The notes under the pieces were generated by a model that was not told the DNA's origin, did not search any database, and saw nothing but the letters and a program-made list of their open reading frames with translations. From positions 248,001 through 312,000 of the forward strand of contig NZ_BLPF01000003.1 in the NCBI RefSeq assembly GCF_011764425.1: DNA of 64,000 bases, in the 5' to 3' direction. The position numbers were made by a program, and so were the translations under genes. This stretch comes from Phytohabitans houttuyneae. GTDB lineage: Bacteria > Actinomycetota > Actinomycetes > Mycobacteriales > Micromonosporaceae. This document shows, in pieces, positions 1 to 64,000 of this stretch (the stretch's first letter is position 1; each line of letters begins with the position of its first letter).

Positions 1-72
1 ATCTGGGCGACCACGGACGGTCTGGACCACACCGGCTCCTTGATCGGCGTCAACAAGGCCTGCACAGAGCAG

Positions 73-118
73 ATCGTGGTCGTTTGCTGCCCCTACAGGG
101 GCAGCAAACGACCACGAT
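73..118. repeat. Perfect 22-bp palindrome (hairpin)
   Basis: Two perfect 22-nt inverted arms (73-94 and 97-118) are separated by only 2 nt. The arms contain CGTTTGCTGCCCCT and its complement. The palindrome sits just before a dispersed repeat unit (131-238). A similar hairpin precedes the related copy near 25.6 kb, so it may be part of that element. It could also act as a terminator for a gene beyond the left edge, but there is no T tract. Confidence 0.8.
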
Positions 119-130
119 TTCAACGGGACC

Positions 131-238
131 CGGGTTGAGCTCGCCCACCGCGGGGGGTGAGGCCGCGGGAGCAACGGTCCGGACCACGACGGGCGTCGCG
201 GTAGCCCGGATCTGGTTTGGGTTGTGTCCTTGAAACGG
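131..238 (+). repeat. Dispersed intergenic repeat, copy 1
   Basis: The 62 bases at 156-217 are identical to the reverse complement of 25253-25314, and similarity extends for roughly 100 bases. The unit begins with GGGTTGAGCT and ends near the 3' end of the CapA-like gene. I see no convincing gene here. The rest of 1-263 holds only this repeat and the hairpin before it. Confidence 0.8.
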
Positions 239-263
239 TCACGCCGGCCTGGCGTCGAAAGGT

Positions 264-1451
264 CTAGCGGGCGGGAGCGGTGGCTACCGCGGCGAGGCCG
301 TCCGTGACCCGAAGGCCGTCGGTCGCGGCGCCGCGCATGTTCACGTAGCCGGCGATGCGGCGGTGGATGCGGGCGTAGTCGTCCGCGCGGTCGCCGCCGC
401 CGTTTTTGGCCGTGGTCAGGTCGACCAGCCGCACCGCCGGGTAGTAGTCCATGAAGATCGGCCGCACCTCGACCGCGGTGACCTTCCAGCTGCGGGGCGC
501 CACCTCGGTGAACGTGAAGGTGGGCAGCACCGAGTCGGCGGTGTTCTCCGGCGAGCCGTCCTGGAAGCGGACCAGGAGGTTGCCGAGCCCGTACGCCACC
601 CACTTGTCGCCGATCTTCTCGAACGGCTGCACCACGTGGGCGTGCATCCCGATGATCAGGTCGATGTCCGGGCTGGCCAGCAGCTTCTTGGCGAGCCCGA
701 GCTGGCCGATGTCCGCCTCGTTCATGTACTCGGTGCCCCAGTGCAGCGACGCGATGACGATCTCCGCGCCCGCGGCGCGGGCGCGCTTCGCCTCGGCCAG
801 GATGGCCTTCGGGTCGATGAGGTTGGCGATCCAGGCCTGTCCGGGTGGGCGGTCGATGCCGTTGAAGCTGAACGTGTACGACAGCTGCGCGACCGTGACA
901 CCGCGCACGTCGAACACGTTCGGCATGCTCGACTCCCGGGCCGAGCGGGCCGAGCCGGTGTGGCGCAGTCCCACCCGGTCGAGGTGGTCGAGCGTGCGGG
1001 CGACGCCCTCGGCCCCGTAGTCGAGCGTGTGGTTGGAGGCGGTGGAGCAGGTGTCGAAGCCGGTCGCGGCCGCGGCGTCGGCGAGCTCCACCGGCGAGTT
1101 GAAGATCGGAAAGCCGGTGAACGGGCCCTGCTCCGGCCCGAGTGGCTGCTCGACGTGGCACACCGCGAGGTCCGCTGCCTGGATCGGCGGCACGATCGCC
1201 GCCATGATCTGCCCGAAGTCGTACCCGGACTCGCCCGCCGCCCGCGCGTCCGCCTTCGCCTGCGCGACCAGCGCCGGCTGGACGAACAGGTCGCCCGCCG
1301 CCGCCACGGTCAGCCGCGTCGGCCGTGCCGGGGTGGGCGAGGCCGTCGGCTCTGCGGTGCCGGCCTCCCGCGTGCCGTCGCCGCAGGCGGGGAGGAGCAG
1401 GATGACGGCGATGGAACCGATCACGCAGGACTTACCTCGCATACCCGGCAT
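264..1451 (-). CDS. CapA-family lipoprotein (PgsA-like metallophosphatase)
   Basis: Predicted exported lipoprotein of about 395 aa. The N-terminus has a short basic stretch, a hydrophobic core and a lipobox ending LLPAC, followed by a Pro/Thr-rich linker. The remainder matches the CapA/PgsA calcineurin-like fold: AAGDLF near the start of the domain, SNHTLDYG, LHWGTEY, GMHAHVVQPFE and YGLGNLL are the expected metal-binding and core motifs. Family members are linked to poly-gamma-glutamate or capsule synthesis, but many actinobacterial copies have no capsule locus and none is seen here. The start at 1451 is uncertain; ATG at 1442 leaves the signal peptide intact. It diverges from the HEAT-like gene at 1533. 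Confidence 0.85.
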   Translation of the reverse strand: MPGMRGKSCVIGSIAVILLLPACGDGTREAGTAEPTASPTPARPTRLTVAAAGDLFVQPALVAQAKADARAAGESGYDFGQIMAAIVPPIQAADLAVCHVEQPLGPEQGPFTGFPIFNSPVELADAAAATGFDTCSTASNHTLDYGAEGVARTLDHLDRVGLRHTGSARSARESSMPNVFDVRGVTVAQLSYTFSFNGIDRPPGQAWIANLIDPKAILAEAKRARAAGAEIVIASLHWGTEYMNEADIGQLGLAKKLLASPDIDLIIGMHAHVVQPFEKIGDKWVAYGLGNLLVRFQDGSPENTADSVLPTFTFTEVAPRSWKVTAVEVRPIFMDYYPAVRLVDLTTAKNGGGDRADDYARIHRRIAGYVNMRGAATDGLRVTDGLAAVATAPAR

Positions 1452-1532
1452 TGTGGGTGCACTGTGGCGGCTCGCGGGCCAGATCGGTGAAAGCGCTCCT
1501 CGGCGCGCCCGAGCGGGATATAGGGGCGCCCG

Positions 1533-2414
1533 GTGACCACGCCGCCGTGGGACCGGCTGCACCACGCGTACGGGCCGGCGACCGAGGTGCCCGCCTGGCT
1601 CGCCGCGCTGCGCGACCCCGACCCCGAGGCCAGGCGCGCGGCGCGGCAGTCGCTGTCCGGCTCGATCTACCACCAGGGCACCCGGTGGCCGGCGAGCGCG
1701 TACGCGGTACCCGCGCTTGTCGACCTCGTCGACGACCCGGCCACGCCGGACCGGGCCTGGGCGCTCGACCTGCTGCGCGGCGTGGCGATCGGCGACCTCC
1801 GCGACGACCAGCTGCCGTTCGCGCCGGAGGTGGCCTTCCGCGACGCGGCCGGGGTCACCGCCGCCGACGCCGACATGATCGCGCGCGGGCTCTTCGACGG
1901 CGACGGCCTCGACGACGAGGACGGCGACCTCGTCGAGCTCGCCGACGCGGTGGTGGTGTGGTGGGCGGCGCGGGCGTTCGACGCGGCGGCCGGGCACGTC
2001 CAGGCGTACCGGCGCTGGCTCGCCGACCCCGACGCCGAGGTCGCGGCGCTCGCGGCGGAGCTGGTGGTGTGGTTCGGCGGGAGCCCGCCCACGGTGGCCG
2101 CCCTCCTCGCGGTACCCGATGGACCGGCCCGGCCCAGCGTGAACCTGGCACTTGCCCACCTGCCGGACAGCGGGCGCGGCCGGCACAGTCCCGCGGACAG
2201 CGCCCTGGAAACGCTGCTGGCCGCGGAGCGGGAGGCGACCGCGGTCACCGCGGCGGTCGCCCTCGCCTACCGCGCCGGACCTGAGCTGCCGGACGCCGCG
2301 CTGACCACTCTTGTCGAGGCGGCCGGCCGGGACTCGCTGCCGGACGTGCGCGGGTGGGACCGGGCGCTGCGCGGGTTCGTCGCGGTCGCGCTCCGGAAGG
2401 TCGGCCTGGTTTGA
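1533..2414 (+). CDS. HEAT-repeat-like hypothetical protein
   Basis: A 293-aa soluble, Ala- and acid-rich protein with no signal peptide or membrane segment. Helical segments of the form DPDPEARRAAR and PDAEVAALAAEL recur and resemble HEAT/armadillo repeats, which usually form protein-binding scaffolds. No catalytic motif is visible and I cannot assign a partner. It ends 26 bp before the next gene and may be cotranscribed with it. Confidence 0.65.
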   Translation: MTTPPWDRLHHAYGPATEVPAWLAALRDPDPEARRAARQSLSGSIYHQGTRWPASAYAVPALVDLVDDPATPDRAWALDLLRGVAIGDLRDDQLPFAPEVAFRDAAGVTAADADMIARGLFDGDGLDDEDGDLVELADAVVVWWAARAFDAAAGHVQAYRRWLADPDAEVAALAAELVVWFGGSPPTVAALLAVPDGPARPSVNLALAHLPDSGRGRHSPADSALETLLAAEREATAVTAAVALAYRAGPELPDAALTTLVEAAGRDSLPDVRGWDRALRGFVAVALRKVGLV

Positions 2415-2440
2415 CCGGGTTCGGGCCCTAACATCGTCGT

Positions 2441-4063
2441 GTGCTCTACCGCCCCGCGCCGACCGGCGCCACCGGCGTGCGGACGCGGCGGGCGTGGCTC
2501 GTCGACGGCGCGGCGGTCCTGATCCTGCTGGCGCTGGTGCCGGTCGTACACCGCGTCGGGCCGATGCTGCGCGCGCCCTTCTGGCTGGACGAGGCGTGGG
2601 TGGCGATGTCCGCGCGGGGCTCGCTGCGGCAGGCCCTCGACCTGACCGGGCCCACGCCGGTCGGCTGGACGCTGCTGATGCGGGCGATTCCCGGCGACGG
2701 GCCGGAGCGCCTGCGCTGGCTGCCGTTCCTCTTCCTGGCCGCTTCCGTCCCGGCCGGGTACGCGCTGGGTCGCCTGCTCGGCTGGGAACGCCGGGCGTAC
2801 GCGGTGCTGGCCGGGCTCACCGGCGCCGCGGGCGCGCTGCTGCTGCCGGCCCAGCAGGTGCGGCACGACCTCAAGCAGTACACGGCGGACGGCGCCATTG
2901 CGGTCGCGCTGCTGGCGCTCGCCGCGTGGGCCGAGTCGCGGTGGAGCTACCGCCGGCTCGCCGTCTTCGCCGGCTGTGCCGTGGCGGCGATGTTCTTCAG
3001 CCATCCGGCGCTGCTGGTCGGCGGCGCCGGGCTCGGCGCGTTCGTGCTCGTCGCCCTGCACCGGCGCGCCCGCGACGACCTGCGCGTGGCGCTGCGCGTC
3101 GCGGCGGCCGGGTGGCTCGTGATGGCCGCCTGCTATCTCACCGTCTCGCGCCGCGGCCAGATCGAGAGCCTCGAGACGTACTGGGACGACTACTTCCTGA
3201 GCTTCACCAGCGGGCCGAGCCTGCCGAGCTACCTCGGGGCGCGCCTGGACGAGCTCGGCGACCTGTTCGGCCTGCCGTGGCCGGTGTTCGCGCTGCTGGC
3301 CGCCGCCGGCGTGGCGACGATGGCGAAGACCGGCCGTCCCGTGGCCGCCGCGACGATGGCCGCCCTGCCGGCCGGCGTGGTCGTGGCCGGGTACCTGCGG
3401 GCGTACCCGGTGCTCGACCAGCGCACCTCGCACTTCCTGCTGGTCGCGTCGGCGGTCAGCGCGGGCATCGGAGTGGTGGGCGCGGCCCGGCTGGCCGCCA
3501 GCCTGCTCCAGCGCCGGCGGCCCGGTGTCACCGCCGCCGTGGCGGCCGCGGCGGTGACCGCGTTCGCGCTGGCCAACGCGGGCTGGTTCCGGTACTACGC
3601 GCCGCCCGGGATCTACCCGCGCCAGCCGGACGCGTTCGCCGCCGGCTACCTGCGCTACGACATCCGCGACCAGGTCCGGTACGTGGAGGCGCACCGCCGC
3701 CCCGGCGACGTCGTGCTGGTCAACTCGTGGGGCAACTTCGGGTTCGCGTACTACTGGCGGCCGGACGCGCCCACCTTCGTGCGCGACACCGACTTCGGCA
3801 ACGGCTGGGCCGCCGGGTACCGCGACAGCGCCCGGATCGTCGTGGCCGCCGAGCGCGACGAGCCGGCACTCGCGGACGCGCTGGCCCGCGCGGAGTCGCT
3901 GCTCGCGCCGGGCGGCCGGATCTGGCTGGTCCGCACCCACCTGGAGTTCTTCGAGCTCGCCGGGTGGCAGGAGGCGCTGCGCGACCGGCCGGTGGAGTGG
4001 ATACCGGTCGGACCGGAGCTGCTCGGCCTGGTCACCCCGGCGCCGGCGGGCGGCCGTCAGTAG
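2441..4063 (+). CDS. GT-C-type polytopic membrane glycosyltransferase-like protein
   Basis: A 540-aa protein starting at GTG with many hydrophobic segments. An early luminal-type motif, [11 protein letters not shown] (about residues 46-56), is the acidic Asp-Glu loop seen in GT-C enzymes of the GT39/GT87/ArnT group, which transfer sugars from lipid-phosphate donors on the outer face of the membrane. The C-terminal 150 residues are soluble ([30 protein letters not shown]). The acceptor is unknown. The 3' end overlaps the convergent arcA by 7 bp. Confidence 0.75.
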
Positions 4064-5301
4064 GAGACCGGCTCCCGGATGATCGGGCAGGTCATGCAGT
4101 GCCCGCCGCCGCGGCCGCGGCCCAGCTCGGCGCCGACGATCGTGATCACCTCGATGCCGGCCTTGCGCAGCAGGGTGTTGGTCTGCGTGTTGCGGTCGTA
4201 CGTGAAGACCACGCCCGGCTCCAGCGCCACGGCGTTGTTGCCGCTGTCCCACTGCTGGCGCTCGGAGGCGTACACGTCGCCGCCGGTCTCGATCACCTGA
4301 AGGCCCGGCAGGCCCAGCGCCTCCGCCACCACGTCCACGAACGACCGGCTGCCGTGGTCGGTCACCGCGATGCCCGGCGCCCGGTCCGTGGGGTGGATGG
4401 AGAACGCGTGCACGCCGTCCATGATGGACGGATAGAGCGTGACCACGTCCCGGTCGGCGAACGTGAAGACCGTGTCCAGGTGCATCGCCGAGCGGAGCTT
4501 GGGCATGCCGGCGACCACGACGTGGTCGGCCGCGCCGTTCGTGAACAGGGCCTGCGCGACCTGCCCGATCGCCTGCCGCGACGTGCGCTCGCTCATCCCC
4601 ATCAGCACCACGCCGTTGCCGACCGGCATGATGTCGCCGCCCTCGAACGTCGCCTGCCCCCAGTCCTCGTCCGGGTCACCCCACCACACCGTGGACCCGA
4701 CGTAGTCCGGGTGGAACGTGTAGATCGCCTTCATCAGCGTGGTCTCGTCGTGCCGAGCCGGCCAGTACAGCGGGTTGAGGGTGAGCCCGCCGTACAGCCA
4801 GCAGGTGGTGTCGCGGGTGTAGAGCGTGTTGGGCAGCGGCGGCATCAGGTACTGCCGGATGCCGGTCGACTCGCGGGCCAGGGCCACGTAGTCCGGACGG
4901 AACTCGTCCGGTAGGTCGGTGGTCGCGAGCCCGCCGATGAGGAACTCGGCGAGCTGGCGGGGCGGCAGCCCTTCGAGGAAGGCGCGGGTGTCGTCGACCA
5001 GGCCGACGCCGACCTCGTTCGGGACGATCTTGCGGTCGAGCAGCCACGAGCGGGCCTCCGGCATCGCCACCGTCGCGGCGAGCAGGTCGTGCAGCTCGAC
5101 CACCTCGACGCCCCGCTCGCGCAGCTTGTTGACGAAGTCGGCGTGGTCGCGCTGCGCGTTCTCCACCCACATCACGTCGTCGAAGAGCAGGTCGTCGGCG
5201 TTGCTCGGGGTGAGCCGGCGGTGCGCCAGGCCGGGCGCGCAGACCAGCACCTTGCGCAGCCGCCCGACCTCGGAGTGGACGCCGTAGCTGGCAACCGTCA
5301 T
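4057..5301 (-). CDS. arcA: Arginine deiminase
   Basis: Converts L-arginine to citrulline and ammonia in the cytoplasm. The 414-aa length is normal for the family. Visible motifs are the substrate-binding FEGGD, MHLDTVF with the catalytic His, [17 protein letters not shown], and the C-terminal GGGHCMTCP with the nucleophilic Cys near residue 402. The start at 5301 is supported by GGGGAG about 8 nt upstream; a longer in-frame start at 5334 would overlap arcD. It lies 17 bp after arcD and is clearly cotranscribed with it. No carbamate kinase or ornithine carbamoyltransferase gene is nearby, so the full ADI pathway is not encoded here. Confidence 0.95.
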
Positions 5302-5318
5302 GTCAGTACTCCCCGTGA

Positions 5319-6770
5319 CTAGAGGCTGATCCAACCGGCCGCGAGTGCGACCACACCGAGCAGCGCGCCGGCGATCGAGATGGCGAGCAGCACGGCCTCA
5401 CCGGGGGAGAAGAGGCGGCGGCCCTGCTCGCGCCGGACCATCACGAACAGGATGGTGGCCGGTGCGTAGACGATGAACGAGACGAGCACGTACTTCAGGC
5501 CGGCCGCGTAGAGCAGGAACGCGGTGTACGCGGTGGCGACCAGCGCGACCACCAGCTCGCGCCGGTTGCCCCGGTCCCGGCCGGGCTCGCCGAGCGCGAC
5601 CTTGACCGCGTACCCGGCGGCGAGCAGGAACGGGATCAGCGTGAGCGCGCTGGTCATGTCGAGCGCGAAGTTGAACGCGTCGTCGGAGAAGAGCGTCACC
5701 ACCAGGAACACCTGGGCGAGCGCGGTGGTCAGCACCAGCGCGGCGATCGGCACGTCGGCGGCCGTCTGCCGGCGCAGGAAGCGCGGCATGTCGTCGTCCT
5801 TGGCGGCGACGAAGAGCACCTCGGCGGCCATCAGCGTCCACGCCAGGTACGCGCCGAGCACCGACACGATCAGCCCGACGCTCACGAACACCTTGCCCCA
5901 GGTGCCCACGGCCTCTTCGAGCACGCCGGCCATCGACGGCTGGCGCAGCTCGGCGATCTCGGCCATCGGCATGACGCCGTACGACACGATCGTCACCGAG
6001 GCGAAGATGGCGAAGACGCTCAGGAAGCCGAGGATCGTCGCGCGCCCGACGTCCTCGCGGCGCTTGGCGTGCCGGGAGTACACGCTGGCGCCCTCGACGC
6101 CGAGGAAGACGAAGACGGTGGCGAGCATCGTGCCGCGCACCTGGTTGAACAGCGATCCTGCGTAGTCGGCGCCCCAGAAGTTGTCCGCGAACACGCCCGG
6201 GTCGAGGTAGAAGACCGCGATCAGGATGAAGACAAGGATCGGCACGAGCTTGGCCACGGTGACGATCCGGTTGATCGCGGTGGCCTCCTTGATCCCGCGG
6301 CTGATCAGGAGGAAGAACGCCCACAGCCCGACCGAGGAGAGCACGATCGCGAGCACGGTGTCGCCGTCGCCGAGAGCCGGTGCGATGGCGCCGACCGTCG
6401 ACATGATCAGCACCCAGTAGGTCACGTTGCCGACGCAGGCGCTGGCCCAGTAGCCGAAGGCGGCGAAGAAGCCGGGGTACTCGCCGAAGCCGGCCTTGGC
6501 GTACGCGTAGACGCCCGCGTCCAGGTGCGGCCGGCGCATCGCGAGCGTCTGGAAGACGAACGCCAGCATCAGCATGCCGGTACCGGCCACGACCCAGGCG
6601 ATCAGCGCGCCGGCGACGCCGGTCTCGGTGGCGAACCGGCGGGGCAGCGAGAACACGCCGGCGCCGACCATCGAGCCGACGACCATCGCGGTCATCGTCC
6701 AGAACGTCAGCTTTGCGGCCTGCGGCGAGCCGACCGTGTCCTGCTCGGGCCTGCTGGTGCCGGTCGTCAT
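5319..6770 (-). CDS. arcD: Arginine/ornithine antiporter (APC family)
   Basis: A 483-aa polytopic amino-acid/polyamine/organocation transporter. The first helix carries [15 protein letters not shown], the glycine-rich substrate-binding signature of APC exchangers, and about a dozen hydrophobic segments follow. Position directly upstream of arginine deiminase identifies it as the ArcD-type exchanger that imports arginine and exports ornithine (or citrulline, since no carbamoyltransferase is present). I chose ATG 6770; ATG 6800 is an in-frame alternative and neither has a strong ribosome-binding site. Confidence 0.88.
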
Positions 6771-6802
6771 CGCCAACACGTTAGCCGCTGGTTTGTCCAT
6801 AA

Positions 6803-6838
6803 TTGAGGTAAATTCGCAAAGTTGGGGCTTGACCTCAA
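6803..6838. promoter_or_regulatory. Inverted repeat in arcD-MFS divergent region
   Basis: TTGAGGT (6803-6809) and ACCTCAA (6832-6838) form 7-bp arms spaced by 22 nt, between the divergent arcD and MFS genes. This may be an operator. A TTGACC sequence at 6829-6834 could be a -35 box, but no clear -10 was found. Confidence 0.3.
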
Positions 6839-6862
6839 CCTCGCTTCAGCTCCGACGCTGCC

Positions 6863-8113
6863 GTGGTGAAGGTCCTCCTGTTCGCCTCCACCCTCACCGT
6901 GATGGCCGGCGCCGTGCTGTCACCCGTCGTCGAGCTGCTCCGGGTCCAGCTCGGGCTGAGCGCCACCGCCGCCGGGCTGGTCGTGACCGTCCACGGCGCG
7001 TCCCTCGCGCTCGCCGGCCCGCTCGTGGGCCGCGCGTTCGACCGCTGGGGCACCCGCCGGCCGCTCGCCGCCGGCCTGCTGCTCTACGGTGTGGCCGGCG
7101 GCGCGGGGCTCGTCGTCGAGGCGTACCCGCTGCTGATCGCCACCCGGCTCGCGTTCGGCGTCGGCGCCGCGTTCGTGTTCACCGGCACCACCGTGGCCCT
7201 CCTCGACCGCTACGACGGCCCGCGCCGGGACCGGGTGATGGGGTGGCGCTCCACCGCGATCAGCCTCGGCGGCGTGGTGTGGCCGCTGGCCGGCGGGGCG
7301 CTGGGCGCGCTGTCCTGGCACGCGCCGTTCGCCGTGTACCTGCTCGGCGTCCCCCTCGCCCTCCTCGCCTGGCGCCTGCCCGGCGACCACCCGCACCGCC
7401 CGCCCGCGGGCCGGGGGAGCGGCCGGCCGGTGTGGAACCCGGCGCTGCTGGGCGTCTACGCGCTGCAGTGCGCCGCCACCGCGCTGCTCTACGCCGTGCT
7501 CGTCTTCCTGCCCGCGCGCCTGGCCGGCCTCGGCGTCACCAGCACCCTCGCGGTCGCGCTCTTCAGCGCCGCCCTGTCGCTCGCCATGAGCGCCGCCGGC
7601 CTCGCCTACCCCCGGCTGCGCGCCCGCTTCGGCCACAGTGGACTGCTGCGGCTCGCGTTCGCCGCCTGGACGCTCGCGCTGCTCGCCCTCGCCGCCGGCG
7701 GCACCGCGGCCGTGCCGCTCGCCGCGGCTGTCCTCTTCGGCGCCGGCATGGGCGTGGCCGTGCCCGCCCTCACCGTGCTCACCGGCGACCTCGCCCCGCC
7801 CGGCCGGCGCGGGCAGGCGACCGCGCTGCTGGCGACGGCCGGGTTCGCCGGCCAGTTCGCGGCGCCGCTCGCCTTCGGCCCGCTGGACCGCCCGCCGGCC
7901 GTCTTCCTCGCCGCCGCGGGGCTGGCCGCCGCCGCGCTGCTGGCCACCGCCCTTACCGGCCGGCGGGACCGGCGAGCCAATCCCGCGGGCGCGGAACCGC
8001 CGGACCGGACCGGGCCTACCGCGTCTCGCCGGGGTCCGGCGGCGCCACCACGTGCCGAACCCCCAGGGCCAGACCGAGCTGGAAGCGGTTGTCCACCCCG
8101 CACCGGTCCATGA
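6863..8113 (+). CDS. MFS transporter (drug-efflux type)
   Basis: A 416-aa polytopic protein starting with GTG. The cytoplasmic loop after helix 2 reads GRAFDRWGTRRPLA, the MFS motif A (G-x-x-x-D-R-x-G-R-R), and helix 4 carries RLAFGVGAAFVF. This matches DHA1-type proton-coupled efflux or sugar/drug exporters; the substrate cannot be read from sequence. The last 30 residues are Pro/Arg-rich and overlap the convergent regulator by about 98 bp, so the true C-terminus may be earlier if a stop was lost. Confidence 0.82.
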   Translation: MVKVLLFASTLTVMAGAVLSPVVELLRVQLGLSATAAGLVVTVHGASLALAGPLVGRAFDRWGTRRPLAAGLLLYGVAGGAGLVVEAYPLLIATRLAFGVGAAFVFTGTTVALLDRYDGPRRDRVMGWRSTAISLGGVVWPLAGGALGALSWHAPFAVYLLGVPLALLAWRLPGDHPHRPPAGRGSGRPVWNPALLGVYALQCAATALLYAVLVFLPARLAGLGVTSTLAVALFSAALSLAMSAAGLAYPRLRARFGHSGLLRLAFAAWTLALLALAAGGTAAVPLAAAVLFGAGMGVAVPALTVLTGDLAPPGRRGQATALLATAGFAGQFAAPLAFGPLDRPPAVFLAAAGLAAAALLATALTGRRDRRANPAGAEPPDRTGPTASRRGPAAPPRAEPPGPDRAGSGCPPRTGP

Positions 8114-9017
8114 GGGACCGGACGATCGAGGAGACGGTGCGGGTGCTGACCCTCAGCTCGCGCGCGGCCGACGAGTCGGTGTGGCCCTTGGCCAGCAGCT
8201 CCACCAGTGCGAGCTCGCGTGGTTCGAGGGCGATGCGGATCATGTTCTGCTCCTGTGCGGAACGGCCGCCGTCCCAATGCCGCTCGAAGAGCGCGTGCAG
8301 CGCGGCCACGACCGGGGTTTGCGTGACTTCGAGGTAGCCGCGTTCGACGTCGCCGGGCGCCACCGGAAACAGCGCCACCTTGCGGTCCACCACGAAAAGC
8401 TTCATCGGTACCGACTCCGCCTCCCGGTACGCCGGCCGAGGGTCGTCGGTCGTGCGCCCGTACCGGGACATCGGGTCGGGGCTGGCCGCCTGCACGCCGA
8501 GCACCCGCATCCGCACACCGCGCAGCAGCAGCGTGCGGTCCATGGCGACGGCCGGGCGCGCGGCCTCGGCGTCGAAGGACGGCTCCGGGTTCATCGCCAG
8601 GTGCTCCTGGCCGGCGACGGCGACGAGCTCGGCCAGCCGCGCCCGGGTCGCCGCGCGGGTGCGCAGGTGCCGCAGCCCGTCGCCGAGCTCGGTGGCGTGC
8701 GGCACCACGTCGGGCACCACCGACAGCACGGCGGCGAGGTGGCGGTCCCGGTCGGCGGGCGGGGTGCGCGGCGGCGGTACCGGCACGTCCCGGCGCGGCA
8801 CCCACACGACCGCGCCCTGCCCGGCCGCCCGGCGGGGTGCGGCGGCGCCGAGGCTGGCCAGCTCGTCGAGGGCCTCGGTGACCCGCCGGCGGGACATGCC
8901 CAGCTCGTGCAGCAGCTCACCCGCGGTCGCCCGGCCGAACGTGACGAGCCGGCGGTACACGAGGTCGGCCGTGGGCGAGGCACCCAAGCCGATCAGCGAC
9001 GGCACCGGTGCCGTCAT
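8016..9017 (-). CDS. TrmB-like/LuxR-type transcriptional regulator
   Basis: A 333-aa protein. Residues 1-75 resemble a TrmB-type winged helix (ELLHELGMSRRRVTEALDELASLGA). The middle resembles the PLD-like sensor fold of these regulators. Residues about 260-320 are a LuxR-type helix-turn-helix (LALVELLAKGHTDSSAARELRVSTRTVSSIVRSL is the region; only its key features are quoted). ATG 9017 is chosen because it overlaps the upstream gene's stop by 4 nt (ATGA), indicating coupled translation. The inducer is unknown. Such proteins are common stand-alone regulators in actinomycetes. Confidence 0.8.
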   Translation of the reverse strand: MTAPVPSLIGLGASPTADLVYRRLVTFGRATAGELLHELGMSRRRVTEALDELASLGAAAPRRAAGQGAVVWVPRRDVPVPPPRTPPADRDRHLAAVLSVVPDVVPHATELGDGLRHLRTRAATRARLAELVAVAGQEHLAMNPEPSFDAEAARPAVAMDRTLLLRGVRMRVLGVQAASPDPMSRYGRTTDDPRPAYREAESVPMKLFVVDRKVALFPVAPGDVERGYLEVTQTPVVAALHALFERHWDGGRSAQEQNMIRIALEPRELALVELLAKGHTDSSAARELRVSTRTVSSIVRSLMDRCGVDNRFQLGLALGVRHVVAPPDPGETR

Positions 9018-9601
9018 ACACATGTCCCGCAGGTCGGGTTGGTGTTGTACACGCCCTCCACACCCACGTTGACCAGCACTCGCGGGTGGCTAGGCGGGAT
9101 GGCGGTGACGGACAGCGGGTCGCCGGGGTCGAGCCCCACGCACGCGGCGCGCCCGTCGAAGGCGTACGCGACGCAGAGCGCCCGGACCGGGCCGCGCAGC
9201 CCGTCGCCGCCCGGCGCGTCGACCTGGAAGTCGAACGGGGTCGGCGCGGACATCGACGCGTACGGCTCGATGCGCCGGCTGCGCAGGCCGCTGTCCGGGA
9301 AGTACCGGACGACGGCGAAGCCGGTGGACCGCTCCGCGCCCGCACACGGCTGGATCCAGCCCTGTATCCGCAGCGTCGGCGCGCCACGTTCGTCGCGACC
9401 CACCTGGTGCCCGGTGATCGCGCCGGTGGCGCACGGCAGCTGGACCCAGACGTCCGGCCACGTGACCGTCCCGGTGACGATCGGGGTCGGCAGAGGCACC
9501 GGCAGGCCCGCTCCCGCCGGTCGCGCCGCGACCGCGAGGGCCAGGAGCAGCAGGACGGCGGCCCCGATCGCCGCCAACCGCGCGCGGCCGGAACTAGCCA
9601 T
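9014..9601 (-). CDS. Secreted hypothetical protein
   Basis: A 195-aa protein with a typical signal peptide (RARLAAIGAAVLLLLALAV, then ARPAGAG), starting at ATG 9601 with GGAGG 7 nt upstream. The mature part is beta-rich and contains Cys residues in pairs, ending NPTCGTCV. No family was recognised. It is translationally coupled to the TrmB/LuxR-type regulator that follows. This pairing of an exported protein with a regulator is notable, but its meaning is unknown. Confidence 0.75.
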   Translation of the reverse strand: MASSGRARLAAIGAAVLLLLALAVAARPAGAGLPVPLPTPIVTGTVTWPDVWVQLPCATGAITGHQVGRDERGAPTLRIQGWIQPCAGAERSTGFAVVRYFPDSGLRSRRIEPYASMSAPTPFDFQVDAPGGDGLRGPVRALCVAYAFDGRAACVGLDPGDPLSVTAIPPSHPRVLVNVGVEGVYNTNPTCGTCV

Positions 9602-9778
9602 TGAAAAGCCTCCATTTCGTTCCGTCGCGTCCCATGCAAGCAACCCACCGCAAGGCGCGTCACCGGGCGTTGCGGATTCGTGTCCGAGGCTGCGTAATCA
9701 CGCAGTCCGGGCGTGGCCGATCCCGGCGGCCCGTGCCGGCGCCGCCCACGTCCGCGCCGCCGCCAGGTCCGTGCGGCG

Positions 9779-11860
9779 CTACCGACGCCCCGGGCGGAGG
9801 CGGCGCAGCGGGGCCGGCGCCCACCAGTTCGCGTCGCCGGCCAGGCGCATGAACGCCGGCACGAGCAGGCCACGGATCACCGTCGCGTCCATCAGGACGG
9901 CCAGCGCCAGCCCGATCCCCATCAGCTTGAGGAAGCTCATCCCGCTCGCGCCGAACGCCGCGAACGAGACCGCCAGCAGCAGGGCGGCCGCCGTGATCAG
10001 ACCGCCGGTACGGCCGAGACCGGTCGCGATGGCGCGCTCGTTGTCGCCGGTGCGGTCGTACTCCTCCTTGATCCGCGACAGCAGGAAGACCTCGTAGTCC
10101 ATCGACAGCCCGAACGCCACGCAGAACATGAGGATCGGCATCGTCACGTCCAGCTGTCCGGTCGCCGTGAAGCCCAGCAGCCCGGACAGGTGACCGTCCT
10201 GGAAGATCCACACCATCGCGCCGAACGTCGCGGTGAGGGACAGCAGGTTCAGCAGGATCGCCTTGACCGGCACGAGCACGCTGCCGAACGCCGCGAACAG
10301 CAGTACCGCCGTCGCGAGCGCGATGATCGCCAGCGCCAGGGGCAGCCGCCCCGCGATGGCCGCCTTGGCGTCGACGAGTTCGGCCGCGTCGCCGCCGACC
10401 GCGTACCCGAACGGCGCGTCCAGCGCGCGGAGGTCCCGGACCAGCCGCTCACCGGCCGGCGAGCGCGGCGCCACGGACGGCACCACGCGCAGCCACGAGC
10501 CGGCCGCCGCCTGCCGCACCGACACCTCGGCGACGCCGCCGACCTCGCGCACCCGCGCGGCGAACCTCGCCACCGCCGCGCCGTCGTGCACCCCCGGCAG
10601 CACGACCGCGAACTCGCCGGCCTGGTTGCCGGAAAACCCGCTGTCCAGCGACTCGGCGACCTGGCGGGCCTCGCTCGACGGCGGCAGTGACCGGTAGGAC
10701 GGCAGCCCCGGATCCACCCGCAGGAACGGGCTGCCCAGCGCGAGCAGCACGAGGACCACACCGGCCGCGACCGGCAGGGGGCGCCGCATGACCGCGCGGG
10801 CCAGCCGCTCCCAGCGCCCCGCCGACCCACCGGCGGCGGCACGGCGGGCGGTGACCCGATGGCCGATCACGGCCAGCAGCGCCGGGAGAGTGAGCAGCGA
10901 GGCGGCCGCGGCCGCGAGCACCACGGCGGCGCCGGCGTACGCGAACGACCGCAGGAACGACAGCGGGAAGACCAGCAGCGCGGACAGCGACACCGCCACG
11001 GTCAGCGCGGAGAACGCCACCGACCGCCCGGCCGTCGCCACGGTCCGCACGACGGCCGCGCCGGTGTCCCGCCCGTTCGCCAGCTCCTCGCGGAAGCGGG
11101 TCAGCATGAACAGCGAGTAGTCGATCGCCAGGCCGAAGCCGAGCCCGGTCATCAGGTTGATCGAGTAGACGGAGACGTCGGTCAGCCGGGCGACGCCGGC
11201 GAGGGCCAGCAGTGCCCCGGCGACCGCGACCGCCGCCACGACCAGGGGCAGCGCCGCCGCGACGAGGCCGCGGAAGACGAGCAGCAGCAGGAGCAGCGTG
11301 AGCGGGACGGCGATCGCCTCGGCCCGGATCAGGTCCCGCTCCAGCTGCTCGCCGATCGCGGTGTCGATGGCGTGCGCCCCGCCCACCCGCACGGTCAGCG
11401 GCCCGCGGGCGCCGGCGTAGGTGCCGGCTATCCGGGCTGCCTCGTCGTCCGGCTGCCCGGCCCCCGCACCACCGGACACGTCGACGACGAGGAGAGCGGA
11501 CCTGCCGTCGCTCGCGCGCAGGGCCGGTTGGCCGCCGCCCGTCCAGTAGGAGACCGCGCTCGCGACGCCGGGCTCGGCTGCCACGGCGGCGGTCAGGTCC
11601 CGCCCGGCGGCGGCCGCGACCGGGTCGTCGACGCCGGCGCCGGCCTCGACAAGCAGTACCAGTTCGGGCGCGGGCTGCCCGGCGGCGGTGACGAAGGCGG
11701 CCGCGCGGGCCGACTCGGCGTCCGGGTCGGTGAGGCCGCCGTCGCCGAGCCGGGCGAACAGGCCGGAGCCCGCCCCACCGGCGCCGAGGACGAACAGGAC
11801 GGTCAGCGCGAGCACGAGGCGGCGCCGCCGGACGGTGAGGTGACCGATCGTCGCGAACAT
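9779..11860 (-). CDS. MMPL/RND-family transporter
   Basis: A 693-aa inner-membrane protein with the duplicated MMPL layout: one N-terminal helix, a periplasmic domain, five helices, then a second periplasmic domain and more helices. Characteristic segments are GLGFGLAIDYSLFMLTRFREE (first half, about residues 235-255; quoted only as landmark) and the matching FGLSMDYEVFLLSRIKEE in the second half. These carry the Asp-Tyr pair used for proton coupling in MmpL3-type flippases. It likely exports a lipid or hydrophobic compound. It diverges from a histidine kinase/response regulator pair across a region with two palindromes, which suggests control by that pair. Confidence 0.9.
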   Translation of the reverse strand: MFATIGHLTVRRRRLVLALTVLFVLGAGGAGSGLFARLGDGGLTDPDAESARAAAFVTAAGQPAPELVLLVEAGAGVDDPVAAAAGRDLTAAVAAEPGVASAVSYWTGGGQPALRASDGRSALLVVDVSGGAGAGQPDDEAARIAGTYAGARGPLTVRVGGAHAIDTAIGEQLERDLIRAEAIAVPLTLLLLLLVFRGLVAAALPLVVAAVAVAGALLALAGVARLTDVSVYSINLMTGLGFGLAIDYSLFMLTRFREELANGRDTGAAVVRTVATAGRSVAFSALTVAVSLSALLVFPLSFLRSFAYAGAAVVLAAAAASLLTLPALLAVIGHRVTARRAAAGGSAGRWERLARAVMRRPLPVAAGVVLVLLALGSPFLRVDPGLPSYRSLPPSSEARQVAESLDSGFSGNQAGEFAVVLPGVHDGAAVARFAARVREVGGVAEVSVRQAAAGSWLRVVPSVAPRSPAGERLVRDLRALDAPFGYAVGGDAAELVDAKAAIAGRLPLALAIIALATAVLLFAAFGSVLVPVKAILLNLLSLTATFGAMVWIFQDGHLSGLLGFTATGQLDVTMPILMFCVAFGLSMDYEVFLLSRIKEEYDRTGDNERAIATGLGRTGGLITAAALLLAVSFAAFGASGMSFLKLMGIGLALAVLMDATVIRGLLVPAFMRLAGDANWWAPAPLRRLRPGRR

Positions 11861-11926
11861 GCACTGAATCTGCGTGCCGCACCCCACCGGCCACATCGGA
11901 CCGCGGCCGGTCGTGTGGCGTACCGG

Positions 11927-11955
11927 GGGTCGGGACCGACCCGTACCACGGTACG
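11927..11955. promoter_or_regulatory. Two adjacent palindromes, candidate response-regulator operator
   Basis: GGGTCGG-GA-CCGACCC (11927-11942) abuts CGTACC-AC-GGTACG (11942-11955). Both are perfect dyads. They lie in the 131-bp region between the divergent MMPL gene and the two-component kinase, where a LuxR-type response regulator would be expected to bind. Confidence 0.5.
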
Positions 11956-11991
11956 GGGCGGGGCGGCGCCGCCCGGCGGTACCCTGCGGTC

Positions 11992-13155
11992 GTGGACCGG
12001 ACGGGGCTGCGGTCGTGGGGCGGCGCGTTCACCACCGGCCTTGCCTTCCCGGTCGCGGCGCTCGCCGCGGCCCTGCTGGTCTTCGCGACCACGGGCGTCT
12101 CGGCCGGCCTGGTGGGCGCGCTGGTCGTCGCGCTCGTCCCGTGGGCGCTGCTGGCCGGCCAGGTGCGGGTCGGGCCGTGGGTAATGGTGGTGGCCGGCAT
12201 CGGCATGCCCGCGCTCGCCAGCGTCGGGTACAAGGCGGCCGGCGCGATCTTCCTGGCGCTGCTCGCGGTGGCCTGGATCGCCGCGATGGGGCAGTCGGCG
12301 GCCGCGGAGGCGGTCGCGCTCGGCGGTGCGGTGCTGATCCCCGTCGCGTACGTGACCCGGCACGGGCAATGGCGGGAGGACTACCCGGCCGCGGTCTTCT
12401 TCGGCACCGGCGCGCTGCTGACCTGGCTGGTCGGGCGGATCCTGCGCCGCGAGCGGCTGCTCGTCGCCGCGCTCACCGAGGCGCAGGGCCGCCTCGACGC
12501 CGCCGCGGCCGCCGCCGAGCGCCGCCGGATCGCGCTGGACGTGCACGACGCCGTCGGGCACGGGCTCAGCGTGGTGCTCCTCAACGTGGTCGGCGCTCGG
12601 CAGGTCATCGACCGTGACCCGCCGGCCGCCGCGGAGGCGCTGGAGCGGGCCGAGCGGGTGGGGCGGGAGAGCCTGGAGTCGGTGCGCGGCATCGTGGGCC
12701 TGCTGCGCGAGCCGGGCGGCGGCGAGCGGACCGCCGCCCAGCCGCCACCACCGGTCGCTGCCGACATCGCGGGCCTGCTGGAGACGGTCGCGGCGTCCGG
12801 CATGGCGGTACGCGCCGACCTCGCCGACGAGCTGTCGACAGTGGACACCTACACCGGGCTCGCCGCGTTCCGGGTCGTACAGGAAGCGCTATCCAATGTG
12901 GAGCATCACGCGCCGGGCGCGGAGACGCTGGTGCGCGTCGGCCGGGACGGCGACCGCCTGGTGATCCTCGTGCGCAACGGCGCCGCCCGCCGGGCCGCCC
13001 CGTCCGGCCGTGGCGGCGGCACCGGCCTGCACGGGATGCGCCAGCGCGTGGCGGGCCTGGGCGGCACCGTGACGGCCGGCCCGGACGGCGACGGCTGGCG
13101 GGTGGAGGCGACCCTGCCCCTGCGCCGGGCGGCGGCCGCGGAGGTGGACGGGTGA
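11992..13155 (+). CDS. DesK/NarL-class sensor histidine kinase
   Basis: A 387-aa kinase starting at GTG. The first 160 residues form several membrane helices. The HisKA_3 dimerisation box reads RRRIALDVHDAVGHGLS with the phosphorylated His at residue 185, and a HATPase_c domain follows (VVQEALSNVEHHAPGA N-box, GTGLHGMRQRV G-box). It has no extracellular sensor domain, so it probably senses membrane state. The stop overlaps the response-regulator start by 4 nt. Divergent placement from the MMPL exporter suggests regulation of envelope export. Confidence 0.92.
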   Translation: MDRTGLRSWGGAFTTGLAFPVAALAAALLVFATTGVSAGLVGALVVALVPWALLAGQVRVGPWVMVVAGIGMPALASVGYKAAGAIFLALLAVAWIAAMGQSAAAEAVALGGAVLIPVAYVTRHGQWREDYPAAVFFGTGALLTWLVGRILRRERLLVAALTEAQGRLDAAAAAAERRRIALDVHDAVGHGLSVVLLNVVGARQVIDRDPPAAAEALERAERVGRESLESVRGIVGLLREPGGGERTAAQPPPPVAADIAGLLETVAASGMAVRADLADELSTVDTYTGLAAFRVVQEALSNVEHHAPGAETLVRVGRDGDRLVILVRNGAARRAAPSGRGGGTGLHGMRQRVAGLGGTVTAGPDGDGWRVEATLPLRRAAAAEVDG

Positions 13156-13790
13156 TCCGCGTCCTGCTCGTGGACGACCAGGAGCTGGTGCGCGCCGGCC
13201 TCCGCCTGATCCTCGCGCCGCACGACGACCTAGCCATCGCCGGCGAGGCGGGCGACGGGCGGGCCGGCCTCGCCGCCGCCCGCGCACTGCGGCCCGACGT
13301 CGTGCTCATGGACATCCGCATGCCGGTCCTCGACGGCGTCGAGGCCACCCGCCAGCTGCGGCGCGAGCCCGCACCGCCGCCGGTGCTCGCGCTCACCACG
13401 TTTCAGGACGACGAGGTGCTGTGGGGCGCGATCGAGGCGGGTGCCGCCGGTTTCGTGCTCAAGGACGCGCCCGCCGCCGACCTGGTCGGCGCCATCCGGG
13501 TCACCGCGCGGGGCGGCTCGTGGCTGGACCCGCGCGTGGCCGACCGGGTCCTGGACACCGTCCGCCGCCGGGCCACCGGACCCCGCCCGTCACTGGACTC
13601 GCTCACCGGCCGGGAGCGGGAGGTGCTCCGCCTGATCGCCTCGGGCGCCAACAACGCCGAGGTCGCCGCCGCCCTCCACCTGAGTGAACGGACAGTCAAG
13701 GGGCACGTGTCCGCGATCTTCCTCAAGCTCGGCGCGCGCGACCGGACGGCGGCGATCATCCACGCGTACGACGCGGGGTTGGTGCCATGA
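13152..13790 (+). CDS. NarL/LuxR-family response regulator
   Basis: A 212-aa two-domain regulator. The receiver domain has the DD pair near residue 8, the phospho-acceptor Asp54 in VLMDIRMPVLDG, the conserved Thr in LALTTF and the Lys in VLKDAPA. The C-terminal LuxR helix-turn-helix starts at SLTGREREVLRLIASGANN. It overlaps the kinase gene (GTGA), so the two form a coupled pair. Confidence 0.93.
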   Translation: MIRVLLVDDQELVRAGLRLILAPHDDLAIAGEAGDGRAGLAAARALRPDVVLMDIRMPVLDGVEATRQLRREPAPPPVLALTTFQDDEVLWGAIEAGAAGFVLKDAPAADLVGAIRVTARGGSWLDPRVADRVLDTVRRRATGPRPSLDSLTGREREVLRLIASGANNAEVAAALHLSERTVKGHVSAIFLKLGARDRTAAIIHAYDAGLVP

Positions 13791-13797
13791 TCGGACG

Positions 13798-14817
13798 GTG
13801 CGGGCGTTCATCCTGACCGGGCCGGGCGAGTACACGGTGGACGAGGTGCCATCCCCGGAACCGGCGCCGGGCGAGGTGGTCGTCGACGTCGAGCGGGTCG
13901 GCGTGTGCGGTACCGACGTCGAGTTCTTCACCGGCGAGATGGCGTACCTGCGCCAGGGCCACGCCGCGTACCCGATGCGCCTCGGCCACGAGTGGGCCGG
14001 CACCGTCCGCGCGACCGGCGCGGGTGTCGACGCCGGCTGGCTCGGCCGCCGGGTCACCGGCGACACGATGCTCGGCGACGGCACCTGCCACCGCTGCCGC
14101 CGCGGCCGCCAGCACCTGTGCGCGGCACGGCAGGAGGTCGGCATCCGGGGCGGCCGGGCCGGCGCGCTGGCCGAGCGGCTCGCGGTACCGGCCGCCTCGC
14201 TGCGCGCCCTGCCGGACGGCGTGGACGCCGAGCTCGGCGCGCTGGTCGAGCCGGGCGGCAACGCGCTGCGGGTCGCGCAGGCCGCCGCCGTCGGGCCGGG
14301 GGAGCGGGCGCTGGTGCTCGGCCCCGGCACGATCGGCTCGCTGGCGGCGCTGTTCCTGCGGGCGGCCGGCGCCGAGGTGCACCTGCTCGGACCGTCCGAG
14401 GAGGCGCTCGGGTTCGTCCGCGGGCTCGGCTTCGACCGCGCCTGGACCGAGGCGACCCTGCCCGACCTGCCGTTCGACGCCGTGGTCGACGCCACCAACG
14501 CGGTGCGGCTGCCCGCGCTCGCCCTCGACCTCGTCGAGCCGGGCGGCCGGCTGGCGTACATCGGGCTGGCCGGCGAGCCCAGCCACGTCGACACCCGCAC
14601 GCTGGTGCTCAAGGACGTCACCGCGGTCGGCGTCCTGTCCGCCTCGCCGGCGCTGGACGCCACGATCGCCGCGTACGCGAGCGGCGCCGTCGACCCCCGG
14701 CCGCTCGTCGCGGCGACCGTCGGGCTCGACGAGGTGGGCCCGGTCCTGTCCGGGAAGCGCCCGCGCGGCGCCGGTGCCGGGCCCAAGGTCCACGTCGACC
14801 CGCGCCTGGGTGAATGA
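13798..14817 (+). CDS. Zinc-dependent alcohol dehydrogenase (MDR superfamily)
   Basis: A 339-aa medium-chain dehydrogenase. GVCGTDVEFF supplies the first catalytic-zinc Cys and RLGHEWAG the GHE signature. The Rossmann motif is VLGPGTIGSLAA. The structural-zinc lobe is incomplete: TCHRCRRGRQHLC has three cysteines, with Asp at the usual first position. Similar enzymes oxidise sugar alcohols, threonine or other secondary alcohols with NAD(P); the substrate is not evident. GTG 13798 lies 7 bp after the response regulator, so it may be the last gene of that operon. Confidence 0.85.
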   Translation: MRAFILTGPGEYTVDEVPSPEPAPGEVVVDVERVGVCGTDVEFFTGEMAYLRQGHAAYPMRLGHEWAGTVRATGAGVDAGWLGRRVTGDTMLGDGTCHRCRRGRQHLCAARQEVGIRGGRAGALAERLAVPAASLRALPDGVDAELGALVEPGGNALRVAQAAAVGPGERALVLGPGTIGSLAALFLRAAGAEVHLLGPSEEALGFVRGLGFDRAWTEATLPDLPFDAVVDATNAVRLPALALDLVEPGGRLAYIGLAGEPSHVDTRTLVLKDVTAVGVLSASPALDATIAAYASGAVDPRPLVAATVGLDEVGPVLSGKRPRGAGAGPKVHVDPRLGE

Positions 14818-14956
14818 AATCACTCATCTTCAATAACCATTGGGCGTAATGTGCCGTCGCAAATTGGACATGCAGTTGTGCGTCAATTCCCTTTGCATTT
14901 CTCATTGGTGCGGGGCCACGGAATTCAGGCGTGGCGGACAGGGGAGGAAATCGCAC

Positions 14957-16000
14957 ATGGCAAAGATGAAAGGCGCATTGGTCGCCGGGATCGTCGCGGC
15001 GGTCGCCGCGCTCACGGTGCTCGGCGGCGGGCCCGCCCAGGCCGGTCCGGACAAGGGCGACGAACCCGCCCGCCGCGCGGCGGCCGACGAGAGCCGCGCC
15101 CCGGACCGGCTGGCCGGCGGTGGCAAGGTGGTCACCCCGCTCGCCGCGACGAAGGCGCTGGCCGCGCTGCAGAACCGGATCGCGGGCTGGGTGGCCGACC
15201 ACGGCACGGCGTACAGCTTCGGCAGCTATCTCGATCCCCGGACCGGCCGGATCGTGCTGGACACCGACGCGCCGGCCGACGTCGTCTCGTCGCTGACCGG
15301 CCTGGCCGGCGCGGGTGCGGCGGAGCGGCAGGTGGCCGGGCAGGCGCTGGTGCGGCGGGCGGCCACCAAGGACGTGTTCCACCGCCGCGACGACTCGCCG
15401 CCCTTCTACGGCGGCGGCGGGCTCTACCAGGGCGGCGGCCTGTGCTCGTCCGGCTTCGCCGTGCAGAACTCCGCCGGTACACGGTTTGCGGTCACCGCCG
15501 GTCACTGCTACGCCAACGGCGCGACCGTCCTGACCGAGTCCGGGCGGTACACGTACGGCACGGTCTCCAACCGGCGGCTGCCCACCGTCACCGGGCACGC
15601 GCAGGACATGGAGCTGATCGGCGGCCAGTCGTACGCCGGTCGCGTCTTCACCGGCGGCGTGACCAGCAGCTCCAGCGTCCCGGTCGTCTCGGCCGGCGGT
15701 GCGGTGGTCGGGTTCACCAACTACTGCCACAGTGGACGGACCACCGGCGAGCAGTGCGGCCACACCGCGACAAGCACCACCGCCCAGGTCTGCACCGCCA
15801 CCGGCTGCAAGTCGCCGGTCATCGCCTACACCGGCGGCACGATCCAGCAGGGCGGTGACTCGGGCGGCTCGTTCTACGTCAAGGACGCCTCCGGCGCCTG
15901 GATCCGCGGCCACGTGATCGCGAGCAGCAGCACCACCGGGTACGTGACGCCGTGGACCGTGCTGGCCCCGGCGTACGGCGTGAGCATCGTGCTCGGCTGA
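14957..16000 (+). CDS. Secreted S1-family serine protease (alpha-lytic/streptogrisin-like)
   Basis: A 347-aa pre-pro-protease. A signal peptide ends near PAQAGP, and a propeptide of about 120 residues precedes the chymotrypsin-fold domain. The triad is visible: His183 in TAGHCY, Asp217 in HAQDMEL and Ser302 in GGDSGGSF. Cysteine pairs fit the disulfides of streptogrisin-type enzymes. ATG 14957 has GGGGAGG about 8 nt upstream. It probably acts outside the cell in protein breakdown. The gene is monocistronic, closed by a strong hairpin at 16015-16042. Confidence 0.92.
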   Translation: MAKMKGALVAGIVAAVAALTVLGGGPAQAGPDKGDEPARRAAADESRAPDRLAGGGKVVTPLAATKALAALQNRIAGWVADHGTAYSFGSYLDPRTGRIVLDTDAPADVVSSLTGLAGAGAAERQVAGQALVRRAATKDVFHRRDDSPPFYGGGGLYQGGGLCSSGFAVQNSAGTRFAVTAGHCYANGATVLTESGRYTYGTVSNRRLPTVTGHAQDMELIGGQSYAGRVFTGGVTSSSSVPVVSAGGAVVGFTNYCHSGRTTGEQCGHTATSTTAQVCTATGCKSPVIAYTGGTIQQGGDSGGSFYVKDASGAWIRGHVIASSSTTGYVTPWTVLAPAYGVSIVLG

Positions 16001-16014
16001 CACCTGGTTCGGGA

Positions 16015-16042
16015 GCCGGGGACCGCCGCGACGGTCCCCGGC
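16015..16042. terminator. Bidirectional terminator hairpin
   Basis: A perfect 11-bp stem (GCCGGGGACCG / CGGTCCCCGGC) with a 6-nt loop lies between the convergent protease and lipoprotein genes. There is no U tract, which is usual for actinomycete terminators. Confidence 0.75.
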
Positions 16043-16048
16043 CTGCCG

Positions 16049-16615
16049 CTATGTCAGCTCAATGGGCCACGGGCCGCCGTACGAGTCGGCGCGCGCACCG
16101 CCGTCGGGTATGAAACCCACCCGCGCGTACACCTGGTAGGTGCCCGGTGTGAGCGTCTCGCACGAGGTCAGGTCGGCGGTGCCGGGCATCTCGTGCGCCG
16201 CGCTGGGCTTGAGGTCGAGCAGGACGCCGGCCGAGTCCTGAACCCCCGGCACGGTGGCGATCCGCCCGTCCCGTACCAGAATGATCTCGGCGTTGCGGCC
16301 GACCACGCCGCGCACCGGGCGCGGGCTCTTGACCTCGACGGTGCCGGCGACCGTGCCGGCCGAGACCGCCGCGGTCGCCGGGAACCGGCCGGTCAGGTAG
16401 AGCCCACCGCCGGTCGGCGGCGTGAAGTCCGCGCCGCAGGTCAGGGCGAGCGAGCCGCTCGTGGCCGGCGGGGCGGCGGTCGGCGTCGGTCCGGGCGAAC
16501 TGTCCGGCGGCGGTGTGCCACCGCTGTCGCCGTCACCGCAGCCGGCGGCGGTCGCGACAATCGCGGCGAGCAGCACGGTCGCCGCGAGCCCGGCGTATTT
16601 TCGGCGATCTGCCAT
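16049..16615 (-). CDS. Putative lipoprotein
   Basis: A 188-aa exported protein with a lipobox ending ATAAGC, then a Gly/Asp/Pro/Thr-rich linker (GTPPPDSSPGPTPTAAPP). The rest is a small beta-rich domain containing three Cys residues. No enzyme motif was recognised. ATG 16615 fits GGGAGGA about 9 nt upstream; two further in-frame ATGs at 16621 and 16624 are too close to that site. Confidence 0.72.
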   Translation of the reverse strand: MADRRKYAGLAATVLLAAIVATAAGCGDGDSGGTPPPDSSPGPTPTAAPPATSGSLALTCGADFTPPTGGGLYLTGRFPATAAVSAGTVAGTVEVKSPRPVRGVVGRNAEIILVRDGRIATVPGVQDSAGVLLDLKPSAAHEMPGTADLTSCETLTPGTYQVYARVGFIPDGGARADSYGGPWPIELT

Positions 16616-16837
16616 GACCATCATTCCTCCCGGCGTATCGAGCGAGGCTACGTTATTGGACGCGGCCGCGCGGCACCGGTTCCGCTCGATCTCATTCAAT
16701 ACCTCGAAAAGGTCGGTGACAATTCTTCTCATTCGCAATGCCGAAAAACTCTCACCTCGTCTCACACGAAGGCGTGTTCGGAGGTTTGCCGCGCTCGCGG
16801 CGGGTACATTTCGGGTGCACATCGCAGCGCACGGGGG

Positions 16838-17299
16838 ATGGGAGAGGTCGTGGTGGTCGGGCGGCATCCGGAAGACCGCCTCGCCCGTGCTGTCGAGCCG
16901 CTGCTGGAGACCTCGTTCGCCGAGGGTGAGCTGCCCGCCGTCCGCCAACGGCTGGACACTGTCGCGCGCGCGTGCGGCCTCACGGTCGACGAGGCGTACG
17001 ACTGGGTGATCGCCGTCAACGAGCTGATGGCCAACGCGATCCGCCACGGCGGCGGGGCCGGCCTGCTGCGCGTCTGGCGCGACGGCGACCTGTTCTGCGA
17101 GGTCCGCGACCGGGGTGCCGGGTTCACCGCTGGGCCGTACCTGGCACCGCGGGCCCGCCCGGTGCCTTCGGCCGACGGCGGCATGGGCCTGTGGATTACG
17201 CAACGGATGACCGGCGAGATGACGATCGAGAGCGGGCCGTCCGGCACGGTCGTGCGCATCCGCACGCCGCTGCCGCGACCGGAGGAGCCGTTCGCCTGA
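16838..17299 (+). CDS. RsbW/SpoIIAB-like anti-sigma factor ATP-binding protein
   Basis: A 153-aa GHKL-fold protein. The N-box is VIAVNELMANAIRHGGG, followed by EVRDRGAGF (G1) and GGMGLWITQRM (G2). Stand-alone ATPases of this type bind sigma factors or phosphorylate anti-anti-sigma proteins, and streptomycete genomes carry dozens. No sigma or STAS partner is adjacent. A GTG at 16850 preceded by GGGAGAGG is an alternative start. The 222 bp upstream, back to the lipoprotein, is unusually A/T-rich and probably holds divergent promoters. Confidence 0.85.
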   Translation: MGEVVVVGRHPEDRLARAVEPLLETSFAEGELPAVRQRLDTVARACGLTVDEAYDWVIAVNELMANAIRHGGGAGLLRVWRDGDLFCEVRDRGAGFTAGPYLAPRARPVPSADGGMGLWITQRMTGEMTIESGPSGTVVRIRTPLPRPEEPFA

Positions 17300-17324
17300 C
17301 CTGGGCCCGCGAGGGTGCCATGGT

Positions 17325-18296
17325 GTGATCATGGGGGTCGGTTCGCTCCCGCTGCTGCGTCCGATGCTGGCCACGCTGGGGGAGCTGCCGGCCGGCGGCG
17401 GGTGGTCGTACGAGTTCAAGTGGGACGGTGTCCGCGCGATCGTCTACGTCGAGGGCGGCCAGGTGCGCGTGCTGTCCCGCAACGACCGCGACGTCGCCGC
17501 CAGCTACCCCGAGCTGGGCGTCCTGCCCGAGCGCCTGCCGGCCGGGCCGGTGGTCCTCGACGGCGAGATCGTCGCGCTGGACGAGTCGGGCGCGCCGAGT
17601 TTCGCGCGACTGCAGCAGCGCATGCACGTACGCGAGCCGGCGCCGGCACTGCTGCGGCGTGTGCCGATCAAGCTGTACGTGTTCGACCTGCTCCATCTGG
17701 GCCGGCGCTCGACGGTCAAGCAGCCGTACCAGCGGCGCCGCGAACTGCTCGACGGGCTGGGGCTGCAGGACGATCTGGTGCGCACGCCGCCGTACTGGGC
17801 CGGCGACAGCGGCACCGACCTGATGGCGGCCGCCGCAGACCAGGGCCTGGAAGGCGTGGTCGCCAAGCGGCTGGACTCGCCGTACCAGCCGGGCGCCCGC
17901 TCCCGCCTGTGGATCAAGACGCCGCGCAACGCGACCACCGAGGTCGTCGTCTGCGGCTGGACGCCGGGCTCGGGCCGCCGCTCGGGCGTCATCGGCGCGC
18001 TGCTGCTGGGCGCGTACGACGCCGACCGCCGCCTTGTCTACATCGGCAAGGTGGGCACCGGCTTCACCCACCGGATGCTCGTCGACCTCGGCGAGCGGCT
18101 GGACCGGTTGCGCCGCGACGACCCGCCGTTCGACGGCCCGGTGCCCCGACCCGACGCCCGCGACGCGACCTGGGTCGAGCCCGCGCTGGTCGGCGACGTC
18201 GCGTACCGCACGGTCAGCCCGGACGGCCGCCTGCGCCACCCGGCGTGGCGCGGCCTGCGCTCCGACAAGGAGCCCCATCAGGTGAACACGCCGTAG
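17325..18296 (+). CDS. ATP-dependent DNA ligase (LigC-like, stand-alone)
   Basis: A 323-aa ligase containing the adenylation and OB-fold domains only. The adenylated Lys32 is in YEFKWDGVRA (motif I), followed by VLDGEIV (motif III), EGVVAKRLDSPY (motif IV) and RLWIKTP (motif V). This matches the ligase part of LigD or the LigC group, thought to act in short-patch or alternative base-excision repair. No Ku, polymerase or nuclease domain is encoded beside it. The GTG start is favoured by GAGGG about 9 nt upstream; ATG 17331 is close by. Confidence 0.9.
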   Translation: MIMGVGSLPLLRPMLATLGELPAGGGWSYEFKWDGVRAIVYVEGGQVRVLSRNDRDVAASYPELGVLPERLPAGPVVLDGEIVALDESGAPSFARLQQRMHVREPAPALLRRVPIKLYVFDLLHLGRRSTVKQPYQRRRELLDGLGLQDDLVRTPPYWAGDSGTDLMAAAADQGLEGVVAKRLDSPYQPGARSRLWIKTPRNATTEVVVCGWTPGSGRRSGVIGALLLGAYDADRRLVYIGKVGTGFTHRMLVDLGERLDRLRRDDPPFDGPVPRPDARDATWVEPALVGDVAYRTVSPDGRLRHPAWRGLRSDKEPHQVNTP

Positions 18297-18314
18297 TGCC
18301 TACCATCTGACTCG

Positions 18315-18878
18315 ATGGGTATCGAGGAGCGCGAGCTGCACTACGCGCCCGACTCGCCCCTGCGCGCGTGGCGGCTGTTCCGGGTGCGCGCGTCCGGCGC
18401 GGGCCTGGTGCTCTCCTCGCCGATGTACCACGACCCCGGCCCGCCGCCCTGGCCGGCGGTCGGCAGCGTCGCCACCTGCTCCGAAGGCCACCCCGCGCCG
18501 GCGGCGGGCTGCCGCTGCGGCATCTACGCCGCGGTGCCGGGCACCCTCGACTCGCTTCCCGGGTACCTGCTCGACACCGCGCACGACGGCGACATGTGGG
18601 CGTACGCCGAGATCGCCTGCAGCGGCCGCGTCTTCGTCGACATGCGCGGCGTGCGTGCCGAGCGGGCCGAGATCGTGCGCATCGCCCTGCCCGACGCGCT
18701 CTGGCCGGACGAGGTCGCGCTCGACGCCGCCAAGCGGATGCTCCGCGAGCGCTACGGGGTGCCGGTCGGCGGCCTCGACAGCGTCCCGGAGTGGGTCACC
18801 GGCAACCAGCGCGACGCGGGCCGGCCACTCGACGAGACAAGCCTCGACCTCGACCTGCGCCGGCTCGACCTCGGCTGA
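18315..18878 (+). CDS. Conserved hypothetical protein
   Basis: A 187-aa soluble protein starting 18 bp after the ligase. It contains Cys-rich spacing CSEGHPAPAAGCRCGIYAA near the middle, which could be a metal site, and a Trp/Asp-rich core (DGDMWAYAEIACSGRVFVD). No family was recognised. Close, co-directional placement suggests cotranscription with the ligase gene. Confidence 0.65.
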   Translation: MGIEERELHYAPDSPLRAWRLFRVRASGAGLVLSSPMYHDPGPPPWPAVGSVATCSEGHPAPAAGCRCGIYAAVPGTLDSLPGYLLDTAHDGDMWAYAEIACSGRVFVDMRGVRAERAEIVRIALPDALWPDEVALDAAKRMLRERYGVPVGGLDSVPEWVTGNQRDAGRPLDETSLDLDLRRLDLG

Positions 18879-18893
18879 GGTGGCGCGTCCGGT

Positions 18894-19703
18894 TCAGGTG
18901 CGGACGGCGGTCACGCCCCACGTCGCGTACGGCACGGTGACGGTGCCACCCAGCCCGTCGACCGCCGCCGACACGGCCGCCATCACCTCGGCCAGCCCGT
19001 CCGGCGGCAGGCTGGTGAGGCCGCCCGAGGTGGGCACCAGGTCGAGCAGCTCGTCGCGGGTGTACGCCCGCGCCCAGTCGTACCGCCACAGCTCCGGCTC
19101 GGTGAAGCTGCCCGCCTCGCGGATCCCGTCCGCCGCCCGCGCGTAGAGCGCGCGATAGCCGTCCAAGATGGACTGTCCAGACTGGCCGGCGAAGTTGACG
19201 GGGGAGTCGGGTGCCACCCGCCGGTACGCCTCGGCCAGTGCCTGAGCCACAGTGGACGGAAGCGCGAAGGCGTGGCCGAACGGCGCCAGCACGCCGCCGG
19301 GCCGCAGCACGCGTGCGGCCTTCGCGGCGCCGGCCACCGGGTCGATCCAGTGCCACGCGGTGCCGGCGACGACCCCGTCGAAGCCGCGGCCGGCCGGATC
19401 CCACTGCTCGAACGTCGCCACCTCGACCTGGACGCCGCCGCGCCGCGCGAACCGCGCCATCCGGGCGTCGGGCTCGACGCCGAGCACCGTGCGGCCGGCC
19501 GCGGCGAGCTGGCGGGCCACGATGCCGGTGCCGCAGCCGACGTCGAGAAAGTCCGGGCCCGGTGCGGCGGCCAGGATGCGCTCGACCATCGCGGCCGGGT
19601 ACGGCCGGCGGGTGCGGTCATAACGCTCGGGGTCGACGCCGAAGGACTCCGCCATGCGCCGGTGCCGGTGCGGTTCGGGGCGGGACGCGGGTGCAGTGGG
19701 CAT
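18894..19703 (-). CDS. Class I SAM-dependent methyltransferase
   Basis: A 269-aa methyltransferase. The SAM-binding motif I is FLDVGCGTGIVA, with VLGVEPDARM as the acidic loop and the Methyltransf_11-type ARVLRPGGVL post-motif. AGTAWHWIDP is typical of ubiquinone/menaquinone-like and small-molecule methyltransferases. The substrate is unknown. It diverges from a TetR regulator over a short region full of repeated half-sites, so it is probably repressed by that regulator. Confidence 0.85.
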   Translation of the reverse strand: MPTAPASRPEPHRHRRMAESFGVDPERYDRTRRPYPAAMVERILAAAPGPDFLDVGCGTGIVARQLAAAGRTVLGVEPDARMARFARRGGVQVEVATFEQWDPAGRGFDGVVAGTAWHWIDPVAGAAKAARVLRPGGVLAPFGHAFALPSTVAQALAEAYRRVAPDSPVNFAGQSGQSILDGYRALYARAADGIREAGSFTEPELWRYDWARAYTRDELLDLVPTSGGLTSLPPDGLAEVMAAVSAAVDGLGGTVTVPYATWGVTAVRT

Positions 19704-19705
19704 GT

Positions 19706-19732
19706 GCCCACTCTAGTGGGCAAGCGCCCACT
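19706..19732. promoter_or_regulatory. TetR-type operator with three half-sites
   Basis: GCCCACT-CT-AGTGGGC (19706-19721) is a perfect dyad. A third half-site GCCCACT follows after AAGC, ending at 19732. The cluster sits immediately upstream of the methyltransferase start and about 50 bp before the TetR gene, so binding would block both promoters. Confidence 0.7.
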
Positions 19733-19784
19733 AGGATAGGGGCTAGTGTTTCGCGGTGGCCGTCAGGCGTGGGAAGGAGAGGCC

Positions 19785-20372
19785 GTGCCGACCGGGGTGG
19801 CGCTGCGTGACCCGCGCCAGCGGCTCTTCGACGCCGCCGAGCGGGTGCTGCTGCGCGCCGGGGCCGCCGGGCTGACCAGCCGCGCGGTCACCGAGGAGGC
19901 GGGAGTCGCCAAGGGCGTGCTGCACCGGCACTTCGCCGACTTCGACGACTTTCTCGCCGAGCTCGTGCTCGACCGCATCGCGCGGGTCGGCGCGCAGGCC
20001 ACCGCGCTGCGAAACGCGGCCGGCACCGGCGCCGTCGTCGACAACCTGACCGACGCGCTGATCACCCTGCTCGAGCCGGTGATGGTGGGCATCGTGGTCC
20101 TTGTCGTCGCGCGGGACGAGCTGCGCGCCCGGCTGCGGCGGGCCGGCACCGCCCGGTTCCCCCTGGTCGGCGAGGGCACCGCCATGATCGCCGACTACCT
20201 GACCGCCGAGCGCGGCCTGGGCCGGATCGCGGCCGACGCCGACGTCGACGCGCTCGCGCCCACCCTGATCGGCGCCGCGCACCTGCTCTTCACCGAGTGG
20301 AAGGGCAGCGCGCCGGAGACCGGTGCCGTCCGCAAGGTCGTCACTACGGTCCTGGCCGGCGCCATCCGCTGA
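19785..20372 (+). CDS. TetR-family transcriptional regulator
   Basis: A 195-aa repressor. The N-terminal helix-turn-helix is LTSRAVTEEAGVAKGVLHRHF, followed by a helical ligand-binding domain of normal length. GTG 19785 has AAGGAG 5 nt upstream, which is much better than the earlier in-frame start at 19746. It is divergent from the methyltransferase and probably autoregulates through the operator between them. The ligand is unknown. Confidence 0.9.
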   Translation: MPTGVALRDPRQRLFDAAERVLLRAGAAGLTSRAVTEEAGVAKGVLHRHFADFDDFLAELVLDRIARVGAQATALRNAAGTGAVVDNLTDALITLLEPVMVGIVVLVVARDELRARLRRAGTARFPLVGEGTAMIADYLTAERGLGRIAADADVDALAPTLIGAAHLLFTEWKGSAPETGAVRKVVTTVLAGAIR

Positions 20373-20380
20373 CGGCTCGC

Positions 20381-20416
20381 GTGGTGCCCGGCCAGCCCGG
20401 CCCGGCCGGGCACCAC
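20381..20416. terminator. Bidirectional terminator hairpin
   Basis: A perfect 13-bp stem (GTGGTGCCCGGCC and its complement) with a 10-nt loop lies between the convergent tetR-type gene and the secreted protein gene. Confidence 0.75.
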
Positions 20417-20427
20417 GGTTGTGCGCG

Positions 20428-20862
20428 TTACGGCGTGATCTGCGTGCACGGGACCGTGCCGTCCACCAGACAGTTGGTGGGCAGGCCCGTGCCGCGCATG
20501 GGAAGGGTGAACTGGAAGGACGCTCCAGGCCGGATCGGGTACGGGTCGCTGGACGCCCGGCTGACCGTGATGTGGCGGCCGGTCGCGGTGTTCACGATGG
20601 CGATCCGCACCTGCGGGGACGGCCACGGTCCCGGCCACGTGTCCGCCGGCAGGTCGAACTCCACCCGCCAGTCGTAGTCGGGCTCGCTGGTGTCGTTGGT
20701 GACCACGAAGGTCAGCACGGGGATCTGGGCCCTGACGCCCGGCTGGAACGTCGCCGTCGCGGCGTTCGCCGTCGCCGCCGGGGCCAGCCCCATCAGCGCG
20801 CCGGCGACGGCGGCTGTGGCGACGAGAAGGAGGCGCCGGAGGGCGCTGCTTCTTGAATTCAT
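20428..20862 (-). CDS. Secreted protein with a CBM2-like beta domain
   Basis: A 144-aa exported protein. The signal peptide (RRLLLVATAAVAGALMG, cleavage near ANAAT) is followed by a single beta-rich domain of about 105 residues. Segments such as FVVTNDTSEPDYDWRVEFDL and a late Cys pair resemble carbohydrate-binding or cell-surface beta-sandwich modules, but the resemblance is weak. No catalytic domain is attached. The upstream 206 bp to the next gene is A/T-rich and probably contains divergent promoters. Confidence 0.65.
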   Translation of the reverse strand: MNSRSSALRRLLLVATAAVAGALMGLAPAATANAATATFQPGVRAQIPVLTFVVTNDTSEPDYDWRVEFDLPADTWPGPWPSPQVRIAIVNTATGRHITVSRASSDPYPIRPGASFQFTLPMRGTGLPTNCLVDGTVPCTQITP

Positions 20863-21068
20863 GGCGACAGTGTGATGGATGTCAATTCCTGTCGACAGGT
20901 TCGTTCGACTGATGCGCCTTTCTTGGGTGTGTGCTATTAACGATAGAGTGGCTGCGTAAATCTGTAGCTGCATATGCGCGATAACGAAGTCGAGCCATTG
21001 TTTACCAATTTTCGAGTAACAATTATCGGCGAGTGACTTCCTGCTCCGGAGCGGGTAGCGTCATCACT

Positions 21069-21737
21069 GTGACGCACATCGACGTCGAGCGCGTTCGCTG
21101 GCTGATCGGCCAGGTCGGCGTCGCGGCTAACGCCATCAACGGCAGTCGCGGCGCGAGCGACGAGTCGGGTTCGGTCGCGGCCAGCGCGTTCGGCAACACC
21201 GCGAGCGGCTCCTTCTGCCACACCGCCTGGCAGGAGACGGCGACCGAGGCGAGCACCGCGACCGGCTTCCTGCGCACGTCGCTGGAGGCCGACTGGAGCC
21301 GGCTCGGCGTCGTGCTGCACACGTTCGAGCAGATGGACGCGGAGTCGGCCGACGAGATCTGCGCGACCGGCCTGCGCTCCGGCTCGCTGGACGTCTTCAA
21401 CACGCACCTGGACTCCAAGTCCGGCGATCGGCGCCAGGAGCAGGCCGAGGACGCCGTCAACGCCATCGAGCCGGCCCTCGGCCCGACCATCTTCGCGGGC
21501 GACTTCAACACCGAGACCCCACCGGAGCTCGACCGGCTGACCGGCATGGGCTGGGTCGAGGTCTCCGTCGACGCGGACGGCAACCCGCTCGCCACCTCGT
21601 CCCACGACAACGCGATCGACAAGGTCTACGCCAGCCCGGGCGTGGTGGCCACCGGCCCCGCCGAGGAGGTCGACGGCGGCCCCTCGGACCACGACGGCAT
21701 CGTCGTAAACCTCGCCATCGCTCCCGCCTGGCCGTAG
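21069..21737 (+). CDS. EspC-like N-terminus joined to C-terminal half of an EEP nuclease
   Basis: Residues 1-92 look like an EspC/WXG100-type helical hairpin exported by type VII secretion (VERVRWLIGQVGVAANAI through FEQMDAE). From residue 93 it changes abruptly to the second half of an endonuclease/exonuclease/phosphatase domain, with NTHLDS, GDFNT and the terminal SDHDG catalytic motifs. The first half of that fold, with its metal-binding Glu, is absent here but present on the opposite strand at 21752-22912. The join lies at a short imperfect inverted repeat. GTG 21069 is chosen because it begins the EspC-like region; GTG 21033 is an alternative. Encoded as it stands, the nuclease half is unlikely to be active alone. 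Confidence 0.75.
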   Translation: MTHIDVERVRWLIGQVGVAANAINGSRGASDESGSVAASAFGNTASGSFCHTAWQETATEASTATGFLRTSLEADWSRLGVVLHTFEQMDAESADEICATGLRSGSLDVFNTHLDSKSGDRRQEQAEDAVNAIEPALGPTIFAGDFNTETPPELDRLTGMGWVEVSVDADGNPLATSSHDNAIDKVYASPGVVATGPAEEVDGGPSDHDGIVVNLAIAPAWP

Positions 21738-21761
21738 GCGGGCGGGCCGGGCTACTCCTCG
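21338..21761. repeat. Possible 0.4-kb inverted segment with short flanking inverted repeat
   Basis: CGCGGAGTCGGCC (21338-21350) and GGGCTACTCCTCG (21749-21761) are 13-bp arms matching at 10 positions when one is reversed. Flipping the DNA between GGAGT (21341) and ACTCC (21758) restores two normal genes: a 92-residue EspC-like protein ending in TAG, and one continuous nuclease gene on the minus strand. The restored stops would be 14 nt apart. Confidence 0.6.
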
Positions 21762-22912
21762 ATCGGCACCTCGGTGTGCTGCAGCACGCGCCCTTCCGGA
21801 TGCGAGCCGACGTCGACGTCGTAGGTCGGCGGACCGTGCGGGTTTCGGTGCCCGGTCACGTCGACGTAGTCGCCCCAGCCGGGCTCCTGCAGCTCGGTCG
21901 GTTCGCGCGGTATCGCCTCGCCCACTCCGCCGCCCTCGCGGACAAGCACGACGTTGCCGAAGTCGTTCATGCCGCTCTCATTCCGCCACGGATTGGGGGA
22001 GTCGTCGAACTGCATCTTGTGCTCGGCCTTCTCGAAGTGCATCTGCCACTGGCCGTCGGTGTTTTCGTTCAGCCACTTTTGCAGATCTTCCGCGTTGCCT
22101 TTGAACATCTCCTGAAGCGTGATCACGTTAGCGTCAGTGTCCGCGATGATCTGCCCGATCTCGTCGATGTCGCCGGGGTCGGTGCCGTCGCCGGCCTCCT
22201 CGTCGCCGAACGGGGAGCCCCACGGCACGTTTCCGAAGCCCTGGCCCACGTTGAGGTTGAGGACCCGGACCGCCTGCGGGCGCCAGGTGTCGCTGATCGC
22301 GGACAGGCCCGGGTCGTTGCCGACGAGCGGATCTGGGACGGCCGAGCCGGTCAGGATCCGCCGCAGGGCGGCGGCCTGCGCCTGCAGCTGCTCATCCACG
22401 CTGGTACGGATGTCGCCGGCGGCGCGCATCGCGTCGGACACCAGCGCCGCCTCCGTCTCGTCGGCGGGCTCGAAGACAAGCCTCGGTCCCTCGGGCACGG
22501 ACGGATGCCACGAGGTCGCCTCATGCTCGGTGTGGGTGACCGCCGACAGCCTCGCCCGCTGCTCGTCGAGCTGAGCCTGGCCGAGCCGCAGGATGGCCGC
22601 GACGTAGTCGAGTGTCTCGGCGGCTCGTCCGGTCGCGTCCGACACCAGGCCGAGGTCGCCGCCGAGCTTGCGGCGGCGGGCCTGGAACGCATCCGCGGTC
22701 TCGCCCAGCCACGCGCCCTCGGTCTCGATCTGGCCGGCGGCGGTGTCCAGCGTCTCCCGCGCCGTCCCGGCCTCCGCGCCCAACGCGCGCACCGCGTCGG
22801 CCGCCGCCTCCAGCGCGGCCGGGTCGGCACCGAGGTCGAACGTCTGCTGGTACGCCGTCACGGTCGCCGGCCGCGGCTCGGCCTGGTCCGGTGTTTCGCT
22901 GGGAGCCGGCAT
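21752..22912 (-). CDS. WXG/ESX-type protein with N-terminal half of an EEP nuclease
   Basis: A 386-aa protein. Residues 1-170 are helical with an LXG/WXG-like pattern (GAWLGETADAFQARRRKLGGDL) typical of type VII secretion substrates. After a linker, RVLNLNVGQGFG and DANVITLQEMF are the opening strand and metal-binding Glu of the EEP (DNase I-like) fold. The protein then stops at VPIEE without the NTH, GDFN and SDH motifs, which lie in the convergent gene. ATG 22912 has GGAGG 5 nt upstream. It is probably a truncated or recombinable secreted nuclease toxin. No immunity gene is obvious next to it. Confidence 0.78.
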   Translation of the reverse strand: MPAPSETPDQAEPRPATVTAYQQTFDLGADPAALEAAADAVRALGAEAGTARETLDTAAGQIETEGAWLGETADAFQARRRKLGGDLGLVSDATGRAAETLDYVAAILRLGQAQLDEQRARLSAVTHTEHEATSWHPSVPEGPRLVFEPADETEAALVSDAMRAAGDIRTSVDEQLQAQAAALRRILTGSAVPDPLVGNDPGLSAISDTWRPQAVRVLNLNVGQGFGNVPWGSPFGDEEAGDGTDPGDIDEIGQIIADTDANVITLQEMFKGNAEDLQKWLNENTDGQWQMHFEKAEHKMQFDDSPNPWRNESGMNDFGNVVLVREGGGVGEAIPREPTELQEPGWGDYVDVTGHRNPHGPPTYDVDVGSHPEGRVLQHTEVPIEE

Positions 22913-22960
22913 CGTCGCCTCCACGGGCGTCAGCTACGCACGGTCAGTCGACAAGCATAA

Positions 22961-24175
22961 ATGAGCACCGGCGCCCTGTCCCGTATCCTCCCGTGGGGAT
23001 CACGGAGGTCTGAGGAAACGGTGGGGATCGAGCAGAGCGCCGGACGGCTGTACGTTTTGGACCTGCTGCGCTTCGCGGCGGCGATGGCGATCGTCGGGTA
23101 CCACTTCATCCCGACCCACCCCGAGGTCTGGAGCGGCGACAGCTCGGCCTTCGAGGTCGTTGCGGACCCGCTCCAGTACGCCTGGCTGGGCGTCGAGGCA
23201 TTCTTCGTGATCAGCGGTTTCGTGATCTGCATGAGCAGCTGGGGCCGTTCCCTGTCCCGGTTCTTCGTCTCGCGCGTCAGCCGGCTCATGCCCGCCTACA
23301 TGTGCGCGGTCCTGCTAACGGCGGCCGCGGTCAGCCTCGAACCGCTGGCCCGGGAGCGGCCGCAGCCCTCGCACGTGCTGATCAACCTGACCATGCTCCA
23401 GCAGTTCCTGAACGTACCGCCGGTCGACAGCGTGTACTGGACGCTCTTCGTCGAGCTGAAGTTCTACCTGCTGTTCGCGATCGTCGTGTACTTCGGCGTG
23501 ACGTACCGGCGGGTGGTGCTCTTCTGTCTGGTGTGGACGGTGGTCGCGCTGTTCGCGATGTACACCGGATCGGGTTTTCTCCGCGCGGTGGTGGAGCCGT
23601 CCTACGCGCCGCTGTTCGTCGCGGGCATCACGCTCTATCTGATCCACCGTTTCGGGCCCGACCTGCTGCTGTGGGGGATGCTCGCCGCCTCGGTGGCGAT
23701 CTCCATGGTGTGCCTGGCGCAGCGGGACGCGGTCCGGCAGGGCGCCGCCTCGTACCCGGCCAGCGTGGCCGTCATGCTCGCCTTCTTCGCGGTGATGGTG
23801 GCGGTGGCGCTGGGCGGTTTCTCGTGGCTGCGCTGGCGCGGCATGGTGACGGTCGGCGCGCTCACCTACCCGGTGTACCTGCTGCACCACGAGATCGGCC
23901 TGCGCGCGATCGCCCGCCTGGCCGGCCGGATGCCGCCGTGGGTCCTGCTCGCCGCCGTGGTGGCCGGTGTCCTGCTCGCGAGCCACGCCGTGCACCGCCT
24001 TGTCGAGCGGCCGCTGGCCCGGGCGCTGCGGGACGGCCTGTCCGCCAGCTTCGCGCGCATCCGCTCGGCGGACGCGGCGGTGCGCACCGTCCCGGCCCCG
24101 TCGGGCCTCAGCGGGCGTAACGGGCCGCCAGGTCGCGGTGCTGCTCAGCCGCCCGCGCTGCCTGGGCGGCGGTGA
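22961..24175 (+). CDS. Acyltransferase 3 family (OafA/YrhL-like) membrane protein
   Basis: A 404-aa polytopic protein. LRFAAAMAIVGYHF near the N-terminus has the conserved Arg and the His of acyltransferase 3 proteins, followed by the GVEAFFVISGFVI segment, the SRLMPAY loop and about ten membrane helices. These enzymes move acyl groups to surface sugars or antibiotics. GTG 23021, preceded by GAGGAAACG, is an equally good start that would remove 20 residues. The last 40 residues are Pro/Gly-rich and overlap the next, convergent gene by 68 bp. Confidence 0.85.
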   Translation: MSTGALSRILPWGSRRSEETVGIEQSAGRLYVLDLLRFAAAMAIVGYHFIPTHPEVWSGDSSAFEVVADPLQYAWLGVEAFFVISGFVICMSSWGRSLSRFFVSRVSRLMPAYMCAVLLTAAAVSLEPLARERPQPSHVLINLTMLQQFLNVPPVDSVYWTLFVELKFYLLFAIVVYFGVTYRRVVLFCLVWTVVALFAMYTGSGFLRAVVEPSYAPLFVAGITLYLIHRFGPDLLLWGMLAASVAISMVCLAQRDAVRQGAASYPASVAVMLAFFAVMVAVALGGFSWLRWRGMVTVGALTYPVYLLHHEIGLRAIARLAGRMPPWVLLAAVVAGVLLASHAVHRLVERPLARALRDGLSASFARIRSADAAVRTVPAPSGLSGRNGPPGRGAAQPPALPGRR

Positions 24176-24443
24176 CGGGGGAGCCGGGCATGCCGCTCAA
24201 CATCTCGATCTGCTCGGCGAAGCGCAGGTGCTCGCGGTGCGCGTGCTCCCGGCAGGCAAGGCACGTCACGCTTTCCGGGCGCTGGGAGGTCATCGCGTAC
24301 GGCACGTCGATGCCGCAACCCGTCGTCACCGTGCTCGGCGAGTCAGCCACCAGGCCGAACGTGGACGCGAGCAGCCCGCGCACCGCACCGCCGGAACGCG
24401 CCACCCGGCGCTCGACGTGGATGTGGGGATCTTTTCCGGTCAT
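24108..24443 (-). CDS. Small Cys-containing hypothetical protein
   Basis: A 111-aa protein. VTTGCGIDVPYAMTSQRPES and VTCLACREH give a CxxC plus a separate Cys and several His residues, suggesting a zinc-binding site. The C-terminal third is a charged helix (EHLRFAEQIEMLSG). Function is unknown. Codon pattern supports it as real despite the 68-bp convergent overlap with the acyltransferase. Confidence 0.6.
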   Translation of the reverse strand: MTGKDPHIHVERRVARSGGAVRGLLASTFGLVADSPSTVTTGCGIDVPYAMTSQRPESVTCLACREHAHREHLRFAEQIEMLSGMPGSPVTAAQAARAAEQHRDLAARYAR

Positions 24444-24527
24444 CGGCGACCCTCCGCGTGAAGGGGCTGCGACCCGCCGGCCAGGGACAGGGTAACGCTA
24501 CTTCGGCAGGATCCCGCGCTCGGCGGC

Positions 24528-25230
24528 GTGCCGGAAGTCGTCGACCATGCGGTCGAAGAGCGTGGCGGCCGGCCCGACGTGCTCGGCGCGGTCGTGCTCG
24601 CCGCCTGGCTCGTCTGCCTGCTGCTGGCGATCAGCGAGGGCAGCTCGTGGGGCTGGGGCTCGGGCCGCACGTCGGCCTGTTCGCCGCCGCGGCCGCGCTC
24701 TGCGCGGTGTGGGTGCTCGTCGAGCTGATCTCCAACTTCGTGCAGACCCCCAAGGACCAGGTCGGGTACGGGCTGAGCGGCTCGGTCCTCGACGTCGGCC
24801 TGTACCTGCTGCCCAGCACGTTCGGCATGATGCTGTTCTCCACGCTCGCCGGCCGTTTCGAGCGCCGCCTCGGCACCGCGTACACGCTGGCGATCGGCTC
24901 CCTGCTGGTCGCGGCGAGCTTCCTGTACCTGACGATCTCCAACGGCCACGTATACGACGTACTGATATACAGCGGTGTGATGGGCGCGCCTCGCTGCTGA
25001 CCAGCCACGTCATCGCCGGCACCGAGGTGCCGAGCCTCGACGGGTACACGCTGTCGTTCGCGGTGGTGGCCGTCGGCGGTGCGGTGGCCGCGGCGATCGC
25101 GCTCGTGCACGGCGTGGCCTACAAGCACGACCGGGCACACGAGCGCCCGGTCTCCGACTTCGACACCTCGGCCAACGCCGAACTCGCCGCAGTGGCCGGC
25201 GACTACGGCGACGTGCCAGCCCGCCGGTAG
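24528..25230 (+). pseudogene. Remnant of a DHA2-type MFS transporter
   Basis: Transporter-like sequence appears in pieces: VVLAAWLVCLLLAISEGSSW, then PHVGLFAAAAALCAVWVL through YLLPSTFGMMLFSTLAGRFE, then SLLTSHVIAGTEVPSLDGYT to the 3' end. The pieces lie in different frames. The N-terminal half is missing, and about 40-50 residues (where QTGVATG-type sequence is expected) are deleted before SLLTSHV. It is therefore decayed rather than merely misread. On the minus strand the first 70 bases could encode the tail of another lost gene (FDRMVDDFRHAAERGILPK then stop). Confidence 0.75.
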
Positions 25231-25338
25231 CCGATTCAAAAGACCCAAACCGAACCAGATCCGGGCTACCGCGACGCCCGTCGTGGTCCGGACCGTTGCT
25301 CCCGCGGCCTCACCCTCCGCGGTCGCCCAGCTCACCCC
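25231..25338 (-). repeat. Dispersed intergenic repeat, copy 2
   Basis: Reverse-strand copy of the element at 131-238, with 62 identical bases at 25253-25314. It starts exactly where the MFS remnant ends. Its leading part, GAGCTGGGCGACCGCGG on the minus strand, matches copy 3 at 25595-25626 better than copy 1. Confidence 0.8.
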
Positions 25339-25529
25339 GCTCCCGCAGATCGTGGAGACCTAGCGTCGCTCGACTTCGGAGTCGGGTTTACTTCCCGCGC
25401 GACAGCTTCCGGTCTCTTCCCAGCTCGCAGTGTCCGCGCCGCAGAAGCCTCTGATCTTCCTCTACCCGCAGTTCGGCGCCGTCGTCGCGGTCTGTGACTG
25501 CCGATCAGGTGCGGGCGGTGTGAGCTTCG

Positions 25530-25578
25530 AGATCTTGGTGAGTTTGCGCGATATTTCGACGCTAACTTGCCAAGATCT
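25530..25578. repeat. Imperfect 19-bp palindrome
   Basis: Arms 25530-25548 and 25560-25578 (starting AGATCTTGG and ending CCAAGATCT) match at all but three positions around an 11-nt loop. It precedes repeat copy 3, as the hairpin at 73-118 precedes copy 1. Confidence 0.65.
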
Positions 25579-25594
25579 GCCGGTGCGGGCTCCT

Positions 25595-25626
25595 GGGTTG
25601 AGCTGGGCGACCGCGGAGGGTGAGGC
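25595..25626 (+). repeat. Dispersed intergenic repeat, partial copy 3
   Basis: Thirty-two bases match the leading module of copy 2 at nearly every position (GAGCTGGGCGACCGCGGAGG core), after which similarity is lost. The 440-bp interval 25231-25672 holds only these repeats and hairpins; I see no gene in it. Confidence 0.7.
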
Positions 25627-25672
25627 GGCAACCGCGGGCATAGCGACCGCGAACGGTCTCTAGGCCCTGGGT

Positions 25673-26155
25673 CTAGGACGTCAGGTTGCGGGCGAAGCGG
25701 TGGGTGGGCACGCCGTCCACGGTGCTCTCGCCGAGGAACGTGAAGTCGTTGCGCAGCAGCACCGCCCGGGAGGCGTGGTTGTCCGGTGACGTGTCCGCGC
25801 GCAGGCGGCGCAGCCCGTACGCCGAGCGGGCCAGCTCGCACAGCTGCCGCACGCCATCGGTGGCGGCGCCGCGCCCCGCGAACGCCTCGGCCACGCGGTA
25901 GCCGACCTCCGCCTCGCCGCCGGCGATGCTCGTCAGGTTGAACCTGCCGGCGATCTCGCCCGCGTCCGTGACCAGCAGGTGGAAGCGGTCGGTGCCGGCC
26001 GCCTGCATCGCGAGCAGCGCCGCGTGCCGGGCCGGGTAGCCGGCGAAGAAGCCGTCGCCGCGGTCCGGCACCGAGGCGGCGAAGTACGCCCGGTTGGCGG
26101 TCTCGAAGGCCAGCACCGCGTCCCGGTGCCCGGCGGTGAGCGGCGAAAGGCGCAC
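25673..26155 (-). CDS. GNAT-family N-acetyltransferase (RimJ/RimL-like)
   Basis: A 160-aa acetyltransferase. AEVGYRVAEAFAGRGAATDGV is the acetyl-CoA-binding beta4/loop region (with R-G-x-x-T in place of the usual R/Q-x-x-G-x-G/A), followed by LRADTSPDNHASRAVLLRNDF, the family's conserved C-terminal motif. RimJ/RimL-like enzymes acetylate protein N-termini, amino acids or antibiotics; the substrate is not evident. It lies 20 bp downstream of the cupin gene on the same strand and may belong to that operon. Confidence 0.85.
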   Translation of the reverse strand: MRLSPLTAGHRDAVLAFETANRAYFAASVPDRGDGFFAGYPARHAALLAMQAAGTDRFHLLVTDAGEIAGRFNLTSIAGGEAEVGYRVAEAFAGRGAATDGVRQLCELARSAYGLRRLRADTSPDNHASRAVLLRNDFTFLGESTVDGVPTHRFARNLTS

Positions 26156-26175
26156 CCCGCGACGGTACCCGCCGG

Positions 26176-26673
26176 TCAGTCGAGGGTGACCTCGGACCAG
26201 TCGAGGCCGTCGAGGTTGACCACGATCGCCTCCTGGGTGGTGCGGGCGATCACCACGACCGCCTCGATGTCCGGGTCGGGGTTTTCCTCGCGGTGCGGCA
26301 CGTAGGGCGGCACGAAGATGTAGTCGCCCGGCCCGGTCTGTATCCGGGTCTCCACCGGCTCGTCGCCCTCCAGGTCGACGAAGACGAACGCGGGCGTGCC
26401 GGATACCACGAAAATGGCGGTCTCCGAGGCGCCGTGGTGGTGGTTGCCGGAGTTGGTGGCGCCCGGCACGTGGGTCTGTCCCATCCAGAGGTGGCGGGCG
26501 CCGACCGTCTTGCCGCTGATCGCCTCCCGGCGCCTCATGCCGGAGGTCTGCGAGGTCTGGTCGACGAGCCCGGCCGGTGCGATGCGGTGCAGCCGGCGGT
26601 GAAACGGGTCGATGTCCGTGGGCAGCAGGACCCCACTGGGGGTACGGATCGCGGGCACGTGCAGGGGAGGCAT
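26176..26673 (-). CDS. Cupin-domain protein
   Basis: A 165-aa single-domain cupin. Motif 1 is GNHHHGASETAIFVVSG, with the metal-binding His cluster and Glu, and motif 2 is GDYIFVPPYVPHREENP. It may be a small dioxygenase, an isomerase or a ligand sensor. Start 26673 has AGGAG 7 nt upstream and overlaps the LysR stop (TGATG), so its translation is coupled to the regulator. Its position beside the monooxygenase island suggests a role in that pathway. Confidence 0.85.
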   Translation of the reverse strand: MPPLHVPAIRTPSGVLLPTDIDPFHRRLHRIAPAGLVDQTSQTSGMRRREAISGKTVGARHLWMGQTHVPGATNSGNHHHGASETAIFVVSGTPAFVFVDLEGDEPVETRIQTGPGDYIFVPPYVPHREENPDPDIEAVVVIARTTQEAIVVNLDGLDWSEVTLD

Positions 26674-27563
26674 CAGGCGGCTCCTAACAGCGGTAGCGGA
26701 CCGGAGCTGGCGGGCCCGGTGGCGAGCAGGCGGGTCAGCGACTCGGCGGCGCCGGAGGCGAGGTCGGCCGGCAGCCCCCGGCGCGGGGTCACCGACAGCG
26801 GCAGCGGCTGGGCGAGCGGGAGGTCGTGGCGCGCGACAAGCCCTTCGGGGCTCTTGCCCAGCGTGGCCATCAGCCCGATGCCGAGGCCGGCGCGGACCGC
26901 CGCCTGTACCCCGGCCAGGTGCGCGGCCTCGCAGCCCACCTCGGCGGCCACGCCGTGCGCGGCCAGGGTGTCCAGCGCCCGCGTGCGCAGCGCGCACGGC
27001 GCGTCGAAGGCGACCAGCGGCACCGGCTCGCCGCGCGGCGGCGGTGTCCAGCCCGGCGCGGAGTACCAGGTCAGCTCCAGCTCGCCGACCGTGCGCGCGT
27101 CGGGCTCCTCGGCCGGGCCGAGCAGCAGCGCCAGGTCGATGCGGCCGTCGGTGAGGCGGGAGCGCAGCTGGGCGCCCCGGTCGATGCGGAACCGGATGCG
27201 GCAGTGCGGAAACGTGTCGTTCAGCGACGAGGCCAGCTCGGGCAGCAGCTGGGCCGCGGCGTGCTCGGTCGAGCCGATGACCAGCGTGCGGCCGGGCTCG
27301 ACGCCGAACTCGCGCAGCGTCTCGTCGTGCACGCTGAGGATGCGCCGCGCGTGGCCCAGAAACGCCTCGCCGTCGGCGGTGAACCGGGAGCCCCGGCCCT
27401 GCCGCTCCACCAGCGTGCGGCCCAGCGACTCCTCCAGCCGGCGCACGTGCTGGCTCACCGCGCCCTGGGTCAGGTGCAGCGAGGTGGCCGCGCGCTGGAA
27501 GCCGCCGCAGTCCGCGAGGGCGACGAAGCTCCGGAGCGGGACGATGCCGAGATTCCTGGTCAT
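26673..27563 (-). CDS. LysR-family transcriptional regulator
   Basis: A 296-aa LysR protein. The N-terminal helix-turn-helix is FQRAATSLHLTQGAVSQHVRRL, followed by a normal-length effector domain. It is divergent from the leader peptide and monooxygenase/ABC operon that starts at 27663, the usual position for a LysR activator of the adjacent pathway. Sulfur-assimilation regulators of the Cbl/SsuR type are an obvious functional analogy, but that is inferred from context only. Confidence 0.9.
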   Translation of the reverse strand: MTRNLGIVPLRSFVALADCGGFQRAATSLHLTQGAVSQHVRRLEESLGRTLVERQGRGSRFTADGEAFLGHARRILSVHDETLREFGVEPGRTLVIGSTEHAAAQLLPELASSLNDTFPHCRIRFRIDRGAQLRSRLTDGRIDLALLLGPAEEPDARTVGELELTWYSAPGWTPPPRGEPVPLVAFDAPCALRTRALDTLAAHGVAAEVGCEAAHLAGVQAAVRAGLGIGLMATLGKSPEGLVARHDLPLAQPLPLSVTPRRGLPADLASGAAESLTRLLATGPASSGPLPLLGAA

Positions 27564-27662
27564 GCCTATCAGTTTACTAGGAATTACATCACCTGCGCTA
27601 ATGGATCCACATCACGATCTCTCGTTGGACGCCGCCGCCCCGGCGCACACATACTCAGTGGC

Positions 27663-27743
27663 ATGAGCCGGCGCCCCGCAGTGACGCTAACCAGCCGCCG
27701 CTGGCTCGACCAAGGCCGCATCGCCGCGACCCTCTGTCGCTGA
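27663..27743 (+). CDS. Cysteine-ending regulatory leader peptide
   Basis: A 26-codon ORF beginning ATGAGCCGGCGC and ending in a Leu-Cys-Arg tripeptide before TGA. It has the actinobacterial putative-leader-peptide pattern, LTSRRWLD followed by a short helix and TLCR. Peptides of this type precede sulfur-assimilation genes and are thought to sense cysteine supply by ribosome stalling. It lies 92 bp upstream of the first monooxygenase gene, with an attenuator-like hairpin between. It is too short for routine gene calling. Confidence 0.75.
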   Translation: MSRRPAVTLTSRRWLDQGRIAATLCR

Positions 27744-27763
27744 CGGCATCCCTCATCTCCTTG

Positions 27764-27793
27764 CCGTGACCTCGGGCACGCCCCAGGTCACGG
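27764..27793 (+). promoter_or_regulatory. Attenuator-like hairpin after the leader peptide
   Basis: CCGTGACCT (27764-27772) pairs perfectly with AGGTCACGG (27785-27793) around a 12-nt loop, 20 nt after the leader stop codon. Position suggests a transcription attenuator or a translation-control stem for the operon. Confidence 0.55.
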
Positions 27794-27835
27794 GGCTGTC
27801 GCGCACCCTCATCGACCACGAAGGGCGGCTTTGCC

Positions 27836-29164
27836 GTGACTATCCGTAGACAACTCAAGCTGGGCGCCGTCCTCCTCGGCGTGGGCGGGCCCGGCCAGCA
27901 CCACACCTGGCTGGACCCGGAGATACCCGGCGACGCCAGCGTCGACATCCGCTGGTACATCGCCCGGGCGCAGGAGGCCGAGGCCGCCAAGTTCGACCAC
28001 GTGTTCATCGTGGACAGCCAGTTCATCACCCCGGACTCGCCGCACCACTACCTCAACCGCCTCGAACCGCTGACCCTGCTGTCGGCACTGGCCGTGCACA
28101 CCACGCACATCGGGCTGGTCGGCACGCTCACCACCTCGTACAACGACCCGTTCAACGTGGCCCGCCGCCTCGCGTCGCTGGACGTGATCAGCGGCGGCCG
28201 CGCCGGCTGGAACGTCGTGGCCACCGGCGACGGCGGCACCGCCGGCAACTACGGCCGGGCCGAGCACTACGACTACGCGACCCGGTACGGCCGGGCGCTG
28301 GAGCACGTGCGGGTCGTGCAGGGGCTGTGGGACTCGTACGAGGACGACGCGTTCCCGCGGGACAAGGAGCGGGGTGTCTTCTTCGACCCGACCAAGCAGC
28401 ACCCGCTGAACCACATCGGTGAGCACTTCTCGGTCGTCGGGCCGCTCAACATCCAGCGCTCGCCGCAGGGCCAGCCGGTCATCTTCCAGGCCGGTGACTC
28501 CGAGGAGGGGCGCGACCTGGGCGCGACGATCGCCGAAGCGATCTTCACGCACGCGCAGACGGTCGAGCAGGGCCGCGCGTTCGCCCAGGACATCAAGGCG
28601 CGCGCGGCGGCCAAGGGGCGCGACCCCGACCACGTGCTGATCGTGCCCGGGATCAGCCCGATCATCGCCGACACCGACGAGGAGGCGCGTGACAAGGAGC
28701 GCGCGGTGCGCGGCGGCAAGGACTTCCACCGCGCGCTGAAGGAGCTCGGCCGCCCGTTCGGCTGGCACGACTTCTCCCGGTACGACCTCGACGCGCCCTT
28801 CCCGGAACTGGGCGACCTCGGCGACCGCAGCTTCCGCACCCAGGCCGAGCGGATCAAGAAGCTGGCCCGGGAGAACGGGTACACGCTGCGCGAGGTCGTG
28901 CAGCACACGCTCGACTCGCGCCGCTCGCCGTTCGTCGGCTCTCCCCGCACGGTCGCCGACGAGATCCAGCGCTGGTTCGAGGCCGGCGCCTTCGACGGCG
29001 TCAACATCACCGTCAACGCGCCCAGCGAGTTCGCCCGCTTCACCGGCGGCGTACTGCCGATCCTGCGCGAGCGCGGTGTGGTCCGCGACGAGTACGAGGC
29101 CACCACGCTCCGCGGCAACCTCGGCCTGCCCATCCCGAGAACATCCACACGGCCGCGCGCCTGA
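27836..29164 (+). CDS. LLM-class FMN-dependent monooxygenase (NtaA/SnaA/DszA type), copy 1
   Basis: A 442-aa flavin monooxygenase. The N-terminal GGPGQHHTWLDP, the AAKFDHVFIVDSQF strand, the LEPLTLLSALAVHTTHIGL segment and SGGRAGWNVVAT are hallmarks of the NtaA/SnaA/DszA/DmoA group. These two-component enzymes use FMNH2 from a separate reductase to cleave C-S, C-N or C-C bonds. The matching reductase is at 37934. The GTG start directly follows the attenuator region. It is 58% or so alike by eye with the second copy at 34173 (not computed), suggesting duplication for successive or parallel substrates. Confidence 0.9.
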   Translation: MTIRRQLKLGAVLLGVGGPGQHHTWLDPEIPGDASVDIRWYIARAQEAEAAKFDHVFIVDSQFITPDSPHHYLNRLEPLTLLSALAVHTTHIGLVGTLTTSYNDPFNVARRLASLDVISGGRAGWNVVATGDGGTAGNYGRAEHYDYATRYGRALEHVRVVQGLWDSYEDDAFPRDKERGVFFDPTKQHPLNHIGEHFSVVGPLNIQRSPQGQPVIFQAGDSEEGRDLGATIAEAIFTHAQTVEQGRAFAQDIKARAAAKGRDPDHVLIVPGISPIIADTDEEARDKERAVRGGKDFHRALKELGRPFGWHDFSRYDLDAPFPELGDLGDRSFRTQAERIKKLARENGYTLREVVQHTLDSRRSPFVGSPRTVADEIQRWFEAGAFDGVNITVNAPSEFARFTGGVLPILRERGVVRDEYEATTLRGNLGLPIPRTSTRPRA

Positions 29165-29177
29165 CAGGAGTGTCCAA

Positions 29178-30680
29178 ATGAGACGGAAGGCATTGGCCGT
29201 GCTCGCCGCGATCGCCCTCGGGCTCTCCGCCTGCGCGGGCCAGAGCGCGGGCGCGGCCGGCGAGTCGACGCTGCGGTGGGCGGTGACGCTGCCGGCGCAC
29301 TGGGACCCGGTGGTCAGCGGCAGCGGCGCGCAGTTCCGCATCCTCTCGCTCGCGTACGCCTCGCTCACCGAGATCGACGAGCACGGCAAGGCGGTACCCA
29401 GCCTCGCGGAGAGCTGGGACTACAACGACAAGGGCGACCAGGTCACCTTCCACCTGCGGCCGGGCCTGAAGTTCAGCGACGGCGAGCCGCTCAACGCCGC
29501 CGCCGTCAAGGCCTACCTCGAACGCGCCAAGACCCAGAAGAACTCCGCCCTGGACGGCGATCTCACCTCGATCAAGTCGGTGACCGCGCAGGGAGACCTC
29601 GACGTGGTCGTCCAGCTGACCCAGGTCGACTACCAGATCCCGCTGCTGCTCGGCGAGCGCGTCGCGCAGATCACCAGCCCGAAGGCGGCCCTGGACCCGG
29701 CCAAGCTGGACCAGTCGCCGGTCGGCGCCGGCCCGTTCGTCGTCACCGAGCTGGTGCCCGGCTCACACGTGTACCTGAAGAAGAACCCCGACTACTGGGA
29801 CGCCGCCAACATCCACATCGACCGGGTCGAGCTGCAGACCACGCCGGACGCGGCCACGATCGTCTCCGGCCTCAAGACCGGCGTGTACGACTTCGCGAAC
29901 CTCACCGCCAGCCAGGTCAAGGCGGCCCAGGCGGCCGGGCTCGACGTGGTCTTCCAGCCCGGCTTCAACGCCTCCAACATCAGCATCAACGTCAACAAGG
30001 CGCCGTTCACCAACCCCAAGGTCGTCGACGCGGTGCGCCACGCGACAAACCGCCAGGAGTTCGTCGACAAGATCACTTTTGGGTACGGGAAGGCGACCGA
30101 CCAGCCGTTCCCACCCGAGTACCTCGCCTACGACAAGCAGTCCGCCGACCGGTACCCGTACGACCCGGCCAAGGCCAGGCAGCTGCTCGCCGAGGCCGGC
30201 TACGCGCCCGGCCAGATCAAGCTCGACCTGGTCATCGCCGGCCAGACGTACGCGACCGCCTCGGAGATCGTCCAGTCGCAGCTCAACGCGGTCGGCTTCG
30301 ACATCACCATCAAGGTGGACCCCAACTGGGAGAAGCCGTTCTTCGCCAAGGACCTGACGCTCTCGCTGTACGGCACGACCGGCCGCGAGTCGCCGGTGCA
30401 GACGCTCACCGCCCACTTCGGACCGCAGGGCCCGCTCAACCTCAGCTCGCCCTACCAGCCGGAAGGCTTTGAGAAGGCGGTGTCGCTGGCCCGCAGCACC
30501 CCGCTGGAGTCGCCGGACTACGAGGCGAACCTGCGGGCCGCCACCCGGGCCGGGCTGGAGAGCAGGGCGCTGGTGTTCACGTACTCGCAGCCGAACATCT
30601 TCGTCAAGAGCAAGAAGGTCTCCGCGCTCACCCCGATCCCGGGTCAGATCCACTGGACCGGCCTGAAGGTAGAGCCGTGA
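29178..30680 (+). CDS. ABC transporter substrate-binding lipoprotein (SBP family 5)
   Basis: A 500-aa exported lipoprotein with lipobox LSACAG. The mature part has the peptide/nickel-binding architecture of DppA/OppA: LAESWDYNDKGDQVTFHLRPGLKFSDGEP near the N-terminus (landmark region about residues 75-105) and NPDYWDAANIHIDRVEL later. It captures the substrate for the permeases that follow. ACAGGAG precedes ATG 29178, and its stop overlaps the first permease start by 4 nt. With flavin monooxygenases on both sides, the cargo is probably an organosulfur or similar small molecule rather than a dipeptide. Confidence 0.92.
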   Translation: MRRKALAVLAAIALGLSACAGQSAGAAGESTLRWAVTLPAHWDPVVSGSGAQFRILSLAYASLTEIDEHGKAVPSLAESWDYNDKGDQVTFHLRPGLKFSDGEPLNAAAVKAYLERAKTQKNSALDGDLTSIKSVTAQGDLDVVVQLTQVDYQIPLLLGERVAQITSPKAALDPAKLDQSPVGAGPFVVTELVPGSHVYLKKNPDYWDAANIHIDRVELQTTPDAATIVSGLKTGVYDFANLTASQVKAAQAAGLDVVFQPGFNASNISINVNKAPFTNPKVVDAVRHATNRQEFVDKITFGYGKATDQPFPPEYLAYDKQSADRYPYDPAKARQLLAEAGYAPGQIKLDLVIAGQTYATASEIVQSQLNAVGFDITIKVDPNWEKPFFAKDLTLSLYGTTGRESPVQTLTAHFGPQGPLNLSSPYQPEGFEKAVSLARSTPLESPDYEANLRAATRAGLESRALVFTYSQPNIFVKSKKVSALTPIPGQIHWTGLKVEP

Positions 30681-31633
30681 GCAAGGCGCTGTCCATCCTC
30701 GCCCGCTCGGTCGCGATCTTCGTACCGGTCTTCCTGGTCGCCACGTTCGTGACGTTCGCGCTGCGCGCCCTCAGCGGGCTGAGCCCGGCGAGCCTGCAGC
30801 TCGGCGAGTCGGCAACCCCCGAGGCCATCGCGCAGATCGAGCAGCAGTGGGGGCTGGAGCGGCCGTTCCTGACCCAGTACCTCGACTGGTTCGGCGACAT
30901 GCTCGCCGGCGACCTCGGCAAGAGCTGGTACAACGGCGCGGACATCTCCCGGCTGCTGGCCGAGGGGGCGGTCATCAGCCTCTCCGTCGCCGGGCTGGCG
31001 CTGGTGATCGGCGTGGTGTTCGGGTTCGGCTTCGGCGTCCTCGCGGCGCTGCGCCGCACCACGTGGGTGGACCGCGCCATCACCGGGTTCATGACGTTCA
31101 TCTCGGTCATGCCGTCGTTCGTGGTCGGCATCGTGCTCGTCGGGATCTTCGCCGTCGGGCTCGGCTGGTTCCCCTCCGCCGGCTACGCGCCGGCGGAGCG
31201 GGGGATCGGCGTGTGGCTCGCGCACATCACGCTGCCGGCGATCGCGCTCAGCTTCGACACCGTCTCCGACGTCGCCCGGCAGCTGCGGGCCGGGCTCGTC
31301 GCCGCGTACCGGGAGAACTACGTGACCGGCGCCGTCGTGCGCGGCCTCAGCCCGCGCCGGATCTTCTTCCGGCACGTGCTGCGCAACGGCGTCGGCCCCT
31401 CGCTCGCGGTGCTCGGCCTGAAGTTTCCGAACCTGCTCGGCGGCGCGGTCGTCACCGAGGCGATCTTCGGCATGCCGGGCTTCGGCCAGTTCGCCGCCAA
31501 CTCCGCGCAGCGCGGCGACGTACCGGCCGTCCAGGGCGTGCTGGTCGTCTCGATCGTGCTCGTCGTCGTCTTCAACCTGCTGGTCAACGTCGTGCTCGCG
31601 CGGGTGGCGCCGGCCTCGGCGAGAGGTGTGTGA
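30677..31633 (+). CDS. ABC transporter permease (DppB-like)
   Basis: A 318-aa integral membrane subunit with the usual DppB/OppB layout: an N-terminal helix, a large periplasmic loop (PEAIAQIEQQWGLERPFLTQYLDWF), then five helices. The EAA loop that docks with the ATPase is RAGLVAAYRENYVTGAVVRGL. It overlaps the binding-protein gene by 4 nt (GTGA start). Confidence 0.92.
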   Translation: MSKALSILARSVAIFVPVFLVATFVTFALRALSGLSPASLQLGESATPEAIAQIEQQWGLERPFLTQYLDWFGDMLAGDLGKSWYNGADISRLLAEGAVISLSVAGLALVIGVVFGFGFGVLAALRRTTWVDRAITGFMTFISVMPSFVVGIVLVGIFAVGLGWFPSAGYAPAERGIGVWLAHITLPAIALSFDTVSDVARQLRAGLVAAYRENYVTGAVVRGLSPRRIFFRHVLRNGVGPSLAVLGLKFPNLLGGAVVTEAIFGMPGFGQFAANSAQRGDVPAVQGVLVVSIVLVVVFNLLVNVVLARVAPASARGV

Positions 31634-31634
31634 C

Positions 31635-32498
31635 ATGGTCCGCCGCGTCCTGACGCTGACCTCCGGCCGGATCGCCGCCGGCATCCTCGCCGCCGTCGCG
31701 CTCCTGGCGATCTTCGGCCCGATCCTGGCACCGTACGACCCGCTCGAAGGCACCACGGACATCCTCGCCAACCCGTCCGGCGCGCACCTGCTCGGCACCG
31801 ACTACCTCGGCCGGGACGTGCTCAGCCGGCTGCTCGACGGCTCCCGGGTCAGCATGCTCGGCGCGGTACAGGTCGCGCTCATCGCGCTCGTCGTCGGCGT
31901 CATCCCCGGCATCCTGTCCGTCTACTTCGGACGCGCCTTCGAGTGGGTGACGCTGCGCCTGGCGGACACGCTCATCGCGCTGCCGTTCCTGGTCTTCGCG
32001 GTCGCGGTGACCGCGCTGCTGGGCAACGGCATCCCGCAGGCGATGTTCGTGGTCGGCGTGATGGTCTCCCCGCTGTTCTACCGGGTCGCCCGCGCCGCCA
32101 CGCTGTCGGTGGCCCGCTCCCAGTACGTCGAGGCGGCGATCGTCGCGGGCGCCTCGGTCGGCTGGGTGGTGCGCAAGCACGTGTGGGTCAAGGTGCTGCC
32201 GCCGATCGCGGTGGCACTCGCCAACACCACCGGCGTCGGGTTCGTCGTGGTCTCCAGCCTGACGTTCCTCGGCATCGGCGTGCAGCCGCCGGCGCCGACC
32301 TGGGGCGGCGTGCTCGCCTCCGAGCTGGGCTACCTGAGCTTCCAGCCGTGGGCGCCGCTCGCACCGACCGCCCTGATCATGGCGACCGTCTGGGCCTGCA
32401 ACCTGCTCGCCGACGCGATCCGCGACGTCACCGGCGAGGCCGGGCGGGCGCTGCTCAACTCAAGGAAGGTGTCTGATGGCTCTTCTGTCGCTGCGTGA
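31635..32498 (+). CDS. ABC transporter permease (DppC-like)
   Basis: A 287-aa permease partner. The conserved post-helix-1 sequence HLLGTDYLGRDVLSRLLDGSR is characteristic of DppC/OppC, and SQYVEAAIVAGASVGWVVRKH is the EAA coupling loop. ATG 31635 is placed by GAGAGG 8 nt upstream. The 3' end overlaps the first ATPase gene by 23 bp. Confidence 0.92.
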   Translation: MVRRVLTLTSGRIAAGILAAVALLAIFGPILAPYDPLEGTTDILANPSGAHLLGTDYLGRDVLSRLLDGSRVSMLGAVQVALIALVVGVIPGILSVYFGRAFEWVTLRLADTLIALPFLVFAVAVTALLGNGIPQAMFVVGVMVSPLFYRVARAATLSVARSQYVEAAIVAGASVGWVVRKHVWVKVLPPIAVALANTTGVGFVVVSSLTFLGIGVQPPAPTWGGVLASELGYLSFQPWAPLAPTALIMATVWACNLLADAIRDVTGEAGRALLNSRKVSDGSSVAA

Positions 32499-33368
32499 CG
32501 TACGGATACACGACGGCGTCAGCGGTCGGGACCTCGTGCACGGCGTCTCCTTCTCGCTCGCGCCGGGCCGGGCGGTCGGCATCGTGGGGAGTCCGGCAGC
32601 GGCAAGACCCTCACCTGCCGCGCGGTGCTCGGCATCCTGCCGGAACACTTCAGCCTCGCCGGCGGCGAGATCGAGCTCGACGACCGCGACACCGCCAGGC
32701 TCACCCAGCGGGACTGGACCGCGCTGCGCGGCGCCACCGTCGGCGCGGTCTTCCAGGACCCCGCCTCGTACCTCAACCCGTCGCTCAAGGTGGGCACCCA
32801 GATCGCCGAGGTGGTCCGGGTCAAGAAGGGCGCCAGCCGCCGCGACGCGAGGCGGCGGGCGGTCGAGCTGCTCGGCGCGGTCCGGCTGCGCGACCCCGAG
32901 CGGGTGTACCGGCAGTACCCGCACGAGCTGTCCGGCGGCATGCTCCAGCGGGTCCTCATCGCGACCGCCATCGCGGCCGACCCGCGGCTGCTGATCGCCG
33001 ACGAGGCGACCACCGCGCTCGACGTGACCGTGCAGGCCGAGATCCTCGACCTGCTCGCCGACCTGCGCGAGCGCACCGGGCTGGCGCTCATCGTGGTCTC
33101 CCACGACCTCGCGGTCGTCGCCCAGCTCTGCGACGAGGTGCTCGTCCTGCGGGCCGGCGAGGTCGTCGAGCAGGGTCCGGTGGAGCGGATCCTCTACGAG
33201 CCGCGGCACGAGTACACCCGGTTGCTCATCGACCAGCACGAGCGGTACGGCCTGGACCGGTTCATAGAGCGGGAGACGGGAGGCTACGGGCCGCAACCAC
33301 GACGGCGGACGAGCGCCGAGCGGCGGAGCGAGGCAGGCACTGAGCGGGAGCTGGACCATGTTGCTTGA
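32476..33368 (+). CDS. ABC transporter ATP-binding protein (DppD-like), frameshifted at Walker A
   Basis: The reading frame starts at ATG 32476 (MALLSLRDVRIHDG) and breaks at about 32587-32590, inside the P-loop. Adding one G to GTGGGGAGTCC restores GIVGESGSGKTLTCRAV. The rest is intact in the next frame: Q-loop AVFQDPASYLNPS, signature HELSGGMLQRV, Walker B LLIADEATTALD and switch VVSHDLAVVA. About 297 aa when repaired. All neighbours are intact and in a coupled operon, so a missing base in the sequence is likelier than a dead gene. Confidence 0.85.
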
Positions 33369-34176
33369 GGTGTCCGGCCTGGACGTCCGCTACGGCCGAA
33401 CCCAGGCCCTTCGTCAGGCGAGCCTCTCGGTGGCGCCGGGCGAGACGGTCGGCGTCATCGGCGAGACCGGCTCCGGAAAGTCCACACTGGCCCGCGCGAT
33501 CGTCGGGCTCGTCCGCCCGCACCGCGGCCGGATCGTCGTCGCCGGCGAGGACCTCACCCGGTACCGGCCCGGCCAGTGGCGGTCGCTGCGCCGCCGCGGC
33601 GTCGTGCAGTACGTCTTCCAGGACCCGCTGCGCAGCCTCGACCCGGACCTGCCGGTGGAACAGTCCATCGTGGAGCCGCTGCTGATCCGTGGCCGGTCGC
33701 CGCGGGAGGCGGCCGCGCGGGCCCGCGAGCTGGCCGCCCGGGTGCACCTGGACGAGGAGCTGCTGTCCCGGCTGCCCGGCGAGCTGTCCGGCGGCCAGCG
33801 GCAGCGGGTCACGGTCGCCCGCGCGCTGGTCACCGACCCGCGCGTCATCATCCTGGACGAGCCGGTCAGCGCGCTCGACGCGGCCAACCGGGTCCGGGCG
33901 CTGGAGTTCTTCAACGAGCTGCGCGACGCGGGCACCTCGCTCGTGTTCATCTCGCACGACCTCGGCTCGGTGGCCGGGGTCGCCGACCGCATCGCCGTGC
34001 TCTACCAGGGCGAGATCGTCGAGACCGGCCAGGCCCGCGCGGTCGTCAACGCGCCGCGGCACCCGTACACCCGGCTGCTCGTCGGCTCCGCACCGACACT
34101 GCGCAGCGCGGCGGCCAGCCGCGCCCAGCGCGAGGAGCTCCGCGAGCTGCTGAAAACCATCGGAGGACCAGCATGA
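33358..34176 (+). CDS. ABC transporter ATP-binding protein (DppF-like)
   Basis: A 272-aa ATPase with an intact Walker A (GETGSGKSTLAR), Q-loop YVFQDPLRSLDPDL, signature ELSGGQRQRVTVARAL, Walker B VIILDEPVSALD and H-loop FISHDLGSVAG. It is the second ATPase of the importer. It overlaps the DppD-like gene by 11 bp and the following monooxygenase by 4 nt. Confidence 0.93.
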   Translation: MLLEVSGLDVRYGRTQALRQASLSVAPGETVGVIGETGSGKSTLARAIVGLVRPHRGRIVVAGEDLTRYRPGQWRSLRRRGVVQYVFQDPLRSLDPDLPVEQSIVEPLLIRGRSPREAAARARELAARVHLDEELLSRLPGELSGGQRQRVTVARALVTDPRVIILDEPVSALDAANRVRALEFFNELRDAGTSLVFISHDLGSVAGVADRIAVLYQGEIVETGQARAVVNAPRHPYTRLLVGSAPTLRSAAASRAQREELRELLKTIGGPA

Positions 34177-35507
34177 CCCGCCAGATCCGGCTCGCGTTGC
34201 GGGCCTACGGCGTCGGGGGACCCGGGCAGCACAGCCTGTGGAAGGACCCGCGCGTCCCGAAGAACGCGAGCATCGACATCGACTGGTACATCGCGCAGGC
34301 CAAGGCGGCCGAGCACGCCAAGTTCGACGCGCTGTTCATCGTGGACAGCCAGTTCATCGACGCGACGTACCCGCCGCACTACCTCAACCGCCTGGAGCCG
34401 CTGACGCTGCTGTCCGCGGTGGCCGTCCACACCCGACACATCGGGCTCGTCGGCACGCTCAGCTCCACGTACAACTCGCCGTTCAACGTGGCCCGCCGCT
34501 TCGCCTCGCTCGACCACATCAGCCGCGGCCGGGCCGGCTGGAACGTCGTCACCAGCTTCGACACCGGCACCTCCCGCAACTACGGCCTCGACGAGCACCT
34601 CGACTACGCGACCCGGTACGGGCGGGCCCTGGAACACGTCACCGTCGTACGTGGACTGTGGGACTCCTACGAGGACGACGCGTTTCCCGCCGACGTGGCG
34701 CGGGACGTCTTCCTCGACCCGGCCAAGCTGCACCCGCTGCACCACGAGGGCGAGCACTTCAAGGTGGCCGGGCCGCTGAACATCTCCCGCTCCCCGCAGG
34801 GGCAGCCGGTCATCTTCCAGGCCGGCGTCTCCGAGGAGGGGCGCAACCTGGCCGCGCACGTCGCCGAGGGCATCTACGCGCCCGGCGGCACGCTGGAGTC
34901 GACCCGCGACTACTACGCCGACATCAAGCGCCGCACCGCCGCGCTCGGCCGCGACCCCGACCACATCCTCATCTTCCTCGGCGCCCAGCCGGTCATCGCC
35001 GGTACCGACGCCGAGGCGCACCGCCTCTCCCGGGAGATCTTCGACGCGGACAACGACTTCCCGCGCAAGCTGGCCGCGTTCGGCCGGGCCTTCGGCGCGT
35101 ACGACTTCTCCCAGCACGACCTCGACGCGCCCTTCCCCGACGTGGCCGCGCACGCCGAGCGCAGCGGCCGTACCCGCGGCACCGAGATCGTGCGGCGGGC
35201 CCGCGAGGACGGTCTGACGCTGCGCGAGACGGTCCTCGCGTTCACCGAGTACCGGCCGTCCCCGTTCACCGGCGACCCGCGCACCGTCGCGGACACCATC
35301 GAGAGCTGGTTCGGGGCCGGCGCGTTCGACGGCCTCAACCTCGGCTTCCGCACCCACGAGGACCTGGACCGGTTCATCGCGGACGTGGTCCCGCTGCTGC
35401 AGGCCCGCGGCCGGTTCCGCACCGAGTATGAGTCGGACACGCTGCGCGGCAACCTCGGACTGCCGGTACCGCAGAACCGCTGGACGAGGGCGGAGGCGCT
35501 GCGATGA
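34173..35507 (+). CDS. LLM-class FMN-dependent monooxygenase (NtaA/SnaA/DszA type), copy 2
   Basis: A 444-aa paralogue of the enzyme at 27836, sharing GGPGQH, FDALFIVDSQF, YLNRLEPLTLLSA, GRAGWNVVT and the C-terminal TLRGNLGLP. It depends on reduced FMN. ATG 34173 has GGAGG 7 nt upstream and overlaps the ATPase stop. Two paralogues around a single importer suggests two oxidation steps or two related substrates. Confidence 0.9.
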   Translation: MTRQIRLALRAYGVGGPGQHSLWKDPRVPKNASIDIDWYIAQAKAAEHAKFDALFIVDSQFIDATYPPHYLNRLEPLTLLSAVAVHTRHIGLVGTLSSTYNSPFNVARRFASLDHISRGRAGWNVVTSFDTGTSRNYGLDEHLDYATRYGRALEHVTVVRGLWDSYEDDAFPADVARDVFLDPAKLHPLHHEGEHFKVAGPLNISRSPQGQPVIFQAGVSEEGRNLAAHVAEGIYAPGGTLESTRDYYADIKRRTAALGRDPDHILIFLGAQPVIAGTDAEAHRLSREIFDADNDFPRKLAAFGRAFGAYDFSQHDLDAPFPDVAAHAERSGRTRGTEIVRRAREDGLTLRETVLAFTEYRPSPFTGDPRTVADTIESWFGAGAFDGLNLGFRTHEDLDRFIADVVPLLQARGRFRTEYESDTLRGNLGLPVPQNRWTRAEALR

Positions 35508-37219
35508 GCCTGCGCGACGTGGAGTTTCCGGTCGCCGTACCGCCCGAGGACGTCTCCGTGCTCGTCGTCGGCGCCGGGCCGGTGGGGCTGTCCGCGGCGG
35601 TCGAGCTGGCCGGGCGCGGCGTGGACGTCGCGGTCGTGGACGCCGCCGTCCGGGCCACGCTGGTGCGGGCCGGCGCGATGGGCCACTCGCCCCGCGTGGT
35701 CGAGCACTTCCGCCGCTGGGGCGTGCTGCAGCGGGTGCGCGAGGCGTGGACCTTCCCGCCGGAGTGGAACCGCGGCATCCGCGTCGTCACCTCCCTCGTC
35801 GGGCACGACCTCGGCTCCCGGCAGGTCCGCGGCTTCGGCGAGCGCGGCGCCCGCCGGCACTCACTGCACCCGCCGATCCGGCGGCCGCAGACGGCGCTGC
35901 AGCAGGTGTTCCTGGACCACCTCGGCGAACGGGGCGTCACGGTCGCCGGGGGATGGTTCGTCGAGGCGCTGCGGGACACCGGCGACGCGGTGGAGACCAC
36001 CGTGGTGTCCCGCGCGTCCGGCGCCACCCGGGTCATCCGCTCGGCGTACGTGATCGGGGCCGACGGGGGCAGCAGCACCGTGCGCCACCTGGCCGGCATC
36101 CACCGCGAAGGCGACCACGCGGAGGAGAAGATGTTCCGCCTCGTGGTGCGCACCGGCGACGTCTTCGAGCGCGGCGCCGCCCCGCCCAGCGGCACCAACA
36201 TCGTGCTCAACCAGCGGGCGTCCGGCTTCCTCGCCGCGATCAGCCCGCGCGAGTGGCGGGTCTACGCCGGCCCGTACCCGCTGGACGCCGACCCGCCCGA
36301 GCGGGAGCTGCTGGCCACCGCGCGGGCCGCGTTCGGCTTCGACCTCGACCTGGAGATCGCCTCCTGCACCACGTACTACCAGGCGACGAGGATCGCGGCC
36401 ACGTTCCGCAAGGGGCGGGTGCTGCTGGCCGGCGACGCCGCGCACGTGCGCACCCCGGGCGGCAACCTCGGCGAGGGCTTCGGCGACGTGGTCAACCTCG
36501 GCTGGAAGCTCGCCGCCGTCCTGAGTGGACACGCCGCCGACGCGCTGCTCGACTCCTACGACCACGAGCGGCGGCCGCACAACTGGCGGGTGGCCGACCA
36601 CGCCCTCGACCGGGCCCGCCGCGGCCGCGAACGCCTCGCCGAGATCCGCCGCGCCGGCGTGCCCGACGACGCCGACACCAGCGCCGCGGCGGAGGCCCGG
36701 CGCGAGCAGATCCGCGGGCTGCTCGCCGCGGAGCGGGGCGAGGCACCCGGCGTGCTGTTCGACGAGCGGTACGACGCCTCGGGCGTGCTGTGGTACGAGG
36801 ACGGCCAGCTCACCGGCGAGCCGCCGTGGGACCCCGACCGGTACGAGGACGACCCCAGGCCCGGCCACCGCGCGCCGGACGGCTACGTCGACCCGTGGGG
36901 CGACACCCTCTACGACCGCATCGGCAACGACCTCGCGCTGCTCGTGCTCACCGCCGACCGGTCGGTGGAGCACGCGTTCGTCGCGGCGGCCGCGGAACGC
37001 GCGCTGCCGTTCACCGTCGTCCACCTCACCGACGAGGCGGCCCGCCGGGTGTACGGCACCGGCAACGTCCTCGTCCGCCCCGACCAGCACGTCGCGTGGC
37101 GCGGCACCGCACTGCCCGCCGCCGGGGCGGGCGCGGTGCTCGACCGCGTCCTCGGCCACGCCGCGCCCGCCATTCCCGCCCTTTCGAAAGGTGCCACACA
37201 TGACCTCGCTCTACGGTGA
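35504..37219 (+). CDS. FAD-dependent aromatic-type hydroxylase (PHBH fold)
   Basis: A 571-aa flavoprotein monooxygenase. The FAD dinucleotide motif is VVGAGPVGLSAA (residues 21-32), the mid-sequence VIGADGGSSTVR is the DG motif, and VLLAGDAAHVRTPGGNLGEGFGD near residue 310 is the GD motif. A C-terminal thioredoxin-like region of about 170 residues is similar to those in MhpA/PheA-type hydroxylases. It probably hydroxylates an aromatic ring using NAD(P)H. It overlaps both neighbours, so it works in the same pathway as the LLM enzymes. Confidence 0.88.
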   Translation: MSLRDVEFPVAVPPEDVSVLVVGAGPVGLSAAVELAGRGVDVAVVDAAVRATLVRAGAMGHSPRVVEHFRRWGVLQRVREAWTFPPEWNRGIRVVTSLVGHDLGSRQVRGFGERGARRHSLHPPIRRPQTALQQVFLDHLGERGVTVAGGWFVEALRDTGDAVETTVVSRASGATRVIRSAYVIGADGGSSTVRHLAGIHREGDHAEEKMFRLVVRTGDVFERGAAPPSGTNIVLNQRASGFLAAISPREWRVYAGPYPLDADPPERELLATARAAFGFDLDLEIASCTTYYQATRIAATFRKGRVLLAGDAAHVRTPGGNLGEGFGDVVNLGWKLAAVLSGHAADALLDSYDHERRPHNWRVADHALDRARRGRERLAEIRRAGVPDDADTSAAAEARREQIRGLLAAERGEAPGVLFDERYDASGVLWYEDGQLTGEPPWDPDRYEDDPRPGHRAPDGYVDPWGDTLYDRIGNDLALLVLTADRSVEHAFVAAAAERALPFTVVHLTDEAARRVYGTGNVLVRPDQHVAWRGTALPAAGAGAVLDRVLGHAAPAIPALSKGATHDLALR

Positions 37220-37937
37220 CTACACCGCACCGGCCGGGCTGCGCACGCGCGGCACCGTGCTGGTGGTGGCCGGCCGCGGTGAGACCCCGGCCAGCTACGC
37301 CCGCTTCGGCGCCCGCCTCGCCGCCGACGCCTACCGGGTCCGGGTGCTGCCCGCGCCGGACGGCGACCCCGCCGAGGCACTGGCCGCCGCGGTCGCCGGC
37401 ATCCCCGACCTGGTATACCCGCTGGTCCTTGCCGGTGCGGACACCGGGGCCGCCGCGGTGGCCGCGCTGGTCGCGACGGCGCGGCCCGAGGCCGACTGGT
37501 GGCCGGACGCCGTGGTACTGGCCGGACTGCCCGGCTACGACGCGCACACCGCCGCCGGGTGGGACGACGAGCTCGACGCCCGCACCCACTGCCCGGCGCA
37601 CCGCGGCGTGCTGACCGGCGACACCACCGTCCAACGTGGAGCGCTGGCGTCGAGCGTCCCCGCCGCCCTGCTCGACGCCGCGTACGGCAGCACCGCCGAG
37701 CAGCCGCACCTGCTGCTGGTCGGTGACGCGGACCCGCTCGCCAGCCGCGCCGACCTGGCCCGCCTCGCCAAGTCGCTGCCGGCCGTGCGGCTGTCGGTCG
37801 TGCGCGGCGCGCACCACGACGTCCTCAACGACCTGCAGCACCGCTCCGTGGCCGCGGAGGTGGTCGCGTTCCTGGAGGCGGTGCGCGGGCCCGCGCCGCT
37901 CACCCCGGTCGTACACGTCGAGTCGAGCAGCTGGTGA
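37200..37937 (+). CDS. Alpha/beta-hydrolase-like protein
   Basis: A 245-aa protein with a Rossmann-like alpha/beta layout: GTVLVVAGRGETPASYARFG at the start, and HLLLVGDADPLASRADL plus VVRGAHHDVLND providing the Asp and His expected late in an alpha/beta hydrolase. The nucleophile elbow is unusual: LAGADTGAAAV stands where GxSxG is expected, so the Ser may be replaced by Asp or the enzyme may not be a simple esterase. ATG 37200 overlaps the FAD gene by 20 bp. Confidence 0.75.
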   Translation: MTSLYGDYTAPAGLRTRGTVLVVAGRGETPASYARFGARLAADAYRVRVLPAPDGDPAEALAAAVAGIPDLVYPLVLAGADTGAAAVAALVATARPEADWWPDAVVLAGLPGYDAHTAAGWDDELDARTHCPAHRGVLTGDTTVQRGALASSVPAALLDAAYGSTAEQPHLLLVGDADPLASRADLARLAKSLPAVRLSVVRGAHHDVLNDLQHRSVAAEVVAFLEAVRGPAPLTPVVHVESSSW

Positions 37938-38449
37938 GGACGATGGGATCGCTGGACGCGGACACCTTCCGCACGCTGCTGCGCCGCCAGGCCGCCACGG
38001 TCACCGTGGTCACCGCGCCCGGCTCGCCACCGGCCGGCTTCACGGCCACCTCGTTCACGTCGGTGTCGCTACGCCCGCCGCTGGTCTCCTTCTGCCTGGA
38101 CCGTGGCTCGTCGAGCTGGCCCACGCTGGAGCGCGCCGCGCACGTCGGCGTGCACCTGCTGGGCGAGGACCAGCACGAGGTGGCGCGGACGTTCGCGACG
38201 AGCGGCATCGACCGGTTCGCCGCGCACACCGGCTGGCGGTACGGCCCGCACGGCGTGCCCCTGCTCGACTCGCCGGTCGCGTGGCTGCTGTGCCGCGTCA
38301 CCGAACGCGTGACGGCCGGCGACCACGCGATCGTGCTGGCCGAGCCGCTGCTGGGCCACTACGCGCACGGTGCCGCCCCGCTGCTCTACCACGAGGGCCG
38401 GTACGCGTCGGTCGCCCCATCCGCGGTGGTCGCCCGCCAGGCCGCCTGA
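37934..38449 (+). CDS. Flavin reductase (HpaC/SnaC-like)
   Basis: A 171-aa flavin reductase-like domain. RRQAATVTVVTAPGSPPAGFTATSFTSVSLRPPLVSFCL covers the flavin-binding start (landmark at residues 16-55), and the HVGVHLLGEDQ strand follows. It would supply FMNH2 to both LLM monooxygenases. GTG 37934 overlaps the hydrolase stop; ATG 37943 is an alternative. It is the last gene of the island: 98 bp and a possible new promoter precede the next gene. Confidence 0.9.
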   Translation: MRTMGSLDADTFRTLLRRQAATVTVVTAPGSPPAGFTATSFTSVSLRPPLVSFCLDRGSSSWPTLERAAHVGVHLLGEDQHEVARTFATSGIDRFAAHTGWRYGPHGVPLLDSPVAWLLCRVTERVTAGDHAIVLAEPLLGHYAHGAAPLLYHEGRYASVAPSAVVARQAA

Positions 38450-38547
38450 ATCGCCGGTGCTAGCGGACGTCTATCCGGTGTCTATGCCTCCCGGACACTC
38501 TGGGTGACGGCCGTCCGGTGGGGACGGTGAAGGGGGAGGCATCCGAG

Positions 38548-40155
38548 ATGCGTACGTGGGGGGATGGCGAGCGCCGTGGGGGCGGCGACGCCGATGACAA
38601 ATGGCAGCGCTGCCTGCGGTTGGGGCAGGAGCTTGCCGCGATGGGACCGGACGGGGCGGAGACGCGCCGCCGGTACCTGGAGGTGTTGCTCGGTGACGGA
38701 CCGTCACCGGCAGAGCGGCCGTTGCGGATTCTCGTGCTCGGTGCGGGCGTCGCGGGGCTCTGCGCGGCGTACGTGCTGCGCCGGGCCGGCCACGACGTGC
38801 GGGTCCTGGAGGCGGACCCGGACCGGATCGGCGGGCGGCTGGCGGCGCCGCCGCGCAGCCCGTTCCGGGATCCGCTGCTCTACGCGGACGCGGCCGGGGT
38901 GTCCATCCCGGACACCCACCCGCTGACCCTGTCCCTGGTGGACGGTCTGGGGCTGCGCCGCCGCCCCGCCGCGCCGGCCGCCGTCCCGGCCGGGTACTCG
39001 GCGGTGGACCTGCTCGAGGCGGTGCTGGACGCGGTGGGCGAGTACCACGAGGCGGACACGCCGGACGGCCGCGTAGTGGGATGGGCGCGGCTGCTGCACG
39101 ACCTGGACCACCTGTCGCTGGGGCGGTTCCTGACCGAGTGGGCGGGGCTGGACACGGCGGCGGTCACCGCGATCGGGCGGCTGGAGCACGCCGGGTACCG
39201 CATGCCCATGTCCTTTGTGGACTTCTACCTGCGCCACCTGCACGCCGGACCGCGCGTGGCGCGCTGGGAGATCGAGGGTGGGAGCTGGCGGCTGCCGTAC
39301 GCGTTGGGTCCGGTGCTCCACGACATGGTCGACCTCGACCGGCGCGTGACCCGGATCGAGTACCACGACCCGGCCCGCCCGGCCGCCGCCTACACGCACG
39401 TCGCCGCCGAGGGACCGCGCGTGTGGGTGGAGACGGTGTCCGGCCGCGGACGGCGGCAGGGGTACCTGGCCGACGCGGCGGTCGTCACGCTGCCGTTCGC
39501 GGCGCTGCGCCAGGTGCGGGTCGAGCCGTCGCTGCCGGCCGCCAAGCGCCGCGCGGTGATGGCGCTGCGGTACGAGCCGGTCACCACCGTGCGGCTGGAG
39601 TTCGACCGGCGTTGGTGGGAGTTCGACGAGGAACGGTGGCGGCGCGAGCTGGACGCGCTCGCCCCCGGCCTGTACGACCGGTACGGGCAGCCGCCGGCGC
39701 ACCGGTCGGCGCCGGCGGGCGGGACGAACCGCCTCGCGTCGTTTCCGGCCGGCCCGGTGCCCGGCAGCGACGGCGGCGTCGTGCTGGCCAGCCACGCGCG
39801 GGGCGGCGGCGCGACCCGGTGGGAGGCGATGACGCCCGACGACCGGTACGCGCGGGCGCTGCGCGGGCTGCAGGAGGTGTACGGCAACCGGATCGAGGCG
39901 TTCTACACCGGACACGGCGCCACCGGCAGCTGGGCCGACGGTGAGGCGGTGCTCGCGCCCGGCCAGCTCACCGCGCACCACCTGGCCGGCGTGGCAGCGG
40001 CCGGCGCGCTGCACTTCGCCGGCGAGCACACCTCGCTGCGGCGCTCATCCGTCGAGGGCGCGATCGAGTCCGGGGTGCGTGCCGCCCTCGCCCTCGACGG
40101 CCAGCACCGGCTGGCGCCGGTCCGGGAGCCGGTCTGCGGCGGCGCGCGCCGCTGA
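38548..40155 (+). CDS. Flavin-containing amine oxidase/L-amino-acid oxidase-like
   Basis: A 535-aa FAD oxidase. Residues about 58-95 hold the dinucleotide motif ILVLGAGVAGLCAAYVLRRAGHDV and the E-A-D / GGRL segment. The C-terminal AGALHFAGEHTSLRRSSVEGAIESG is the conserved flavin-contact region of monoamine oxidases. It may oxidise an L-amino acid or amine to a keto compound with peroxide release. ATG 38548 has GGGGGAGG about 7 nt upstream. A CGTCTATCCGG motif shared with two later genes lies 68 bp upstream. Confidence 0.88.
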   Translation: MRTWGDGERRGGGDADDKWQRCLRLGQELAAMGPDGAETRRRYLEVLLGDGPSPAERPLRILVLGAGVAGLCAAYVLRRAGHDVRVLEADPDRIGGRLAAPPRSPFRDPLLYADAAGVSIPDTHPLTLSLVDGLGLRRRPAAPAAVPAGYSAVDLLEAVLDAVGEYHEADTPDGRVVGWARLLHDLDHLSLGRFLTEWAGLDTAAVTAIGRLEHAGYRMPMSFVDFYLRHLHAGPRVARWEIEGGSWRLPYALGPVLHDMVDLDRRVTRIEYHDPARPAAAYTHVAAEGPRVWVETVSGRGRRQGYLADAAVVTLPFAALRQVRVEPSLPAAKRRAVMALRYEPVTTVRLEFDRRWWEFDEERWRRELDALAPGLYDRYGQPPAHRSAPAGGTNRLASFPAGPVPGSDGGVVLASHARGGGATRWEAMTPDDRYARALRGLQEVYGNRIEAFYTGHGATGSWADGEAVLAPGQLTAHHLAGVAAAGALHFAGEHTSLRRSSVEGAIESGVRAALALDGQHRLAPVREPVCGGARR

Positions 40156-40194
40156 ACGCCTGCGTGCACCGCCGCCACGCGGCAGGATGGCGGA

Positions 40195-41116
40195 ATGGGA
40201 GAGGCGGGGTACGCGGTTGGTCTGGTGGTTCACCCGACCCGGCCGGTGCGCGAGTCGGTGGAGACCATCATCGGGTTCGCGCACCGGTACGGGGGACGCG
40301 TGGTGGCCCGCGAGGCCGACGCCGGGCGGGTGGGGCCGGGGTGGAGACGGTCGCGGCCGACGCGTTCGTGGACATGGTCGACGCGGTGGTCAGCCTCGGC
40401 GGCGACGGCACGATGCTGGGCGCGATGCGGCTGCTCGTGGGGCGGCGAATCCCGATCCTCGGGGTCAACCACGGCGACCTCGGCTTCCTCGTCGAAGTGC
40501 CGCCGGCCGGCCTTCCGGCGGCACTGGACCGCATGGTGGCCGGCGACTACGCCGTGGAGCCGCACAGCTGCCTGGACGTGGAGTCCGGCGGCCGGTCGTT
40601 CACCGCGTTCAACGACGTGGTGGTGACCGCCTCGGCGCAGCTGAAGTCCGCGGTGGTCGACCTGTTCGTCAACGGCGCCGCCCACGGCTACTACCGCGGT
40701 GACGCGGTCGTCGTCTGTACCCCATCGGGTCGACCGCCTACAACTACGCGGCCGGCGGCCCGGTCTTGTCGCCGTCCACCCCGTCGATCGCGCTGACCCC
40801 GGTGGCGCCGATGTCGGGGATCAGCCGGTCGGTGGTCTTCGGCGACAGCGACGACGTCGAGCTGCGCAACCCGGGCGACGGCGCCGCGCTGCGCTTCGTC
40901 GTCGACGGGACGGCGGCCGAGCCGCTCGACGCCGGTGCCGCCCTGCACCTGCGGCTTCGGCCGGACGCGGTCCACATCGTACGGTTCGACGCCGACCGCC
41001 ACCTGCGCCGCAACCGGGTCAAGCTCAGCCTGCTCGACCTGCCGCTGCGCCCCGACCAGCTGCTCGACCTCGTGCCGCCACAGCTGCGCGAGCGGGCCGA
41101 TCGGCTGCGGGGGTAG
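40195..41116 (+). CDS. nadK: NAD kinase, frameshifted twice
   Basis: ATP-dependent NAD phosphorylation to NADP. The sequence starts at ATG 40195 (VGLVVHPTRPVRES), breaks near 40340 where CCGGGGTGGAG needs one more G, continues through VSLGGDGTMLGAMRLL and LGVNHGDLGFL, then breaks near 40722 where TACCCCATCGGG needs one more C to give TPIGSTAYNYAAGGP. All NAD-kinase motifs (GGDGT, NxE-like AFNDVVV, TPxGSTAY) are present after repair, giving about 307 aa. Because the family is essential and the motifs are intact, I treat the breaks as read errors. A second genomic copy cannot be excluded. Confidence 0.85.
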
Positions 41117-41119
41117 CGG

Positions 41120-41743
41120 TCACGGGCGGCAGACCCGGCGGATCAGGTCTTGCCAGCTCTCCGCCAGCTGCCGCTCCACCTGTGCGGACAGCGGCGCCTC
41201 CGCGGTCGGCTGCATGTACAGCAGCAGGGGCCCGTCGAGAGCGGCGGTGAGCTGGACCGACAGCAGGTCGAGGTCGGCCGGGCCGAGGTCGACCTGCGCC
41301 AGCAGCATCCGGATGTGGGTCTGCGACAGGGGAGTCTGCGCGCCGGCCGGGATCGGCTGGCGGCCGTCCAGCGCGGCCCTGGCGACCTCCTGGTGCTCCA
41401 GCAGGAAGCGGATCCGGGCCTGCCCGTAGGCGACCAACCTGTCGAACGCCGGCGCGCCCGGCCCCAGCGGCGGCGGCCCGGTCAGCACCCGCTCCTGGAA
41501 GGCCCGCTCGCCGTCGTCCAGCAGCGCCGCGAAGATGCCGGCCCGGGTGCCGAACCGGCGGAACACCGTGCCCTTGCCCAGCCCGGACCGCTCGGCGAGC
41601 GCGTCCATGGTGATCCGTTCCGCGCCCAGCTCGGCGAGCATCTCGCGGGCGGTCGCGATCAGGTGCTGCCGGTTGCGGGCCGCGTCGGCGCGCTCGGTCT
41701 GTGGCGCACCCCACGCCAGGTCGGTCCGTTTCACACTGCTCAC
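41120..41743 (-). CDS. TetR-family transcriptional regulator
   Basis: A 207-aa repressor. The DNA-binding domain includes ITMDALAERSGLGKGTVFRRFGTRAG; the rest is helical and Leu/Ala-rich. It ends 3 bp from nadK and diverges from the LUD-domain gene at 41812. A dyad at 41769-41783 in the shared promoter is a likely operator. Confidence 0.9.
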   Translation of the reverse strand: MSSVKRTDLAWGAPQTERADAARNRQHLIATAREMLAELGAERITMDALAERSGLGKGTVFRRFGTRAGIFAALLDDGERAFQERVLTGPPPLGPGAPAFDRLVAYGQARIRFLLEHQEVARAALDGRQPIPAGAQTPLSQTHIRMLLAQVDLGPADLDLLSVQLTAALDGPLLLYMQPTAEAPLSAQVERQLAESWQDLIRRVCRP

Positions 41744-41768
41744 CCTATCGACAGCCCACGGAAGCGGG

Positions 41769-41783
41769 GTAAAGTCCGTTTAC
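41769..41783. promoter_or_regulatory. Candidate TetR operator
   Basis: GTAAA-GTCCG-TTTAC is a 5-bp dyad with a 5-nt spacer in the 68-bp divergent region. A related GGTCCGTTTCAC overlaps the tetR start. Confidence 0.45.
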
Positions 41784-41811
41784 GTCGGCGCTCTGTCATA
41801 GAGGAGAAACC

Positions 41812-42426
41812 ATGACCACGGAACGCTTCACCACGCTGCCGGACGAGGCGACGCTCTCGGCGACCGTCGTCGCGCTGGAGGAGCACGGCTTCAGCGTCGA
41901 GGTCGTCGACGACCTCGAGGCCGCGCGCAAGGCGGCGCTGGCCCGCATCCCGCACGGCTCGACGGTGATGACCAACACCTCGGTCACGCTCGCCGAGACC
42001 GGCATCGAGGAGGCGGTCAACGGCGGCGGGCCGTACGAGTCGGCCCGCAACAAGATGCTCGCCCTCGACTACCAGACGCAGGTACAGCAGATGAAGGAGA
42101 TCGCCGGCCAGCCCGACTACGCGCTGGGCAGCGTGCACGCGATCACCCGAGACGGCACGCTGGTGATCGCCTCCGCCTCCGGCAGCCAGCTCGCCTCGTA
42201 CGCCTGGGGCGCGGCCAACGTGATCCTCGTGGCGGGCGCGCAGAAGCTGGTGCCCACGCTGGAAGCCGCCCGCGAGCGGCTCTACCAGCACTCGCTCAAG
42301 CTGGAGGACGCGCGGGCGCAGGCGGCGTACGGGCAGCACAGCTACATCGGCAAGGTCCTGGAGATCCACCAGGAACTGCCCGGCCGCGTCCACGTCATCC
42401 TGGTCCGCGAGGTCGTCGGCTTCTGA
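41812..42426 (+). CDS. LUD-domain protein (LutC/YkgG-like)
   Basis: A 204-aa single LUD domain. GSTVMTNTSVTLAETGIEEAV and YALGSVHAITRDGTLVIASASGSQL match the LutC/YkgG fold, whose members take part in L-lactate oxidation complexes with LutA and LutB. No lutA or lutB is present here, so this is an orphan LUD protein under TetR control. The RBS AGAGGAG precedes ATG by 6 nt. Confidence 0.82.
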   Translation: MTTERFTTLPDEATLSATVVALEEHGFSVEVVDDLEAARKAALARIPHGSTVMTNTSVTLAETGIEEAVNGGGPYESARNKMLALDYQTQVQQMKEIAGQPDYALGSVHAITRDGTLVIASASGSQLASYAWGAANVILVAGAQKLVPTLEAARERLYQHSLKLEDARAQAAYGQHSYIGKVLEIHQELPGRVHVILVREVVGF

Positions 42427-42483
42427 CCACCCGGTCTACCGCGTGACGAGCGAGCGTCTATCGGGCCTCGCCATGCTGCCGGC

Positions 42484-43263
42484 GTGACGAACGCCGGTAC
42501 CACGACCCAGTCGGTGAGCTCGATCTACGACGTCCACCCGCAGCTGGCCAACCTCCGCGCCTACAAGCTCGGATACGGCTGGGCCGGGCGGCTGGACGGC
42601 GTGGTCACGGCATACCGCAGCGGCGTGGACCACCCCATGTTCAACGGCATACTGCGGGTCGGGCCCGGCGGCTTGGACGCCGCGCTCGTCGAGGCCGGGC
42701 GACTCGACGGCCTGCCCTGGCTGTGGTGGGTCGGCGTGGACAGCTACCCCGAGCTCGCCGCCGACCTGCGCGGCCGCGGCGCGACCGAGGTGGGGCCGCT
42801 GGCGGTGATGGCGGTACACGTCGACCGGGTCACCGAGCTGCCCGGCCCGCCGGACCTGCTCATCGACGACGTGCGCGACCCCGGCGACCTGCGCGAGTGG
42901 GTCGCCGCCTGCGCGGACGTGTGCGGCATGGCGCCGGACCTGGTTGACCCGATGCTCGCGCGGGAGGCGGCGCACCCGGCCGGCGGGCGCACGCTGGCCC
43001 GGTTCGCCGGGCGGCTCGACGGGCGGATCGTCGGCACCGCCGCCCTGCTCGACGAGGCCGGCGTCGCGGGCATCCACACGGTCACCACCGCCGAGGCGTA
43101 CCGCCGTCGCGGCGTCGCGGCCGCCCTCACCGGCGTCGCGTTGCGGATCACGCGATGGCGAGGGCTGAAGGTGGCCACCCTCCAGGCCAGCGACCCCGGC
43201 GCACGGGTGTACCGCGACATGGGATTCGAGCAGGTCGCCGAGTACCGCATGTTCCGGCTGTGA
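42484..43263 (+). CDS. GNAT-family N-acetyltransferase
   Basis: A 259-aa protein. The C-terminal half is a GNAT domain: HTVTTAEAYRRRGVAAALTGVAL carries R-R-x-G-V-A for acetyl-CoA and KVATLQASDPGARVYRDMGF follows. The N-terminal half is a divergent GNAT-like fold lacking these motifs, as in tandem GNAT proteins. Substrate unknown. The CGTCTATCGGG motif lies 19 bp before the GTG start. Confidence 0.85.
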   Translation: MTNAGTTTQSVSSIYDVHPQLANLRAYKLGYGWAGRLDGVVTAYRSGVDHPMFNGILRVGPGGLDAALVEAGRLDGLPWLWWVGVDSYPELAADLRGRGATEVGPLAVMAVHVDRVTELPGPPDLLIDDVRDPGDLREWVAACADVCGMAPDLVDPMLAREAAHPAGGRTLARFAGRLDGRIVGTAALLDEAGVAGIHTVTTAEAYRRRGVAAALTGVALRITRWRGLKVATLQASDPGARVYRDMGFEQVAEYRMFRL

Positions 43264-43326
43264 CCGCACGACCACCGTCTATCGGGTGTTGATCCGTTGT
43301 CGACGCGGCCGGTGCTTGATGGATGG

Positions 43327-43959
43327 ATGGAAGCCGTCGGGGTCGCGGTGCTCGCCGGCGACCAGCTCACCCGCGACGGGGTCGTGGCCGGCCTCGCATC
43401 CCATCCCGCCGTCGAGGTGCTCACCGGCGAGCGGCAGAGCGCGGCGCGGGTGCTGCTCGCGGTCGCTGACCAGGTCACCGACGAGGTGCTGGCCGGGATC
43501 GAACGCTTCGGGCGCGGCACCCGCCACCGCGAACCGGCCGTCGTCCTGGTCGCCAACGAGATCCGCGAGCACCACGTCCTGCGCGCGGTCGAGCTCGGCC
43601 TGGCGGCGCTGCTGCACCGCCGGGAGGCCGGCTTCGAGCAGATCACCCGCGCCGTCGTGGGCGCCGCGTCCGGGCGCGCCGAGCTGCCCGCGGCCGTCAC
43701 CCGCCGCCTTCTGGAGCAACTGCGCACGGTACAGCGCGACGTGCTCGGCCCGCGCGGCCTGACGATCAGCGGCTTCACCGAACGCGAGCTTGAGGTGCTG
43801 CGCCTGCTCGCGGAGGGCCTGGACACGGGGGAGGTCGCGGTGAAGCTGAACTACTCCCAGCGCACCGTCAAGAACATCATCTACGGCGTGATGACGAGGT
43901 TCGGGCTGCGCAACCGCACACACGCGGTCGCGTACGCCATCCGCACCGGCGCCCTGTAG
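43327..43959 (+). CDS. LuxR-family regulator with degenerate receiver domain
   Basis: A 210-aa regulator. The N-terminal 130 residues resemble a receiver (VGVAVLAGDQLTRDGVVAGL) but lack the acidic pair and the phospho-acceptor Asp, so ordinary phosphorylation is unlikely. The C-terminal LuxR domain is intact (FTERELEVLRLLAEGLDTGEVAVKL, landmark region). ATG 43327 is chosen; TTG 43297 is also in frame. It is an orphan with no kinase nearby. The CGTCTATCGGG motif is 41 bp upstream. Confidence 0.82.
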   Translation: MEAVGVAVLAGDQLTRDGVVAGLASHPAVEVLTGERQSAARVLLAVADQVTDEVLAGIERFGRGTRHREPAVVLVANEIREHHVLRAVELGLAALLHRREAGFEQITRAVVGAASGRAELPAAVTRRLLEQLRTVQRDVLGPRGLTISGFTERELEVLRLLAEGLDTGEVAVKLNYSQRTVKNIIYGVMTRFGLRNRTHAVAYAIRTGAL

Positions 43960-44033
43960 GACGCGCTGCGGTCGGCCGCTGCCCAGCGACCTGTATTGCC
44001 CCACTCCCTCACAATGCGGCCTGAGGTGATCAC

Positions 44034-44306
44034 ATGGAGAATCTTCTCTTCGTCGCGTTGATCGCGGGGGTCGTGGCGGTCGCCGCCGTTGTGGCGCGAC
44101 GACCAGGACGGTCTGCCGTTCGCCGCCGGTACGACTACGACGTCGGGTTTGAGACCGAACCCCACGGCGACGGTGGACCGACGGCGGGCGCCACGTTCCA
44201 TCAGCACGACGGCGGATTCGGCGGCGGCAGCGACGGTGGCGGGTTCAGCGGCGGGTTCAGCGGCGGAAGCGACGGCGGCGGAGGAGGAGGCGGCGGCGGG
44301 AGCTGA
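44034..44306 (+). CDS. Small membrane protein with Gly-rich tail
   Basis: A 90-aa protein: one N-terminal membrane helix (LLFVALIAGVVAVAAVVARR), a short hydrophilic middle and a C-terminal 40-residue tail made almost only of Gly, Ser, Asp and Phe (GGFGGGSDGGGFSGGF). Similar tails occur in small surface proteins of unknown role. The start is ATG 44034 with GAGGTGATCAC upstream. Confidence 0.6.
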   Translation: MENLLFVALIAGVVAVAAVVARRPGRSAVRRRYDYDVGFETEPHGDGGPTAGATFHQHDGGFGGGSDGGGFSGGFSGGSDGGGGGGGGGS

Positions 44307-44530
44307 GCAGTTTCCGGCCCCTTTGTTGACGGTTGCCGGACCGGCTTCCGGTAGCACGCCGCCGTGAGTACTGCCGGTGGGGCATCGATCGATGGTCTGG
44401 GGGGCAGAAGGCCGCCACGGGTCCACGCCGGACGGTCGGACCCGGGTAGCATGGCGGGCCTCCGGGACTGGGCACGCGGGGGGCGTCCTTCCACGTCCGG
44501 ATTCGACGGCAGATGCATTCGGGGGAATGC

Positions 44531-47401
44531 GTGGATGACCGTTTATGGTTCACGCTGCTCGGGCCGGTGGGGGCCCGCCGTGGACCGACGGAGCTTGAGC
44601 TCGGCTCGCCTCAGCAGCGAGCCGTGCTGGCCGCGTTGCTGCTCCAGGCCGGCATGCCGGTCTCGATCCAGCAGCTCATGGAGACGCTGTGGGACGATGA
44701 CGCGCCCCGGTCGGCGGAGGCGACCATCCGGACGTATGTGTACCGGTTGCGTCGCGTCCTCACCCCGGTCGGTGCCGGCACGCCGGTGATCCGGTCGGCC
44801 GGCGCCGGTTATCTCGCGGACATCCGGCCGGAGGAGCTCGACCTGGCCACGTTCCGGCAGCTGATCGGCGCGGCCGAGGTGGCCCGGCGGGAGTCCGACA
44901 CCGTTGGCGCGGCCGACCTGCTGCGCCGCGGCCTCGCGCTGTGGAACGGGGAGCCGCTCGCCGGGCTGCCCGGCCACCCGATGGAGCGGTACCGGGCCAA
45001 CCTCGCCAAGCTGCGGCTCAACGCGCTGGAGGCGCTGCTGGCGGCGGAGATCGACCTGGGGGCGTACGTCTCGGCAGGCGACCAGCTCGCCTCTCTCGTG
45101 TCCGAGCACCCGCTGGACGAGCGCTTCCGCCGGCTGCTGATGCTCGCGCTGTGGCGCTCGGGGCAGCAGGCCGAGGCGCTCTCCGTGTACCAGGACGCGC
45201 GGGACGCGCTCGCGGCTGAGCTGGGCGTCGACCCGGGGCCGCAGCTGCAGGCCCTGCACCTGCAGATCCTGCGGGCGGACCCGCCAGTGCCGGCGCAGCG
45301 CTCCGCGCCGGAGCGCGAGGTCGAGCCGGTGGCCACGCTGACGCTCGCCCGCCAGCGGACGAGCCAGGCGACGCCCGCGCAGCTGCCGGCCGACCTGCCC
45401 GACTTCATCGGCCGCACGGCCGAGCTGGCTGGCCTCGACGCGCTGCTGCCGCCGGGGGACGCGCCCGCACCGGCGATGCTGATCAGCACCATCCACGGCA
45501 TGGCCGGCACCGGCAAGACCGCGCTGGCCGTCCACTGGGGACACCGCATCGCCGGCCGCTTTCCGGACGGGCAGATCTACCTCAACCTGCGCGGCTTCCA
45601 CCCGTCCGGCGTGGTGATGAGCCCGCTGGAGGCGCTCCGTGCGGTCTTCGACGCGCTCGGTGTCGACCCGCGGCAGCTGCCCGACGGGCTCGACGCGCAG
45701 GCCGCGCTGTACCGCAGCCTGATGGCCGGCCGCCGGATGCTGCTGCTGTTCGACAACGCGCGGGACGCCGACCAGGTGCGCCCGCTGCTGCCCGGTTCGC
45801 GTGGCTGCCTGGTGATCGTGACCAGCCGGCACCAGATGCCCAGCCTCGTGGCGATCGAGCAGGCCCGGCCGACGAAGCTGTGCGTGCTGCCCGACGACGA
45901 CGCCCGGGCGTACCTGCGCAGCCGCCTCGGCACGCAGGTGGGAGCGGAGGACGACGCCGCGGTAGACAACGTTGTCCGTCTATGTGGTGGCCTCCCGCTC
46001 GCGTTGAGCCTCGTCGCCGCCCGCAGCGTGCTCAACCCGAACGGCTCGGTCGCCGCCCTCGCCGCCCAGCTCACGGCCGACCACGGCACGCTCGACTCCT
46101 TTGTGGACAACGATCCGGCGATCGACCTCAAGAGCATCTTCTCTTGGTCGTACGAGCGGCTCAGCCCCTTCGCCGCCCGCCTGCTGCGGCTGCTCGCGCT
46201 GCACCCGGGCCCGGACGTCGCGCCGGCCACCGTGGCGAGCCTCGCCGGCGCGCCGGTCCGCCAGGTCCGCGCGGGGCTCGACGAGCTGATGCACGCCAGC
46301 CTCGCCCGCGAGCCGTCGCCGGGACGGTACCTGCTGCACGACCTCGTCCGCGCGTACGCGGCGGAGCGGACCCAGGACACCGACCCCGAGCCGGAGCGGC
46401 GGGCCGCGCTGGCCCGGATGCTGGAGCACTACACGCGTACGGCGCGGGCGGCGGTACAGCTGCTCGACCCGCAGTGGGACCTCGAACCCGATCCGTCCAC
46501 GGTGGACGGTGTGGCGCCGGTGGAGATCACGGACGCCGAGGCGGCCCGCACCTGGCTGACCGTCGAGCACCACTCGGCCATCGCCGCGGTGGAGCTGGCG
46601 GCCGAACACGAGCTCGACAACCACCTGGTCCGCCTGGCCGCCACGCTCTCCGACATCTTCCAGCGGCACGGGCACTGGCGCGACCAGGTGGCCATGCAGA
46701 CCCTCGCGCTGGCCGCCGGGCGGCGGGTCGGCGACCTCGGCGTACGTGCCGCCGCGCACCGCAGCCTCGGCAGCGCGTACGCCCGCCTCAACCAGCTCGA
46801 CGCCGCGCAGGAACACCTGCTCAGCTCGCTGGAGCTGTTCGAGGCGGTCGGCGACCGCGCCAACCAGGGGCGCAGCCACCGCGGCCTGGCCTACCTGCAT
46901 GGCCAGCAGGGCAGGTACGACCTGGCGCTCGCCGCGAGCCAGCGGGCGCTGGAGCTGTACCGGGCGGCCGACGACGCGGGCGGCGTGGCCAGCGCGCTGA
47001 ACGACACCGGCTGGTGCCACGCGATGCTCGGCGACTTCGGGCAGGCGCTGACGTACTGCCGGCAGGCGCTCGACGCGCTCAGCGAGCTCGGCATCTCCAA
47101 CGCCGTGGCCAGCACCTGGGACAGCCTGGGCTTCATCCACGCCGGGCTGGGGGAGCGGCGCGAGGCGGTGGCGGCGTACACGCGGGCGGTGGAGATGTTC
47201 CTGGAGCTGGGCGACCGGTACAACGAGGCCGACGCCCTGGTCCACCTGGGTGACTGCCACCGCGAGCTGGGCGACGCGGCGGCCGCGCGGGAGGCGTGGC
47301 AGCGTGCGCTGCGGCTGCTCGACGTGCTCGGCCACGCCACCGCCCGCGAGGTCCGCGCGCGGCTGGACCAGGTCGCGCGCGAGGGCCTGGTGAGTCCTTA
47401 G
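44531..47401 (+). CDS. AfsR/SARP-family regulator (winged helix-BTAD-NB-ARC-TPR)
   Basis: A 956-aa regulator. Residues 1-95 form an OmpR-type winged helix (SPQQRAVLAALLLQAGMPVS and TIRTYVYRLRRVL), residues about 100-245 the bacterial transcriptional activation domain, and an NB-ARC ATPase follows with P-loop GMAGTGKTALAVHW near residue 322. TPR repeats fill the C-terminal 250 residues. AfsR-type proteins activate secondary metabolism after oligomerising on ATP. GTG 44531 with GGGGGAA upstream is favoured over ATG 44513. It is the only pathway-type activator in the window other than the sigma factor, and could act on the downstream lipid/polyketide operon; this is an inference. Confidence 0.9.
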   Translation: MDDRLWFTLLGPVGARRGPTELELGSPQQRAVLAALLLQAGMPVSIQQLMETLWDDDAPRSAEATIRTYVYRLRRVLTPVGAGTPVIRSAGAGYLADIRPEELDLATFRQLIGAAEVARRESDTVGAADLLRRGLALWNGEPLAGLPGHPMERYRANLAKLRLNALEALLAAEIDLGAYVSAGDQLASLVSEHPLDERFRRLLMLALWRSGQQAEALSVYQDARDALAAELGVDPGPQLQALHLQILRADPPVPAQRSAPEREVEPVATLTLARQRTSQATPAQLPADLPDFIGRTAELAGLDALLPPGDAPAPAMLISTIHGMAGTGKTALAVHWGHRIAGRFPDGQIYLNLRGFHPSGVVMSPLEALRAVFDALGVDPRQLPDGLDAQAALYRSLMAGRRMLLLFDNARDADQVRPLLPGSRGCLVIVTSRHQMPSLVAIEQARPTKLCVLPDDDARAYLRSRLGTQVGAEDDAAVDNVVRLCGGLPLALSLVAARSVLNPNGSVAALAAQLTADHGTLDSFVDNDPAIDLKSIFSWSYERLSPFAARLLRLLALHPGPDVAPATVASLAGAPVRQVRAGLDELMHASLAREPSPGRYLLHDLVRAYAAERTQDTDPEPERRAALARMLEHYTRTARAAVQLLDPQWDLEPDPSTVDGVAPVEITDAEAARTWLTVEHHSAIAAVELAAEHELDNHLVRLAATLSDIFQRHGHWRDQVAMQTLALAAGRRVGDLGVRAAAHRSLGSAYARLNQLDAAQEHLLSSLELFEAVGDRANQGRSHRGLAYLHGQQGRYDLALAASQRALELYRAADDAGGVASALNDTGWCHAMLGDFGQALTYCRQALDALSELGISNAVASTWDSLGFIHAGLGERREAVAAYTRAVEMFLELGDRYNEADALVHLGDCHRELGDAAAAREAWQRALRLLDVLGHATAREVRARLDQVAREGLVSP

Positions 47402-47523
47402 GGCAGAGCTGCCGGTATCCGCGGGCCGGACTGGTATCAGCGCGTTGTGACGCCGCAGCACGCTCGACTTTACTGACGGTGCTCGACAAAATGTGAGTGC
47501 CGTTCGGAAAGGGCGTCCGATCG

Positions 47524-47961
47524 ATGACTGCGCAGTACCTGGCCACCTGGGCCGACGGTCACCGTTACGACCTCGACCGCGCAGAGGACGTCGTTCCGCT
47601 CCTGGTGTCGATCCACGAAAGCCACAAGCCGGTGGTCGTCACGCTGGAGGCCCGGGTGGACGTGTGTGGCCGGCACGTCACCCGGGGACTCCACCTCGGC
47701 GTGGGGCACGAGAAGCGGGGCTTCGCCTTCCCGTACGGCCGCCCGACCACGGGCTACGCGGTCCACCGCGGGGTGCGCCCCTGGCACCGCGACCTGGCCT
47801 TCGACTTCGACGGCACGGCCACGCCGTTCCACCCGGCCGAGACCCGCATCACCCCGGAGCAGCTGCGCGCGCTCGCCCTGTCGTACCTGGCCAGTGGCGA
47901 GCCGCCGGACGCGGTCCGCTGGGGTGGCCCGCCAGCGCGCGCGAGGCGCCCGACCTCCTAG
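47524..47961 (+). CDS. Imm1-family immunity protein-like
   Basis: A 145-aa protein matching the Imm1 pattern: an opening Trp-containing strand, GLHLGVGHEKRGFAF in the middle (G-x-G strand), and a closing TPEQLRALALSYLASGEPPDAVRW, which fits the family's A-x-x-x-F/Y-L-x-x-G-x-x-P-x-x-V-x-W end. Imm1 proteins neutralise deaminase or nuclease toxins of polymorphic toxin systems. No cognate toxin is encoded nearby. ATG 47524 is chosen; GTG 47497 is in frame. Confidence 0.65.
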   Translation: MTAQYLATWADGHRYDLDRAEDVVPLLVSIHESHKPVVVTLEARVDVCGRHVTRGLHLGVGHEKRGFAFPYGRPTTGYAVHRGVRPWHRDLAFDFDGTATPFHPAETRITPEQLRALALSYLASGEPPDAVRWGGPPARARRPTS

Positions 47962-47982
47962 GGCGGGTGGAGTCGCGGCACC

Positions 47983-48246
47983 ATGGGACACGTGCGCCCG
48001 TTTCCAGCCTCGGTCGAGGAACGTCTCTCAGGTCTTCCGGTTGAGTACGCGCGGTCCGCGCGGCACCTGCTGCCCCCGGTCGACGCGTTGATCATGGACC
48101 GTCAACATGATCGGCTCTATGAGCGGGTACTCCACGCCCTGCTCGACCTCGCCGATGGCGATGCGCACCAGCTCCAGGAGTACGTGGAGGCCGCGGAGCG
48201 GGACTGGCGAGATGTCCTCTGGTGGGCGGAGGAACCCGACCGCTGA
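47983..48246 (+). CDS. Small hypothetical protein
   Basis: An 87-aa acidic, mostly helical protein (DRQHDRLYERVLHALLDLADG), starting 22 bp after the Imm1-like gene and co-directional with it. The sequence resembles small partner proteins in immunity or toxin loci, but no family was recognised. It is probably cotranscribed with the immunity gene. Confidence 0.6.
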   Translation: MGHVRPFPASVEERLSGLPVEYARSARHLLPPVDALIMDRQHDRLYERVLHALLDLADGDAHQLQEYVEAAERDWRDVLWWAEEPDR

Positions 48247-48371
48247 GGGGGCGCGAGAGCGTCGAGGCACTGGTCGGACTCGGTAGCCGTTTGTGCGTGA
48301 ACTGGGTCACCAGTGATCCACCCATTGGCATCGGTGGGGTGCGGAGGGTAATCGTGGAGGGTCCGCACGTG

Positions 48372-48393
48372 GCGCCCCGACCCTCAGGGGCGC
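48372..48393. terminator. Hairpin, possible terminator
   Basis: GCGCCCC (48372-48378) pairs with GGGGCGC (48387-48393) around an 8-nt loop, about 125 bp after the preceding gene and 30 bp before the next start. Otherwise 48247-48423 contains nothing recognisable. Confidence 0.4.
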
Positions 48394-48423
48394 GGCGTGC
48401 CCGACCCACGAGGAGGCTCTCCG

Positions 48424-48618
48424 ATGACCGACATCCGCGCCGGCACCCAGACCGGCGTCCGCCGCTGCGACCTGTGCGACCGTCCGCTGCCGGCGCTGCA
48501 CAAGAACGAGTACACGCCGGCGCGCGCCCGCCTGGTCGTCGAGCTGGGCGTGTGCATGTGCGCGCACGGCGAGCACGACGACGTCGAGGTGCCGGAGCGC
48601 GCACCGTCCCTGATCTAG
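48424..48618 (+). CDS. Small putative zinc-ribbon protein
   Basis: A 64-aa protein with RCDLCDRP and a second pair in GVCMCAHG, so CxxC and CxC flanking 30 residues, typical of a small treble-clef or zinc-ribbon module. GAGGAGG lies 7 nt before ATG 48424. Function unknown. Confidence 0.65.
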   Translation: MTDIRAGTQTGVRRCDLCDRPLPALHKNEYTPARARLVVELGVCMCAHGEHDDVEVPERAPSLI

Positions 48619-48676
48619 GGCACCGGCGGCGAAAGTCGGTTGCCGGACGCGCGGGCGACCGGCGACGCTGCGACAC

Positions 48677-49567
48677 GTGCGGATGCATGCCGATCAACTG
48701 ACGATCTCGCTGGAGACGGTGCGGGAGCTGGTTGGGGACCAGTTTCCGCGGTGGCGTGACCTGCCGGTCCGTGCGTTGCCGTCCAGCGGCACCGTCAACG
48801 CGATCTTCCGGATCGGCGAGCGGCTGGCGGCGCGGTTTCCGCTGGAGCCCGGCGACGTCGGCGCCAAGCGGGCGTGGCTCGCGGCCGAGGCGGAGGCGGC
48901 CGCCGAGCTGGCCGGGCGCACCCGCTTTCCCACGCCCGAGCCGGTCGCGCTCGGCGAGCCCGGCCGCGGGTACCCGCTGCCGTGGTCCGTCCAGACCTGG
49001 CTGCCGGGCGTGGTGGCGACCGACGACGACCCGGGGGAGTCGGTGGGGTTCGCGGAGGACCTGGCCGCGTTCATCGCCGACGTGCGGGCGATCGACACCC
49101 GCGGCCGGACCTTCCGCGGCGGCGGCCGGGGCGGCGAGCTGCCCACCCACGACGGGTGGATGGACACCTGCTTCCGGCACAGCGAGGGCCTGCTCGACGT
49201 GCCCCGCCTGCGGCGGATGTGGTCGGACCTGCGCACGCTGCCCCGCGGTGCCGCACCGGACGTGATGAGCCACACCGACCTCATCCCCGGCAACATCCTG
49301 GTCGCCGCCGGCCGCCTCGCCGGCGTGCTGGACGTCGGCGGCTTCGGCCCGGCCGACCCCGCGCTCGACCTGGTGGGCGCCTGGCACCTGCTCGAGGCCG
49401 GGCCGCGGCACGCCCTCCGCACCCACCTGGGCCCCACCGACCTGGAGTGGGAGCGCGGCAAGGCGTGGGCGTTCGTGCAGGCGATGGGGACCGTCTGGTA
49501 CTACCGCGAGACCAACCCCACCATGAGTCGCATGGGCCAGCGCACGCTCGCCCGCATCCTCGCCTGA
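48677..49567 (+). CDS. Aminoglycoside phosphotransferase-family kinase
   Basis: A 296-aa APH/choline-kinase-fold enzyme. The nucleotide lobe has GTVNAIFRIGERLAARFP, the hinge QTWLPGVVA follows, the catalytic loop is MSHTDLIPGNIL (Brenner motif HxDxxxxN) and the metal site is VLDVGGFGPADPALDL. Such proteins phosphorylate antibiotics, fructosamine or small alcohols; no resistance claim can be made from sequence. GTG 48677 or ATG 48683 are possible starts. Confidence 0.88.
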   Translation: MRMHADQLTISLETVRELVGDQFPRWRDLPVRALPSSGTVNAIFRIGERLAARFPLEPGDVGAKRAWLAAEAEAAAELAGRTRFPTPEPVALGEPGRGYPLPWSVQTWLPGVVATDDDPGESVGFAEDLAAFIADVRAIDTRGRTFRGGGRGGELPTHDGWMDTCFRHSEGLLDVPRLRRMWSDLRTLPRGAAPDVMSHTDLIPGNILVAAGRLAGVLDVGGFGPADPALDLVGAWHLLEAGPRHALRTHLGPTDLEWERGKAWAFVQAMGTVWYYRETNPTMSRMGQRTLARILA

Positions 49568-50085
49568 ACCCCACCCGCGTCCGCGGGCCGCCGGCTGCGG
49601 CGAAGGCCGAGCCGGAGCTGGCCGCCCTCGACCGCCTCTGCGCCCGCCGCGATGACGTCGCCACCGCGGACGACCCGGACGTGCCGTCGGAGATCCGCCA
49701 TAGCCATACGCGCCACCGACAATGGCGAGCGCCCCAGCGATTACGGAAAGTACCGGCTGGTAGTAGCGATGTACGGCCTCGGACGAACGGATGAACCCGG
49801 TCGGGTCAGCGCCGTCCAACGAGAGTCCACTCTGGACCGGGACCAGGTCGAACATCGGCGAGGAGGTCCTGCCGTCCGGATCGGTCACGGTCGCCGTCGG
49901 TGACCCGCAGGCCTCCGGCATGGTGACGGCCACAACCCGTCACCCCGCGGCGCAGCCCCGGCGTTCCGGCGCGCGTGCGCTGTTCCCTGAACGCGGGTCA
50001 TGCGTGCGTCCGCTTCCGTCGATACGATCAGCGAAGTTCGACACCCCAGGCTGGTCTTCACGCCACTCGAATGTGGGTCTTATAA
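49568..50085. other. Intergenic region with a possible gene fragment
   Basis: No intact gene is evident in this 518-bp gap. On the minus strand from ATG 49921, about 75 codons read like real protein, including SSPMFDLVPVQSGLSLDG and a hydrophobic PVLSVIAGALAIVGGAYGYG, then turn into Arg/Pro-rich noise near 49695. This may be the start of a broken membrane or surface-protein gene. The last 100 bp is A/T-richer and should hold the promoter for the kinase gene at 50086. Confidence 0.35.
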
Positions 50086-51273
50086 ATGGGATTCGTCGCC
50101 TTCCGCGGCTTCGGAGCCGACGACGCGCTGGCGACCCTCGCCAGCATGGGCGTCCGCCGGATGCTGACACCGCTCATGGTGACGGTGCGGCTGTCGAGCG
50201 GGGTTGTGGGCGCCGTGGTGGCCATGGTCGGCCTCGCGCCGCCGGCCCGCCCCGGTTGGGTGATCGCCGGCAGCCTGGGGATCCTGCTGTGGAGCGGGCT
50301 GTTCGCGCTCCAGATGTTACGCCGCGGCCCGTCGCCGCTGCTGACGTGCGCTGATGTCCTCGTGGTCATGCTGCTCCTGCTCGCGCACCCGTGGCTCGTC
50401 CCGGCGGAGGTACGGGCGGTCAGCGCCGGCACCGGCTGGGTTGACATCATCGCCGGCGCCAGCGTGTGGATCGCGCAGTTCGGGCTCCGGCAGCCGTTCG
50501 GTCTGGCGGTTGGCTTCCTCGTCGCCGCGGCCTACGCGGTCGGCGACGGCCAGGTGCGCGAAGCACCGCTACATCTGGCCGTCGGGGCCGTGCTCGCCGC
50601 CGGCCTCGTGACGGCGCTCCGCCGCAGCGCGGACACCGCGGACGCTGTGCTGGCGGACGCGGCCGACCGCCGTCACGCGGCGATCGTCCGGGCCGCCGTC
50701 CGCTCCGACGAGCGCGACCACCAGCGGCACCTGCACGACACGGTGCTGGCCACGCTGACCATGGTGCACACCGGTGGCATCGCCAGCGAATCCACAGCGC
50801 TGCGCGAATGCGCCGCCGCCGACCTGGCCGTCATCGAAGGGCTGCGGGCCCGTCCGGCGAGCGCGGACGAGCCGGGGCGACCGATGGTGCGCCTGGACCT
50901 GATGCTGCGCTTCGGCACGGTACGGCCGCAGCTCGGCGGTACGCCGCTCGACGTGTCGACCGACATCTCGCCCGTGGAGCTGCCGGCCGACGTGGCGACC
51001 GCGATGGCGCAGTGCGTCGCCGAGGCGCTCACCAACGTCGCCCGGCACGCCGACACGGGCGAGGCACACCTGGCCGCGCGGGCGCACGACGACGGTGTCA
51101 GCGTCACCGTCAGCGACAACGGTGTGGGATTCGACATCACCGCCGTCCCGCCCCACCGCCGGGGGGTGCGGGAGTCCATCGAAGGTCGCATGCGTTCCAT
51201 CGGTGGCTCGGCCAGGGTGCGGTCAGGTTCGGGCACCGGCACCCGGGTGGTCCTGCGGTGGCCGGATGGCTAG
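50086..51273 (+). CDS. Sensor histidine kinase (HisKA_3-like)
   Basis: A 395-aa membrane kinase with about six N-terminal helices. The dimerisation box reads RDHQRHLHDTVLATLTM with His217 as the likely phospho-acceptor. The HATPase_c domain has VAEALTNVARHADTGEA (N-box) and SDNGVGFD (G1). Its stop overlaps the start of the next gene by 8 bp, forming a kinase - degenerate kinase - response regulator - sigma series. Confidence 0.88.
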   Translation: MGFVAFRGFGADDALATLASMGVRRMLTPLMVTVRLSSGVVGAVVAMVGLAPPARPGWVIAGSLGILLWSGLFALQMLRRGPSPLLTCADVLVVMLLLLAHPWLVPAEVRAVSAGTGWVDIIAGASVWIAQFGLRQPFGLAVGFLVAAAYAVGDGQVREAPLHLAVGAVLAAGLVTALRRSADTADAVLADAADRRHAAIVRAAVRSDERDHQRHLHDTVLATLTMVHTGGIASESTALRECAAADLAVIEGLRARPASADEPGRPMVRLDLMLRFGTVRPQLGGTPLDVSTDISPVELPADVATAMAQCVAEALTNVARHADTGEAHLAARAHDDGVSVTVSDNGVGFDITAVPPHRRGVRESIEGRMRSIGGSARVRSGSGTGTRVVLRWPDG

Positions 51274-52447
51274 CCCGCCGGCGGGCGACTCCGTGGCCGC
51301 CCGGTACGCCGCTGCCATGCGGGTCGGCGTCGTCGCGATCATGCTGGTCTGGCACTTCTGCTATGACGTATTGATCATCGTTCGGAGCTGGTCGGAGTAC
51401 ACCTCACGCCCGGCCGCGGTGGGCGCCTGGTTGATCGTCTCCGTCGTGCAGGTCGTCGGGTCGGTCCTTCTGCTGCGCGGCTCGGGCGCCGCCGCCCACG
51501 TCGACCGCCTGCTCGCCGCCGCGGCGGTCGGCGCAAGCGTTCTCGCGATCTTCTCCTACCCACCGGGTCAGGCACTGAGCGACTTGAGCTGGGCATGGAA
51601 CACGGTCGGCTGGTGCGGGGTGCTGCTGCTGATGCACCGGCCGCTGTGGGAGCTGGTCGTCATGCAGGCCGCGAACGCCGCGATCACGGTCGTCGCGGTC
51701 GCCGCCGACGGTTCGCTCGACCGCGTCATGACTGGACGACTTGTCATTGTCGGCTACGCCACCGTGGGAGTGCAGATGCTGTTCGCCGTGGTCAGTCACC
51801 ATCTGAACGGCGTTGCCCGGCGGGCGACCGAGCTGACCCTGGCTCGGGCGGACCACCAGGCCCGCGCCGCGATCGACGAGGCGGTGCACGCCGAGCGGCA
51901 ACGCCGCTACCGCGAGGTCCGGGAGCGGATCGAGCCGATCGTGCGGGGCCTGGCTGACGGGACGCTTGACCCGGTCGCCCCGGAGGTGCGGCGGATCGCC
52001 GGGGTGGAGGCGGCGCGGCTGCGACGGCTCTTCGCCGAGACCGACGACTCGGCCGATCCACTGCTGCACGAGCTGCGTGCCTGCACGGACCTGGCCGAAC
52101 GGCGCGGCGTGGAGGTCACGTTCTTCAACTGCGGCCGGCTGCCCGAGGTACCCACGGTGGCCCGGCGCTATCTCACCGAGGTGGTCCTGCTCGTCCTCGC
52201 CTCGGCCGTGAGCCGGGCCCGGCTGACTGTCGTGGCCGACGCCGCCGAAGTGATCGTGAGCGTGATCGCCGACGCTCCCGCCGATGTGCTGGACGACCTG
52301 CGGGAGGTCCTGCCCGTGTCGGTCGTCCACGATCAGGACGCGAACCAGTTGTGGGTGGAGGTCCGATGGCGAAAACCGCCGAACCTGTCCGGGTCAGCAT
52401 CATCGACGACCACCCGGTCGTCATTGAGGGGATCCGCGCCTGGCTGA
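51266..52447 (+). CDS. Degenerate membrane kinase-like protein
   Basis: A 393-aa protein with the same layout as the preceding kinase: about six membrane helices, a helical linker and a C-terminal GHKL-like region. Where the H-box should be, the sequence is HAERQRRYREVRERIEPIVRGLADG, without the usual His-Asp pair. The ATPase part also lacks a recognisable N-box and G-boxes. It is therefore probably a pseudokinase that modulates the true kinase. It overlaps the response-regulator gene by 82 bp. Confidence 0.75.
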   Translation: MASPPAGDSVAARYAAAMRVGVVAIMLVWHFCYDVLIIVRSWSEYTSRPAAVGAWLIVSVVQVVGSVLLLRGSGAAAHVDRLLAAAAVGASVLAIFSYPPGQALSDLSWAWNTVGWCGVLLLMHRPLWELVVMQAANAAITVVAVAADGSLDRVMTGRLVIVGYATVGVQMLFAVVSHHLNGVARRATELTLARADHQARAAIDEAVHAERQRRYREVRERIEPIVRGLADGTLDPVAPEVRRIAGVEAARLRRLFAETDDSADPLLHELRACTDLAERRGVEVTFFNCGRLPEVPTVARRYLTEVVLLVLASAVSRARLTVVADAAEVIVSVIADAPADVLDDLREVLPVSVVHDQDANQLWVEVRWRKPPNLSGSASSTTTRSSLRGSAPG

Positions 52448-53082
52448 GCGTGGAGCCCCGGGTCCACATAGAACACGTGGGGCACCGGGTGCCGCCCTAC
52501 AGGTCCGAGGTCGACGTGGTCATCATCGACCTGAACCTGGACGGGCGCCTGGTGGTCGACGACATCGCGGCGCTGGCCGAGGTGGGGCAGCGCGTCATCG
52601 CGTTCTCCCAGTTCACCGAGGAGGAGCTGGTGCTGTCCACATTGGACGCCGGCGCGTACGCGTTCGTCGCCAAGAGCGAGGGGGCGGACCACCTCTTGAC
52701 GACGGTCTTCGCGGTCGCCGAGGGCCGGCCGTACGTCACGCCGACGGCGGCCGGGGTCCTTGCCAGCGATCGGCGCCCGGACGCTCCGATCCTGTCCGAG
52801 CGCGAACGCACCGCGCTGTTGTGGTGGTTCCAGTCGATGTCCAAGGCGTCCGTCGCCAGCCGTATGGGCATCTCGCCGCACACCGTCGACATGTACATCC
52901 GGCGAGCGCGGCTCAAGTACGCACAGGTGGGCCGAGCGGCTCCGACCAAAGCCGACATGTTGGTGCGGGCGATCGAGGACGGACTTGTCACGGCGGACGA
53001 GATCGCCGAGGGCTGCCCGACACCGGTCCCACCGGTCGGGGTCGCTCGGCGCGACCGTCTGCGGAATCTGGCCGTGCGCTGA
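52366..53082 (+). CDS. LuxR-family response regulator
   Basis: A 238-aa regulator. The receiver has DDHPVVIEGI, phospho-acceptor Asp55 in VVIIDLNLDG, and the Lys in FVAKSEG. The C-terminal domain LSERERTALLWWFQSMSKASVASRMGIS (landmark) is LuxR-like. ATG 52366 has GGTGGAGG 4 nt upstream, so most of the overlap with the pseudokinase gene is real. Confidence 0.88.
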   Translation: MAKTAEPVRVSIIDDHPVVIEGIRAWLSVEPRVHIEHVGHRVPPYRSEVDVVIIDLNLDGRLVVDDIAALAEVGQRVIAFSQFTEEELVLSTLDAGAYAFVAKSEGADHLLTTVFAVAEGRPYVTPTAAGVLASDRRPDAPILSERERTALLWWFQSMSKASVASRMGISPHTVDMYIRRARLKYAQVGRAAPTKADMLVRAIEDGLVTADEIAEGCPTPVPPVGVARRDRLRNLAVR

Positions 53083-53325
53083 AGTCATCGGGAGGATTCG
53101 CCTTCACCTCCCGATCAACGACACGACGCTCGCGGGTGAGGGGGAAAGGGTATTCGTTAACGCGAGTCTTTTCGGCGACCATCAGCATGGCTGTTCGGCA
53201 TGAGGGGCAATAGTTGCCGCATCAAATGCTGGTCGCGTTTTAGAGGGCGCACGGCGCATCTGGACGAAAGGTCTCTTTCGCACGAGGGACGCGTACTTCT
53301 TTCACATTGGATTCGGGGAGGCTTT

Positions 53326-53988
53326 GTGGAGAGGGTAGGAAACACCGAGTTGCTGGTGCGGGACTGCCGGACCGGCGACGAGCGTGCGTGGGCGACGCTG
53401 GTGCGGCGGTTCGCGCCGCTGGTCGGAGCCATCGCCCGGTCGTACGGGCTCAATGCGGCCGACTGCGAGGACGTCAGCCAGGCCACCTGGGTGCGCCTGT
53501 GGCGCGGGCTCGACGGGCTCCGCCAACCGGAGTTGCTCACCGAGTGGCTGTCCATGGTCGCCCGGCGCGAGGCACTGCGCCACGTCGGCGCGAAGCAGCC
53601 GCCCGCGCCCACCGGAGACCTCGTGCTGTTGGAGCGGGGCCGGCACGAGGTGTCGGCCGAGGAAGTGGTCGTCTCGCGCGAGTTCGCGACGCGGCTGCGT
53701 GCTGCGTTCCGGTCACTGCCGGCGCAGTGCCAGCACCTGCTGGCGCTGCTGGTCGAAGGGCGGAGCTACGCCGAGGTCAGCGACGCGATGGGGCTGGCGG
53801 CCGGCTCGGTCGGCCCGGTGCGTTCACGCTGCCTGGAGCGGCTGCGGCAGGCCCTCGGAGAGCTCGATGCCGCCGCTGGCGAGTCGCGGTGCCGGACACC
53901 GTCCGGCGCGCCCTCCCAGAGCAGGCCCGGGTGTGTCCGGCACCTGGACCAGGTCCGGAGTCTTGGCCCGCGACGCGCGGTGAGCTAG
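53326..53988 (+). CDS. ECF-type RNA polymerase sigma factor
   Basis: A 220-aa sigma factor. Region 2 runs from DERAWATLVRRFAPLVGAIA through DVSQATWVRLWRGL, and region 4 from LPAQCQHLLALLVEGRSYAEVSDAMGL to RCLERLRQAL. A 30-residue Arg/Pro-rich tail follows. GTG 53326 has GGGGAGG 5 nt upstream. No anti-sigma gene is adjacent apart from the small ORF at 53985 on the other strand. The A/T-rich 243 bp upstream likely holds its promoter. Confidence 0.88.
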   Translation: MERVGNTELLVRDCRTGDERAWATLVRRFAPLVGAIARSYGLNAADCEDVSQATWVRLWRGLDGLRQPELLTEWLSMVARREALRHVGAKQPPAPTGDLVLLERGRHEVSAEEVVVSREFATRLRAAFRSLPAQCQHLLALLVEGRSYAEVSDAMGLAAGSVGPVRSRCLERLRQALGELDAAAGESRCRTPSGAPSQSRPGCVRHLDQVRSLGPRRAVS

Positions 53989-54200
53989 CCCCCACTCGCC
54001 GACTCTTCGCCGGGCATGCCCGCCGCCGGCTCGCCGGAGCGGGCTGCCGCCGGCCCGCCGGGTGTCTCCCCGCACCGTCGTGGCGGCATGGTCCGTGGGA
54101 TGTCCACGGCCAGTGCGACCTCGGGTCCGTTCACGGCTCCGCCGAGCGCCCGGCGTAGCTCCTCGAGGAGCATGTCGTCGGGTATCTCGTCCGCCTCCAT
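53985..54200 (-). CDS. Small hypothetical protein convergent to the sigma gene
   Basis: A 71-aa protein beginning MEADEIPDDMLLEELRRALG, with GGGAGGG 7 nt upstream of ATG 54200. The first half is an acidic helix, the second a Pro/Gly/Ala-rich tail. Its stop overlaps the sigma-factor stop by 3-4 nt. It could be a small regulator or peptide linked to the lipid/polyketide locus; no family was recognised. The 257 bp to the ACP gene contain the operon's promoter region and no other gene. Confidence 0.5.
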   Translation of the reverse strand: MEADEIPDDMLLEELRRALGGAVNGPEVALAVDIPRTMPPRRCGETPGGPAAARSGEPAAGMPGEESASGG

Positions 54201-54457
54201 GCGCTGCCCTCCCGACCGCGGATCGGTAGTCCCAGTGGCGGGTTTCGTACCGTTCGGATTCATGTTAAGCGAATGTTACCGGCCTGGCCAATGCCGCTGC
54301 GATTCCGTGCTCGAGCCATTCGGTGATCCGGAACGTGCCCGGCGCAATTTCGTCGAGAAAATCTCGCCGACCCTGTACGAATCGCGGCTCGGCCAGGGTC
54401 ATCTATGCGAGGTCGTCAAAAGCGCATTCACCGATGCCTTAGAGAAGGAGGCCACCA

Positions 54458-54865
54458 ATGGCCGTCACGCGCGAAGTTGTCGTGGAAGCCGTAAACGCGG
54501 CGATGGTCGACGCACTCGGCGTCGAACCCGAGGAGGTGCTCCTCGATGCGACGCTCCTCGGTGACCTTGGCGCCGAGTCCATCGATCTGCTGGACATCCT
54601 GTTTCGGCTCGAGCGGACCCTCGGCATCAAGGTGACCGCGGGCGATCTCGCCAACCACATCCAGGGCGAGTACACCGAGGAGGAGTTCGGCACCCCCGAG
54701 GGCGTGGTCTCCGACCTCGGGCTCACCCAGCTGAAGAAGGTCATGCCGCAGATCGCCGTCGACGACCTGCGGGGCAAGCTGCCCGCCGAGGAGGTCATGG
54801 GCCTGTTCACGGTCGGCAACCTGGTCGACTTGATCCTCGCCCGCCACGCTGCGCCGGTTGGCTGA
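54458..54865 (+). CDS. Acyl carrier protein with C-terminal extension
   Basis: A 135-aa ACP, longer than the usual 80. Helices I-II surround LLGDLGAESIDLLDILFRLE, in which Ser41 takes the phosphopantetheine arm. After about residue 85 an extra 45-residue region (IAVDDLRGKLPAEEVMGLF and VGNLVDLILARH) repeats an ACP-like helix. The RBS AGAAGGAGG is close to ideal, 6 nt before ATG 54458. It is the first gene of the lipid/polyketide operon and carries the growing acyl chain. Confidence 0.9.
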   Translation: MAVTREVVVEAVNAAMVDALGVEPEEVLLDATLLGDLGAESIDLLDILFRLERTLGIKVTAGDLANHIQGEYTEEEFGTPEGVVSDLGLTQLKKVMPQIAVDDLRGKLPAEEVMGLFTVGNLVDLILARHAAPVG

Positions 54866-54900
54866 CCATGGGGATCGCCGCCGGAAGCGGAGGCTCCGTG

Positions 54901-55353
54901 ATGCGGTTCCACCTGACCGACCGGATCCTCGGCCACGTCCCCGACGAGTCGATACGCACCCGCAAGGTCACGTCCCGGCTGGAGACCTACTGGCGCGATT
55001 CGGCCGGCGGGCCGGTGATGCCGCCGGCGCTGGTCCTGGAGGCCCTGTGCCAGGCCGGCGCGTGGCTGGTCATGCTCAGCACCGGGGTGCGCCGGCGGGC
55101 CGCTCTGCTGTCCGTCGCCGAAGTCGAGGTCACCGGCCCGGTGCGCCCGGGCGACGTGCTGGATGTGGACGCCTGGGTCGAGTCGATGTCCGACGAGGCC
55201 GCGGTGATGTCGGGTGTGGCCACCGTCGACGGCCGGGTGGTGCTGCGCGCCACCGACGTGATGTGTGCCCTGGTCGACGTCGCGCAGCTCGACGACCCGG
55301 AGGTGACCCGGCTCCAGCTGGACCGGCTCGTGGGGCAGGGAGGGCCGCGGTGA
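54901..55353 (+). CDS. FabZ/FabA-like hotdog protein lacking the catalytic His
   Basis: A 150-aa hotdog-fold protein. GGPVMPPALVLEALCQAGAWLV aligns with the family's PVMPGVLxxEAMAQ helix, with the catalytic Glu47 present. Fourteen residues before it, where the catalytic His should be, there is Asp33. It may be a non-catalytic partner of the dehydratase domain fused to the next KS, or act on another step. ATG 54901 has GGAGG 7 nt upstream; ATG 54868 is in frame. Its stop overlaps the KS start (GTGA). Confidence 0.8.
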   Translation: MRFHLTDRILGHVPDESIRTRKVTSRLETYWRDSAGGPVMPPALVLEALCQAGAWLVMLSTGVRRRAALLSVAEVEVTGPVRPGDVLDVDAWVESMSDEAAVMSGVATVDGRVVLRATDVMCALVDVAQLDDPEVTRLQLDRLVGQGGPR

Positions 55354-57131
55354 GGCGGGTCGTCGTCACCGGCATCGGCGCCGTCACCCCGCTGGGTAAC
55401 AACGCGCCCAGCACCTGGCGTTCGCTGATGGCCGGGCGCAGCGGCGTACGCGAGATCGCGACGTTCGATGCGAGCACCTTTCCGGTCCGCATCGCCGGGC
55501 AGGTGGAGGGGTTCTCAGTCGCCGAGGCGGTGCCGGACCGCCGCGACCGGCGGCACCTGTCCCGCTCCGCCGGATACGGCGTCGCCGCCGCGCTGGAGGC
55601 GCTGCGCCAGGCGGGGGACCTGGACGGCACCGACCCGTGGCGGCGCGGGGTCTCGGTCGGCGGTACGGTCGGCCGCGTCGAGCTCCAGGAGCTGGCCGAC
55701 ATGTCCTGGTTGCTCGAGTCCACCAAGCACAGCCAGATCTTCCGCCAGTCGCCGAACGAGGTCCTCGCGCGCGACCAGAATGTCGGCCCCGCCGTCATCG
55801 CCCGGCTCGGCGACTGCCGCGGCCCGTACGTCAGCGTCAGCACCGCGTGTGCCGGCGCCGGACACGCGATCGGCGAGGCGTACCGGCTGGTGCAGGAAGG
55901 CGACGCCGACATGATGGTCGCCGGTGGCACCGACGCGCTGACCACCTGGATGGACGTGCTCGGCTTCTGCCTCCTCGGCGCGCTCACCGCGGACGACGCC
56001 GACGCGCCCGAGCGGGCCTCCAAGCCGTTTGACGCCCGGCGTTCCGGCTTCGTGCTGGGCGAGGGGGCGGTGATGGCCGTCCTGGAGGAGCGCGACCACG
56101 CGCTGGCCCGAGGCGCGGCTGCCCTCGGCGAGCTGGTCGGCTACGGCTCGAGTCTCAACGCGTACCGGATCACCGACTCACCACCCGATGGAGGTGGCTG
56201 CATCATCGCCATGCGCGAGGCGCTCGCCGAGTCCGGGCTCCGGCCCACCGACATCGACTACGTGGTCAGCCACGGCACCGGGACGCCCGGCAACGACAGC
56301 AGCGAGACCGTCGCGATCAAGGAGGTCTTCGGCGCGCACGCCTACGACCTGGCGATCAGCTCACCGAAGTCGATGGCCGGGCACCTGACCTCCGCGGCCG
56401 CCGGGCTCAACCTGCTCGCCGCGCTGGGCGCCATTGCCGACCAGGTGGTACCGCCGACCATCAACCTCACCCACCCCGACCCGAGGCTCGACCTCGACTA
56501 CGTGCCGGGCGTCGCGCGGCGCCAGCCGGTCCGCGCCGCGATGGTCAACGCGTTCGCGTTCGGCGGCACCAACGCCTGCCTGGTGGTACGCACGCCCGAG
56601 CCGGCCGGACCGGCTGGCCTGGGCGCCGCCGTCGCGGAAGAGCCGTTACCGGCACCCACCGCCGCCGCGCCGCCGCCACCGGCGCCCGCCGTATCCGTCG
56701 AGCAGCTGCTGCGCGCCGCCGAGCGCGGCGGCCTCGACCGGCTGCTGGACCTCGCCCCCGGCCAGGCCGGCACCGCCGTCCGCAACGTCCCGGCGACGTG
56801 GCCGCTGCTGGCCACTCACTTCCCGCGCAAGCCCGTGATGCCCGGCGTGCTCATCCTGGACGACCTCGCCACCCTCGCCGGGCTTGTCGCGGACGCCGCC
56901 ACGACCGGACCCGATCGCGGCGACTGGTCGCTGACCGGCGCCCGCCGGGTGCGCTGGCGCCACTTCGTCCAGCCCGGAGACTGCGTCGAGCTGACCGTCG
57001 TCCGGCTGGGCGGCGCCGAAGGCGACCCCGCGTTCAGCGGCACCGTACGCGTGGACGGCCGGACCGTCGCCACCGTCGCCGAGCTTCGCGTGCGGTGGAC
57101 ACGGTGGGCTCCCGCCGGGGTGGTCCGATGA
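55350..57131 (+). CDS. Beta-ketoacyl-ACP synthase fused to a FabA-like dehydratase domain
   Basis: A 593-aa fusion. Residues 1-415 are a FabF-type KS with an intact triad: Cys167 in STACAGAGHA, His308 in VSHGTGTPGND and His345 in SMAGHLTSAAAG. A Pro/Ala-rich linker (about 430-455) leads to a hotdog domain with THFPRKPVMPGVLILDDL, giving His490 and Asp504, spaced as in the FabA dyad. One polypeptide could thus condense and then dehydrate or isomerise the chain. GTG 55350 follows GGGAGGG. It overlaps both neighbours by 4 nt. Confidence 0.9.
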   Translation: MRRVVVTGIGAVTPLGNNAPSTWRSLMAGRSGVREIATFDASTFPVRIAGQVEGFSVAEAVPDRRDRRHLSRSAGYGVAAALEALRQAGDLDGTDPWRRGVSVGGTVGRVELQELADMSWLLESTKHSQIFRQSPNEVLARDQNVGPAVIARLGDCRGPYVSVSTACAGAGHAIGEAYRLVQEGDADMMVAGGTDALTTWMDVLGFCLLGALTADDADAPERASKPFDARRSGFVLGEGAVMAVLEERDHALARGAAALGELVGYGSSLNAYRITDSPPDGGGCIIAMREALAESGLRPTDIDYVVSHGTGTPGNDSSETVAIKEVFGAHAYDLAISSPKSMAGHLTSAAAGLNLLAALGAIADQVVPPTINLTHPDPRLDLDYVPGVARRQPVRAAMVNAFAFGGTNACLVVRTPEPAGPAGLGAAVAEEPLPAPTAAAPPPPAPAVSVEQLLRAAERGGLDRLLDLAPGQAGTAVRNVPATWPLLATHFPRKPVMPGVLILDDLATLAGLVADAATTGPDRGDWSLTGARRVRWRHFVQPGDCVELTVVRLGGAEGDPAFSGTVRVDGRTVATVAELRVRWTRWAPAGVVR

Positions 57132-58398
57132 ACCGCGTCGCGGTCACCGGCATCGGACTGCTCACCCCGGTCGGCACCGGCGTCGCGCCGACCTGGCAGG
57201 CGATGCTGGCCGGCCGCACCGGCATCGGATACCTCAAGGGGTTCGACCCGACCTGCCTGAACACCCGGTTCGGTGCGGAGCTCAGGGACTTCGACCCCGG
57301 GCTGTTCGCCTCCCGGCGCACTCTGCGCAGCACCACCCGGGAGGACCAGCTCGCGCTCGCCGGCGTACAGCTCGCGGTGGAGGACAGCGGCCTGGACCTG
57401 AACACGGCGGACGTCAGCCGGTTGGGGGTGTTCCTCGGCGGAAACAAGGACATCTCCCGGCCACAGCACCTCATCGACGGCGCGTTGGCGGTCCGCGACG
57501 AGCGGGGCCGAGCCGAGGAGCGGGTGCTCGGAGAGCGGATGGAGTCGAGCTTCTACCCCCTGTTCTACGTCGAAGGCCTGCAGGCGGCGTCGCTGTTCCA
57601 CGTCTCCCAGCGATACCGGGCGATGGGCGCCAACGCCTACTTCCACGGCACGGCCGACGCCGGTGCCACGGCGATAGCGCGGGCGTACCGCTCCGTGCGG
57701 CGAGGCGAGTCCACAGTGGCCATCTGCGGCGGCTTCGACTCCGGCGTCTCCTTCTGGGCCATGTCCAAGATGGACGGTCTCGGCGTGCTGACCGACCGCA
57801 ACGACCTCGGCGAGCGCGCATTCCGCCCGTACGACCGCGAGCGCAGCGGATCGCTGCTCGGGAGGGGGCGGCGATGCTCGTCCTGGAGGAGTACAGTGCG
57901 GCCCGCCGCCGCGGCGCCCGGATCTACGCCGAGCTGGCCGGCGCGGGCAGCGCGTTCGACGTCGGTGCGATGGTCACCCCGGAACGCGACGGTGAGGCGC
58001 TGACCGCGGCCATCGTCGCGGCCATGCGTGACGCGCGGTTCCCCTCCGGCGGACCCGACTACGTGGCCACCCACGGGTGCGCCACGGTGCTCGGCGACGC
58101 CAGCGAGCACGCCGGGCTGCGCGCCGCGCTCGGCGCCGGGGCCGACACGGTCGCCAGCAGTGTGAAGCCAGCGGTCGGCCACCTCGTCGCCGCGGCCGGC
58201 GCGGTCAACGTGGCGGTGGCGGCGCTCGCGGTCCGCGAGGACGTCGTGCCGCCGACGCTGAACCTCGAAGACCCGGACCCGCGTTGCGCGTTCGACTGGG
58301 TTCCCGGCCAGGCCCGCCAGATTCCGGTACGGCGGGCGCTCGCGCTCGCCCGGGGCCTGCACGGGCAGAACGTCGCGTTGGCGCTCGCGGGCGTCTGA
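57128..58398 (+). CDS. Cys-less KS (chain-length-factor-like), frameshifted
   Basis: About 424 aa when repaired. The fold is FabF/CLF-like throughout (VAVTGIGLLTPVGTG to VAALAVREDVVPPTLNLEDPDP). The nucleophile is missing: HGTADAGATAIA has Asp177 where TACASG has Cys, while ATHGCATVLGD and AVGHLVAAAG keep both His. Such subunits normally pair with an active KS and set chain length. The frame breaks near 57862, where CTCGGGAGGGGG needs one more G to give LLGEGAAMLVLEE. ATG 57128 overlaps the previous stop. Confidence 0.85.
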
Positions 58399-58435
58399 CG
58401 GCACGCAGGAGCGAATGGGGGATGAGGGGACTGTG

Positions 58436-60777
58436 ATGCAGCACCACGACGTGGCCATCGTTGCCGCCGGGGCAGTCACCGCGCAGGGGCGGGGCGCGTC
58501 CTCGCTGTGGGACGGCGCCCGCGCCGGCCGGGTGGCGATCCGCCCGGTGACCGGGCTCGACATGTCCGGGTACGGCACCAAGCTCGCCGGCGAGGTGACC
58601 GACCTGGAGGAGGCGCCACACGCGTACCGCCGGCCGGAGGGTTTCCGGGAGCGCGTCGTCGAGCTCGCGCTGCATGCCGCCGCCGAGGCGCTGGATGAGG
58701 CCCCGGCCCTGGTGGCGGCGGCCGGCGGCGAGCGTGCCGGGGTCGTCTTCGGCACCTGCAACGCCGGGCTGATCGCCGGCCGCGAGTGGCTGGCCGCCCT
58801 GGAACGCGACGATCGGCCGGACCCACTGCTGGCCACACTCGTACCGCCGCAGGCGACCGCGGAGGCGCTGGCCGGCGCGTTCGGCCTGGGCGGTCCGGTG
58901 CTGTCGGTGAACACGGCGTGCGCCTCGGGCGCCAACGCGATCGGCTGGGCCGCCGACCTGATCCGCACCGGCCGGGCCGACCTGATGCTCGCGGGCGGCG
59001 CGGACGCCCTCTCCGACGTCTGCTTCGCCGGATTCAGCTCGCTGGAGGCGCTGGCCAGCGAGCCGGCGCGGCCGTACTCGCGGGGGCGTCAAGGGCTGTC
59101 GCTCGGCGAGGGTGGTGTGTTCCTGCTGCTGGCCCGCGCCGACCTGGCCGCGGCGCACGGTCCGGCGCCGATCGCGTACGTGGCCGGCTACGGCCTGTCC
59201 GCCGACGGTTACCACCCGACCGCCCGCGGCCCGACGGCAGCGGCGCGGCTCGGGCGATCCGGACCGCCATGCGCCTGGCCGGCGTGGCCCCCGCCGATGT
59301 GGGCTACCTCAACGGCCACGGCACCGGCACCGACAAGAACGACCCGGCCGAGACAAAGGCGATCCGGCTCGCGCTCGGCGAGGCCGCCAACGGTTTGGCG
59401 GTGAGCAGCACCAAGTCCGTCATCGGCCACCTGCTCGGCGCCGCCGGCGCGGCGGAGGCCCTGGTCACCGCGCGCGCCCTCGCCTGCGGCGTCGCTCCGC
59501 CGACCGCCTCCTACCTCGGCCCTGACCGCGACTGCGACCTGGACTACGTGCCGATCGACGCGCGGCCGGTCCGCACCGACGTGGCGCTCTCCAACAACTT
59601 CGCGTTCGGTGGGTCCAACGCCTGCCTGGCGCTGACCCGGGCCGGTTCGGGGCGGCGGCCGCCTGCGCCTGACCTGGACGCGGTGGTGGTCACCGGCCTG
59701 GCGGTGCTCGGTCCGGCCGGCGACGGGGTCGCCGCGGCCCAGGAGGCGGTGTCGCGCAAGGCGCCGCTGACCGGCGAGGTGGCCGGGGTCCGGGTCGGCA
59801 CGATGGCGCTCGACCCGGAGCCGTACCTGAGCCGCAAGGCGCGGCGGCGCATGGACCGGCTCACCGTGGCCAGCATCGTCGCGTCGGCGAAGGCCCTCGC
59901 GGACGCGAAGCTGCCGTCCGGGGCGGATGTGGAGTCGCCGGCCGGCATCGTCTTCGGCACCGGCGCCGGCCCGGTGGAGGCGATGGCACGGTTCACCCGG
60001 CCACTGCTGGCCGAAGGCGCGGCGGCCGCCGATCCCGGCTGGTTTCCCAACACCGTCTACAACCAGGCCGCCGGCCAGGTCGCCCAGCATCTGGGCCTGC
60101 GCGGCCCGACGTCCACGGTGAGCACCGGTCACGCCTCGGGCGCCACCGCGCTGGCCTACGGCTACGACCTGCTGCGGCTCGGGCACTGCGAGGCGCTGGT
60201 GTGCACCGCCACCGACATCGTCGACGACTTGGTCGTACGGGCCTACCGGGACCTCGGGCTGCTCTCCCTGACGCCCGGCGACCACCGGTTGCCTCTGGCC
60301 GAGGGCAGCGTCGCCGTGGTGCTGGAGCGCCGCCGGCACGCCCAGGCACGCAGCGCGCGCGTTCTCGCCGAGATCACCGGGTACGGCGCCGCCACCCACG
60401 TCGTACCCGGTGTGGACTGGGACCGGGACGGCGTCGCCACCGGCCGGGCGATGCGCGCCGCACTCGCCGACGGGGGTGCCGAGCCGGCCGACGTGTCGGC
60501 GCTGTGGCTGGCCGCGGCCGGGCTCAGCGTCGCCGACCAGGCCGAGCGGCGGGCGGCGCAGGCGCTGTTCGGCGACCGGATGCCGGCGCGGCACGCGCCC
60601 AAGTCCGTGCTTGGTGAGCCACTCGGGGCGAGCGGCGCGCTCTGCTTCGCGCTCGCCGCCGCCGATCTCGCCACGGCCGACCCGGACACCGGCCCCGCGC
60701 TGGTCAACTCCATGTCGCTGGGCGGCGCCAGCGTCTCCCTACTGCTTCGCACGGCAACCCACGAGGAGGTTCGATGA
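58436..60777 (+). CDS. KS-KS fusion: active KS joined to a CLF-like KS, frameshifted
   Basis: About 780 aa when repaired, twice the length of a normal KS. The first unit is a complete KS: Cys162 in NTACASGAN, His in NGHGTGTDKND and His in SVIGHLLGAAG. The second has lost them: STGHASGATA (Cys to His), no GHGTG counterpart and VLGEPLGASG in place of GHL. This is a KSalpha-CLF pair on one chain. The frame breaks near 59223, where ACCGCCCGCGG needs one more C to give HPTAPRPDGSG. ATG 58436 has GAGGGG 7 nt upstream. Confidence 0.85.
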
Positions 60778-61547
60778 AGCTGACCGAGCGCGTCGCGCTC
60801 GTCACCGGTGCGTCCCGCGGCATTGGCCGCTCCACGGCGCTGGCCCTCGCGGCGGACGGTGCCACAGTGGCGGTGAACTACCGCGCCGGCAAGGACTCCG
60901 CCCACGAAGTGGTCGAGGCGATCGAGGCAGCCGGTGGCCGGGCCGCGGCCTTCGCCGCCGACGTGTCCGTGTACGAGGAGGCGCGCGGGTTGGTGCAGGA
61001 GGTCATCGAGGCGTTCGGCGACCTGCACATCCTGGTCAACAACGCGGGCATCGCCAAGGACGCGCTGATCTACCACATGGAGCCGGAGGACTGGCTCGAC
61101 GTCATGAAGGTCAACTTCGGGGGCACGTTCAACTGCACCAAGAGCGTCCTGGAGCACTTCATGGTCACCCGCGACGGGGTCATCGTGAACGTCTCCTCGG
61201 TGATGGGTGAGCGGGGCTGGACCGGCGAGTCGAACTACGCCGCGTCCAAGGGCGCGATCGACGCCTTCACCCGGGCCAGCGCCGTCGAGCTGGCCCGGTT
61301 CGGCATCCGGGTCAACGCGGTGCTGCCCGGCTTCGTCCCCACCGACCTGGTGGCCGGGCTGTCCGAGGGCGAGGCGGCCAAGCACATGAAGCGCCAGATC
61401 CCGATGCGCCGCTTCGCGATGGTGGAGGAGGTCGCCGGGGCGATCCGCTTCCTCTCCGGACCGGAGTCCAACTACCTCACCGGCGTCCTGCTCAATGTGG
61501 ACGGTGGCGGCATGGCCGGCCTGGGCCTCGGGCGGTCGAAGTGGTGA
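60774..61547 (+). CDS. 3-oxoacyl-ACP reductase (FabG-like SDR)
   Basis: A 257-aa short-chain dehydrogenase. TGASRGIGRSTALAL binds NADPH, LVNNAGIAKD is the NNAG motif, and the active site has SSVMGERGWTGESNYAASKG with Tyr155 and Lys159. It reduces the beta-keto group made by the KS units. Overlaps the KS-CLF gene (ATGA) and the KASIII-like gene (GTGA). Confidence 0.93.
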   Translation: MKLTERVALVTGASRGIGRSTALALAADGATVAVNYRAGKDSAHEVVEAIEAAGGRAAAFAADVSVYEEARGLVQEVIEAFGDLHILVNNAGIAKDALIYHMEPEDWLDVMKVNFGGTFNCTKSVLEHFMVTRDGVIVNVSSVMGERGWTGESNYAASKGAIDAFTRASAVELARFGIRVNAVLPGFVPTDLVAGLSEGEAAKHMKRQIPMRRFAMVEEVAGAIRFLSGPESNYLTGVLLNVDGGGMAGLGLGRSKW

Positions 61548-62640
61548 GCGCCGGCGTGCGGGTGGTGGGCGTCGGCAGCCACCTGCCGGGCGAGCCGATC
61601 AGCAGCGCGCGGGTCGAGGAGCTGGTCGGCCCGCTGCCGGACGAGGTCGCGCGGGACATCTGCGTCGAATCGCGGCACTGGCTGATCGACCCGTCCACCG
61701 GCGAGCATCTGGACAGCAACTCGGGTATGTGCGAGAAGGCGGGCCGGGCGGCGCTGCGTGCGGCCGGGCTCACGGCCGACGACATCGACCTGCTGCTGGT
61801 TGCCACCGCGACCCCGGAGTTTCCACTGCCGCCCACCGTCAACCTGGTCCAGGATCGGCTCGGCGCCGGCCGGTGCGCCACCATCGAGCTCCGTTCGGCC
61901 GGCGCCGGCGCGGTGCAGGCGATGGAGATCGCCCGGCTGTACCTGAGCACTGGCGCCTACCGCACCGCGCTGGTCATTGGCAGCGAGGCAAGCTCGCCCG
62001 CGCTCGCGCCGATCTTCCTCGGCGTACCGCCGCAGAAGGTCCGGATCCGCGAGCGCATCCCGGCCTTCATGTTCGGCGACGGCGCCGGCGCCGTGGTCCT
62101 GCGCCGGGACGACAGCGGTCCCGGCGGGCTGCTCGGCGGGGCCACCAGCGCGGTCGGACCCGGTCGGGCACCCGGCATCAAGGTGGTCGGCGGCGGCACG
62201 CACGCCCCATCCACCGGCAGCAGGCGGCCAAGCGGCTGGTCACCCTCACCGTCGACGTGGTCTCCGCGGGCGCGTACGCCCCGGCGCTCGTCGCCGCCGC
62301 CATCGGCGAGACGCTGGAGCGCTGCGGTGCGGCGCCGGAGAGCGTGGACGTGTGCGTGGTGCCGGAGGGCAACGCCGGGTGGATGCGCGACGCGCTGGCC
62401 AGCGCCGACCTGGACCGGGACGAGTGGCGGCGGCTCGACGGCGAGTTCGTGGACAGCCTGTCCCGGCGCGGCGCCCTGGGCTGCGCCGGCCCGCTGGTCT
62501 GCCTCGACGACGGCTGGCGCGCCGGACTGGTCAAGCCGGGCCAGCGCGTGCTGCTGGTGGGCGTGGAGAGCAGCAAGTGGGTGCACGCCGGCGTGCTCGT
62601 CGACTGGACGCTGGCCGGACCGGACGGGGGTGCGGGGTGA
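61544..62640 (+). CDS. KASIII-like thiolase-fold protein lacking the catalytic triad, frameshifted
   Basis: About 365 aa when repaired. GVRVVGVGSHLPGEPISSARVEE at the start and LLLVATATPEFPLPPTVNLVQ later are typical of FabH/KASIII proteins, but the nucleophile position is Gly120 (RSAGAGAVQAM), and the HQAN-type region reads VVPEGNAGWM with Glu in place of His. It may be a structural partner or an acyltransferase with changed chemistry. The frame breaks near 62208, where CACGCCCCATCC needs one more C. GTG 61544 overlaps fabG's stop. Confidence 0.8.
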
Positions 62641-64000
62641 AGACCGAGGCGGAGTACGACGTCGTCGTGGTCGGCGCCGGCCTGGGCGGGCTGTCGGTGG
62701 CCGCGCTGCTCGCGCACAGCGGCGAACGGGTCGCCGTGCTGGAACAGGGCGAGGGGGTGGGCGGCCTCGCCCACGCTTTCGTGCGCGGCGGGTACACCTT
62801 CGACCCGGCGGTGCACGGCATCCAGTCCGGGGAGATCGTCTGGAACCTGCTGGAGTACCTTGGCGTCGACGATCTGTGCCCGTACGTGCTGTCGCCGCAC
62901 TTCTACGGCGCGGCCTTCCCGGACGGCGTCACGGTGTGCGCGCCGGCCGGCTGGGACGCCTTCGTGGAGACCAACGCCGACCTGCTCGGCGGGGCCGAGG
63001 GCGCCCAGGTGCGCCGCTTCTTCCAGGTGCTCCGCGACGTGCTGGACGAGATGGCCTGGCTCCAGATGCGGGCCGACCCGCGCGCGCTCGCGACGATGAT
63101 GGCGGAGCGGCCCACCTTCGCCCGGTACCGGTCCAGCCCGGTCAGCGACGCCCTGGACGACTACGTGCCGAGCCCGCTGGCCCGGGCCGTCTGCACCGCC
63201 GCCTGGCCGTTCCTGGGCACGCCGCCGTCCCGGCTTTCGCTGCTCAACTTCGCCCAGATGCTGAACACCTACCTGGAGGGCGTGCGATACCCGCTCGGGT
63301 CATTCCAGAAGCTCGCCGACGCGTTCGCCGCGGCTGTCACCCGGTACGGCGGGGAGATCCACGTCGGTACGCCGGTCGAGCGCATCCTCGTCGCCGGAGA
63401 CCGGGTCACCGGCGTGCGCACCGCCGACGGCGTCACGCGGCGGGCGCGGGTGGTGGTGTCCAACGCGGACGCCACGACGACGCTGACCGGGATGCTGGGT
63501 GAGGAGCACCTGCCCGAGCCCTACCTGCGGCGGCTGCGCCGCATGACGCCGTCGCTGTCGGCGTTCACCGTGTTCGCCGCCACCGACCTCGACCTGGGCT
63601 CGCTCGGGCTGGCACACGAGACGTTCCTGCACCCGCACTGGGACCACGAGGAGAACTGGCGGGACGTCCTCGCCGGCCGCCCTGCCTCGGCCTGGATGTC
63701 CAACACGACCCTCTGCGACCCCGGTCTCGCGCCCGCCGGCGAGCACACCGCGATCCTGACCGCCCTCGCGCCGTGGGACCCCGGCCAGCCGTGGCACGAG
63801 ATCAAGGAGAGCTTCGCGGACACGATGATCCGCCAGTTCGACCGGGTCGTGCCGGGTCTCTCCGACCACCTCACCTACCGCGAGATCGGCACGCCGATCA
63901 CCATGCACCGGTTCACCCGGGGGACGCGGGCCGCGATGTACGGCTGGGAGAACACGGCGAACCAGTTCGCCAACAAGCGGCTCCCGCACAGCACCCCGGT
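62637..64000 (+). CDS. CrtI/phytoene-desaturase-like FAD oxidoreductase, cut by window edge
   Basis: The first 454 codons; the 3' end lies beyond the window. GTG 62637 overlaps the previous stop. The N-terminus has VVVVGAGLGGLSVAALLAHSGE for FAD and EGVGGLAHAF, and GSFQKLADAFAAAVTRYGGEI is the carotenoid-desaturase/RetSat signature region. Enzymes of this group desaturate or isomerise polyenes. In cinnamoyl-lipid and ladderane-type clusters a homologue acts on the type II product, for example by oxidising a cyclised polyene; that role here is inferred from context. Confidence 0.88.
   Translation, partial: MKTEAEYDVVVVGAGLGGLSVAALLAHSGERVAVLEQGEGVGGLAHAFVRGGYTFDPAVHGIQSGEIVWNLLEYLGVDDLCPYVLSPHFYGAAFPDGVTVCAPAGWDAFVETNADLLGGAEGAQVRRFFQVLRDVLDEMAWLQMRADPRALATMMAERPTFARYRSSPVSDALDDYVPSPLARAVCTAAWPFLGTPPSRLSLLNFAQMLNTYLEGVRYPLGSFQKLADAFAAAVTRYGGEIHVGTPVERILVAGDRVTGVRTADGVTRRARVVVSNADATTTLTGMLGEEHLPEPYLRRLRRMTPSLSAFTVFAATDLDLGSLGLAHETFLHPHWDHEENWRDVLAGRPASAWMSNTTLCDPGLAPAGEHTAILTALAPWDPGQPWHEIKESFADTMIRQFDRVVPGLSDHLTYREIGTPITMHRFTRGTRAAMYGWENTANQFANKRLPHSTP

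Follow-up and report, generated by a model that had tools for sequence, protein, structure and literature searches.

According to passages in PMC6510318 and PMC9381841, a marker of the cinnamoyl-lipid pathway is a cis-trans isomerase gene, and the latter describes clusters in which two or three KS-CLF pairs split elongation. Ladderane clusters of anammox bacteria contain FabF paralogues with altered active sites, phytoene-desaturase-like enzymes and four radical SAM enzymes (sections of PMC2649909). In PUFA synthase, a KS is separate from a KS-CLF didomain, the dehydratases are FabA-like and the two KSs accept different chain lengths (passages of PMC9702510), while the aryl polyene (APE) synthase uses the condensing systems ApeO-ApeC and ApeR, the KR ApeQ and the dehydratase ApeH-ApeP (passages of PMC8358021).

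The operon analyzed here lies at the right end of the window (the whole 64,000-nt stretch of Phytohabitans houttuyneae DNA that was analyzed). As in a dissociated (type II) PKS, separate KS, CLF-like partner, ACP and tailoring enzymes are encoded together, although KS and CLF form one chain, unlike in classical systems. The highly reducing type II PKSs for ishigamide, skyllamycin, youssoufene and globisporamic acid likewise combine KS/CLF, KR, dehydratase, ACP and AT and lack an ER; within the operon this combination was found too, with the reservation that the best Pfam match of its KR, PF13561, is described as an enoyl-ACP reductase. Unlike these systems, the operon carries KS and CLF on one chain plus an extra unfused Cys-less KS, and neither NRPS nor isomerase genes were found in it. 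It resembles PUFA synthase in having a FabA-like dehydratase and a KS that stands outside the KS-CLF didomain, but instead of multidomain subunits, tandem ACPs and an ER it encodes small separate proteins with a stand-alone ACP, an extra Cys-less KS and a KASIII-like protein. Two condensing systems, a KR and a dehydratase are shared with the APE synthase, which, however, has ApeO and a half-size ApeC on two separate chains; in comparison with the E. coli CFT073 region, aryl starter genes and an ApeO-ApeC/ApeR set were absent from the nine operon genes.

The sequence-only reading had filed the operon with ladderane and cinnamoyl-lipid pathways. A desaturase-like gene and altered FabF-like proteins do recall ladderane clusters, but domain searches of the nine operon genes revealed no radical SAM family, and no cis-trans isomerase gene was seen among these or the following gene. 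In addition, the ishigamide KS 6kxd_A scored below many FabF chains (window KSA-DH: 327 bits for the best FabF chains versus 174; KSC-CLF of the relative L061: 261 versus 178), and the filing is not supported. Clusters with a fused KS-CLF in Bacillota (E. eligens, Priestia megaterium plasmids) share one-chain KS-CLF, ACP, KR, FabZ and FabD-like proteins with the operon, while KSA, KSB, HD1, KASIII and CrtI are unmatched within the stretches examined. Verrucomicrobial and planctomycete KS-ACP-hotdog clusters share two hotdogs and a KSA-like KS (L122, L124) and a long ACP (L122), but in both loci the KS-CLF is unmatched and the second KS keeps the Cys that KSB has lost. Foxicin (passages of PMC5318452) was considered and rejected as an unrelated type I PKS/NRPS system. 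No description of the operon family was found in the literature searched, and as far as these searches reach the operon represents, as had been proposed, an undescribed branch or subfamily of type II PKS/FAS.

Operon structure and reading-frame breaks

Gene calls and domain searches demonstrated that the operon is real and comprises nine plus-strand genes (54458-65173) in the order given in Table 1. The eight co-directional genes proposed earlier were all present; extension of the contig to the right completed the CrtI-like gene and added the FabD-like gene, so that the operon ends 1.2 kb past the window. Six of the eight junctions are 4-nt overlaps (HD1/KSA-DH, KSA-DH/KSB, KSC-CLF/KR, KR/KASIII with the GTG at 61544, KASIII/CrtI and CrtI/FabD), the others being gaps of 35 nt (ACP/HD1) and 37 nt (KSB/KSC). 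Gene content and overlaps support a dissociated FAS/PKS encoded by a dedicated and tightly coupled operon, and the grouping is not chance, because the same core set is found together in other genomes. The sigma-70-like gene upstream is probably the cluster regulator; in L058, L059, L061 and L063 the ACP gene is directly preceded by homologues of it (48-54% identity).

Table 1. Genes of the operon and the sigma-70-like gene upstream.
Feature	Position	Strand	Basis
Sigma-70-like regulator (region 2)	53200..53988	+	Sigma70_r2 match
Acyl carrier protein (ACP), ~45-residue insert ahead of last helix	54458..54865	+	PP-binding, residues 12-67
HD1, FabZ-like hotdog, His lost, Glu kept	54901..55353	+	Start set by homology; upstream ATG at 54868
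KSA (Cys-His-His intact) and dehydratase domain DHc (His kept, acid = Asp) on one chain	55350..57131	+	KS and FabA domain, single frame
KSB, KS without active-site Cys, one frame break near 57861	57128..58398	+	Domain and residue comparison
KSC (Cys-His-His intact) fused to CLF (Cys to His), one frame break near 59235	58436..60777	+	KS, then second KS
FabG-like ketoreductase (KR)	60774..61547	+	NCBIfam/Pfam SDR; YxxxK at residues 155-159
KASIII-like, Cys to Gly, triad His and Asn also replaced, one frame break near 62212	61544..62640	+	ACP_syn_III
CrtI-like FAD oxidoreductase	62637..64223 (window ends at 64000)	+	TIGR02734, below cut-off
FabD-like, beyond the window	64220-65173	+	Domain search

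The protein families had been named correctly, but the single reading-frame changes in KSB, KSC-CLF and the KASIII-like gene had gone unmentioned. Identity to the Jiangellaceae-type proteins of L058 and L061 was similar on either side of every break (KSB: 76-77% before, 68-72% after; KSC: 65% and 73-75%; KASIII: 64-67% and 73-74%). An unrelated ABC-permease-like gene about 19 kb downstream (in L032) changes frame as well, its two frames being taken as one permease by eye. Since conservation is maintained across every break and a nearby unrelated gene shows a break as well, the three breaks are probably assembly indels. If real, they would silence KSB, KSC-CLF and KASIII. That the operon is decaying or silent in this strain, with true mutations and the KSA-DH fusion as a late outcome of loosened selection, is very improbable given the continued identity, the frame change in the unrelated gene and the other six genes, which are intact with tight overlaps; three breaks within a 10.7-kb operon, the absence of the KSA-DH fusion from the 22 relatives and the modular PKS frames on contig C4, which reach 8153 codons unbroken and would demand an uneven spread of sequence errors, speak for it.

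Neither fusion is an artefact of the breaks. KSC and CLF are encoded by a single ORF in 24/24 relatives, and the KSA-DH linker is stop-free in every frame: between 56387 and 56835 stop codons are absent in all frames, and the linker itself (56584-56760) contains no in-frame start codon. Of the two fusions pointed out before as unfamiliar, KSA-DH was found in the window and in 0/22 relatives, but KS-CLF is not peculiar to this locus, as it also occurs on two Bacillota plasmids and in a verrucomicrobial genome. Such a fusion is not described in the relevant passages of PMC10132072, PMC4383371 and PMC10777205. A second KSA-DH fusion flagged by script in L055 was discarded, as its ORF crosses a masked run of N.

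Active sites and phylogeny of the condensing and hotdog domains

Residue comparison (rows including the window, leaving out L162 and L173, with L075 a duplicate of L064) showed that the active-site Cys is kept in 25/25 rows of both KSA and KSC. In KSB it is lost in 25/25 rows (Ala in 22, Gly in 3) and in CLF in 24/24 (His in 23, Asn in one). In trees whose taxa comprised no reference KSs of the polyene-KS (ishigamide/cinnamoyl) group, KSA, KSB, KSC and CLF formed four separate clades. As a single clade of KSB and CLF was rejected (p-AU 0.0006), the Cys was lost at least twice. KSA clustered with planctomycete and verrucomicrobial KSs (support 100/99), a group that also received the KS of L113, a genome named Kuenenia that may be mis-binned. 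KSC and CLF clustered with KS-CLF fusions from Bacillota and Verrucomicrobia, the CLF halves of the Bacillota proteins grouping with the operon CLF (100/99). KSC further shared a starred group with the ApeO-like KS of E. coli (100/98, on a long branch; 585 bits to 6qsp_A). A sister relation of KSB and a verrucomicrobial KS2 had a support of 97 in the first-pass tree and was absent from the careful tree, but was not rejected (p-AU 0.445).

A FabZ-type split dehydratase (HadAB-like) has an active site common to two different hotdog subunits. In HD1 the Glu is kept and the HFP motif is absent in 22/22 rows (the window and 21 relatives; the His found at this column in L062 is unrelated), whereas DHc keeps the His in 22/22 rows with a variable acid (Glu 12, Asp 7, Gly 2, Gln 1). 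In Pedosphaera (L122) both hotdogs form one natural chain, with the Glu solely in the first half and the His solely in the second. This pattern is consistent with HadAB-like sharing of an active site. AmcE, of the cispentacin-type AmcE/F/G set, is a hotdog decarboxylase with a conserved His66 (passages of PMC10698177); HD1 was rejected as such an enzyme, as it has no His66 equivalent and matched the AmcE model with 29 bits versus 54 for FabZ. Catalytic residues are indeed missing from the subunits earlier called inactivated, but these look like complementary partners rather than products of decay.

The KR matched the NCBIfam FabG model with 228.7 bits (cut-off 222) and is 79-82% identical to its counterparts in L058 and L061. 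From this match and the YxxxK motif, which we take as a sign of FabG, it is read as FabG-like despite the description of PF13561. The CrtI-like assignment follows an NCBIfam match only (TIGR02734, 162 bits, cut-off 238). Search figures for the KASIII-like protein rest on its first half; this probe mostly retrieved other KASIIIs, with the cluster in one of the 16 places fetched (L036), and L037 stops at a contig end.

A proposed division of labour

From gene order, domains, residue patterns, conservation and trees we infer how the proteins pair and divide the labour, the split site, the product and the roles of KASIII and CrtI. On balance we favor an ER-free dissociated PKS of an undescribed subfamily, operating in the manner of highly reducing type II PKS and PUFA synthase, in which two pairs of KS or KS-like proteins are joined by a split-site dehydratase and which most likely builds a polyene acyl chain on its own ACP. 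The FabD-like protein would place malonyl units onto the long ACP, whose insert was located by eye. Elongation would be split between KSA with the non-catalytic partner KSB and KSC with its fused CLF, a division that may be likened to the lone KS and the KS-CLF didomain of PUFA synthase (passages of PMC9702510). Each keto group would be reduced by the KR, and HD1 and DHc would form one mixed hotdog pair with a single working site, the His coming from DHc and the Glu from HD1. As DHc is joined to KSA in the window, condensation and dehydration would be physically coupled. The operon holds one SDR and no dedicated enoyl reductase gene, so the double bonds would stay. The KASIII-like protein, whose catalytic residues are gone, is probably a scaffold or a non-Claisen acyl handler, and the CrtI-like protein may then desaturate, isomerize or help to cyclize the polyene. 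An ER encoded elsewhere in the genome could also take part.

Distribution and variation of the operon family

In 25 related loci (L057 stops at a contig edge; L074 is a copy of L059), ACP, KSA, KSB and KSC were each found in 25/25, and CLF and KASIII in 24/25, the exception being the truncated L057. Homologous ACPs also occur in the verrucomicrobial/planctomycete loci. KR, HD1 and DHc were each present in 22/25 relatives, a CrtI homologue in 10/25 and, within the sequence stretches compared, FabD in 19/25. Three loci (L066, L159, L167) have all four KS domains and lack KR, HD1 and DHc; the KSs are therefore not tied to a reducing cycle, and polyene-making need not be family-wide.

These loci bear on a different product, an aromatic or otherwise cyclized polyketide, for which KSA/KSB, KR and dehydratase would make a short reduced primer that KSC-CLF extends, unreduced, to a ring-folding poly-beta-keto chain. 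SnoaL cyclases, FAD monooxygenases and deoxysugar genes also occur in some relatives, as does a protein of the anthrone-oxygenase family, and the window holds a FAD_binding_3 aromatic hydroxylase (35504-37216) 17 kb upstream of the operon. However, cyclase, aromatase and monooxygenase families are absent from the nine genes and the next gene, and a clade of KSC with aromatic type II KSs was rejected (p-AU 0.002), whereas one of CLF with aromatic CLFs was not (p-AU 0.15). We consider this product rather unlikely for the operon.

It is also improbable, if slightly less so than decay, that the operon encodes a membrane fatty-acid synthase specific to the lineage, for example for an unusual unsaturated envelope lipid, rather than serving specialised metabolism. 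The Jiangellaceae-type copies adjoin grpE-dnaJ-merR and have their own carboxylase subunits and AcpS, which would suit such a role, as would the planctomycete and verrucomicrobial affinity of KSA. Against it, the distribution is patchy (7/22 genomes of the Jiangellaceae-type family, 0/5 congeners of the window genome, 13/394 genomes of the class sample), and the cluster is found on Streptomyces plasmids next to SARP regulators and transporters. In addition, another FabD, FabH, FabF and carboxyltransferase set, read by eye, lies at G000:C4:998001-1012000, and its FabH keeps Cys-His-Asn. This housekeeping set rules out the operon as the sole FAS of the genome and disposes of the possibility that it is simply the normal one.

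Returning to the favored polyene-making PKS, we tentatively suggest that its subfamily arose by the joining of two old modules. One would be a planctomycete/verrucomicrobial-type set (long ACP, split hotdogs, KSA and a partner KS that lost its Cys), the other a one-chain KS-CLF, which in this analysis was otherwise encountered in Bacillota and Verrucomicrobia. The resulting double synthase, with KR and dehydratase optional, might yield either polyenes or chains left unreduced, and would be further coupled in this strain by the tie between KSA and its dehydratase. Reducing and non-reducing versions within one family could reveal how a single machine switches between polyene and poly-beta-keto synthesis. 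Across many genomes, catalytically dead copies of KS, hotdog and KASIII proteins persist together, which makes the role of non-catalytic type II partners testable in a small self-contained set, and the one-chain KS-CLF and KSA-DH offer ready-made fixed pairs for structural study. The family further flags unexplored biosynthetic clusters in Jiangella, Phytoactinopolyspora, Nocardia and Actinomadura, on plasmids of Streptomyces and in the family to which the window belongs. Among the 80 matches listed in a contig scan, at least six were cluster loci (L074-L078, L082), two of them copies of sampled genomes.

Extent of the operon and its frame breaks

The window is located at C3:248001-312000 (contig NZ_BLPF01000003.1) in an 11.3-Mb genome of five contigs. 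The eight plus-strand genes that the sequence-only reading had placed from position 54458 to the window end were recovered, and reading the contig further to the right, as had been proposed there, placed the end of the CrtI-like gene at 64223 and revealed a gene for a FabD-like acyltransferase after it. The operon thus comprises nine genes over 10.7 kb, and the 4-nt overlaps that had been described for most gene junctions are present at six of its eight junctions. As homologues of the upstream sigma-70-like protein (48-54% identity) precede the ACP gene in the relatives L058, L059, L061 and L063, this protein is probably the operon regulator.

Features outside the eight genes (window coordinates)
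Feature	Position	Remark
Arginine deiminase (PF02274)	4060-5334 (-)	adjoins transporter-like gene
Transporter-like gene (by eye)	5322-6800	
FAD aromatic hydroxylase (FAD_binding_3 + Rng_hyd_C) and amine-oxidase family gene	35504-40152	flavin-reductase-like gene (by eye) between the two
APH-family phosphotransferase (PF01636)	48677-49564	
Sigma-70-like protein	53200-53988	upstream of operon
FabD-like acyltransferase	64220-65173	downstream of CrtI-like gene, beyond window end

One frame change each was found in KSB, KSC-CLF and the KASIII-like gene. Identity to the Jiangellaceae-type relatives L058 and L061 before and after the break was 76-77% and 68-72% for KSB, 65% and 73-75% for KSC, and 64-67% and 73-74% for the KASIII-like gene. 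An ABC-permease-like gene approximately 19 kb downstream (about position 10890 of the downstream stretch L032), which is unrelated to the operon, was by eye frame-shifted as well, with the frame change inside what we take to be the conserved EAA loop; a Pfam search with pieces of this gene gave no match. Because identity is alike on both sides of the breaks and an unrelated gene is also broken, we think that the three breaks in the operon are assembly indels. However, very long PKS frames on contig C4 are unbroken. The very large modular PKS regions of this genome are located at C4:690-820 kb and C2:15-106 kb, with frames of up to 8153 codons. A DUF4832 protein in L032 (12546-14452) is apparently split by a frame break, and by eye similar genes seem to follow both it and the ABC-permease-like gene. 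The KSA-DH fusion is not a frame-break product, as no stop occurs in any frame between 56387 and 56835.

Distribution and gene content of related clusters

A KASIII probe was run against 298 genomes of the order, and of the 16 loci inspected one held a further cluster. With the KSB of this cluster as probe, 394 genomes of the class were searched and 13 gave matches of at least 50% identity, two of these being the query's own genome and that of the window. At the same identity the probe detected 3 of 300 genomes of the family, the window's genome among them; at E 1e-60 it detected none of five congeners. A KSB of Jiangellaceae type matched in 7 of 22 genomes of its presumed family, and a CLF probe across the phylum in 2 of 396, one being the window's genome. 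Named members are Phytoactinopolyspora endophytica, Jiangella endophytica, Actinomadura litoris, Streptomyces brasiliensis, Streptomyces sp. col6 and Nocardia cyriacigeorgica. A plasmid search gave 17 records with a KSC-CLF coverage of 80% or more; the top 16 are all from Streptomyces and reach 97%. Nine matches were opened: six of the 16 Streptomyces records (L159-L162, L167, L168) carry the cluster, and L164, L165 and L166, without it, served as references.

The census comprised 25 loci (L036, L054-L066, L076-L078, L082, L159-L162, L167, L168, L173), the named copies L074 and L075 being left out as duplicates. ACP, KSA, KSB and KSC were each present in 25/25, CLF and KASIII in 24/25 (L057 ends at a contig end), KR, HD1 and DHc in 22/25, FabD within the stretch examined in 19/25 and CrtI in 10/25. 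The three loci in which KR, HD1 and the dehydratase are all absent, L066, L159 (NZ_CP108465.1) and L167 (NZ_CP108708.1), have all four KS domains; the plasmid copies L159 and L167 adjoin deoxysugar and SARP genes. KSC and CLF share one ORF in 24/24 relatives, and KSA and DHc in 0/22; L055, flagged as sharing the KSA-DHc ORF, was dismissed, since its ORF crosses masked bases.

In Jiangellaceae-type versions the core is accompanied by genes for AcpS, FabD and carboxylase subunits, which makes the set self-supplying. In the Jiangellaceae-type loci L058, L059, L061, L063 and L074, the cluster adjoins grpE-dnaJ-merR genes, identified by Pfam in L074 and perhaps preceded by a dnaK-like gene. Other relatives additionally carry SnoaL, FAD monooxygenase, aldo-keto reductase, AMP-ligase or deoxysugar genes, none of which was found in the window operon and the next gene. 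The FAD aromatic hydroxylase of the window is separated from the operon by 17 kb, on the upstream side.

Active sites and ketosynthase phylogeny

KS residues were aligned with the window included, L162 and L173 left out, and one row per set being the duplicate L075. The active-site Cys is kept in KSA and KSC (25/25 rows each) and replaced in KSB by Ala (22 rows) or Gly (3 rows) and in CLF, with 24 rows, by His in 23 and Asn in one. In the L055 KSA, both His positions fall in alignment gaps. In the window and 21 relatives, HD1 keeps the Glu and lacks the HFP motif (22/22 rows; L062 has an unrelated His in that column), and DHc keeps the His (22/22), its acid being Glu (12), Asp (7), Gly (2) or Gln (1). 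As FabZ-type active sites draw His and Glu from two subunits, HD1 and DHc would together provide one full dehydratase site, judged from these residues. In three loci DHc no longer has an acid of its own, which is consistent with a pair that would depend on the Glu of HD1 alone. In the Pedosphaera locus L122 both hotdogs form one chain with the same split. Natural double hotdogs are encoded at 9035-9868 of L122 (first half Glu only, second half His only) and at 9012-9986 of locus L124.

The KASIII Cys is replaced by Gly in the window and 8/24 relatives, all eight of which have CrtI; the 14 relatives lacking CrtI keep the Cys, as do L055 and L056, in which CrtI is present. His and Asn are replaced in 24/24 relatives and likewise in the second half of the window's KASIII-like protein. 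A function as ordinary starter enzyme is excluded for this protein.

In a careful tree of 60 KS domains (nine rows per set, several reference rows being long branches), KSA, KSB, KSC and CLF each formed one clade (100/99-100). KSA grouped with planctomycete and verrucomicrobial KSs (100/99). The KSC group (100/98) also holds the KS halves of fused E. eligens, Priestia and verrucomicrobial proteins, a Pedosphaera KS that is not fused, and an ApeO-like KS of E. coli; CLF grouped with the corresponding CLF parts (100/99). The groupings put to the AU test had all been named once a first tree had been inspected. A clade of KSB and CLF was rejected (p-AU 0.0006), so that at least two separate losses of the Cys occurred. 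KSC and aromatic KSs as one clade were rejected too (p-AU 0.002); CLF with aromatic CLFs (p-AU 0.15) and KSB with verrucomicrobial KS2 (p-AU 0.445) were not. One-chain KS-CLF proteins are encoded on plasmids of E. eligens (L164, CDS 8560-10953) and Priestia megaterium (L165, CDS 11968-14397), in small type II clusters with ACP, KR, FabZ and FabD-like genes and no product annotated. L113, a GC-rich contig filed under Kuenenia stuttgartiensis, is possibly mis-binned.

Known systems and a proposed pathway

The operon is not the genome's normal FAS, a case that the sequence-only reading had set against its own proposal: another set at C4:998001-1012000 has FabD, FabH, FabF and carboxyltransferase together with a regulator (by eye), its KS being also a PF00109 match. 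In kind, the operon has what defines a type II PKS. Its suggested affinity to cinnamoyl-lipid and ladderane pathways was not supported, as the operon contains neither the isomerase marker of the former nor the radical SAM marker of the latter. Against the window KSA-DH, the ishigamide KS 6kxd_A scored 174 bits and thus below the best FabF chain (327 bits); against the L061 KSC-CLF it scored 178 bits, again below the best FabF chain (261 bits). Among the literature matches listed, no account of this gene set was found.

As none of the nine operon genes is a dedicated enoyl reductase, the chain processed by KR and DH should keep its double bonds, like the chains of highly reducing type II PKS. 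The one SDR has its best NCBIfam score with FabG and contains YxxxK; its top Pfam family is PF13561, titled enoyl-ACP reductase. Elongation may be split between two condensing units. A lone KS and a KS-CLF didomain of PUFA synthase handle different chain lengths (PMC9702510), and the same is described for two or three KS-CLF pairs in cinnamoyl-lipid clusters (PMC9381841). The KASIII-like protein might act as scaffold or in acyl handling, and the CrtI-like protein probably performs a late desaturating or isomerising step.
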